This document shows, one piece after another, positions 1 to 38,637 of a DNA stretch of 38,637 nucleotides. The position numbers and the translations under genes are program-made. This stretch comes from Tannerella sp. (lineage in GTDB: Bacteria > Bacteroidota > Bacteroidia > Bacteroidales > Tannerellaceae), in NCBI GenBank assembly GCA_031265585.1, contig JAISCL010000359.1, positions 1-38,637 of the forward strand, written 5' to 3'. Under the pieces are notes generated by a model. It saw only the letters and a program-made list of their open reading frames with translations, was not told where the DNA came from and made no database searches. Within the stretch, counting starts at the first letter, position 1, and each line of letters starts with the position of its first letter.

Positions 1-187
1 ATGGGTGCGGGGCGCTATAAAAAGCGGGATGGACGCGGGGGCAGGGAAGAGTTGCTTCCGAACTTTGCGCGTCCGTCTGAAAATTAAGACAGGCCGTATG
101 ACTTTTTGTTTTGAAAAAATATGTATCTTGACGCGCGTGTGCGTTGTGCACGCGATCAATAACGCGCGTAGCGCGTATGCGTATACT

Positions 188-229
<42 letters not shown>

Positions 230-363
230 CAAATATATTCATAGCAAACAAATTAAAAGGCATAAAAAAACCTAATGCTCTTCTATTTTTTGTTTCCTCT
301 ATGAATAATGTACTGTGTCCCATGTTCTTCTATTTATTATCCACTCTTATTTTTTTGTCGGGG

Positions 364-371
364 CAAAGATA
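364..371 (-). promoter_or_regulatory. Candidate Bacteroidetes -7 box (TAnnTTTG), reads TATCTTTG on minus strand
   Basis: Forward caaagata; about 40 nt upstream of a minus-strand ATG at 323 whose 45-codon ORF runs into the (AG)18 tract. No clear -33 TTTG. Confidence 0.4.
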
Positions 372-513
372 AAGTATTTTTTTTATTTGTTGCAAGAAAA
401 ACCGAAAAAAAATAAGAAATAAAAAAAATATAACGAATACAGACCCCCCCTAACCGATATAAGGCGTCGCGCATGGACAGTATTCTTCCACGATGCGGAT
501 GTCCCAAAATTTC

Positions 514-2070
514 TTATGTTCGTTTCAGTACCTCCATCCGGCAACCGGGCTGTTTTCCCGAAAAGGCGATGCCAAGAAGAAGGACTTTTCCGGTATATTT
601 ATTGTAATATCGACGCTCGTGTATCTGTTTCAGCGCTTCGTTAAGCAAAGTATTGATTTTCTTTTTGGCGTGATACTTTATTTCGGCGACAACGGTCAGT
701 CCGGGCTGTTCCCAGACAAGATCGGAGCTTCCGAGGTTGTTGTGCTCTTCTGCCCGTGTATTGAACCCAGTCAGTCGCATCCACATCAATATTAAGGAAT
801 CGTAGTAATGTTCCTGGGGAATGTGAATATCGTAGGGAACGGTGGCTATCATCATTTCGAGACTGCGTGCAAAACCGGGTTCGTCACAGTCGCTTATCTG
901 CCGATGTATTTTTCGTCGCAATTCGGCGATTTGTTCATCGGGATATTTTCCATAAGCCTGCACCAGATATGTCAATAAAGATTCGCTGACTTCCGAATTT
1001 GGAATGTCAAGCATATATTGGGCGCGTCCGTCGATCAGTTCAATCTTTTTTATGGTCAAATAACCGGTTTGAAACAGCAGGGATACTTCGCCTATATTCG
1101 CCGGATCATATCCTGCGAATATCTTTCCGTCGACAACAACAGGGTTCAGCGCTATGTCCGCACAGTTGCGACGCTGAATAAGGTCAATCAGAAAAGTCGG
1201 TGTGCCGGTACTAAACCAGTAATTATTAAATCTCCGGTTTTCAAAGAAGTTCATTGTCGAAAACGGATTGTAGATAGCTGTTTTTCCATCCCAGGTGTAG
1301 CCGTTGTACCAGTAACGGATTTGTTCAAGCAAATCTTCCCTTGTCATTTCCAGATATTCGGCGGCGCGGTCGATATATTCCGAGAAATTACTTTCCAGCT
1401 CTTCCTGTGTATATCCGCATATTGTTACATATTCTCTATCTAAAGTAATATCCTGCGGGTTGTTCAATGCCGAAAAAATCGACAGTCCCGAAAATTTCGA
1501 TACGCCGGTCAGGAAAACAAACTGTAAATATTCATCAGAGTTTTTCATTACCTGATAGAAATCGTGCACATTTGTTTTAATCGTTTCCAAACAGGAATCG
1601 GTGAGATGAGCGGTAATTGGCTTGTCGTATTCGTCAATCAGTATGACTGCTTTTTTGCCGGTTTTTTTATGCAATGCCTTTATCAATTTTCTAAAACAAT
1701 CGCCCGCAGATTTTGCTTCCAAAATAATCTGGTAATCTTCAGCAATCTCGTTCAGATAAAGAACCAGACTGTCTTCCATTTTTTCCGGCGTCGAATGGAT
1801 TATACCTGCCCAGTCGATTTTGATAATCGGATATTCCTCCCATTTCCATTTGTCATAAATATAGAGACCTTCGAACAGGTCTTTCTTCCCTTTGAATATT
1901 GCCTCAAGAGTGCTTACCAGTAGCGATTTTCCGAACCGGCGGGGACGTGAAAGAAAATAAATCCTTCCGCCCGTAATCATTCGGTAGATGACTTCTGTTT
2001 TGTCCACATAAACACATTCGTTGTTTCGTAAATTCTCGAATGACTGGGTATCTAATCCTAACTGTTGCAT
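514..2070 (-). CDS. AAA-ATPase-like / PD-(D/E)XK nuclease superfamily protein (PF09820/PF08011-type)
   Basis: 518-aa ORF; N-term YVDKTEVIYRMITGGRIYFLSRPRRFGKSLLVSTLEAIF is the typical AAA-ATPase_like start; C-term EIKYHAKKKINTLLNEALKQIHERRYYNKY is PDDEXK_9-like. Confidence 0.9.
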   Translation of the reverse strand: MQQLGLDTQSFENLRNNECVYVDKTEVIYRMITGGRIYFLSRPRRFGKSLLVSTLEAIFKGKKDLFEGLYIYDKWKWEEYPIIKIDWAGIIHSTPEKMEDSLVLYLNEIAEDYQIILEAKSAGDCFRKLIKALHKKTGKKAVILIDEYDKPITAHLTDSCLETIKTNVHDFYQVMKNSDEYLQFVFLTGVSKFSGLSIFSALNNPQDITLDREYVTICGYTQEELESNFSEYIDRAAEYLEMTREDLLEQIRYWYNGYTWDGKTAIYNPFSTMNFFENRRFNNYWFSTGTPTFLIDLIQRRNCADIALNPVVVDGKIFAGYDPANIGEVSLLFQTGYLTIKKIELIDGRAQYMLDIPNSEVSESLLTYLVQAYGKYPDEQIAELRRKIHRQISDCDEPGFARSLEMMIATVPYDIHIPQEHYYDSLILMWMRLTGFNTRAEEHNNLGSSDLVWEQPGLTVVAEIKYHAKKKINTLLNEALKQIHERRYYNKYTGKVLLLGIAFSGKQPGCRMEVLKRT

Positions 2071-2101
2071 GACTTATATTTTATAATTACAAGACTCGGT
2101 G

Positions 2102-2109
2102 CAAAGATA
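2102..2109 (-). promoter_or_regulatory. Candidate -7 box TATCTTTG for the AAA-ATPase gene
   Basis: Minus-strand TATCTTTGCACC about 32 nt upstream of the ATG at 2070; matches TAnnTTTG. Confidence 0.5.
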
Positions 2110-2274
2110 ATGATTAATGATTAATAACCTGAGTCTTGGATAAGCATAATTTTAAAACACTATTGTTCGGCAATTTTGCTCGACAGGGCATAAATATCAA
2201 TCGGAAAACGGATCAAATCATAAGAATAGAGGGGAGGGAGCCAACTGCCGGCAAGCGTTTGACGTATAAAATTT

Positions 2275-2312
2275 CCGCCCCCACTACAGAGGAAAAACGG
2301 TAGTGGAGGCGG
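2275..2312 (-). terminator. Hairpin downstream of the alpha-2-macroglobulin-like gene
   Basis: CCGCCCCCACTAC (2275-2287) pairs with GTAGTGGAGGCGG (2300-2312), one mismatch; located 35 nt past the stop; U-tract is weak. Confidence 0.5.
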
Positions 2313-2346
2313 CATTTCGAGCGATTCTCGTTCCGAAAATTTTCAA

Positions 2347-5300
2347 CTATTGAGTGGCTGTCACGCGGATACCCTCGCTGTGTGAACTAAATTCGGGGGC
2401 ATACATGCATTGGAACGTTGTGATGCCGTTGGAGAAATCGCCGGCGTGTGATACGCGCAGGTCGTATTCGAAGACGTAGACGCCCTTGCGCAGGTTGGTG
2501 ATAAAGAAATTGGTGGAAGCGTCCTTTATACTTTCATAATACCACAATCCGTCCTGGTAGCGATGCCCAGAGCGGGTGCTTACCGGTTCGAATCCGGAGG
2601 CGCGCATGTCTTTCAGGTGGACGTATTCGTAGTCGCGGTCGGCGCGCAGTTCCATCCTCACGCGGACAAGGTCGCCGACTTTCAGTTTGCCGTCGACGGG
2701 TTGCAGTTCCTCCCCTTTTTTGGTCAGCGTCCGCAGGAACAGTTGTTTCTGCATCTTCAGGTTCGTTTCTGCCGGAGTTATTTTATCCAGCTGTTCGAAA
2801 TACTGCCAATACAGGCCTCCCCAGGCGATGCCTTTACTGTTCGGATTCTTCACTTTCAGTCTGCCCATCCGGGGCGTGATGTCGCCGGCCGGCCAGTTTG
2901 TCTTGACGTAGCCGGTTCCCGGTTCCGGGTTTATGACCTCTTTCGCCACCTGCGCCAGCGGTTGATCCCCGATTTCGATTTCCAGCGGACGGGATTCGTC
3001 CAGCAGGTTGCCGCCGGTCATCAGCAGTGCGTAGATTGCTTCGGAGGTTGCTTTGGTTGTTTTCCAGTCGTTGGTCTGTTTGTTGCGGAGCAGCCAGATT
3101 TTCATTTCCTCTACGGCGTCCCCGTCTTTTGCCGCTTCATTGAACGCCTCTATCAGCAACGCCTGTGTTTCGACGGGCGCCTGGTGCCAGGAATAGCCGG
3201 CTACGTTATCTTTCCAGTACATGCCCATTTCTTCGGATTGCTGTGCATATTCCTTCAGTGAACGGATGATTTTCATCGCCCTGTCCGGCTGGTTATTCCG
3301 GTAGAGGACGAGCGCCGCCATCGCTTTTTCACAGGTAGAGAACGTTTTCCAGTACGTCCCGGCCTGCTCCAGGTAGTAGCGGAACGCTTCCGGACGTTTC
3401 CCCTCCTCCGGCTGATGACCGCTGAAACTGCAGGCATAAAGGTAATGTAGCTGGATGGAAGAGATCTGCTGCTTTTTCAGGTCTGCTTTGCGACGGATCA
3501 GGTCGTCATAGTCCTTCCAAATTTCGACATCAAGATAACGTAATCCTTCCCGTATCATGGCATCTGCACCGGTTGAATGAATAGCGTCCAGTTTCTTCAG
3601 ATGCGCCATTCCGGCGACGATATGCTGTGTAATATACCGCGTGGAAGGGAGTCCTTCAAACCAGGGGAAGCCGCCGTCGCTGTTCTGCATCTTCTTGAGC
3701 CGGTTGAAGGCGCGGTTCAGTTCGTTGCTCATGCGGTTCAGGTCAAATAACAGTCCGATGCGTTTCTTGCGTTCGGTCTCGTCTGTTGCCTGCATCACCC
3801 AGGGTGTTTCTTCGAGCATGAGTTGTTTTAATTCCTGATTTTTCTCCAGGTTGGACAGGAGCGCTTTACTGTCCGGCGTATTCCAGCGTTCGAAGATCTG
3901 TTTGATACGGGGTGTTTTATTGACGACGGTCGTCGCGAGCGTATTGGCATAATAGCGGGAGAAGGTCTGTTCCGAACATTCGTAGGGGTATTCCATAAGA
4001 TAGGGCAGGGCCTGCACGGCATACCACGCCGGGGCGGACGTAAATTCCAGCGTCAGGCTGCGGTTACGGAGCGTTTTCGATTCATTCTTCACCAGTTTGT
4101 CCAGCGTAAAGGTCTTTTCCTTTCCTGCACGTATGCTGAACGGGAGGGTTTCGGTCACCAGCATTGAATTGGCCAGTATGGGAACTGTTTTTTCTTCGCC
4201 GTCCGTATGCGTCCCGGCCTGAGCCGTCACCCGGTAGACAACCGCCTGCGGGCCGCCTTCCGGAATCGTAAGCTGCCAGCGGAGGCCTGTGCCGGCGCCT
4301 GCTTTTACGCTGAACGCCTGCGTCTTTTCCGACCGGATCATCGCGTCGTCGACCGGCTCCATCGTTACCGCATCATACAATCGCAGCAGCGCCTGCCCGT
4401 CAAGGGATGATTCCGTCAGGTTCGTCACCTTGGCAGTCAGCTCTATCACATCGTTCTCCCGGAAGAAACGGGGCGGGTTCACCGTGATTGCGACCTGCTT
4501 CTGTGTAATCAGTTCATTTGAATAACTTCCGATTTTCAGATCCTTCGTGTGGGCGAAGCTTAACAGTTTCCAGCGCGTCAGGGCTTCGGGCATCGTAAAC
4601 TCAATCAGGACTTCCCCCTGTTCGTTCGTGCGTAATTTCGGGTAGAAGACGGCGGTTTCGTTGAAATTTGTCCGTGTTGCGACGGTTGCCGGGTCCACGT
4701 CCGCTCCGGGCTTTTTTGCTGCCTTTCCGGCTATACGCCCGGCAAGGGCTTCATTCACCGGGGCAGGCGGGGCAGGCGCCGACGCTACCATATCCATCTT
4801 TTCCTCAAGAGGCGCTGCCGAAAACTCCACTTCTTCTTCATCTATAACATCGGCAGCTTTATTCCTTGCAAGACCCCGGATCATGAACGGACGTCCCTGC
4901 GCATACGTGTTCGCATAAAAGGCATCCCTGTAAGTCGCATCGTACCAGTTCAGGTCCGTCAGGTAAACGGCATACGGCCACGAAGCCGGCGACGTCCCGT
5001 TATGCACTTTCGGCTGTGCTAAACGTTCGAGGGAGGACGTATTCCACGAATAGGTGTAAGCATTTACAAACCGGCTGTACAGGCGTGAAAAGTCAGGCCA
5101 GTGATGCGGCTGTATCGCGTCCAGCGAAGCGTCATAGAGGGACGCTACTATTTCCGCCGCTTCCTTTTCGCCCTTTTTATCGCTTACCAGCATCGTCCAC
5201 GTCTCGTTTTCCCCGGGCAACAGCTTGTCACGGAAGGTCGCTAACTTCACATCCAGCATTTTGTTTGTATACGGAACCGTTATCTGCAGGAAACTGCTAT

Positions 5301-8300
5301 ATAGCCGGTTGTCCCGAATCATTGAAAACAGGATCCCCAGTCCGCCGCGGTGTTCCTCTTTAATCGGGAAGGTCAGGCGGAGCGGCGTCGTCCCGGCAGT
5401 TATCCATTTCGCTTCCACGATGCGGTCTTTGTGTATCAATTCATAATATACATGCGAATCCTCCTGTCCCCCGGCTACCCAAAATTCCGCCTCGTCGCCC
5501 GGCTCCCCGCTATCCGTCACAACCGTCAGCCATTTATCCATGTCGGGGATTACTCCCGGCTGATCGCCCGGCAAATAGACGTACCGGGTATCCTCCGCCA
5601 CGATCCCCTTCCTGTTATCGGCCCTGAGCGCTATCTTATAATAGCCGGACTGCTTCATGGACGACAGGTCTAGTTTTTTATTCCCCGGTGTTTCTATCGT
5701 ATATTCGGCAACCGTCCTCAACTCTTCCAGTCTGTCCGGGTTCAGTTCGTCGGCATACGCATCCAGCGGGAAATCCTTCCGAAATTCATCTTCCGGGATC
5801 GTCCGGATATCCACTTTCGTATCCCATACGCGCCTCCGCAGTATTTTTCCGGGCGTTTTCAGCGCGATGATTTTCACTTTTACCGAAGCCGGGGCAGGAT
5901 CTCCGTTCAGGTTTGTCGTCTCAACGGTATACTCACCCGCTTTCCCGCCAGGGAGGATCGTCTCCGGCAGGTTTGCAGTAACCAGCAGCGGCTTATTCCC
6001 GGCGTTCACCTGTAACGAGGCGCTACGTGTCTCCCCGTTTACATCCGTGACATCCGCCGTTACCGTATACGTATAGATCAGGTCGTCCTTCACATCATCG
6101 GCCAATGCGGTAAAGTCGATGGAGAAACGACCCTCCGCATCCGTCTTCACTGTCCCGGAGCTTATTTCACGGCTGTCATTTACCGGGGGATACCACCAGT
6201 AAAAAAAGCGGTAGTGCGTATGCCGGACAACACGGTACTGCACTCCGGCATTGTCAATCGCATAACCGGCGAGCGCCTTTGCACCGGCCGTCACCCGGAC
6301 CGGTTTGTTCAATGCCGGATTGCCGTCAACCGGGTCAAAATTCACTTCAAAGGTGGGCCTTTTATATTCTTCCACACGGATAGAGGTCGACGCATAATCC
6401 GTACATTCCAGCGTCATATTGCCATTGAGCAACCCCTGCGGGATCGTGAAACTGCCGTCGATACTGCCGAAATCGCCGGATGTAAGGCGCTGTTCGGAAA
6501 CGACCTGCCGGTTCACATCACGCAAACGGACCTGCACCGTCTTTCTTTTCAGCAGTTCGCCGGATTCATTGGCTTTCCGGTTATAGAGAATCGCTTTGAA
6601 ATAGACGGCCTGTCCCGGACGATAAATAGAGCGGTCGGTAAAGATGAACGCATTGTCGTGACTGTCCGGGGTGTGAATGTCGCGGTTATAACCGGTGCCA
6701 AACACCAGCAGTTGATCATTTTTGCAGTCAACGCTGTAGTATTGATTGTAGAAATATCCCGGAAATTTCCCACTCCGGGCTATTCCATCCCTGTCACTTG
6801 TAAACGATGCGATCACCTGCGGCGTGTCCTTACTGACTTCAACCGTTGCCCCGGGGACGGGCTTCCCGGTTTCGCGGTCTGTGACAAGAACCGTTATCAC
6901 CCGGTCAATCATGCGATCCTGTGCGGCCAGTGATGATGCCTGTAATAAAGATGAATTATATACGGAAGCAGGGGAGGCCAGCGGATTTTCCGAATCCGAA
7001 ACAATCACGAGGTAAAATCCCTTCTCATACGGCCCCATCTTAATTTCCGTCGTGTAATACTGGTAATCCGTCTGTACCGGAAGCTGTAACCGCTCTTTCA
7101 CCGGCTCGACCTTCAGTGTTTTTATAAAGTCGGGAAGTTCATAGCGCCGGTTTCTCTTATAGCTTCCTACATTATTATAATCAATAGCTTGCCATTTTGT
7201 TAACTTATAGATAATCGTATGCAATGTGTCTATATTCCGGTAATTCAATAGGGCGAGAACGGGTTTGCCGGGAAGCTGGGTCGCTTCAAACTGTATCTCC
7301 AGCTCGCGGTAGAGGATATTTTCCTTCAATGCCCCGGCATTGCTATTGAGTTTGCCGGGATATTCCTTCGTCATACGTTCATACAGTTCGTATGCTTTCG
7401 TATATCCGGATTTATTTCCTTCCTTTTTGTCATCGCGCCACACGGCCCCCCTGTCCAGGTAAAACCCGCCCAGCTGAAGCAGTACGGTCGCATTAGCGTC
7501 ATACGGTTTATACGCTTTACTCATCTCAACAAGCGCTTTTTCGTACATCATCTCATTATCGGCATAGCGTCCTTTCTCTTTTAAATAGGCCATGCGGCGC
7601 AGATCGACGTCCACCAGCGCCGTTATATCCTCATTCGCCCTGCCGATAAATGAACCGAAGTTTGATTTGTCCAGGTGAAAACGCAACCGTTCCTGATACG
7701 TCTTTAACGACAGGTATACCGGCGAAAGCGTGTCTTCACTCCGGATCGTGAGTGTTGAAAAGGCCGGTGCACCTGCAAAAAAATCCGGATCGTTTGCGAC
7801 GAAGGCTTGCTGTGAAAGTGAATGTACATTATAATCGGATGCATAATAGGCCAGGGCCCTGTTTGCCAGCAGATCGTAGAGGGTCGGCTGATAATCCGGG
7901 TCGTAACCGGTCAGGAGGATCTCTTTATAACTGTCAACCGGTTCATTTTGCAGGGTCTTGACGTCCTGCAGCGAGAGGTCGTAATATTTAATCGCTTCTT
8001 CCGCCAGTTTGCGAGCATCCCAGGTATGAATATCTTCCGGGTCTGTCGCCGTGTTCGTACGGCTGTTGATCGTCCAGGCATTCTGGTTATAATATACCTC
8101 ATACATCTCGCCGATCATCGAATAAATGATGGACCGCGCAGGCTGGGGCAGTTGTTCCGCATCCTTTTTCAGGTCGTTAAAGATTTTGTTGGCGCCTTCC
8201 TCATTTTCCTCCAGGATGCCGATGCTGTTGATCCGGAAAATGACGGCTTTTATCAACTGTTCATAATTGCCTTCCGCAAGCGCGGACTGATAAATGGCTT

Positions 8301-8475
8301 CCACTTTTGGAAACAGAGATTTGGGTAAACCCTGCTGGCGGAATAATTCGATCTCCGCCCATTCTTTCGTATACTTATTCATATCCTTTTTCACGACCGG
8401 TTTGTTTTGTGACACACAAGCGATGATAACTACCGTTACGATCACTGCTATATAAAAAATCTTTTTCATACCCAA
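2347..8475 (-). CDS. Alpha-2-macroglobulin family protein, predicted lipoprotein
   Basis: 2042-aa ORF; lipobox-like VTVVIIAC near N-terminus; MG2-like TDRSIYRPGQAVYFKAILYN; A2M core FYPKLRTNEQGEVLIEFTMPEALTRWKLLSFAH; CxEQ motif in YPYECSEQTFSRYY. Confidence 0.92.
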   Translation of the reverse strand: MGMKKIFYIAVIVTVVIIACVSQNKPVVKKDMNKYTKEWAEIELFRQQGLPKSLFPKVEAIYQSALAEGNYEQLIKAVIFRINSIGILEENEEGANKIFNDLKKDAEQLPQPARSIIYSMIGEMYEVYYNQNAWTINSRTNTATDPEDIHTWDARKLAEEAIKYYDLSLQDVKTLQNEPVDSYKEILLTGYDPDYQPTLYDLLANRALAYYASDYNVHSLSQQAFVANDPDFFAGAPAFSTLTIRSEDTLSPVYLSLKTYQERLRFHLDKSNFGSFIGRANEDITALVDVDLRRMAYLKEKGRYADNEMMYEKALVEMSKAYKPYDANATVLLQLGGFYLDRGAVWRDDKKEGNKSGYTKAYELYERMTKEYPGKLNSNAGALKENILYRELEIQFEATQLPGKPVLALLNYRNIDTLHTIIYKLTKWQAIDYNNVGSYKRNRRYELPDFIKTLKVEPVKERLQLPVQTDYQYYTTEIKMGPYEKGFYLVIVSDSENPLASPASVYNSSLLQASSLAAQDRMIDRVITVLVTDRETGKPVPGATVEVSKDTPQVIASFTSDRDGIARSGKFPGYFYNQYYSVDCKNDQLLVFGTGYNRDIHTPDSHDNAFIFTDRSIYRPGQAVYFKAILYNRKANESGELLKRKTVQVRLRDVNRQVVSEQRLTSGDFGSIDGSFTIPQGLLNGNMTLECTDYASTSIRVEEYKRPTFEVNFDPVDGNPALNKPVRVTAGAKALAGYAIDNAGVQYRVVRHTHYRFFYWWYPPVNDSREISSGTVKTDAEGRFSIDFTALADDVKDDLIYTYTVTADVTDVNGETRSASLQVNAGNKPLLVTANLPETILPGGKAGEYTVETTNLNGDPAPASVKVKIIALKTPGKILRRRVWDTKVDIRTIPEDEFRKDFPLDAYADELNPDRLEELRTVAEYTIETPGNKKLDLSSMKQSGYYKIALRADNRKGIVAEDTRYVYLPGDQPGVIPDMDKWLTVVTDSGEPGDEAEFWVAGGQEDSHVYYELIHKDRIVEAKWITAGTTPLRLTFPIKEEHRGGLGILFSMIRDNRLYSSFLQITVPYTNKMLDVKLATFRDKLLPGENETWTMLVSDKKGEKEAAEIVASLYDASLDAIQPHHWPDFSRLYSRFVNAYTYSWNTSSLERLAQPKVHNGTSPASWPYAVYLTDLNWYDATYRDAFYANTYAQGRPFMIRGLARNKAADVIDEEEVEFSAAPLEEKMDMVASAPAPPAPVNEALAGRIAGKAAKKPGADVDPATVATRTNFNETAVFYPKLRTNEQGEVLIEFTMPEALTRWKLLSFAHTKDLKIGSYSNELITQKQVAITVNPPRFFRENDVIELTAKVTNLTESSLDGQALLRLYDAVTMEPVDDAMIRSEKTQAFSVKAGAGTGLRWQLTIPEGGPQAVVYRVTAQAGTHTDGEEKTVPILANSMLVTETLPFSIRAGKEKTFTLDKLVKNESKTLRNRSLTLEFTSAPAWYAVQALPYLMEYPYECSEQTFSRYYANTLATTVVNKTPRIKQIFERWNTPDSKALLSNLEKNQELKQLMLEETPWVMQATDETERKKRIGLLFDLNRMSNELNRAFNRLKKMQNSDGGFPWFEGLPSTRYITQHIVAGMAHLKKLDAIHSTGADAMIREGLRYLDVEIWKDYDDLIRRKADLKKQQISSIQLHYLYACSFSGHQPEEGKRPEAFRYYLEQAGTYWKTFSTCEKAMAALVLYRNNQPDRAMKIIRSLKEYAQQSEEMGMYWKDNVAGYSWHQAPVETQALLIEAFNEAAKDGDAVEEMKIWLLRNKQTNDWKTTKATSEAIYALLMTGGNLLDESRPLEIEIGDQPLAQVAKEVINPEPGTGYVKTNWPAGDITPRMGRLKVKNPNSKGIAWGGLYWQYFEQLDKITPAETNLKMQKQLFLRTLTKKGEELQPVDGKLKVGDLVRVRMELRADRDYEYVHLKDMRASGFEPVSTRSGHRYQDGLWYYESIKDASTNFFITNLRKGVYVFEYDLRVSHAGDFSNGITTFQCMYAPEFSSHSEGIRVTATQ

Positions 8476-8797
8476 TACTTTTAATTATATATAAACAGAC
8501 GCTATGACAAATAGAAATTCATAACAGTGCTCCGCTTTTTATGTTTTTTTTGTATTTAACGTCCTGTTACGATTCATATTCAGCACAAAATTAATCAAAA
8601 GTTTGTATAGTCATCCTATCCTGTTATTTTTTATATTTCGCACGGCATGGAAAATCAGGGGACTTTTCTTTCGTGAATGACATGTTTTTCTGTCTTCATC
8701 TCACAATTTTAACCTGCGCACAGTATAGTGTATCCGGAGATACAATTTATTTTCGGGAAATTAGCTGTCAAGTAACCTGTTTCCGTATTTTTTTTCT

Positions 8798-8805
8798 TAC
8801 TTTTG
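8798..8805 (+). promoter_or_regulatory. Candidate -7 box TACTTTTG for the amidase gene
   Basis: Matches TAnnTTTG about 60 nt upstream of the ATG at 8865; weak -33. Confidence 0.45.
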
Positions 8806-8864
8806 CACCCTTAAGCAGGAACAGCGCTTCCTGCCGACAGGAAAATTAAAATGAGAACTGACGA

Positions 8865-9869
8865 ATGAGAATTTATACGTTGTTGATTTGTATATTTTCT
8901 TTTTGCTGTGTATCCATTTATTCAAAAGAAGTCGCTAAGCCTAAGGCCGGCGAAGGCGTATACCGGTTTCTGATCAATAACGGTCGTAGTCCTGATAAGT
9001 ATTATGACGCGTTTATTGAACTGAACAAAGGGAAACTGGGTAAAAACAATACCTTAATAAAGGGTGTTTTTTATACTTTACCTCCTTTATCAAACGACGC
9101 GAATGAAAAGAAAGATACAGCAACAAAAGGGAATCGGAAAAAAGAGCTGCTTTTCGGAAGGAAGTACGAAGAATATACAGTTAATTCAAGCAAGTTGAAA
9201 GGTGCGACCTTTTACCTGGCAAGCGGTCACGGCGGTCCCGACTGCGGGGCTATCGGTATGGCCGAAGGCAGGGAAATACATGAGGATGAATACGCGTATG
9301 ATATCATGCTGCGTTTAGCACGTAACCTGATGATGGAAGGTGCAACGGTGCACATTATTATACAGGACAAAAAAGACGGTATCCGGGACGAACGGTTCCT
9401 GACTAACAGTAAAAACGAAACCTGCATGGGCAAAGAGATCCCGCTGAATCAAAAAAAACGCCTGCAGCAACGATGTGACGCAATCAATAACCTGTACAAT
9501 AAATCGAAAAACAACTACCGGCGAGCTATTTTCATTCACCTGGACAGCCGCAGTAACAGCAGTCAGATGGACGTATATTTTTTCCACCAAACCTCCAGCA
9601 CGGACGGCAAACGCCTGGGAAACACCTTTCGGCAAACATTCAAGGCACAATACCAAAAACACCAGCCCAACCGCGGCTTTTCCGGCACAGTCGGCCCCCG
9701 CGACCTGTACGTACTGAACAACAGCAAACCGGCCGGCGTCTTCGTAGAACTGGGCAATATCCAAAATTCGTTCGATCAGCGGCGTTTTTTAGACGTCTCA
9801 AACCGCCAGGCGCTGGCCAACTGGATGTGCCGCGGATTCCTCGCCGACTACGAAGATTCGAGAAAGTGA
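8865..9869 (+). CDS. N-acetylmuramoyl-L-alanine amidase (Amidase_3)
   Basis: 334-aa ORF with N-terminal signal; LASGHGGPDCGAIG, EDEYAYDIMLRLARNLMMEGATV, FIHLDSRSN, VFVELGNIQNSFDQRRF. Confidence 0.88.
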   Translation: MRIYTLLICIFSFCCVSIYSKEVAKPKAGEGVYRFLINNGRSPDKYYDAFIELNKGKLGKNNTLIKGVFYTLPPLSNDANEKKDTATKGNRKKELLFGRKYEEYTVNSSKLKGATFYLASGHGGPDCGAIGMAEGREIHEDEYAYDIMLRLARNLMMEGATVHIIIQDKKDGIRDERFLTNSKNETCMGKEIPLNQKKRLQQRCDAINNLYNKSKNNYRRAIFIHLDSRSNSSQMDVYFFHQTSSTDGKRLGNTFRQTFKAQYQKHQPNRGFSGTVGPRDLYVLNNSKPAGVFVELGNIQNSFDQRRFLDVSNRQALANWMCRGFLADYEDSRK

Positions 9870-9874
9870 AGATA

Positions 9875-10687
9875 TTATTTTAAGTGGAATAAAATCATTC
9901 CGTCTATACAATTCAACATATAATAGCCGGTAAAGACAAATTGTCCTGCCGGAGAATTATTCCTTTTTATAGAATAATCAAAAGGAGTCAAATACTGATG
10001 CAAAGACAGGTAGGATTCGTTTGTTTGGAGAATCTCCGGGAAACCATGTAACAGGTGCCAGATTCTTTTTACGCTCCAGTTCTCCCAATCTATCAGGCCT
10101 TGATAATCCCGGATATTCTCGGCTCTTACGGTCGGTGAATTTGTCGGCTGGGGGATGGAGGATCTGTTTTTTATATTGCATAGCGCTTTAATCATTAGTT
10201 TTGTGCCGGTACAAACAGCCTCTTTTTTTAAATCTTCCAGTTTTGCACCCAAAGGAATCCTGAATTTTTCTTGAAGCAGGATCTCCCCGGCATCTTCTTT
10301 TTCATTAAGCGCATGAATCGTTACGCCACTTTCCGTCTCCATGTTATAATATATCCAGAACCATGGGTTAGGGCCTCTATAGTTGGGGAGAAGGGATGGA
10401 TGAAGGTTTAAACTGCCGTATTTTGGTAATGAGTAGATTTCTTTTTTAAGCAAAAAAGGCATTTTGAATATCGCAATGACTTCCGGCTCTTTGCTTTTTA
10501 TCCAGTTGAACAGTTCCGAATCCTGTGATTTCAATTCTTTATATGGAATATCCCGCTTTCCGGCATATTGTTTTAATTCGTCTGATGGCCGGCAATTTAG
10601 AATCCCGACAATATATAACTGATTGCATGCATTTAAATCCGAAACAAAAGACGAATACCCTGTTGTGATGATCAATACTCTTATCAT
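9875..10687 (-). CDS. Formyltransferase-fold enzyme (Fmt/GART-like), last gene of the RiPP-like operon
   Basis: 270-aa ORF; LNLHPSLLPNYRGPNPWFWIYYNMETESGVTIHALNEKEDAGEILLQ contains the N/H (NLHPSLLP) and D (EDAGEIL) formyltransferase landmarks. Confidence 0.85.
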   Translation of the reverse strand: MIRVLIITTGYSSFVSDLNACNQLYIVGILNCRPSDELKQYAGKRDIPYKELKSQDSELFNWIKSKEPEVIAIFKMPFLLKKEIYSLPKYGSLNLHPSLLPNYRGPNPWFWIYYNMETESGVTIHALNEKEDAGEILLQEKFRIPLGAKLEDLKKEAVCTGTKLMIKALCNIKNRSSIPQPTNSPTVRAENIRDYQGLIDWENWSVKRIWHLLHGFPEILQTNESYLSLHQYLTPFDYSIKRNNSPAGQFVFTGYYMLNCIDGMILFHLK

Positions 10688-10703
10688 GACTTGTATTTAA
10701 TAG

Positions 10704-12032
10704 TTATAGATACAAGTATGAATACGCCTTTATTTCATAAGGAATGCCATTATTCGCACTGATCTCATCTACTAACTGGGAGAAATCGCTATCATCCATA
10801 TAGCGTGACAGGTTAATGACCGGGCAGCCGTCTTTCAGGAATTGAACCGGGTCACTGATGCGTCCGTTTTTACAGGCATTTTTGTAAAGTGTAGATCCCG
10901 GGAAGGCAATAATCATATCTAATGAGATGGAAGAATGTTTTTTGTTTTTTTGCCACCAGGATAATGTTCGGTGGGCTGATTCGTTTGTTTCGTATTCATC
11001 ACCAATAATGATGGTGGAACGGGTATCTAAACCTGTATTAATCGTTAAATTAAGCGCCTGCTCTACCTGTTCGATCGTAATCTGTTTACGCATGCTTTTG
11101 AGTATCCGGTTATCAGCGCTTTCAATACCCAGGAAAATATAACGGCAGTTACTTCCTTTCAAGGCATCAATAATTTCCCGGTTGACACAGTCGACTCTTA
11201 GCTGGATGGACCAGATGAAATCATATTTTTTTGCCCGCCTGCAGAATTCCAGGACCCGTTTATTGTCGGATGCAAATAATTCTTCCCGCAGTGCGATGTA
11301 ATTTATTTTGAAATGCCGCGTCAAAAAATCTATCTCTGCAAAAATAGAGTCTAAGGATCTTTGGCGGTATTTACTGCCCGTCGGGTGAAAACAGAATGTA
11401 CAGTTATATTTGCAGGAGCGTCCTCCGATAATAGCAACCGGCGTATATTTCACTCCGTTTTCCACCTCTCCGTTTGTGTTTAAATAGTTGTCGTAATCGA
11501 AACCGAGGTAGTCAGGAAAAGGAATTGTATCTAAATCCTGAATTTCTTTTCGTGGAGCTGTCCGGTAATATTTACCATCTTTTAAATAGATTAATCCGGT
11601 CACATTTTCAACTGGTAACCGTTCGGTCAGGGCATTAATCAGTTCGGGTACGGTAATTTCACCTTCCCCGATTACCCCGTAATCGACAATCTCAAGCGCA
11701 GTCATTGCATTTTCAGCATCAGATGTAATCATTCCTCCTCCCGCAATTGAAATAATGGAAGGTTTAATCTCTTTTGCCATCCTGAATACCGGATCAATTT
11801 CCGGGAATTGTCCGGAGATACCGCCCACTCCTATTATGTCAATGTGATTATTTTCAATGAATGTTTTCAGGATATTAAAACATTCTCCGTCAATATGATT
11901 AAGATTCGCGGTAAATACATTTGCTATCTTCGCCTGTTTAAGCGCTGATGATACATACAGTGTCCCTAACGGCATAATATATCCGCATTTTTTTGTAGAG
12001 AAATAACGGGGTACAACTAATAATACATTCAT
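10704..12032 (-). CDS. B12-binding-domain-type radical SAM protein
   Basis: 442-aa ORF; N-term MNVLLVVPRYFSTKKCGYIMPLGTLYVSSALK plus VDYGVIGEGEITVPELI; radical SAM cluster motif CKYNCTFC. Confidence 0.88.
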   Translation of the reverse strand: MNVLLVVPRYFSTKKCGYIMPLGTLYVSSALKQAKIANVFTANLNHIDGECFNILKTFIENNHIDIIGVGGISGQFPEIDPVFRMAKEIKPSIISIAGGGMITSDAENAMTALEIVDYGVIGEGEITVPELINALTERLPVENVTGLIYLKDGKYYRTAPRKEIQDLDTIPFPDYLGFDYDNYLNTNGEVENGVKYTPVAIIGGRSCKYNCTFCFHPTGSKYRQRSLDSIFAEIDFLTRHFKINYIALREELFASDNKRVLEFCRRAKKYDFIWSIQLRVDCVNREIIDALKGSNCRYIFLGIESADNRILKSMRKQITIEQVEQALNLTINTGLDTRSTIIIGDEYETNESAHRTLSWWQKNKKHSSISLDMIIAFPGSTLYKNACKNGRISDPVQFLKDGCPVINLSRYMDDSDFSQLVDEISANNGIPYEIKAYSYLYL

Positions 12033-12043
12033 TTTTCCTGATT

Positions 12044-13417
12044 TTATTTGACATTCAATATCGTATAGTCAGATCTTATCCGGCTGATATTTTCTATCGG
12101 TGAAACGCCGAAACGTTTTTCATATAAACGCTCGAACCTTTTCAGGATGATTTTTTGAACAAAATCTTTTGTGAAGTCGCAAAAAACATCCCGGTATTCT
12201 TCCGGATAAGCGTTATACAAATAGAAACAGCCGCCGCCACAATTCCATTTAACGGTACAGTCCTTGCATTTTTCCTTTGAATATACATTTTCGTCAAGAA
12301 GATTCCTAAAAATCTCCCGGTCGACCGCTATTTTGTGATTACCAGTCACTGTGTTAGCGAAGACTTCTCCATAAATAACTTTATGATAAGCTGTATCGTT
12401 TGAAGTTGAAATGCAATAACAGCCGCTTAACTTGCCGTTTGCCGTGAGGCAAAATTCACCGGCACATGCGCGTTCTGTCGGATATACGGTTCTTAAATAG
12501 GGAAATGAAGTCAGGCTTTTACCTTTTACATGCACTTCTCTGTCAATTGCCAGAAAATTATCCGTATAGATTTTCAAGAAACGGCTTAAATCTGTTGATT
12601 TCGGGAATAAGTCGGCTGCCGTCACAGGTTCAAACATCATATTGGTTATTTCCGGGAATTTTTCATCCAATTGATGATACATCTCAAGCATCCGTTCCAC
12701 ATTATCCGGTGTTATTGTTGCGTTTATTTGTGGAATAATATGATGAGAAATAAGTTTTTGTATGTTATTTATAATCGTTTGATATTGTCCGCGCTGTTTG
12801 TTTTGTATTTCTTCCAGGATATCAAATGATATGCTGATGTTAATATTGTTTTGACGGATGAACGCCAGCATCGTATCAGTCATCAAGGTTCCATTTGTAA
12901 TAATTGTAAAGTCAATGTGTTTAGCATTAACTTTCGCCTTTTGTCCGGCATAAATAATGCTATCATGCACTAAATTCCATGACAGCATGGGTTCCCCGCC
13001 TCCCATATAAGAGATGGAGAGCGGTCTGTCTTGTTTTTTAGAATTGATAAAAAAATCAATTGCATATTTTAATTTTCCGATATCAAGTTCTATGTCGGAA
13101 CGTCCTTTTGCAGAATAGCAATAGCTGCAGTTAAGATTGCACTTTTGATTGGGCAAAACGGTCAGTAATGGATAGTCTTCAATATTTCTTACTTTTCGGG
13201 CGCGATTTTTCAGCGGCACAAAGTCCGAAAGTTCATTTATGATATGCTGTAATGCCCGGTCTGTAATTTCTTCATCGTCCAATATCTTTGCCGTTTCATT
13301 CGTTAACCATACCGCCTTGCGCGTCATTGGAGAATATAACAAACAGAGTTTACCCGGAGGAACAGTCATATCATAAGGATAAACAAATAAGTCCTTTTTG
13401 TTTAAGATTTTATACAT
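12044..13417 (-). CDS. Radical SAM/SPASM peptide maturase, paralog 6
   Basis: 457 aa; CNLNCSYCYSAKGRS; GGGEPMLSW; DILEEIQNKQRGQY; SPASM CKDCTVKWNCGGGC. Confidence 0.92.
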   Translation of the reverse strand: MYKILNKKDLFVYPYDMTVPPGKLCLLYSPMTRKAVWLTNETAKILDDEEITDRALQHIINELSDFVPLKNRARKVRNIEDYPLLTVLPNQKCNLNCSYCYSAKGRSDIELDIGKLKYAIDFFINSKKQDRPLSISYMGGGEPMLSWNLVHDSIIYAGQKAKVNAKHIDFTIITNGTLMTDTMLAFIRQNNINISISFDILEEIQNKQRGQYQTIINNIQKLISHHIIPQINATITPDNVERMLEMYHQLDEKFPEITNMMFEPVTAADLFPKSTDLSRFLKIYTDNFLAIDREVHVKGKSLTSFPYLRTVYPTERACAGEFCLTANGKLSGCYCISTSNDTAYHKVIYGEVFANTVTGNHKIAVDREIFRNLLDENVYSKEKCKDCTVKWNCGGGCFYLYNAYPEEYRDVFCDFTKDFVQKIILKRFERLYEKRFGVSPIENISRIRSDYTILNVK

Positions 13418-15434
13418 CTTCTATGGGAGCTAAGTAATATCCGGTTCTAAATAGCCATAATAAAAGGGACACTTGGTGAAAATGACATTCTTCTATTACG
13501 TCATTATGTCTGGTTGTCCCTTTTGTGATTTTAGATAATGGAAATAATATATTGATCTTTCCGATCTTCCAGTTACAACTGTCTGCAATATTATCAGTAG
13601 GTAGATAGCCTGCGAGTATATTCCATGCGATCATTTGCCGGTGTCTTAAATGATTGAATACATCTCCTAACAGATCGAAATGATAATCGTCAATGGACTT
13701 GTTCCTTGCCTCAATTAATTGTAATCCCATGCTATTAAGTATAAGTATCAATGTATCAACATAAGATAAAATAGTTTGCCTTCTATTATCCATTTTATAT
13801 CGATGCCATGCTGTTTCTATTTTTTCCAATGTGAAATTGTAACTCGGCAAAACTGTCTTGTAGTTATTTATGCCGCTTTTGGATTTTTCCTCATATAACA
13901 AATCCAATGATTTTGCTATAAATTGGGCAGTTTCCAGATTATAATTTATATCAATTGTAGTATTTTTAAATCCAAAAAACCGGATATTGGAATAACGTCG
14001 TTTGTCTTCATGTATTTTTTCTATGTATTCGGAGAATATATGATATTCCGTAACGACCGGAATTTCCTTTTCATAAACTTCCATTGGTAAGTGGGTTGCT
14101 AAAATGTAATTCCTGTCGGAGTTTTCAGAACATATAGCAATAGTTGAGACCGCATTTTTTAAATTAATCAGATTGATTATTTTTTGTTTAGCTTCTTCTT
14201 CGAATGGTGATATCTCAATAAAAGAACAGGAAATATCCGGAATCTGTTTATATCCGGAATATCTCGTTTTAAATAAATTAATACTGTCCTTGTTGTCTGT
14301 GATAATTGTTATTTGTGTTTTGTTAAGGCTATTAATTTCATCAAAATTTGCAAAATGACAGACTTTTATGGCTGTTTTTAACAATTCCATCCCCATCATA
14401 TTGAATCCCAATAGAACGATATTTACAAAATTACTAGAAAAAGGGGTTATTTTGTTTTGTAACAGAGAATCATATTGAAAAGTTGATTGGGGGGCCAAAA
14501 TCTTAGATAAATGTCCATATCCCCATATTTTACCTGCCCAGATTTCGTAAAAATTGAAAGGGAAGAGGTGGATTAACGGAAAATTTTGCTCCTGAAAATA
14601 TTTTAGCATGAAAGAATCATCCCAATAAGAAAGAAAGCATTTTATTGTTTCTGTTTTTTCATATTTTTTCTCCGGAATTTTGTCTTTTAGTATTCTTATA
14701 ATATTATCAATGATTAGAATGTTGCCGGAATCACACCACTCTATCGAATTATCTCCAAGAATTACAATATGTCTACAAACTTCCAATTTTAATACTGATA
14801 ATTCTTTTTTATCATTAATGTCTCCTTTATAGATGATTATTCGCTTTCTTGTTTTATTATCCAAAAAACCAAGTTGTGTTTTTATTGTTTGTGGAGAATG
14901 ATTACTTAGTATTACAATGCGTCTTTGCTCATTGTTTTTATGTTGATCAACATTTATCAGATATTGTACGACAGAAAAGATCAACTCATTTGCCCCAATT
15001 ATTACATCATGCTTCTGTAATGATTTATAACGAATCAATCCTTTCTCCACAACAGATATTCTTCGCTGAAGTAAATTATTGAATGTAGAAATGAGCAGTC
15101 CGCTGAAAACAATAGAACCAATAAAAGAAACAAGTATTGAAAAGAATTTAAAGTGGATAGGTTCCGGTGCATTATCAACTCCACTGGTTTGTGAAAAGAG
15201 GCTATATATCTTTAATATAAGCTCGGGATTGTGGTCTTTTCTGATCATGTTGGCTAACAAAGATATATAGATGATCGTGAAAACGACAACAACTAATAAA
15301 AGACTTAACTGGTATTTGGATTTTCCTTTTAATAGATTGTCTAATTGGTTATTGCAGCGTAATATATACCATAATGCTGCAATAGTGAAAGATAAAGAAA
15401 AAATAATCAATAATATCCAATTTAATATTTCCAT
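13410..15434 (-). CDS. Membrane protein with tandem TrkA/RCK-like domains (CASTOR/POLLUX ion-channel-like)
   Basis: 674 aa; three N-terminal hydrophobic segments, then HDVIIGANELIFSVVQYLI and NIVLLGFNMMGMELLKTAI Rossmann-like starts; possible RyR-like C-terminus. Confidence 0.7.
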   Translation of the reverse strand: MEILNWILLIIFSLSFTIAALWYILRCNNQLDNLLKGKSKYQLSLLLVVVVFTIIYISLLANMIRKDHNPELILKIYSLFSQTSGVDNAPEPIHFKFFSILVSFIGSIVFSGLLISTFNNLLQRRISVVEKGLIRYKSLQKHDVIIGANELIFSVVQYLINVDQHKNNEQRRIVILSNHSPQTIKTQLGFLDNKTRKRIIIYKGDINDKKELSVLKLEVCRHIVILGDNSIEWCDSGNILIIDNIIRILKDKIPEKKYEKTETIKCFLSYWDDSFMLKYFQEQNFPLIHLFPFNFYEIWAGKIWGYGHLSKILAPQSTFQYDSLLQNKITPFSSNFVNIVLLGFNMMGMELLKTAIKVCHFANFDEINSLNKTQITIITDNKDSINLFKTRYSGYKQIPDISCSFIEISPFEEEAKQKIINLINLKNAVSTIAICSENSDRNYILATHLPMEVYEKEIPVVTEYHIFSEYIEKIHEDKRRYSNIRFFGFKNTTIDINYNLETAQFIAKSLDLLYEEKSKSGINNYKTVLPSYNFTLEKIETAWHRYKMDNRRQTILSYVDTLILILNSMGLQLIEARNKSIDDYHFDLLGDVFNHLRHRQMIAWNILAGYLPTDNIADSCNWKIGKINILFPLSKITKGTTRHNDVIEECHFHQVSLLLWLFRTGYYLAPIEDV

Positions 15435-15436
15435 AG

Positions 15437-16702
15437 TTAAACAGTTAACAAAGTTTTTACTAACATATTTCTTACAAAATCACAATGTATTTCAAAATAT
15501 TCCGGAGGGTAGGCGTATCGCGCCAATAAACATCCTCCGCTGCAATGCCATTTGGCAATGCAAGACTGACAGGTTGTATGCCGGTAAACGTTCTTATTCA
15601 TGATCTCCTGTAGTTTTTTTGTGTTTATCATCACTTCGTTGCCGGATGTCACAGAACCATAATGGAACTGTTCATAAAAATCTTCTTTCGGAGAAGAAAT
15701 GCGTGAACAGGCCGTTATTTCACCTTCGGGTGTAAGGGTGAATTTGCTTAAACAAGCACGTTCTTTACATATTTCTGCACTGTTTACGAACGTATTCCCT
15801 ACATAGAAGTTGTTTTTCAATCCCAATTTATATGCGGAGAAATAGGAGTCGGTAAAAATTGTGTAAAAATACTTTAAATCGGCAGGCTGTTTAAATAACG
15901 AACGGTTCAGTACCGGTTCAAACGCAATTCCCCCTAAAGCCGGAAAACCGGTGATTATTTCTTCTGCCATTTCATTCATACGGTGAACGTTTAATGGCGT
16001 AATTGTACTTCTTATACCGGGATAAATATCGTTTTCTATGAGGTAATTAATTCCTGCACAAACTTCATTGTACTTACCGCGCTGTTTATTTTGAATATCT
16101 TTCAGGACATCAAAAGAAACGACTAAGTTAACATTGTACTGTTTGATCATCTCCAGTACTTCCTGATTTAGCAGTGTTCCATTCGTCACAATTCCATACT
16201 TAATAGAGATGTTATATCGGCTTGCTAAATAATCTGCATGCATAATGGCCTCTTTTAACAAAGGAAAAGACAGTAAGGGATCTCCGCCGCCGGAAAAGGT
16301 CACCTGTAATTTTTTGTCTTTTTTTTGTGCGTTTATGAAGAAATCCAATGTTGTCAGCAGTTTATTCCTGTCGATAGACTTGCCGGAGCGCCCTTTAGCT
16401 GAATAACAATAGGAGCAGGAAAAATTGCATATATAATTGATAAGGATATTTAACTCGGTAGTTTCGTCGATACTTTTTATCTTATGTAATATTTTTTTTT
16501 GTTTGAATAGAAATCCGGAATCGGTTGATAAATCTTTGTTCCTGAAAAAAGTAGCATTATTTGCAAAAGAGTATACGTCTTTTTCCGATACCTGTAAGTG
16601 CATACCTGCGAAAGGAGCATATACCAAACAGTTCTTATCCGGTTCTGCCATTTCTGTATGGATAACAAATATTTCTTTTTTGTTTAAGGAAGGTATATTC
16701 AT
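15437..16702 (-). CDS. Radical SAM/SPASM peptide maturase, paralog 5
   Basis: 421 aa; CNFSCSYCYSAKGRS; SGGGDPLLSF; DVLKDIQNKQRGKY; SPASM CQSCIAKWHCSGGC. Confidence 0.92.
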   Translation of the reverse strand: MNIPSLNKKEIFVIHTEMAEPDKNCLVYAPFAGMHLQVSEKDVYSFANNATFFRNKDLSTDSGFLFKQKKILHKIKSIDETTELNILINYICNFSCSYCYSAKGRSGKSIDRNKLLTTLDFFINAQKKDKKLQVTFSGGGDPLLSFPLLKEAIMHADYLASRYNISIKYGIVTNGTLLNQEVLEMIKQYNVNLVVSFDVLKDIQNKQRGKYNEVCAGINYLIENDIYPGIRSTITPLNVHRMNEMAEEIITGFPALGGIAFEPVLNRSLFKQPADLKYFYTIFTDSYFSAYKLGLKNNFYVGNTFVNSAEICKERACLSKFTLTPEGEITACSRISSPKEDFYEQFHYGSVTSGNEVMINTKKLQEIMNKNVYRHTTCQSCIAKWHCSGGCLLARYAYPPEYFEIHCDFVRNMLVKTLLTV

Positions 16703-16706
16703 GTGT

Positions 16707-18029
16707 CTATTCTATATTACAAGTGTTGTTTACGCCTAATTTCCGAAGGATTAGTTCTTTCGAAAAAGTTCGTGTGAAGTCACAAATGATGTTGCGAACG
16801 GATTTGTCGTATTCGCGATTTTGCACCATGCATCCTCCTCCGCAATTCCATTTTACGAAACAGGCATTACATTCGGGATAATCATCTGTTGTATCTGTAT
16901 TTATAAGTTGTTGATACTTGTCGTAATCGAATGTTAAACGGCCGGCTTTATTGACTTCACCATAGATGCAGTTATGATAATGAGTATCCTGCGGTGAAGA
17001 TATTCGATGGCAAATCGTAAATGTACCTTCGGGGGTAAGGCATAGCTCTCCAAAACAATAACGCTTAACAATGGAATTAAGATTTCGCAGTGGAGCGCAT
17101 TTCAGTTGTTTTCCTTTTTGCTGAGCCAGATCAAGTGCGTCAAAAAAAAGTTCCAGGTATCTTTTATAGAACATTTTTGTTTTTTCAATATCATGAAAGG
17201 TATGTTTATCTGTGACAGGGTCAAACATATAACAGTTTACTCCGGGGAATCTCCTGATTAACTCCTGTACCATTTTGACCATTAGTTCTACGTTTAATGG
17301 AGTGATCATGGCTCGTATTTCAATATAAAGGCCAGCTTCCGATAACCGGTCAATAGTTTTACAAACCTTGTTGTATTGTCCCCGTTGTTTGCGTTGGATC
17401 TCCTCCAGTATTTCGAACGAAACGCGAAATTGTACCTGATAAGTAATAAACGTTTGAAGCATTTCTTCATTGAGAATGGAGCCGTTCGTGACGATTTCAG
17501 TTATCAAGTGGATTCCCTGCTTTTTTGCCAATGAATGTGAATATTCAATGCCAAATTTCAACAGTTTCCATGAGAGTGTCGGTTCACCGCCTCCTAAAAA
17601 GTTGATGAACAGTCTTTTTTCTTTGATTCGCTTTTCGTCAACAAAATAATCCAGCGTAGTTTTCAGTTGTTCCATACTCAACTCTTTGTTGGAGCGACCT
17701 TGTGCAGAAAAGCAATAGGAGCAGGAAAAGTTGCAGCTATAATTGGGTAAAATAGATAGGCGCAGGTATTCGTCAGGATGTTGAATACGATATATATGTT
17801 TCCCGTATAAAGAAGTGTCTGATAAATAATTTAAGTGTGTGAACAAATCTTCATCGCCCTGATTGTTTTCAATTACGTTCTCAAGTCGGGCAGGATATTC
17901 GGCATCGGTTTTCATCACATAGCCGGTCAATGGTGCATAGAGCAAATAAGTACCGGTTCCCTGATCTTTTTTGGATTCATCCGGAGGAATTACAAATATT
18001 GAACGGCGTAGCAGGTTGGGATATTGCAT
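16707..18029 (-). CDS. Radical SAM/SPASM peptide maturase, paralog 4 (start trimmed from ORF-track 18098)
   Basis: CNFSCSYCFSAQGRSNKE; GGGEPTLSW; EILEEIQRKQRGQY; SPASM CNACFVKWNCGGGC. MQYPNLLRRSIFVI aligns with sibling N-termini and begins 4 nt after paralog 3's stop. Confidence 0.9.
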   Translation of the reverse strand: MQYPNLLRRSIFVIPPDESKKDQGTGTYLLYAPLTGYVMKTDAEYPARLENVIENNQGDEDLFTHLNYLSDTSLYGKHIYRIQHPDEYLRLSILPNYSCNFSCSYCFSAQGRSNKELSMEQLKTTLDYFVDEKRIKEKRLFINFLGGGEPTLSWKLLKFGIEYSHSLAKKQGIHLITEIVTNGSILNEEMLQTFITYQVQFRVSFEILEEIQRKQRGQYNKVCKTIDRLSEAGLYIEIRAMITPLNVELMVKMVQELIRRFPGVNCYMFDPVTDKHTFHDIEKTKMFYKRYLELFFDALDLAQQKGKQLKCAPLRNLNSIVKRYCFGELCLTPEGTFTICHRISSPQDTHYHNCIYGEVNKAGRLTFDYDKYQQLINTDTTDDYPECNACFVKWNCGGGCMVQNREYDKSVRNIICDFTRTFSKELILRKLGVNNTCNIE

Positions 18030-18033
18030 ATTT

Positions 18034-19380
18034 TTATCCGGCGTGATTATGAATGAGTTCTTCCAGTGTAATTCCATGTTGATCAATATAATCATCATTG
18101 AGCTTTTCTAACAGCAGTTGATGGGCAAGGGCGCGTGTTGATTCACATATAATATTTACTATTTCTGTGGGATATTGTTTATTGTTTGCCAAACAACCGC
18201 CTCCGCAGTTCCATCTGACAAAACAGGAGGTGCAGTTTGGATTTTTCCGGGCGGTTTCTTTTTCTTTCAAACGATAGAACTTATCAAAATCAATATTAAC
18301 CGTATTTTCTTTATCCACAAAACCATAAATATGATCTTCATAATCATCCTCTTGCGGAGAAGATACTTCCAGACAAATAGAAAAAGTTCCCTCCGGTGTT
18401 AAACAGAATTCGCCATTACAATATCTTACAACAGTTGTATCAAGGCTTCTTGTAACAGCATTTCGAACGTCTTTACCATATTTTTTTGCCAATCTCCCGG
18501 CTTTTAAAAATGATTCGTTATAAATTTGATAGAAATTAGAAGTGTATTCCGGCTCATGAAAAGTATCCGTACTCGTGATAGGATCAAAATAATAAGTGTA
18601 GATAGCCGGAAAATATTTTATCATTTCCGCTGTCATTTCCTCAAGCAGATGGACGTTATCCGGCGTAATCATTGAACGAACTTCACAGGGTATACCTTTG
18701 CTCAACATTGCATTTATTGTTTTACGGACTCTTTGATACTGTCCACGCTGTTTATTTTGAATATCTTCCAGAATTTCAAATGAAATGCGTGGCATCACAT
18801 GATATTGTGATAATGTATTGAGTATATCTTCATTTATAATAGAACCATTTGTGATAAGTCCGAAAAATAATTCGATCCCCCGTTTTTTGGCAAGAGATGA
18901 CGCATATTCGATGCCATATTTCAGTAAATCCCAGGACATCACAGGTTCTCCCCCTCCAACAAAAGTAATTTTAAGATTTTTATTTTTCGATCCATTATTA
19001 CTTATAAAATAATCCAAAGTAGCCTTTAAATGCGACAAAGATAATTCTTTGTTCGAGCGTCCTTTTGCTGAAAAACAATAAGAACAGGAAAAATTACAGG
19101 TAAAGTTTAGTAATACATACAGCACCTGATAATCTTCCAGATGTTGTATCGTTTCTATTTGATTTCCGGATGTATCTTGCAAGGTCTCAAGCAGACCGGC
19201 TATTTCGGTATCCGCTTCCGCATGCTTAATGGCCTTATTTATCTGCTCAACGGTTTTATTATCAGCCAGCAACATATTTCCTGATAAAGGTGCATAGATA
19301 AGATAGAAATCATCCGGTCTTTGCCCGAAATGATGGCCGGTCGGCAGTGTGTATATATGATAGTCTGTTAATGTCATCAC
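18034..19380 (-). CDS. Radical SAM/SPASM peptide maturase, paralog 3
   Basis: 448 aa; CNFSCSYCFSAKGRSNKE; GGGEPVMSW; EILEDIQNKQRGQY; SPASM CTSCFVRWNCGGGC. Confidence 0.92.
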   Translation of the reverse strand: MMTLTDYHIYTLPTGHHFGQRPDDFYLIYAPLSGNMLLADNKTVEQINKAIKHAEADTEIAGLLETLQDTSGNQIETIQHLEDYQVLYVLLNFTCNFSCSYCFSAKGRSNKELSLSHLKATLDYFISNNGSKNKNLKITFVGGGEPVMSWDLLKYGIEYASSLAKKRGIELFFGLITNGSIINEDILNTLSQYHVMPRISFEILEDIQNKQRGQYQRVRKTINAMLSKGIPCEVRSMITPDNVHLLEEMTAEMIKYFPAIYTYYFDPITSTDTFHEPEYTSNFYQIYNESFLKAGRLAKKYGKDVRNAVTRSLDTTVVRYCNGEFCLTPEGTFSICLEVSSPQEDDYEDHIYGFVDKENTVNIDFDKFYRLKEKETARKNPNCTSCFVRWNCGGGCLANNKQYPTEIVNIICESTRALAHQLLLEKLNDDYIDQHGITLEELIHNHAG

Positions 19381-19384
19381 ATCA

Positions 19385-20737
19385 TTAAGTATTAGCGCCG
19401 TTCAATATTTCCATGATTGGTTTTCCTGTCCCGTTTTCATAATCCAGCTTCGTGCGATTCCAGATGATTTTTTTTGTGAAATTACGGATGAAATCACATT
19501 TTGCTTTTTTTCTTGTGCGATCATCCGATTTGTTCGTATGGATACATCCTCCTCCACAATTCCATTTTGCAAAACAATCTTTACATTCCGGATGGTTGTG
19601 TACATCTTCAGCTAACAGTTCAGCTAATTTGTGCTCATCAATGTCTATTTCTCCGGTTGGATGTATCTGTCCGTACACGTAATTTTTATAATGCTGCATT
19701 TCAGGAGAAGATACACATGGGCAAACTGTAATAGAACCGTCGGGACAAACCGCAAATTCCCCGGCGCAATATCGCTCTACCGAACAGTCAACATTACGGA
19801 GTAAACTACAGGATAATTCTATATCATGCTTTTCTGCAAGTTCATGTGCCGGAATGAAATTAGCAATAAAATCATCGTAAAATATGGTATCTATGTTCCG
19901 GGATGACCAGTCATTCAGTTCCATCAAGGGTTCAAACGACAAGTAATCAATCTGTGGAAATCGACAGGTAATATCTTCGATCATTTCACACTGCCGATGT
20001 ACGCTATGAGGAGTGATAACCGTATTAATTGAAAGCGGCGCACCATTTTCAACAAGCATTTTTATCTTTTGTGATACCGTATCAAAATGTTTTCTTTGCA
20101 GATTCTGAATATCTTCCAGTATATCGTATGAGATGACCAGTTCAATATTGTTTTTCAGGATGAAATCAATATCTTCCGCCTGAATTAATGAACCGTTGCT
20201 GACAATCTTAAACCACAAATCAAATCCTTCCCTATCTGCCAGTCTGTTCGCATGATCTACGGCTTTTTTAATAAGTTTTTTCGAGATCATTGGTTCTCCA
20301 CCACCCAGGAAAGATAATGATAGCTGATTTGTACCTGTTCGTTTTCTATTGATGAAATAATCTAATGCAGCAATTAATTTATTTTCGTCGATTTCAACGT
20401 TAGAACGGCTGGAAGCAGAATAACAATAGCTGCAATCGAAGTTGCATATATTGTTGAGTAATAGTGATATATTTATGAAATCAGAAGTCTTTCGAATACG
20501 TTTAGAGAGCGCTTCTTCCGAAGGACTTGTGTCGAGTAAAGCCGAAACGACCTCTTTTAAAGGTTCATCCGTATTTTTGCCGGTTAACAGGTGTTTCATT
20601 TTTTCGAGATCTTCTCCTGTCGCTATCGTAGCGATTGTTGAGAGCGGAGCGTAAAGCAGGAAAAACCGGTTTTTTTCCACAGGCAAAAAGTTGTGCAGTG
20701 AGCATGTATATATGTTGTTGTCAAATAAACTGTTCAT
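19385..20737 (-). CDS. Radical SAM/SPASM peptide maturase, paralog 2
   Basis: 450 aa; CNFDCSYCYSASSRSNVE; GGGEPMIS; DILEDIQNLQRKHF; SPASM CKDCFAKWNCGGGC. Confidence 0.92.
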   Translation of the reverse strand: MNSLFDNNIYTCSLHNFLPVEKNRFFLLYAPLSTIATIATGEDLEKMKHLLTGKNTDEPLKEVVSALLDTSPSEEALSKRIRKTSDFINISLLLNNICNFDCSYCYSASSRSNVEIDENKLIAALDYFINRKRTGTNQLSLSFLGGGEPMISKKLIKKAVDHANRLADREGFDLWFKIVSNGSLIQAEDIDFILKNNIELVISYDILEDIQNLQRKHFDTVSQKIKMLVENGAPLSINTVITPHSVHRQCEMIEDITCRFPQIDYLSFEPLMELNDWSSRNIDTIFYDDFIANFIPAHELAEKHDIELSCSLLRNVDCSVERYCAGEFAVCPDGSITVCPCVSSPEMQHYKNYVYGQIHPTGEIDIDEHKLAELLAEDVHNHPECKDCFAKWNCGGGCIHTNKSDDRTRKKAKCDFIRNFTKKIIWNRTKLDYENGTGKPIMEILNGANT

Positions 20738-22064
20738 TTGTTTCTTGTATGTAGGTTGTTCTATTCGTTTTATTTAACCGTTCTTCCAATTGTGACTTTA
20801 ACCAGTCTCGATTAAAGTTGCATACTTCATTTAGATAAGATTCCGGGTATTGATCCGACCGGGTCATACATTCACCTCCGCAATTCCATTTTGCAAAACA
20901 TTCCTCGCATTTCGTCTTGTGTAACAGGTTAATACGGATCAGGTTTTTGAATTTCTCATTGTCAAAAACAACTCCTTTATCCGTTATTTCTCCATAGACA
21001 CATTTTTCATAACGTTCTTCAAGCGGAGACGAAGCACAATGGCAGATAGAAAATGTAGCATTAGGGGTCAGGCACAGTTTTCCCGGACAATATCTTAGTT
21101 TGATCGTATCAATCATTTCATCTAACGAGAACCATATAGACGTCTTGCTTTCTTTATACTTTCGTTTAATTTTTCGGTAATTTTCACCGAATTGACGATA
21201 GAATGAACGCATCGACTCCGGCGAATCAAATTGTGCACGATCTGTCACAGGTTCTAATGTATAGCTTTTTACAAAAGGATATTTATACACTATTTCTCTT
21301 GTCATTTCGTTCATCCGGTTTACACTTAATGGAGTAATTGTTGAGTTCAGCATGATGGGAACGCCGGCATTTCCATAAGTTGTGATTGTCGATGCAACTT
21401 TTTCATAATGACCGCGTAAATGGTTTTGAAGGTCTTTCAATGCTTCAAATGATACACATACGCTACATTTATATTTCTTGAGAACATTAAGAATGTCGTC
21501 ATTCACGAAAGAACCGTTTGTAATAATGGAGGTCCATAATGTAAATCCATACTTTAAAGCTCTTTCCTGAGCGTAACAAACTGCAAATTTTGTATTTTCC
21601 CAAGATAAAAAAGGTTCTCCTCCACCTGAAACAAACATCTTTATTGTTTGAGGTTTTATACGTTCGGGATCAATAAAAAAGTCTAATGCCTGCTTCAGTT
21701 TTTCGTTGCTGATAGTCGTTTTTGAACGTCCTTGTGCAGAGTAGCAGTATTTACATTGAAAATTGCATGTCAGAGAAGGCAATAAAGATAAAGTGGTAAA
21801 TTCTTGCGGACTTTGTCGCAGATAGTTACGACTGTCCGGAAGCTCATAAGAACAGAGTTTTTTTATCCATTCTTTGTTTATATCATAAACCGTATTTCGA
21901 ACTAATTGCGGGTCAACAATATGATGGAGTTGATTCAGTTGTTTGTCGTCAATATCACAGCAAAATTTACTCAAAGGTGAATATGCAATATAGCATCCAT
22001 TATTCACCTTTGTGTTTTTTTTATTAATAGAGACAATAAATATTTCGGAATTTTCTAATTTCAT
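20721..22064 (-). CDS. Radical SAM/SPASM peptide maturase, paralog 1 (start trimmed from ORF-track 22103)
   Basis: CNFQCKYCYSAQGRS; GGGEPFLSW; EALKDLQNHLRGHY; SPASM CEECFAKWNCGGEC. Leading MTKSSQAFFFFFT is the translated hairpin/T-tract; MKLENSEIFIV aligns with siblings. Confidence 0.9.
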   Translation of the reverse strand: MKLENSEIFIVSINKKNTKVNNGCYIAYSPLSKFCCDIDDKQLNQLHHIVDPQLVRNTVYDINKEWIKKLCSYELPDSRNYLRQSPQEFTTLSLLPSLTCNFQCKYCYSAQGRSKTTISNEKLKQALDFFIDPERIKPQTIKMFVSGGGEPFLSWENTKFAVCYAQERALKYGFTLWTSIITNGSFVNDDILNVLKKYKCSVCVSFEALKDLQNHLRGHYEKVASTITTYGNAGVPIMLNSTITPLSVNRMNEMTREIVYKYPFVKSYTLEPVTDRAQFDSPESMRSFYRQFGENYRKIKRKYKESKTSIWFSLDEMIDTIKLRYCPGKLCLTPNATFSICHCASSPLEERYEKCVYGEITDKGVVFDNEKFKNLIRINLLHKTKCEECFAKWNCGGECMTRSDQYPESYLNEVCNFNRDWLKSQLEERLNKTNRTTYIQETNEQFI

Positions 22065-22080
22065 CGTAAAAAAGAAGAAA

Positions 22081-22108
22081 AAAGCTTGACTTGATTTTGT
22101 CAAGCTTT
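22081..22108 (-). terminator. Hairpin plus T-rich tract between precursor and first maturase (leaky terminator/attenuator candidate)
   Basis: AAAGCTTGAC (22081-22090) and GTCAAGCTTT (22099-22108) are perfect 10-bp arms with 8-nt loop; minus strand continues TTTTCTTCTTTTTT. Confidence 0.75.
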
Positions 22109-22127
22109 CTTCCGATTAGTCTTTTGA

Positions 22128-22220
22128 TTAGTCTTTGCAACGGCATCCACCACCAAAACAGTCACAGCAATCTTTTACTTTTGCTTTCGCTTTTTTCACT
22201 TTAACTACTTTTGTCAACAT
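22128..22220 (-). CDS. Candidate Cys-rich RiPP precursor, 30 aa: MLTKVVKVKKAKAKVKDCCDCFGGGCRCKD
   Basis: Hand-translated: ATG TTG ACA AAA GTA GTT AAA GTG AAA AAA GCG AAA GCA AAA GTA AAA GAT TGC TGT GAC TGT TTT GGT GGT GGA TGC CGT TGC AAA GAC TAA; Lys-rich leader, five-Cys core, immediately upstream of six rSAM/SPASM genes. Confidence 0.82.
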   Translation of the reverse strand: MLTKVVKVKKAKAKVKDCCDCFGGGCRCKD

Positions 22221-22343
22221 AATACATTAATTTAAAAAAATCCCTACTCTATTCAATAGGCTTTTCGGATACGCCTTATTTAAAATGGTTTTATTGTTTT
22301 GAATATTTCTTATCAGTATATTATTTTTCCCCAAACGTCCTTA

Positions 22344-23087
22344 TTATTTAAAACCGGTTTCGTACAGGATATACAGTAAAAGTATGCCAATCGTGGCGAG
22401 CGCCAGGTATTTTGCGTATTGTGAAGCTTTATAGGCTTTCGATACCTTTCCGCTGTTGAAGCGAGGCTTCACTCTTGATGCAAAAAAAGCAGCCACAAGG
22501 CCGACCGGAAAACAGATCAGTATAGCGATAACGGCAAGACCCATATAATTTGTCGGTCTGCTTTCGCTGTATCGCCTGACTTTTTTATCTCCCTGCGATT
22601 GAAGAGAGGTATCTGTCAGTGTAAAACTCGGTAGATTATATTGAAGAAGCGTGTCTTCTTCGACCGTAAAACTTCCGTTAGGAGAATAAAACAACCCGGA
22701 TAAAGAGAAAATTTCCAATAAATAATGATTAAAGTCTTTAAACGTTCTGTTATCAACGTCTGCTGTAAATTCGGAGAAGGAAGAATCTGAAGCCCATGCA
22801 GAATCTGCCTCATCTAATTGCTTCAACCTGTTGAAGCATGCCTCCAAAGCATCCAGGATAAATTTGAAATAAGATTTGTCATCCGAACCGAATAAAGTTC
22901 TAAGTTTAGTGTTCAGCAGTTCTAAAACATTGCATTTTCTGCCTACGGACATGTTGCCGTTAATCGCTGTATTTACAAACGAAACAAAATAATGTTCTTG
23001 CAGTTGAGATTTTGCGGCATATTTTTTCTCCGCTTTTTTCACCTCATCAATGGCATTTAAATATACAGACAAGTCATTGTATTCCAT
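22344..23087 (-). CDS. CD225/dispanin-domain membrane protein
   Basis: 247 aa; C-term MGLAVIAILICFPVGLVAAFFASRVKPRFNSGKVSKAYKASQYAKYLALATIGILLLYILYE fits the two-TM CD225 pattern (CFPxGxxAxxxSxxVxxxxxxGxxxxAxxASxxAK). Confidence 0.75.
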   Translation of the reverse strand: MEYNDLSVYLNAIDEVKKAEKKYAAKSQLQEHYFVSFVNTAINGNMSVGRKCNVLELLNTKLRTLFGSDDKSYFKFILDALEACFNRLKQLDEADSAWASDSSFSEFTADVDNRTFKDFNHYLLEIFSLSGLFYSPNGSFTVEEDTLLQYNLPSFTLTDTSLQSQGDKKVRRYSESRPTNYMGLAVIAILICFPVGLVAAFFASRVKPRFNSGKVSKAYKASQYAKYLALATIGILLLYILYETGFK

Positions 23088-23126
23088 GATTCTTTTAATT
23101 ATTGGTTTATATGTTTTTCATTTTGT

Positions 23127-23297
23127 TTACTTCCATTCTCTATTTTGTTCTCGAATCCGAACAGAGGATACCCCCCCTGCGGTGGCGAACGATGCAGTTG
23201 CATAGCTGTATATGCGTATTTCCGCGCTGTTGAACAGGCCGAAAAAGCCTTCCCGGTTGTTGAATATTTTGATCTTGTTGATGCGTGTGTAAAACAT
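23127..23297 (-). CDS. Short ORF, 56 aa, possibly a truncated conserved protein
   Basis: MFYTRINKIKIFNNREGFFGLFNSAEIRIYSYATASFATAGGVSSVRIREQNREWK; a G7 run follows the protein-like N-terminal part. Confidence 0.4.
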   Translation of the reverse strand: MFYTRINKIKIFNNREGFFGLFNSAEIRIYSYATASFATAGGVSSVRIREQNREWK

Positions 23298-23325
23298 ACT
23301 GAATCAGGTGTTTATTAAGTTTGGT

Positions 23326-23413
23326 AAAATGATAGTTATCGTTTTATAAAATGATAGTTATCGTTTCGGGAAACGATAGTTATCGTTTTCGGGAAAGATC
23401 CTTATCGTTTTTT
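23326..23413. repeat. Four tandem degenerate copies of a palindromic AAACGATAGTTATCGTTTT-type unit
   Basis: aaaatgatagttatcgtttt / aaaatgatagttatcgttt / gggaaacgatagttatcgttttc / gggaaagatccttatcgtttttt; core AAACGATA-GT-TATCGTTT is an inverted repeat. Confidence 0.85.
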
Positions 23414-23471
23414 GAAAACATCCCGATCTTTTTCCGGAGAGAGACCGGGACGTTTTTTTTGCGTATTCCCC

Positions 23472-23724
23472 TTACAGTTTTTCGAACTTCAGGTTGTTCA
23501 GCATTTCCTTCAAATCGGCGCCCGGACGGAAAATGACCTTGCGTGATCTGATCAAAGACGTCGTAAATTTCCTTCGTTTCGGCGCCCCAGCTCCCGACTC
23601 CTACCTGGAAAGAATCGAAATCGCCGAAACGAACGATTTTACCGTCACTCAACTGTTCCGTCAATACCTGCGTCAGCGCTTCCAGCTCAAAGCAGGACGA
23701 ATATTTTCTTGTAAGAGTAATCAT
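23472..23724 (-). pseudogene. HU-family (HU-like/histone-like) DNA-binding protein remnant
   Basis: LEALTQVLTEQLSDGKIVRFGDFDSFQVGVGSWGAETKE in one frame continues as KFTTSLIRSRKVIFRPGADLKEMLNNLKFEKL* in another; N-terminus missing. Confidence 0.8.
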
Positions 23725-24253
23725 GTGAAAAAAATTATAAATCCACGCTATTTAAATCAGCGCTGCAAATGTATTATATTTTTTATAATAATTCGATCAT
23801 AGAGTAATTTTTTTTGAAATATTCATTGTTTTTCTTTTGTCCGGTGCCGTCCCGAACCTGCCAAAGAAAATAACGATAGCATCATAGCGTTTAAAAACAG
23901 CGACTTACAATCAAAAACAGCACTCTGCTTCAGCTTTTACTTTCCTTATCCCTGATACGTACGCCACGAACAGGCATCAATAATATCTTTCCTGTTAAAC
24001 CGGAATGATGTCCTTTGTAATGCAGGATATGGTCGCCAATAAACTGACGACCACATGCTTTACACAAATAATTTTGCTTTTTCGATATATTTTTATCGTT
24101 TTTCTTTACCTTTGTACGTTGGCAATCGGGACAATGGTTATTGAGTTTGGAAATATGAAGGGTTATTGCTATTTTATAAAATGCCTTTTTTTGAACTGAC
24201 TGCCAGATTTTTATATCAGTATATTTTTTACATCACCACTAAGAATCGCAGCA

Positions 24254-24451
24254 ATGACTATACAGGAATTTACAGAATTATTAAAGAATCTACCGAAAGA
24301 ATGTGAGTGGGTTAAGTTCAATTGGTTGGCAACACGGTTAAATCCGCGGATTGATTTCAATATCTTTGAGTTTGATGTTGATGAAAAGCATTTTGTGTTA
24401 TTTCGCGTACCGGCAACCCGGAATATGCCGGTCAGTTTCAAAGGTGAATAA
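24254..24451 (+). pseudogene. AlbA_2/schlafen-like ATP-binding protein N-terminal fragment
   Basis: 65-aa ORF ending VLFRVPATRNMPVSFKGE*, where the AlbA_2 domain would normally continue. Confidence 0.55.
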
Positions 24452-24453
24452 AA

Positions 24454-24979
24454 ATGAGCATTTTTGACGAATATATCAAACAGGGCGAACCTGAAAAAAG
24501 GGAAAAAAGTTACGCATGGCAAACGGCAATTGGCTTGCAGGGAGGTTGACGGGCTGAAACCTTCGCCGTATCTTATCGAAACCGCAAGGCAAAACATTGA
24601 GAGCGATATTACGATTGATGAAGTAAAATATCGCATTGGCAGTTACTACAAAGTCAAACCAGTCAAGGATGAGACTGACAGAATGGAAGAAGCAGACAAG
24701 GTTTCCGCCCGGATTGCAGGAATCTTATCTGAAAAAACCTTCACTTTTTCGCCGGCAGAATACATAACCATTCATAAGAGGCTTTTTGAAGGAATTTACC
24801 GGTTTACAGGCAAAATCAGAAATTACAATATCAGCAAAGCCGAAGAGATTGCCCGCCACATTCGGAAGTCGGAACGAACAGTAAAAACCATAACCGGCAA
24901 TCTGCAACAAAAAAACTTGCTCGAACGATGCAATGGCAAGCGAAATGGTTATTGGCTTATAAAAGGAGGAGGAAAGTAA
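24454..24979 (+). pseudogene. Frameshifted, truncated Fic-family N-terminal fragment fused to a winged-HTH tail
   Basis: MSIFDEYIKQGEPEKREKSYAWQTAIGLQ (stop two codons later) then +1 frame EVDGLKPSPYLIETARQNIE...EYITIHKRLFEGIYRFTGKIRNYNISK, no HPFxxGNGR core, then AEEIARHIRKSERTVKTITGNLQQKNLLERCNGKRNGYWLI. Confidence 0.7.
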
Positions 24980-24989
24980 AATGGAAAAG

Positions 24990-25760
24990 TATGCGCCGAT
25001 ATCAGGTATCGAACACGATAATGGCCAGCAATCCATTCCCTTATCCATGTCGCTCCATCGGTGATAAATACCGGCCGGTGATCCAACCTGCCGTAAGAGT
25101 CGATTATTTTTTGAAGTCTTTCTCCAAAATCGTTGCTGTTTCCCAAACGCGCTGCATATTGTGAGGCAGACAAATAAAAGGAATTACTGTCGGGATTCAG
25201 ACAGTCACTCTCCTTGAAGAGTCTGCCCGGCCTGACTTCTTTCCACGGCTCTTTCTCCCGCGTACACAGCATGGAACCGTCTATCTCCACATAGAGAACA
25301 TCCTCTTTCGATAACGGGGGAAGGATACGTTCTGTCTGCTTCTCTTCTTCCTCTAAAGATTCTCCCACACGATCCGTAACCCGGTAAACCTGTGAAGGAC
25401 TGACCTTGACCCGTGTGAACTTTTCCGGTATCTCCCCGCTCTTTGCAAAACATTCCAAATGGCCTGCATACGTTATCAATGCCTGCATGAATGGACTGAT
25501 CGCAAACCCGTTAACTAACCCCTGCATATAAGGGTGAGATTTGTTGATGTTTATTTCTCCGAATTTGGTAAGCGTTTTTTTTTACGCCGGTCTTGGGTTG
25601 AAGACTGCTCATTCATGTGATTTTCCAAATACAAGCGTCCCAAATCCTGCCATATCTGGTCGAAGAATTTTTCGTAATCATAGAAATTGTCCTTCGCTTT
25701 GAGGGATTCTATTTCCCCGTATCGACTGGCCGCCATGGCTAAATATTCTTCCTTTATCAT
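24990..25760 (-). mobile_element. Truncated ISKra4-like transposase remnant (two frames)
   Basis: 25551..25760 (YEKFFDQIWQDLGRLYLENHMNEQSSTQDRRKKK) continues after an A9 run in a second frame as TLTKFGEININ-KSHPYMQGLVNGFAISPFMQ...LYVEIDGSMLCTREKEPWKEVRPGRLFK...FITDGATWIREWIAGHY then ends abruptly. Confidence 0.65.
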
Positions 25761-25912
25761 TGCTTATAATCTTTTTAATCCTCGCATAGGTAATACTTTT
25801 TGGACAATGCGACAATTTGAATTGAACCCATACAAACCGCCATGCTTTACCTGCAGGTGATGAACCTCTCTGCCAAAAAAGCGTTTTCTCCCTTCGACAG
25901 ACTTTACCGCAA

Positions 25913-27040
25913 ATGAAACCACATTTTGAACCGGCAGACATAATCTGCCGCTTTGGCCCGGCCTTTGAAGAACAGCACCGACCACCCTTTTTTCAGCAAA
26001 AAGCGCTGGAAGCAGTCAGCCTGTGCCGCACGGCAGCGCCGGGCGGACAGAAACAGCAATGTATGCACCGCTGCCATGAACATGTCAGTTACAGTTCCTG
26101 CCGCAACCATCACTGTCCCAAATGTCAGAACAAGGAACGCGAACTGTGGATACGGCAAATCCGGGAGAGGCTTCCCCCGTGCAGGTATTTTCATGTGATC
26201 TTCACTCTCCCGTCCTCTCTGAACGGACTCTTTATCGCCTTTCGGCAGGAAATGCAGGATATCCTTTTCCAGGCTGCCGGGCAAACGCTCGAACAGTTTG
26301 CCGCCATGCCCGCTTACCCGGGCAAACCGGCATGATCGCCGTCCTGCACACCCGGGGACAAACCCTGACGCTGCATCCCCACCTGCACTGTATTTGTCCC
26401 CGATGGCGGTATCAACGGCAGCGGGCAACGGGTTCGGGCGAAAAAGACGGACGGCCGCTCGCCTTTCCTCTTACCCGTCATCCCCATGGCGAGGATTTTT
26501 CGCGAACAGTTCCTCAGCCTGATGTCGAAAATATTGAAGAACAGACCCGGCTGCCGCATACCTTCCGTCCGGGGAAAACACTTCAATATCAACATACAGC
26601 CCCCCTTCAGGGAAATCGACCACTTAATCAATTATCCGGGACATTACACCCATAAAACTGCGATCGGCAATCACCGCATTCGCAACATTGACAGCCGGGG
26701 CATCGTATTCTCCTGTAAAGATTATCGGGACAGGGCCACTGTAAAGGAGATGTTCCTCACGGGCGAAGAATTCCTCCGGTGACTCTGCCTGCATATCCGG
26801 CAAAGAGGGTTCAGGGAAATCCGTTACTTCGGTATTTTTGCCGCCTCCAGCCGTCGGCGGCTCAATTCCGTCAGACTTGCTTCCGGTCCGGCGCCCATTC
26901 AGCCCCGTAAAAAGAAAAACCGGAAAGAGGACGTTCGGGAAACAGTGAAGTACGATTCCTGCCTCTGTCCGGAATGTAAGGAAGGTATCATGGTAACGAT
27001 CGAACGGATCTTTCCGCCGGGCAGACCGCCGCCACGGATG
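25913..27040 (+). pseudogene. IS91-family transposase, multiply frameshifted
   Basis: Zn-binding N-term CMHRCHEHVSYSSCRNHHCPKCQ; HLHCI; INYPGHYTHKTAIGNHRIRNIDSRGIVFSCKDYRD; C-term CLCPECKEGIMVTIERIFPPGRPPP, spread over different frames. Confidence 0.8.
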
Positions 27041-27327
27041 ACGCAAACGAATATCTCCCGAACGCATCTGTGATATCTGTTCCTCCACCGGAGCAGACAG
27101 GCGGGCTATTGCCCCATGCGTAAATACGACTTCGGATAAAACGGAATGAAACGGGAAAAAGACGCTGAACGGATGAAAAAAGGAAGACCGTACCTGAATC
27201 ACCCCTGTTACGGATCGAACAGTACAGCCCCGAAAAGGCCCGACATACCGTAATCCCCATAACAGAAACCGCAACGAAAACACGCTCACACAAACTTTAC
27301 GGATAATGCTTTAATAATGGATTCACC

Positions 27328-27362
27328 GGGCTACATGTTGGACTTTCGGTCACACGTAGCCC
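27328..27362. repeat. Inverted repeat (GGGCTAC...GTAGCCC) after the IS91 remnant
   Basis: gggctac 27328-27334 and gtagccc 27356-27362; may be the element's terminal hairpin. Confidence 0.4.
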
Positions 27363-27396
27363 TGTTGGGTTATCCGGATTGGACGCCTGCCAACGT

Positions 27397-28766
27397 CAGC
27401 CCAATGTCGTCAACTTAAGGCTCATAAGGCACGTTTATAGTTAGTTAACGTATAGAATTTACCATTAAGTGGATGTTTTCTGGCTCGGGAATATTTTCGT
27501 CCGGGCCTGACCGGTTCCAGGTGTTTCCCGAATAAATTTTCCAACTCCATTAAAATAGCTAACGGCTGTTTTTCCATAAACAAACTGACAACACGGTGTT
27601 TGAGCATGCCCAAACTCACATTCCTATTCACACGGTACCGGCTTTTCCTTTGCCTGTTAACGGCTTTAAGACAGGGCTCACTTTGTTTTTCTATCAGGCT
27701 TTGAAGATTCAACAGCAGCAGGCTGGCTGCAAAACTCTGTTCAATACAACCTGACGGATGCCGCTGAACTGTACCGGCTGGAGCTTTTCCTTCAAATGAC
27801 CGTAACCCGTTTCTATTCCCCACCGAAAACCATATACTTCCTTCATCGACTGAGAATCATAAACATGTGAATCATACAGATTAGTGACCGGTACTTCGGT
27901 TTCTCCCGTGTTGAGCATAACCTTGACCATATGTATGCTAAGACCGGTGGTGCTACTGATGACCCTGCCCTTCTCTGCAAGCCTCTTTCTTGAACAATAG
28001 CCCGGATACCACAGTGTGGTCAGATCCTTCCGGGGTAATATAGCCTCTGTCCAGAATCAGCACTTTATCCTCAAAGTCCATTTCTTCCAGTAATTATGCA
28101 TAGGCACTGTCTTCGGATGAACAGCAGGGATGAAGCGCTCCTTTTACAGTCAATTCGTTCAGCACATTATAAAAAAGACAGATACGGGCCATAACGCTTA
28201 CCGGTTTTTCAGCGTGCTGATTACTGGTTCCTCCGAAGGCCTTCTTCAAAGATTCCGTTTGTGGAAGCGGAACGGTACTCCCGTCGACTGCCCACAATAC
28301 CATCCCCTTCCATCGCTTCACGTACGAATCGCAATGCCGGTAAAAACCGTTAACCAACACCCTGTTGCAGGCATAAAAAAAGGCAGGTTTCAGGTTCCCG
28401 CGCTGTTTGCTGAATGCCTGTTTGGTGCAGCTTTCTCCCGGAAAAACATGACTGAAAAAATCCGTTACTCAATACTCAGGCTTCGCTTCATGGCATTGAG
28501 GATCATCAATATCAATACGGGAAAGGTTAATATCCGGCGACGCGTGAAGTCTCTTGCCTTCTCTACCGTATATTTGCTTTTCTCCGCACAGCCGGTAATT
28601 GCTGTTTCCATAAATCTTTTTATTTCATTTATTATTGCTACATTTGCATCTGCCATTGGACTGTTCACTGTGTATCATTTTTTGTTTTCAATTCTAAAAT
28701 AATACTTTTGAATCTATTTCCAATGGCTTTTTTATTATTTTTCCTTAAGTTGACGACATTGGGCTG
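27397..28766 (-). mobile_element. Decayed IS4-like insertion sequence, about 1.37 kb, with 24-bp inverted repeats
   Basis: CAGCCCAATGTCGTCAACTTAAGG at 27397-27420 is the exact reverse complement of 28743-28766; interior pieces KRWKGMVLWAVDGSTVPLPQTESLKKAFGG and SMKEVYGFRWGIETGYGHLKEKLQ in different frames. Confidence 0.85.
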
Positions 28767-28915
28767 GAGCCTTCGCCGAGCCGAGTTGAGGAGAGGAGTT
28801 CGCTCTACCCGGGCTGCGCCTGCGGCTTGTACGGAGTTCTCCAAATCAGACGTCTTCCGGCATCAACTTGCCGTGCACAAAAGGTACTGCGTAACATCCT
28901 TATTAACAAGATAGA

Positions 28916-29692
28916 ATGATGAAAAAATACTTATATAGCCGGTTTGTGACCGCAATCGCAGCAGTGGTGTGCGGTGCCGTGCGAGGGAATGCCGGAATGA
29001 GGATTATACTCCTGACGATGTCCTGCTTTTTTGTGATTGCCTGCGTTTCCTGTTTGCGGCAGCAAGCTCCTGCTACCGGACAGGGCGCTGAAAAAGACAG
29101 TCTTTCTTTGGCTTCTTTTCCCGGTAAATCGCCGAAGGCGGATGCGTTGCAGGAGCATTTGCGCCTGAAAGCGGATTCGGCCGGGGTTTACTGCCGTTCC
29201 AGGGGGTTTAGCGAGCGGTATTGCATACTGGTCAATTTCAATATTCATTCGGGGAAAAAACGTTTTTTTGTATGGGATTTTGAAAAGGATACGGTTTTGT
29301 ATGCGAGCCTGTGCGCTCACGGGACGGGGCGGGAAAGTACACCTAAGAAACCTGTGTACAGCAATGATCCGGGCAGTTACTGTTCTTCGCTCGGGAGGTA
29401 TAAGACCGGCGTTTCCTCCTATAGCCGGTATGGGATCCATATCCATTACAAGTTGCATGGACTGGATCCGACCAATAATAACGCCTTTAAACGCATTATT
29501 GTCCTTCATTCACATTCGCCTATGCCGGACAGGGAAATTTATCCGCTCTATTTACCGCTGGGATACAGTCTGGGATGCCCCGTTATTTCCGATCCGGTGA
29601 TGCGTAAAGTAGATACGCTTTTGAAAGAAAGCAAAAAACCGGTTCTGTTATGGATTTATGACGAACCGGTCATTTATATTCACACGGAATGA
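28916..29692 (+). CDS. YkuD_2-type murein L,D-transpeptidase catalytic domain protein
   Basis: 258 aa; YCILVNFNIHSGKKRFFVWDFEKDTV, SRYGIHIHYKLHGLDPTNNNAFKRIIVLHSHSP, LPLGYSLGCPVIS (Cys motif). Confidence 0.8.
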   Translation: MMKKYLYSRFVTAIAAVVCGAVRGNAGMRIILLTMSCFFVIACVSCLRQQAPATGQGAEKDSLSLASFPGKSPKADALQEHLRLKADSAGVYCRSRGFSERYCILVNFNIHSGKKRFFVWDFEKDTVLYASLCAHGTGRESTPKKPVYSNDPGSYCSSLGRYKTGVSSYSRYGIHIHYKLHGLDPTNNNAFKRIIVLHSHSPMPDREIYPLYLPLGYSLGCPVISDPVMRKVDTLLKESKKPVLLWIYDEPVIYIHTE

Positions 29693-29743
29693 TTTTGTGC
29701 ATTGAGGGCTGATATCCGGAACGGATTCAAACGGAGAGCTGTA

Positions 29744-31093
29744 TTACCGGTGTTCAATCGAAACATACGGGAGCTTTTCGTTAATCGTATTTTTATAAGC
29801 CGGACGAATAATGCGTTTACCGGCAAAATTAAGTTCTTCGTTACGGTGAGCGGTCCATCCGACGATGCGCGCCATGGCAAATAACGGGGTATAAATTTCT
29901 TTCGGCAAACCGATCATATCGTATACGAAACCGGTATAAAAGTCAACATTACTGGAGACCTGTTTCCCGTTGTTCTTAACCCTGGCGAAGACTTCGACTG
30001 CGCGCTGTTCGAGCAATTCGAAAAATTCAAACTCTTCACAGCGTCCTTTTTCGAAGGCCAGTTCGCCGGCCAGTTCGCGGAGCAGTAATGCGCGCGGGTC
30101 TGAGATTGTGTATACGGCATGTCCGATACCGTAGATCAGGCCGGTTTTATTGTAGGCTTCCTTTTTCAGGATGCGGGTCAAATACCGGTCTATTTCATCC
30201 ACATTTTTCCAGTCTTTTATGTTCTCCTTCAAATGGCTGAGCATATCAACCACCTGGAGGTTTGCGCCTCCGTGCAGCGGGCCTTTGAGCGAGCCGATGC
30301 CGGCTGCTATGGAAGAATAGATATCCGTCATTGTGGAGGAGGTGACACGGACGGTAAAGGTGGAGTTATTACCGCCGCCGTGCTCGGCCTGCAGGATCAG
30401 GAGAAGGTCGAGCATGCGTGCGTCGAGCTGCGTATAATCACGCTTGAGCATGTGAAGGAAATTCTCCGCCAGCGAAAGCTGATCATGCGGATGGCGGATA
30501 TGCAGGGAGCGCTCCTTGTTGTGATGGCGCAGCACGTTGTAGGCATAAGCAATAATGGTCGGGAAGCGGGATATGAGCTTGATGGACTGGCGCATCTGGT
30601 TTTCGCGGGACAGGTCGTCCGGAGTGGCGTCAAAATTGTACATTTGAAGCACACACCGCGACAGTGTATTCATCACATTTTCACCCCGCAGCTGAAGGAT
30701 GCTCATGGTTGTTTCGTGCGTCAGCGGCATGTTTTCGCAGATCAGTTCCCTGAATTGCTGCAATTCTTCCCTGTCGGGAAGATGTCCGGAAAGAAGCAGG
30801 AAAGCGACTGCCTCGAAGCCAACCCGCTTCTGTTCCACCGTTCCGTGAACCAGGTCTTCCACATCATAGCCCCGATAGTACAGTTTGCCGGGAACGGGTT
30901 TTAACGTCCCGTCGCCGGAGCGTTCATATCCTACCACGTTCCCGATGTTTGTCAGTCCCACGAGTACGCCCGAACCGTCTTCGTTGCGAAGCCCGCGCTT
31001 TACGCCGAGTTTTTTGAATAGAGAGCTGTCAATTTTGGAGGTCTTTTTGATCGTCTCGGCCAGTTTGTACATTAAATATTCCTTTTTCATCAT
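29744..31093 (-). CDS. gltA: Citrate synthase
   Basis: 449 aa; KLYYRGYDVEDLV, LLILQAEHGGGNNSTFTVRVTSSTMTDIYSSIAAGIGSLKGPLHGGAN, YGIGHAVY. Confidence 0.92.
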   Translation of the reverse strand: MMKKEYLMYKLAETIKKTSKIDSSLFKKLGVKRGLRNEDGSGVLVGLTNIGNVVGYERSGDGTLKPVPGKLYYRGYDVEDLVHGTVEQKRVGFEAVAFLLLSGHLPDREELQQFRELICENMPLTHETTMSILQLRGENVMNTLSRCVLQMYNFDATPDDLSRENQMRQSIKLISRFPTIIAYAYNVLRHHNKERSLHIRHPHDQLSLAENFLHMLKRDYTQLDARMLDLLLILQAEHGGGNNSTFTVRVTSSTMTDIYSSIAAGIGSLKGPLHGGANLQVVDMLSHLKENIKDWKNVDEIDRYLTRILKKEAYNKTGLIYGIGHAVYTISDPRALLLRELAGELAFEKGRCEEFEFFELLEQRAVEVFARVKNNGKQVSSNVDFYTGFVYDMIGLPKEIYTPLFAMARIVGWTAHRNEELNFAGKRIIRPAYKNTINEKLPYVSIEHR

Positions 31094-31103
31094 TGTCCGG
31101 TTT

Positions 31104-32378
31104 TTATAAGTTATTCATATTTTCGATCAGGGCTTGCCGGAAGCGGGAGGTGGTCAGGTATTTCCCGTCCGGCATGAAGGAGGAGAGGTCGGCAGTTGCA
31201 TTTCCTTCCGTAAAGCAACGCTCCATTGCGCGGATGATCAGTGTGGCGGCTTCGTTCCAGCCGATGTATTCGAGCATCATGGCGGCGGAAAGGATCAGGG
31301 AGGAGGGGTTGGCGCGGTTTTCGCCGGCGATGTCGGGCGCCGTCCCGTGTGTTGCTTCAAAAACAGCATGTCCCGTCAGGTAATTGATATTGGCGCCGGG
31401 GGAAATCCCGATTCCTCCGACCGTGGCCGCCAAGAGGTCGGAGATGTAGTCGCCGTTCAGGTTCGGAGTGGCTATGACCGAGTAGTCTTCCGGATGGAGG
31501 AGCGTATTTTGCAGGAATGCGTCTGCGATGACATCTTTGATGATGACTTTTTTCTTCCTTTTGGCTTCCTGCAGCATTTGTCCGGCGATTTCCGTTCCGC
31601 AGGTCAGGGCCGTTTGCCGGTACAGGCGCATGGAAAAGATGCTGTCGCCAAATTCCTGTTCCGCGACTTCGTAGGCCCAGCGGTTGAAGCCTCCTTCGGT
31701 GAATTTCATGATGTTTCCTTTGTGTACGAAGGTGAGGCTGGGCAGCTGATGCGCCAGGGTATAGCGGATGGCTGCCCGGACGAGGCGTTTGGTGCCTTCT
31801 TCGGATACGGGCTTGACGCCGAAGGCGGAGCTTTCGGGGAAGCGTATTTTTGTGACGCCCATTTCGTCGCGCAGGAAGTCCAGGAATTTTTTTGCTTCGG
31901 GAGTTCCCCTGTCCCATTCGATCCCGGCGTAGATATCTTCGGTATTTTCGCGGAATACGGTCATATTTACTTTCTGCGGTTCTTTGAGCGGGGAAGATAC
32001 GCCTTTGAACCAGCGGACCGGACGCAGGCAGACGTACAGGTCCAGCATTTGCCGCAGGGCTACGTTGATGGAGCGGATGCCCTGTCCGACCGGGGTGGTC
32101 AGGGGGCCTTTGATGCCGATGAGGTATCCGTTAAATGCATCCAGTGTGGCACAGGGGAGCCATTCGCCGTTTTCCCGGAATGATTTTTCCCCGGCCTGCA
32201 CTTCGATCCAGTTGACGGAGCGGGTTCCGCGGTATGCTTTCAGGAGGGCTGCATCCACTGCTTCCCGACATGCGGGTGTGATTTCACTCCCGATGCCGTC
32301 GCCGGTGATATAGGGGACGGTCAGGCGGTCGGGGACGGTCAGGCGTCCGTTGATGATTTTCAGTTTGCTATTGTCCAT
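31104..32378 (-). CDS. icd: Isocitrate dehydrogenase (NADP-type)
   Basis: 424 aa; YITGDGIGSEITPACREAVDAAL, KGPLTTPVGQGIRSINVALRQMLDLYVCLRPVRW, FRENTEDIYAGIEW, NLNGDYISDLLAATVGGIGISPGANI. Confidence 0.94.
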   Translation of the reverse strand: MDNSKLKIINGRLTVPDRLTVPYITGDGIGSEITPACREAVDAALLKAYRGTRSVNWIEVQAGEKSFRENGEWLPCATLDAFNGYLIGIKGPLTTPVGQGIRSINVALRQMLDLYVCLRPVRWFKGVSSPLKEPQKVNMTVFRENTEDIYAGIEWDRGTPEAKKFLDFLRDEMGVTKIRFPESSAFGVKPVSEEGTKRLVRAAIRYTLAHQLPSLTFVHKGNIMKFTEGGFNRWAYEVAEQEFGDSIFSMRLYRQTALTCGTEIAGQMLQEAKRKKKVIIKDVIADAFLQNTLLHPEDYSVIATPNLNGDYISDLLAATVGGIGISPGANINYLTGHAVFEATHGTAPDIAGENRANPSSLILSAAMMLEYIGWNEAATLIIRAMERCFTEGNATADLSSFMPDGKYLTTSRFRQALIENMNNL

Positions 32379-32393
32379 TTTTCAATTCATTGT

Positions 32394-34619
32394 TTATTGT
32401 GAAAGACTGTTTGCGTTCAGTGCGGAGCCGGCTTTGAACCATCCGATCTGCACCGTGTTACAGGTATGGTTTACTTCGAAGGAGGCGGTTGTGCCGTCGG
32501 CATGTGTCAGCGTGACGGTCAGTGGCCGGTGCGGGGCGAAGGCTGTCAATCCGGTGAGGGCGAACGTGTCGTCTTCGCGGATTTTGTCATAATCCTCCGG
32601 ACGGGCGAAGGTGAGGGCGAGCAGGCCCTGCTTCTTCAGGTTTGTTTCATGTATCCGGGCAAATGATTTGGCGAGGATGGCTTTTACGTTCAGGAACCTC
32701 GGTTCCATGGCTGCATGTTCGCGCGAGGAGCCTTCGCCGTAATTGTCTTCCGCCACGACGATGGAGGGGATGCCTTTCGATTTGTATTCTTTGGCGACGG
32801 CCGATACGGTGCCGTAGAGGCGGCTTTCGCGGTTCAGGACGCAGTTGGTTTTGCCGTTAAAGGCGTTGACGGCTCCCATGAGGAGGTTGTCCGAGATGTT
32901 TTCCAGGTGTCCGCGGAACCGCAGCCATTCGCCGGCCATGGAGATGTGGTCGGTTGTGCATTTTCCCTTTACCCTGATCAGGAGGGCCATGCCGGTGAAG
33001 TCTTTTCCGTTCCAGGCGGGGAAGGGCCGGAGCAGTTGCAGCCTTTGCGAGTGGGGGAGAACGGTTACCTGCCCGGTTTTTCCGGTGGGGGGGACGAATC
33101 CTTTGTCGACGTGCGGGAAGCCGCCGGGTGGAAATCTGTTTCCCTGTGGGGGATCGAGGGAGACCCATGCCCCGTTTCTGTTTTTCAGCCGGTCTTTGAG
33201 CGGATTGAAGGAGAGGGAGCCTGCGATTGCGAGCGCCACTGTTATTTCGGGGGATGCGATGAAGGAGTGGGTGTTGGGATTCCCGTCCGCGCGTTTGGCG
33301 AAGTTGCGGTTGAATGACGTTACAATTGTATTGGGTCGCGCGGGGTCGCTGTTGACGCGCGTCCACTGTCCGATACAGGGGCCGCAGGCGTTGGCCATAA
33401 TTACGGCGCCGCTGTTTTCGAGCGTTTTTACCGTTTCCGTATGTTCGATCATGCGGGAGCCGGGGTTTACGATGAGCTGCGCGCGGACGGGCAGGTTTTT
33501 TTCTTTTGCCTGGATGGCCAGTGAAGCGGCGCGGTCGAGGTCCTGGTAGGAGGAGTTGGTGCAGGAGCCGATCAGGCCGGCTTCCACGCGGTCGGGGTAT
33601 CCCATTTCCCTGACCTTTGCGGCCAGGCGGGAGAGAGGTGTTGCGGCGTCGGGCGTGAAGGGGCCGTTGACGTGGGGTTCCAGTCCGGAGAGGTCGATTT
33701 CGAGGAGGCGGTCGTAGTGGTTTGCGGGGTGGGCCGTTACTTCGGGGTCGGCCTGCAGGCTGTCGCGTACGGCGCCGGCCTGTGCGGCAAGGCGGGGTCT
33801 TCCGGTTGCCTGCAGGTAGAGTTCCATTTCGCTGTCGTAGGGAAAGATGGAGGATGTGGCGCCCACTTCGGCGCCCATGTTGCAGATGGTGGCTTTTCCC
33901 GTTGCGGGAATTGAGCGGGTTCCCGTTCCAAAGTATTCGATGACGGCGTTTGTGGCTCCCTTTACGGTCAGGAGGCCGGCGAGTTTGAGGATTACGTCTT
34001 TGGGGGAAACCCATCCGGATAATTCGCCGGTCAGGCGGACGCCGATGATGCGCGGCATTTTCAGTTCCCACGCCATGCCGGTCATGACGTCTACGGCATC
34101 GGCTCCCCCGACGCCGACGGCGAGCATGGCGAGGCCTCCGGCATTGGGGGTATGCGAATCGGTTCCGACCATCATTCCGCCCGGGAAGGCGTAGTTTTCC
34201 AGCAGGGTCTGATGGATGATTCCGGCTCCGGGCTTCCAGAAGGTGATGCCGTAGCGGTCGCAGGCGCTGGCCAGGAAAGTGTATACTTCCCGGTTTGCGG
34301 CGGCGGCTGTTTCCAGGTCTTTTTCCGCTCCCAGGGAGGCGCGGATCAGGTGGTCGCAGTGGACGGAGGCGGGGACTGCCGATTCTTTTTTTCCGGAGAT
34401 CATGAACTGCAGCAGGGCCATCTGCGCCGTGGCATCCTGCATGGCAACGCGGTCGGGCCTGAAATTGGCATAGTCTTCGCCCCGTGCGCAGGGTTTGAGG
34501 CCGTGCGGGTCATACAGGTGGGCATACAGGATTTTTTCGGTCAGGGTCAGCGGTTTTCCGAGGACCGTTCTGATTTTTTTTATTTGCCGCGCGTACGCTT
34601 TGTAACAGTGATTCTCCAT
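32394..34619 (-). CDS. acn: Aconitate hydratase
   Basis: 741 aa; [66 protein letters not shown]. Confidence 0.94.
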
Positions 34620-34837
34620 AATTGCGTTTTTTGAAATTATTACATTTTTACAGTCAGTGCAAAGTAATACATATTTTCCGGAAACGGTTACAGGCGGCCC
34701 GTTATTTATGCATTATTTTTGTTTTTTTGCACTTGTACTGTTTTATAAGCGGGAACGGATTCCGTGCGGGCGGTCCGGCCCGATATGCCGGGGGATTCGG
34801 CGGCGGCGGGTATCCCGTGCGGCGAGGCTCCGGCGGG

Positions 34838-34998
34838 TGTCCGGGCAGTTTCGGGGGATGTCCCTGCAATCCGTGGGTCATGACCCGCAATCCGCAGGGG
34901 ATGACCCGCAATCTGTAGGGACGCCCCGGCAATCTGAAGGGGAGCACCGGCAATCCGTAGGGGAGCACCGGCAATCTGCAGGGGAGCACCGGCAATCC
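34838..34998. repeat. 21-bp minisatellite
   Basis: Units begin near 34865, 34886, 34907, 34928, 34949, 34970, 34991 (GGCAATCYGYAGGGGAGCACC-like); units at the left are more degenerate. Confidence 0.9.
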
Positions 34999-35049
34999 GG
35001 GAATTTCCGTCGATACGAAGGCTCTGCGGGCTATTGCGGCATTATACGG

Positions 35050-35535
35050 TCAGGGGTTCTCCGTTTTTCCGCCCTGAAATTCTTCGACGGCTATTTTGGC
35101 AACGACTTTCCGTATATCTCCCTGTCCGATGCCCGGTGCGTGCCCGTCTTCGGGGAAGTATACGGCAAACTGTCCGGGATAGAGTTTGGTGTACGCTGTC
35201 GGGAAGTCATGGTAGAAGATGACGTCTTTCCTGTCGTCGTACGGTTGCGAAACGATCATCAGTTCGTCGCCGGCTTTCCATCCGATGGTTTCGACGCCGA
35301 TGATCGGTGCCTGTATGTCGATAAATTTTTTGTGCGATTCGAGCACGGCGTCCTGCGGGTCTTTGCCCCTCGAACGCGAGATGGAGAAGTACAGGCGCGG
35401 ATCGCCCGTTTCGATAACTCCTTCCTTCAGCTGCGAAAAATCCGTGTGTTTGATAAAGTCAAATGCTTTTTTGAACAGGGGGTGCAGCGATTCATACTGC
35501 CGGGAGTTTTCCAGTGAATCCAATATCATAGCCAT
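35050..35535 (-). CDS. YhcH/YjgK/YiaL (DUF386) family protein
   Basis: 161 aa; SHKKFIDIQAPIIGVETIGW, FAVYFPEDGHAPGIGQGDIRKVVAKIAV. Confidence 0.9.
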   Translation of the reverse strand: MAMILDSLENSRQYESLHPLFKKAFDFIKHTDFSQLKEGVIETGDPRLYFSISRSRGKDPQDAVLESHKKFIDIQAPIIGVETIGWKAGDELMIVSQPYDDRKDVIFYHDFPTAYTKLYPGQFAVYFPEDGHAPGIGQGDIRKVVAKIAVEEFQGGKTENP

Positions 35536-35652
35536 TCCGTTTTTTTTTAGTGATACATTCTACTTTTTACCTGATATAAGGCATGTAGAAATAACGGCCT
35601 GTGCCCGGCATTGTTGCCCGCCGTTATGCAAAATAGTTACAAACATCTATAA

Positions 35653-35690
35653 AAAAGGTGCACCGCGGGACAGGCCCCGGTGCACCTTTT
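35653..35690. terminator. Bidirectional rho-independent terminator
   Basis: AAAAGGTGCACCG (35653-35665) ... CGGTGCACCTTTT (35678-35690), perfect arms with A/T tails; just past tldE stop. Confidence 0.85.
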
Positions 35691-35714
35691 GCGGACGGGC
35701 ACGGATCCGGGGAA

Positions 35715-37034
35715 TCAGATCCCGCTGAAATCCACGCCGTCGAACAGCAGGGACGGGATACGCCAGCTGGACGAAAGGCGGGCGTCGTTGCCGGTTTCCA
35801 CCAGGCGGCTCCAGAGTTCAAGCATATTTCCCGTAATGTTCATTTCGTTTACCGGCTGCGTTGTCCGGCCGTTTTCGACCAGGAATCCTTCGATCCCGTA
35901 CGAAAAATCGCCGGTCGTGCTGTTGCAGTTTCCCCCGTTGAAGCCGGTCACCAGGATGCCTTTGCCGGCGGACTGCAGCAGTCCGTCCAGGCCGTTCGCG
36001 CCGGGCGGCACGGTCAGTATGGACGGCGAGCCGACGGTTTGCGGCATCTTCATCTTGTTTGCATTATACGTATCCAGGTAGTATTCCGTCAGTGTTCCGG
36101 CGTCAAATACCGTGATTTTCCGGGTTGCCACTCCCTCGCTGTCAAAGTAGCGGGCGCCGGAGGCTTTCACCAGGTGCGGCTCGTCGACAAGCGTCATTTT
36201 ATCGCCGAACACTTTGCGGCCCTTTTTATCCAGCAGGAAGGAATCCTTTTGCTGGATGGAAGACCCGTGGATGGCGCCGATGACGGGCGACAGCAGGCGG
36301 CGCGCGTTCATGAAATCAACGATCATCGGCATCCTGGCGGAGGCTATTTTCCGCTGTCCCAGCTTTTGGAGGGCGCGTTCCAGCGCTTTTCGACCGATCC
36401 CGTCCTTTTGCAGCGTGTCAAAATACAGGGAAGACTCGTGCCAGTAGGAGCCGGGGCGGGCGTCGCCTTCGCCTTTGATGCTGGCTTCTCCGAAGAGGGA
36501 AAAGTAGGAATCGGCCGTTTCCCCCTCGAAGCCGTTGCTGGCGATCCGGTAGCTGAAGTTCTCACTGTCGGAGTAGGACGAACTCGCATCTACGACACGC
36601 GGGTCCTTTCCCGTCATTTCATCGCATACGCGCATGGCGAGGGCCACCTTGTCGTCCGGCTGCAGGCTTGCGAACGTCCTGTCGTATAACTGCAGGTCCG
36701 GGCTTCCGCCCCTGTAGTAGAGGGATTCGTCCGGAAGCGCATGGGCTTCGTCTTCGGCCAGGTAGCGGGTTGATTCGATCCCGTTGCGGATGAATTTCCC
36801 CAGTTCTTCCCTTTCGAGGCGGTTCGTTGAGATGGCGCCGAAGCGTCCGTCCACGAACAGCTGTATGGACAGGCCGTTTTCGGAAGCCTGCTGCAGGCGG
36901 TCCATTTTCATGCCCCGGATTTCGAACGAGGCATTCGAGTTACTGTACAGGCTCAGGCGCGCGGCCCGGCATCCGTTCTTCAGGGCATATTCCATGGCCC
37001 ACTGTGCGAGTTTTTTCTGTTCATCTGTGATCAT
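35715..37034 (-). CDS. TldE/PmbA-type metalloprotease-family subunit
   Basis: 439 aa; FEIRGMKMDRLQQASENGLSIQLFVDGRFGAISTN; EGFLVENGRTTQPVNEMNITGNMLELW. Confidence 0.88.
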   Translation of the reverse strand: MITDEQKKLAQWAMEYALKNGCRAARLSLYSNSNASFEIRGMKMDRLQQASENGLSIQLFVDGRFGAISTNRLEREELGKFIRNGIESTRYLAEDEAHALPDESLYYRGGSPDLQLYDRTFASLQPDDKVALAMRVCDEMTGKDPRVVDASSSYSDSENFSYRIASNGFEGETADSYFSLFGEASIKGEGDARPGSYWHESSLYFDTLQKDGIGRKALERALQKLGQRKIASARMPMIVDFMNARRLLSPVIGAIHGSSIQQKDSFLLDKKGRKVFGDKMTLVDEPHLVKASGARYFDSEGVATRKITVFDAGTLTEYYLDTYNANKMKMPQTVGSPSILTVPPGANGLDGLLQSAGKGILVTGFNGGNCNSTTGDFSYGIEGFLVENGRTTQPVNEMNITGNMLELWSRLVETGNDARLSSSWRIPSLLFDGVDFSGI

Positions 37035-37035
37035 A

Positions 37036-38571
37036 TCAGCTTTCTCCTCCTACGGTTAATTTACTTACCAGCGCCGACGGCATACCCAGCGTCACGGGGC
37101 ACGACTGTCCGTCCTTGCCGCACGTCCAGGAGCCTTCATCCATTTCAAAGTTGGATCCCGTCATGGTGATGTCGGCCAGCGCTTTCGGCCCGTTTCCTAT
37201 TATATTAATGTCCTTGACCGGCTGTGTCAGTTTTCCGTCCTCGATCAGGTATCCGTTTTTCACGAAGAACGTGAAATCCCCGGCGCCGATCTGCACCTGT
37301 CCGTTGGTGAATTTGGACACATAGACGCCCCGCTTCACGGAGGCAATAATTTCCTCTTCGCTGTAATTGCCCGCTTCCATGTAAGTCGCCCGCATCCGGG
37401 GGATGGGTATGGCGCGGAACGATTCGCGGCGTCCGTTACCCGTCGGCGCCACGCCGTAAAACTTCGCACTGATACGGTCATGCAGGTAGCTGGCGAGTAT
37501 CCCCCCGCGCACGATGTACGTCTTCTGTCCCTCGATCCCCTCGTCGTCGATATTGACGGCGCCCCGGTTGAAACGGAGGGTGCCGTCATCCACAATATTA
37601 ATGTGCGGGTCGCAGACTTTTTTATTCAGCTTATCCGAAAAAATGGATGTGTTTTTCCGGTTGAAATCCGCCTCAAAGGCGTGCCCGATAGCTTCGTGGA
37701 GCAAAATGCCCGAACCTCCCGCGCCCATGACAACGGGCATCTCTCCCGCCTTCGGCTTCACGGAGCTGAAAAGGATGGAGGTGCTTTCGACGGCTTCCTT
37801 TACGACCGTGTCCACCAGCCGGTCCGTAAGAAATTCAGCGCCCATGCGGAAGGCCCTCGAAGCGCCGTTGCTTTCCATCCGCTCGCCGTCGGCCATGATA
37901 CACTGTGCGCCGATCGTGACCATCGGCCGGTAGTCGCGGCAATACAGCCCTTCGGAATTGCAAAACAGGATGTGCGACGTCCGGTCGCTCAGCCATGCGG
38001 AGACTTTCGTGACCCGGCTGTCGGCTTCAAACAGCCGGTCGTTAATCTTCTGCAGGTACGGCATCCGGTCTTTCACCGTGACGTCCTCCCATCCGGTCTC
38101 AATTTCGTATAACCGGTTTTTCACCCGGATCTCCGTCAGGTTGACCGGTCCCGGCGAAGCCGTCCCGCCGTTCGCGATACGCGCCGCCGTACGCGCTGCA
38201 CGCAGCATGTCCTCCGGCGTGATGTTTTCGACATACGCATACCCGGTCCGGTCGCCGGCAACCACCCGCACGCCCATTCCGAAATCAATATTGGAATAGG
38301 CACGGTTCACCGCTCCGTCCTGCAGGCTGATGCTGTTCGAAAAGGTGTGTTCAAAAAACAGGTCGGCATAATCCCCGCCCTTTTCCAGTGCAGCGGACAA
38401 TACTTTCTTCAGGTCGTCGCCGGCAACGCCGAAATGCCCCGCCGCAAAGTCCGTCACAGATGATTCCGCGCTCCATCCGCCGGGATTGCCGTTACCGAAC
38501 ACCGACGGCGCGGCGAACGATCCTACCATAAGCCCTCCCGCCTTAATAAAATTTCTCCTGTTAAATCGCAT
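37036..38571 (-). CDS. tldD: TldD-type metalloprotease with twin-arginine-like signal
   Basis: 511 aa; N-term MRFNRRNFIKAGGLMVGSFAAPSVFG; GSGILLHEAIGHAFEADF (HExxxH); ENGYLIEDGKLTQPVKDINIIGNGPKALADI-like C-term. Confidence 0.9.
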   Translation of the reverse strand: MRFNRRNFIKAGGLMVGSFAAPSVFGNGNPGGWSAESSVTDFAAGHFGVAGDDLKKVLSAALEKGGDYADLFFEHTFSNSISLQDGAVNRAYSNIDFGMGVRVVAGDRTGYAYVENITPEDMLRAARTAARIANGGTASPGPVNLTEIRVKNRLYEIETGWEDVTVKDRMPYLQKINDRLFEADSRVTKVSAWLSDRTSHILFCNSEGLYCRDYRPMVTIGAQCIMADGERMESNGASRAFRMGAEFLTDRLVDTVVKEAVESTSILFSSVKPKAGEMPVVMGAGGSGILLHEAIGHAFEADFNRKNTSIFSDKLNKKVCDPHINIVDDGTLRFNRGAVNIDDEGIEGQKTYIVRGGILASYLHDRISAKFYGVAPTGNGRRESFRAIPIPRMRATYMEAGNYSEEEIIASVKRGVYVSKFTNGQVQIGAGDFTFFVKNGYLIEDGKLTQPVKDINIIGNGPKALADITMTGSNFEMDEGSWTCGKDGQSCPVTLGMPSALVSKLTVGGES

Positions 38572-38637
38572 AATTGTTTGTTTATTGTACTGTTTTTTCC
38601 CATAGGCGGCAAAATTACATGAAAATTTCAGATTTCC

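Follow-up and report, generated by a model that had tools for sequence, protein, structure and literature searches.

A putative RiPP operon with an array of six SPASM maturases and a single five-cysteine precursor in Tannerella sp.

The window analysed here, a stretch of 38,637 nucleotides from Tannerella sp. (contig JAISCL010000359.1), contains what is best read from sequence comparison as a rare, mobile RiPP pathway of an undescribed family. Several non-redundant CteB-like maturases would modify a single core with five Cys, one after the other, with tailoring added in one type of locus (type A) and with a product of fixed structure, a scheme that we hold to be somewhat probable. SPASM RiPP pathways usually employ one or two maturases; here, five to six retained paralogues would share a core of 11 residues, a natural system for the division of labour and its order.

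Results

All the listed genes were found intact in an ORF check of the window, every one on the minus strand (Table 1), and the tightly packed run claimed in the preliminary description was borne out, the intergenic spacing being -17 to +16 nt throughout, with the sole exception of a 63-nt gap with a hairpin after the peptide gene. The operon does end 5 nt from the stop of a convergent amidase (8865-9869, plus strand), as had been stated, and the content ascribed to it, that is, a Cys-rich peptide, six SPASM enzymes, a B12 radical SAM enzyme, a formyltransferase and an RCK protein, is all present, with Pfam matches. The start of the first maturase is most likely 22064 rather than the TTG at 22103, and that of the fourth most likely about 18017, not 18098. 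The region is a low G+C island of sporadic distribution; a prophage around the window copy was considered and rejected, neither integrase nor terminase being seen, and the flanks consisting of degraded transposase genes and ordinary genes.

Table 1. Features of the putative operon and its leader region (positions in the window).
Feature	Position	Strand	Remarks
Putative RiPP operon	22220-9875	minus	genes listed below
DUF805b RNA (RF02914), leader of precursor mRNA	22241..22277	minus	Rfam 41.2 bits, gathering 35.6
30-aa precursor MLTKVVKVKKAKAKVKDCCDCFGGGCRCKD	22128..22220	minus	predicted leader 1-17, predicted five-Cys core 18-30
Terminator-like hairpin, gap between precursor and first maturase	22076..22113	minus	putative partial terminator
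Maturase 1 (W1), SPASM radical SAM	20721..22064	minus	orthologue V1 in phage G416, 43%
Maturase 2 (W2), SPASM radical SAM	19385..20737	minus	orthologue V2, 40%
Maturase 3 (W3), SPASM radical SAM	18034..19377	minus	orthologue V3, 46%; 48% to W4
Maturase 4 (W4), SPASM radical SAM	16707..18017	minus	49% to V3, 48% to W3; additional paralogue compared with phage cluster
Maturase 5 (W5), SPASM radical SAM	15437..16702	minus	orthologue V5, 43%
Membrane protein with RCK-type domain	13410..15434	minus	Slo-like_RCK 27.8 bits (Pfam)
Maturase 6 (W6), SPASM radical SAM	12044..13417	minus	orthologue V6, 43%
B12-binding radical SAM enzyme	10704..12032	minus	PF02310 40 bits, PF04055 64 bits
Formyltransferase, last operon gene	9875..10687	minus	Formyl_trans_N PF00551, 74 bits

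The 30-aa ORF is taken to be a real gene, because homologues stand at the equivalent place elsewhere and because the changes within its core are mostly synonymous (6-7 synonymous codon changes, as opposed to 1-2 non-synonymous ones, among the window, the congener G008 and the phage G416). These homologues were found in an IMG/VR phage contig (L096/G416), in G008, in a Bacteroidales-order genome (G051) and in Lentimicrobium (L016/G327), with a length of 28-30 residues and five Cys in each. The core of type A, CCDCFGGGCRC, is the same in the window, G008 and the phage, and that of type B reads CCDHCGGC[KQ]C; the C-terminal CRCKD/CRCRD is found only in the window and G008, the phage, G051 and Lentimicrobium copies ending in NN. 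The GGG of the window peptide sits within the Cys core and not as a leader GG motif.

The hairpin behind the precursor (-22.2 kcal/mol, z -5.9 against shuffles) recurs at the same position in five loci, the window and four others, with unrelated sequence, and it could allow the peptide to be made in excess over the enzymes. Upstream, the DUF805b RNA is also found at the same place in the phage cluster; it precedes many unrelated genes in relatives (lipoprotein, HU-like and others) and is a general leader element of the group, not a peptide-specific one, for which reason it was rejected as a marker of RiPP precursors. Its fold was no better than that of shuffled sequences. By luck, it led to the precursor of G008.

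All six maturases contain the Radical_SAM domain (PF04055, 41-54 bits in Pfam), and the CxxxCxxC motif and the seven SPASM Cys are invariant columns in six of six, the same cluster-binding Cys being invariant across 22 array enzymes. The array maturases form one clade, divided into co-linear orthologue sets (support 95-100, 40-49% identity), of which there are five: W1/V1, W2/V2, W3-W4/V3, W5/V5 and W6/V6. As judged from the sequences, these sets were already separate when the window cluster and that of the phage parted. An expansion of the array before the split between types A and B is not claimed, because the AU tests were borderline (p 0.084 and 0.046).

Among solved structures, the best match by profile was CteB (2.6e-43), as was the best fold match of the AF2 model of W4 (8e-16; pLDDT 88), this last match being to the whole model. 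The model begins with a small beta/alpha N-terminal domain, whose residues 8-66 form three short strands followed by two helices; by the order of its secondary structure and the match with CteB, this domain may be RRE-like. None of the six enzymes reaches the cutoff of any NCBIfam family and, because of this, the type of bond that they would form is extrapolated.

As for the remaining genes, the RCK protein has a homologue at the equivalent place in the phage, matched by a direct search of G416 (31%, E 3.8e-61), though the short-peptide scan of IMG/VR returned nothing for it; no sequence relative was found in the PDB, and a structure model built without an alignment was discarded (pLDDT 37). 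The B12 radical SAM enzyme carries CKYNCTFC, a CxxxCxxC motif, in keeping with its class, and is 64% identical to its counterpart in the phage cluster; its reaction may be a methylation or one of the BchE/HpnJ kind. The formyltransferase has relatives in the PDB in ArnA, Fmt and the F domain of gramicidin synthase, and its homologue in G416 is shorter. The preliminary description had proposed extra chemistry (possible methylation or other B12-radical chemistry, and N-formylation) for the operon. The genes for the B12 enzyme, the formyltransferase and the RCK protein are present in both the window and the phage cluster, but they are not universal, none of them being seen in Lentimicrobium or in G051. 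This patchy occurrence therefore suggests type-specific tailoring or an accessory role, rather than a part of the core pathway.

A precursor accompanied by five to six paralogous maturases (six in the window and in Lentimicrobium) was found in the window, Lentimicrobium, G051 and the phage contig; the G008 precursor sits at a contig edge. In a scan of 393 genomes of the order, the precursor motif occurred in three and high-scoring arrays in the same three, with one more distant enzyme in G207 and no match to the reverse-pattern control. Precursors beyond the order were rejected: when 396 genomes of the phylum were scanned with a looser motif, the window was recovered together with seven matches that are chance-like by sequence, against two in the reversed control. 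Among GenBank phages and PLSDB plasmids, the radical SAM matches were of just 20-27% identity.

The preliminary description had proposed that homologous loci lacking the small ORF would speak against a RiPP; on the contrary, every multi-maturase locus found (window, G416, L016/G327 and G051) has it. The joint conservation that had been expected of the ORF and several maturases holds in four lineages, the uncommonly large set of maturases is genuine and is seen again in other lineages, and the RiPP reading itself is well supported, as a small precursor gene lies beside peptide-modifying enzymes and is conserved with them, motif and arrays coinciding over the 393 genomes. The independent lineages with the array number only about four. 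Given that the same peptide and array appear in a few distant bacteria and in a phage, this therefore looks like a real and new pathway of peptide modification, with a product that hardly varies.

Discussion

We infer that the five to six paralogous maturases would bind the Lys/Val-rich leader through their putatively RRE-like N-terminal domains, and that these non-redundant CteB-like SPASM enzymes would work one after another on the single short core. By analogy with CteB, itself a SPASM enzyme that forms thioethers, C-S (thioether) crosslinks at Cys would be the most likely modification, and the product is probably a polythioether; in type A (window and phage), the B12 radical SAM enzyme and the formyltransferase could add tailoring. 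The near-invariance of the core, together with the lack of an encoded exporter, speaks against the customary antimicrobial function and makes a molecule of fixed structure (a cofactor, a metal ligand or a signal) more likely than a diversifying antimicrobial. From the copy in a phage it would seem that small-molecule pathways of this kind are passed among Bacteroidales by phages. A stricter version, with one enzyme for each Cys of an invariant core of 11 residues, five ancestral maturases and a fully crosslinked cofactor or metal ligand of fixed structure carried by phages between Bacteroidales hosts, seems to us unlikely; that ancestral maturases and Cys are both five in number could be coincidental, and the window and Lentimicrobium have six enzymes.

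The array could instead produce a multi-ring antimicrobial, that is, a heavily crosslinked bacteriocin of the sactipeptide or ranthipeptide kind, with the RCK protein serving for immunity or export, and the sporadic, mobile, low G+C island, the copy carried by a phage and the fact that many SPASM peptides are antimicrobial would suit this reading; however, the core remains identical where the enzymes are only ~43% identical, unlike what is seen in diversifying toxins, an ABC/PCAT exporter and a GG leader are found in none of the loci, and no RCK protein was seen in the type B loci, so we consider it rather unlikely.

Five Cys in 11 residues could also bind a metal directly, and a terminator-like hairpin behind an ORF recalls leader-peptide attenuation, from which it might be supposed that the peptide is metallothionein-like or controls the operon, while the SPASM enzymes act on another substrate. 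Against this, the maturases belong with peptide-modifying SPASM families, CteB being the nearest, no small ORF other than the precursor is shared by all the loci, the Lentimicrobium copy lies within the array behind the second maturase and not at its head, and a precursor followed by a hairpin is a common RiPP arrangement; this explanation appears quite improbable. More improbable still is an array of recent, interchangeable duplicates maintained for gene dosage, in which one maturase makes all the modifications: W3 and W4 are sister to one phage enzyme (V3), the number of maturases varies from five to six, and the AU test (p 0.084) does not reject that type A expanded separately, but the five sets had become distinct by the time the window and phage clusters parted, and no copy has lost a cluster-binding Cys. 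Successive action by non-redundant enzymes on one core is therefore the reading that we prefer.

Comparison with known systems

In the open-licence literature searched, we found no account of an array like this one. The RiPP clusters reported from Bacteroidales (Fernandez-Cantos et al. 2023, PMC10352776) mostly have GG-leader precursors and PCAT exporters, and formyltransferases and B12 enzymes do not come up in the text searched. What the present loci have in common with those clusters is the order Bacteroidales, the use of radical SAM enzymes and the small size of the precursors, but they have neither exporter nor GG leader; a Pfam scan of the operon genes and of flanking genes gave no ABC transporter, which places the window outside the GG-leader/PCAT type.

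The nearest solved structure, by profile and by fold, is CteB (PDB 5wgg, 5why; SCIFF/ranthipeptide, TIGR03974), with which the window maturases share an N-terminal domain, a radical SAM barrel and a seven-Cys SPASM domain, as well as a small Cys-rich precursor, although they score 68-114 bits against the TIGR03974 cutoff of 425. SCIFF systems have a single maturase and a six-Cys precursor of ~45 aa; unlike these, the window-type loci have five to six maturases and a five-Cys precursor of 28-30 aa. PapB (NF047865) is the top NCBIfam match for most of the maturases, at 90-133 bits where the cutoff stands at 340, and the CX3D motif of the PapA type is not conserved in the array precursors, NN being the C-terminus of the phage peptide and of those of type B. 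Two-maturase SPASM systems are represented by HxsB/HxsC and by TrnC/TrnD of thuricin CD, and the loci described here resemble them in devoting more than one radical SAM maturase to a RiPP pathway, with five to six enzymes in the place of two.

Gene content and expression of the operon

Features of the operon, its surroundings and related loci
Feature	Position	Strand	Remarks
Whole operon	22220-9875	-
Precursor, 30-aa ORF	22128-22220, head of operon	-	followed by 63-nt gap with strong hairpin
Six SPASM radical SAM proteins (W1-W6)	within 22220-9875	-	421-457 aa; Pfam, NCBIfam
RCK-type membrane protein	between maturases 5 and 6	-	674 aa; Pfam
B12-binding radical SAM protein	within 22220-9875	-	Pfam
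Formyltransferase	last operon gene	-	ends 5 nt from convergent amidase; Pfam
DUF805b RNA	22241-22277	-	5′ of precursor
CD225-domain protein	22344-23087	-	upstream of precursor
Broken transposase genes	25000-28700		Y2_Tnp remnant and others, between operon and L,D-transpeptidase gene
TldD/TldE (PmbA) metallopeptidase pair	35715-38571	-	~13 kb upstream of precursor
G416 small membrane protein	L160, 6090-6452	+	directly upstream of precursor
G207 locus	L182, C23, 4543-5313 and 5323-6588	-	distant maturase relative
G040 locus	L002, C364, 1337-1486 and 1498-2232	-	truncated maturase relative

The preliminary description had noted a tightly packed minus-strand block, and its gene content, strand, spacing (-17 to +16 nt, the hairpin gap aside) and distance to the amidase were all confirmed, the domain assignments being upheld by Pfam and NCBIfam. 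The CxxxCxxC motif and seven SPASM cysteines are retained in all six maturases, none of which approaches the NCBIfam cutoffs (90-133 bits with the PapB model, cutoff 340).

In each of the five loci examined, the stop codon of the precursor is followed by a hairpin, the hairpin sequences being unrelated (z scores -5.9, -4.8, -3.2, -4.3, -5.4); that of the window has a T-run and was called terminator-like. The likeliest reading of these hairpins is partial termination, by which more peptide than enzyme would be made. The DUF805b RNA is a general leader element in the window's group, lying ~20-27 nt before the start codons of many unrelated genes in related genomes, and merits its own study.

Two types of array and a conserved core

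A scan for maturase relatives led to L016, a Lentimicrobium MAG with six tandem SPASM genes and MITVVFKVKTVKKGVYACCDHCGGCKCNN in the gap between the second and third, and to an IMG/VR contig where MKIVKVKKAHAKAAGCCDCFGGGCRCNN precedes a maturase. Among 393 genomes of the order (one per species, many of them fragmented MAGs), a degenerate codon pattern found the precursor motif in three: the window, G327 (with maturases at 96-100% identity to those of L016) and G051 (precursor MITKVVKVKETKKNAHGCCDHCGGCQCNN), the reversed pattern matching none; besides these three, a profile of 22 array maturases (E<=1e-70) matched only a more distant enzyme of G207. The type A codon pattern retrieved two IMG/VR contigs sharing the same peptide and first maturase. 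A congener, G008, encodes MLTKVVKVTKPKSKTDDCCDCFGGGCRCRD, after which come a hairpin and, at the contig edge, the beginning of a further ORF. Only about four independent lineages with the system are known so far. The pairing of maturases with a small ORF, on which the preliminary description had staked its proposal, holds in every array found, and every precursor has exactly five Cys.

The loci are of two types. Type A (core CCDCFGGGCRC) comprises the window and the phage contig G416, which carries precursor, V1, V2, V3, RCK protein, V5, V6, M42 aminopeptidase, B12-radical SAM protein and formyltransferase. Type B (core CCDHCGGC[KQ]C) is without RCK, B12-radical SAM and formyltransferase genes, and comprises L016/G327, where six maturases are accompanied by a 185-aa protein and a short-chain dehydrogenase, and G051, with five maturases, one fused to a homologue of that protein (34%).

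Core codon differences are mostly synonymous: 7 against 1 non-synonymous, of 13, between the window and G008; 6 against 2 (the last two residues) between the window and G416; and 6 against 1, of 12, between G051 and L016. The leaders are more variable (6 synonymous and 5 non-synonymous, and 2 and 8, of 16). The codon pattern is that expected of purifying selection on a translated core.

Origin and probable chemistry of the maturases

By best hits and a maximum-likelihood tree, W1-V1, W2-V2, W3/W4-V3, W5-V5 and W6-V6 pair with bootstraps of 95-100, in the same gene order and with only 40-49% identity; thus at least five distinct maturases predate the divergence of the window and phage clusters, and all have been retained since. 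The window's additional enzyme lies in W3 and W4, two enzymes where the phage has the single V3. In type B, A3-B1, A4-B2, A2-B5 and A6-B4 pair likewise (99-100). The five sets may be common to types A and B, or the two may have expanded separately, AU tests of separate expansions being borderline (p 0.084 and 0.046). The match of five ancestral maturases to five Cys is no more than suggestive.

The AlphaFold2 model of W4 (pLDDT 88, pTM 0.87) shows a radical SAM barrel and a SPASM domain, with a small domain of three strands and two helices at the N-terminus. The closest solved structure is CteB (profile E 2.6e-43, fold E 8e-16), deposited as a thioether-forming enzyme, followed by TigE, ChlB, SuiB and anSME. 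From what is established for SPASM radical SAM families, the maturases would most likely abstract hydrogen from the core and then form carbon-sulfur bonds at the cysteines, SPASM chemistry of another sort being possible. Type A tailoring would fall to the formyltransferase and the B12-radical SAM protein, whose window and phage copies share 64% identity, more than any maturase pair, and which is otherwise without a match in the 393 genomes (E<=1e-60). Leader trimming could be done in G416 by the M42 aminopeptidase, an enzyme absent from the window operon. Some TldD/TldE (PmbA) members are RiPP leader proteases; the window's pair is probably housekeeping, and a candidate for this role.

Mobility of the cluster and possible role of its product

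The operon has a G+C content of 31-40%, the long genes that flank it one of 48-58%, and its right flank contains transposase remnants. The neighbouring A2M-amidase pair is kept in three congeners (A2M identity 61-67%), in two of which the cluster genes are absent from the sequence after the amidase, the G008 contig ending there. The whole ~11.5-kb peptide-modification cluster is cargo of G416 (IMGVR_UViG_3300024269_003497), where it is flanked by a tyrosine integrase on one side and by UmuCD, terminase and head-tail genes on the other. It follows that the family is rare and moves horizontally, by phage at least once.

Directly upstream of the precursor, G008 (C36) and G416 encode a small membrane protein whose C-terminus resembles a CxxC zinc ribbon, instead of which the window has the CD225-domain protein. 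In G207, the maturase relative has an M42 aminopeptidase gene on one side and, on the other, several short Cys/Asp-rich ORFs in a row that share a 'YVSEL..L' start, adjoined by a tyrosine integrase; this looks like a sister system of one maturase and many precursors. The G040 relative (36% identity) lies beside a 49-aa Cys/Asp-rich ORF.

An 11-residue core has stayed identical while the enzymes diverged to about 43% identity, and the cluster has neither exporter nor GG leader, which together would make a product of fixed structure (e.g., a cofactor, metal ligand or signal) likelier than a diversifying bacteriocin. In lacking these two it contrasts with the Bacteroidales RiPP clusters of PMC10352776, most of which have a PCAT exporter and a GG leader.

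Follow-up and report, generated by a model that had tools for sequence, protein, structure and literature searches.

The window, by which we mean the whole stretch of DNA that was analyzed (38,637 nt; contig JAISCL010000359.1 of a Tannerella sp.), carries an operon on its minus strand. The operon contains, from 5′ to 3′, a precursor gene, the maturase genes 1–5, a gene for an RCK-channel-like membrane protein (hereafter the RCK gene), the maturase gene 6, a B12-binding radical SAM gene and a formyltransferase gene:

22128–22220, minus strand: ORF of the precursor peptide, 30 aa, Cys-rich, MLTKVVKVKKAKAKVKDCCDCFGGGCRCKD; assigned as an ORF with a Lentimicrobium homolog
20721–22064, minus strand: SPASM radical SAM maturase 1, PapB-like; the start could be 22103
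19385–20737, minus strand: SPASM radical SAM maturase 2
18034–19380, minus strand: SPASM radical SAM maturase 3
16707–18098, minus strand: SPASM radical SAM maturase 4; the true start is probably downstream of 18098
15437–16702, minus strand: SPASM radical SAM maturase 5; 2 nt upstream of the RCK gene
13410–15434, minus strand: gene of the RCK-channel-like membrane protein; intact ORF, 674 aa, ATG start, no internal stop
Parts of the RCK protein: TM/pore region, residues ~1–138; RCK1, ~139–300; RCK2, ~330–500; degenerate RyR-derived tail, ~585–674
12044–13417, minus strand: SPASM radical SAM maturase 6; 8-nt overlap with the RCK gene
10704–12032, minus strand: B12-binding radical SAM protein; 54% identical to its counterpart at locus L045 of the sister-genus genome G124
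9875–10687, minus strand: formyltransferase-family protein; 39% identical to its L045 counterpart

The RCK gene is tightly packed between two maturase genes. The stop of maturase 5 at 15437 leaves a 2-nt gap before it. At its other end, the gene shares 8 nt with the beginning of maturase 6 (13417), an overlap that the original prediction for this locus had stated; the location of the gene on the minus strand was absent from that prediction.

For each of the six SPASM proteins, PapB (NF047865) ranked first or second among the NCBIfam matches, with scores of 90–133 bits relative to a cut-off of 340. Maturase 2 was closest to the nif11-peptide maturase, far under the cut-off, and the other five were closest to PapB-type thioether maturases. 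The operon resembles PapB-type ranthipeptide systems in these NCBIfam matches and in its small Cys-rich precursor, but differs from them in that all six SPASM proteins score below the cut-off and in that six maturases, a B12 radical SAM protein and a formyltransferase are present for a single 30-aa peptide. A homolog of the precursor, MITVVFKVKTVKKGVYACCDHCGGCKCNN, is encoded in a Lentimicrobium array (L098:9648–9737), and 2.1 Mb of sequence from other loci contained no further occurrence of the precursor motif. Because this homologous peptide lies beside six related SPASM genes in a Lentimicrobium MAG, the assignment of the precursor is supported. None of the genes in the array was identified as coding for an exporter.

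On the same strand and immediately upstream of the precursor, positions 22344–23087 of the window encode a protein of 247 aa whose C-terminus carries a CD225 (interferon-induced transmembrane protein-like) domain. Separately, we observed that a different SPASM operon, a putative RiPP system, recurs in the family (loci L046, L047 and L048). It presents a protein of 137–161 aa upstream and a Cys-containing protein of 118–138 aa downstream, the latter ending in TTGCSCAPVH.

The RCK protein and its relatives

The RCK protein had been described from its sequence as a CASTOR/POLLUX/RCK-like membrane protein that has two Rossmann-like motifs after three hydrophobic segments at its N-terminus. Hydropathy confirmed the three segments (residues 1–27, 39–66 and 92–119), and both motifs were recovered where RCK domains begin: RRISVVEKGLIRYKSLQKHDVIIGANELIFSVVQYL runs into RCK1 and NIVLLGFNMMGMELL opens RCK2 at about residue 337. 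Similarity to RCK domains, on whose absence the original prediction was to be given up, was found by profile search. The Pfam family Slo-like_RCK (PF22614) matches residues 139–248 above its curated cut-off (E = 2.1e-6), and leave-one-out HMMs, built from 21 relatives with the window protein excluded, matched the TM/pore region (3e-18), RCK1 (3e-25) and RCK2 (4e-29), with 999 shuffles as control. When used alone as the query, the protein sequence matched nothing in the PDB, and the family profile was required. Using the profile of the family alignment, the TM–RCK1 part matched DMI1, CASTOR, KCNT1/Slo2.2 and GsuK, and the C-terminus matched the ryanodine receptor as well as bacterial chains labeled "putative ryanodine receptor". 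A single-sequence AlphaFold2 model of the protein (pLDDT 37) was not used for fold searches. Taken together, the Pfam, HMM and PDB profile matches place tandem RCK domains downstream of the TM region and indicate that the CASTOR/POLLUX/RCK call was right.

Like the plant nuclear channels CASTOR, POLLUX and DMI1 (PDB 6o7a and 7vm8; PMC6697748), the window protein presents a pore-type TM region that is immediately followed by tandem RCK domains, has no TVGYG filter and is linked to these channels by the family profile match at RCK1. It differs from them in that the plant proteins have four predicted TM segments, whereas the window protein has fewer and is bacterial, and in that its relatives carry a C-terminal RyR domain. 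The window copy keeps 10 of 10 conserved columns of the pore region, 17 of 21 in RCK1 and 21 of 31 in RCK2. Its pore loop is without the (N/D)PG motif typical of most relatives, which suggests that this copy may be non-conducting; the exact motif is also missing in L080, L082, L085–L087 and L094, which are otherwise normal relatives. The window protein is a genuine, diverged member of a family of channel-like proteins, and the location of its gene is unusual and not conserved.

The relatives form a set of Bacteroidales proteins with the architecture TM-RCK-RCK-RyR. Whole-genome searches identified them in 11 of 125 genomes of the family and in 25 of 393 genomes of the order. In a sample of 396 genomes of the phylum, no relatives were found at E 1e-10 except in the genome of the window itself, which suggests that the family is Bacteroidales-centered. 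Scans of genome contigs, viral contigs and plasmids with the single protein returned no relatives, and the same type of scan against phages returned one unannotated 8.5-kb record that matched the paralog of the window's own genome. PADLOC gave no match for the window protein, which was rejected as a known defense model. We found no description of a TM-RCK-RCK-RyR family in the literature searched.

The genomic setting of the relatives is distinctive. A RyR gene (PF02026), standalone or fused, lies within 6 kb of at least 15 of the 32 relatives, and a TIR gene was found near at least 12 of the 32 inspected; these counts are minimum values, since contig fragments make up several of the loci and since ORF picking missed at least one RyR gene, that of the own-genome paralog (C349:4947–5216). 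This paralog (L032) is encoded in a row of TIR-WG repeat, RCK-RyR, RyR and TPR genes, and the genome's sole strong RyR gene lies beside it on contig C349. No TIR or RyR match was found within the window. TIR domains produce signals of the cyclic ADP-ribose type, which are bound or cleaved by RyR domains (PMC13232231). Since one domain makes the signal and the other binds or cleaves it, the relatives can be read as membrane effectors or regulators gated by ADPR-type nucleotides.

The window copy departs from this pattern at its C-terminus. The C-terminal RyR-like domain that the original prediction had proposed to check for exists in the family but not in the window copy, whose RyR signature and pocket are lost. 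Indeed, it keeps only 2 of 14 conserved RyR columns, against at least 8 of 11–15 in each of the other members. All 21 aligned relatives have the pocket residues E, W, loop H and D; the window copy has lost these four and retains, of the pocket, the first H alone. The relatives' W, H and D correspond to the nucleotide-binding residues W78, H100 and D117 of RyDEP (PMC13232231). The relatives have kept the H/W/H/D nucleotide-pocket residues of RyR (PF02026) proteins such as the phage glycosidase RyDEP and animal RyR Repeat12, whereas RyR HMMs found no detectable domain in the tail of the window protein. A frameshifted RyR tail was rejected, as no RyR sequence was found in any of the three frames of the RCK gene's strand. 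In summary of the comparison with L032, L035, L078 and L079, the window copy shares their domain order and their pore-region and RCK signatures at 19–24% identity across the alignment, but differs from them in lacking the RyR pocket and any RyR or TIR neighbor and in lying inside a maturase operon.

Other maturase arrays and the origin of the RCK gene

The RCK gene had been proposed as an unusual partner in a RiPP operon. Its position between maturases agrees with this proposal, but two other arrays were found without the gene. The Lentimicrobium array (L098) contains six SPASM genes and the homologous precursor and has no RCK gene. In the sister genus, genome G124 presents an array remnant whose SPASM gene groups with maturase 5 of the window (support 96/95). 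There, the B12 radical SAM gene comes directly after the SPASM gene and precedes an M42 peptidase gene and the formyltransferase gene, and the RCK gene is absent; this genome, which is 98% complete, yielded no RCK-family match at 1e-5. The G124 contig starts inside the SPASM gene and this gene carries stops, which indicates that the array remnant has decayed. Such arrays are rare: besides that of the window, no further one was found among 395 genomes of the class, and two Lachnospiraceae loci included in the SPASM tree fall outside the array clade.

The M42 aminopeptidase of G124 (L045:2482–3561), encoded between the B12 radical SAM and formyltransferase genes, is a candidate enzyme for trimming the leader or the peptide.

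The absence of the RCK gene from the L098 and G124 arrays is one of the observations that the original prediction had named as counting against it. Outside the window, a SPASM maturase was found beside none of the 32 channel relatives inspected. The RCK gene as a component of a peptide operon is a single, non-conserved case. Because the other arrays are without it, the gene looks like a lineage-specific recruit rather than a standard part of such arrays.

The composition of the gene and its phylogenetic position bear on its origin. With a GC-content of 30.9%, the RCK gene is the lowest in the array, where values range from 35 to 40%; most other genes of the window range from 43 to 60%. The window protein groups with L078, L079 and L080 (support 83/98, long branch), apart from the own-genome paralog. 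A recent duplication of this paralog was rejected, given an identity of 32% in the search match and 23% over the alignment and the separate grouping of the two proteins. Broken pieces of an IS91-type transposase and a UPF0236 piece are located at 24949–26782 of the window, 3–5 kb from the array; the zinc-binding and Y2 domains of the IS91-type pieces are in different frames. Late horizontal capture would be the simplest account of the origin of the RCK gene, the alternative being loss in the other arrays. This account is based on two other arrays, one of them partial and with stops in its SPASM gene, and on a tree position supported at 83/98 on a long branch.

Possible roles of the RCK protein

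Several roles could be imagined for a channel-like protein encoded amid peptide maturases. It could be a dedicated partner of the mature peptide, either conferring self-immunity or serving as a membrane target whose ion flux is altered by the peptide. Such a partnership would agree with the packing of the gene between two maturases, and the loss of the RyR pocket while the RCK and pore-region signatures stay is what a change of ligand would be expected to produce; the array genes also include no identified exporter. However, two other arrays do without the RCK gene, the peptide has no known toxicity or secretion, and the case is a single one (n = 1), so that we regard a dedicated partnership as unlikely. 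The roles initially proposed for the protein (self-immunity, target of the peptide or stand-in for a missing transporter) found no support beyond the position of the gene, and the protein shows no resemblance to exporters.

Alternatively, the RCK gene might be that of an immune effector that hitchhiked into the operon and plays no part in making the peptide, brought by mobile DNA into a slot with good expression. Rows of TIR and RyR genes are the usual setting of the family, the composition of the RCK gene is distinct even from that of the array, and the broken IS91-type and UPF0236 transposase pieces adjoin the array. These features would be expected of such an insertion, but the window has no TIR or RyR gene and the sensing pocket of the protein is lost, which makes a classical effector role unlikely; moreover, packing this exact within an operon would be unusual for a random insertion. 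We therefore find this explanation rather improbable.

A more specific scenario, which we consider quite doubtful, is that, in one lineage, a nucleotide-gated immune channel with a TIR signal, a RyR sensor and an RCK-gated pore was converted into a channel gated by the peptide or otherwise linked to it, its RyR sensor being discarded and its gene built into the maturation operon of a modified Cys-rich peptide. Finally, it is very improbable that the protein is a non-conducting membrane platform whose RCK ring scaffolds the maturases or the precursor at the membrane: the location of the gene amid maturases and a pore loop without (N/D)PG would suit such a platform, but no precedent was found and the otherwise normal relatives named above also lack the exact motif.

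The interpretation that we favor, and that we hold to be somewhat probable, is that the window protein is a diverged TM-RCK-RCK-RyR member that was captured late, lost its RyR pocket and is produced along with the peptide as a protein whose ion flux is under RCK control. Members of the family are inner-membrane proteins in which a short CASTOR/DMI1-like TM region precedes a gating-ring module made of two RCK domains, with a RyR domain at the C-terminus. In the relatives, the RyR domain would sense a TIR-linked ADPR-type nucleotide and thereby change the flow of ions across the pore. The gene of the window copy would have been captured in this lineage by the low-GC peptide-maturase operon, where it is packed for co-translation with the maturases; the protein has lost the RyR pocket. 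Most likely, the protein would now control ion flux through its RCK domains and be made alongside the peptide, with its gating by a RyR ligand gone. The family, the domains, the loss of the pocket, the packing in the operon and the absence of the gene from the other arrays were observed directly, whereas we infer ion conduction, gating, late capture and any functional link to the peptide.

In the family behind the RCK gene, which is bacterial and has TIR genes as neighbors, an RCK core resembling that of CASTOR/DMI1 is combined with a RyR domain. Given the RyR result of 2026 (PMC13232231), this suggests a class of TIR-controlled ion-channel effectors, which may represent a bacterial counterpart of ADPR-RyR-channel logic. 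This family-level link between RCK core, RyR and TIR is more interesting than the single case of the window. The window copy, as a natural variant with the putative sensor lost and the channel part kept, could be useful for separating both functions.

One channel relative (L095) has a viperin-like radical SAM gene nearby. Its locus (L095:6145–14038; G457:C176) encodes a RelA/SpoT-SLOG(LSDAT_prok)-RyR protein, a TrkA_N-RyR membrane protein, a TIR protein and the viperin-like radical SAM protein, a four-part row that resembles an ADPR-type immune island.
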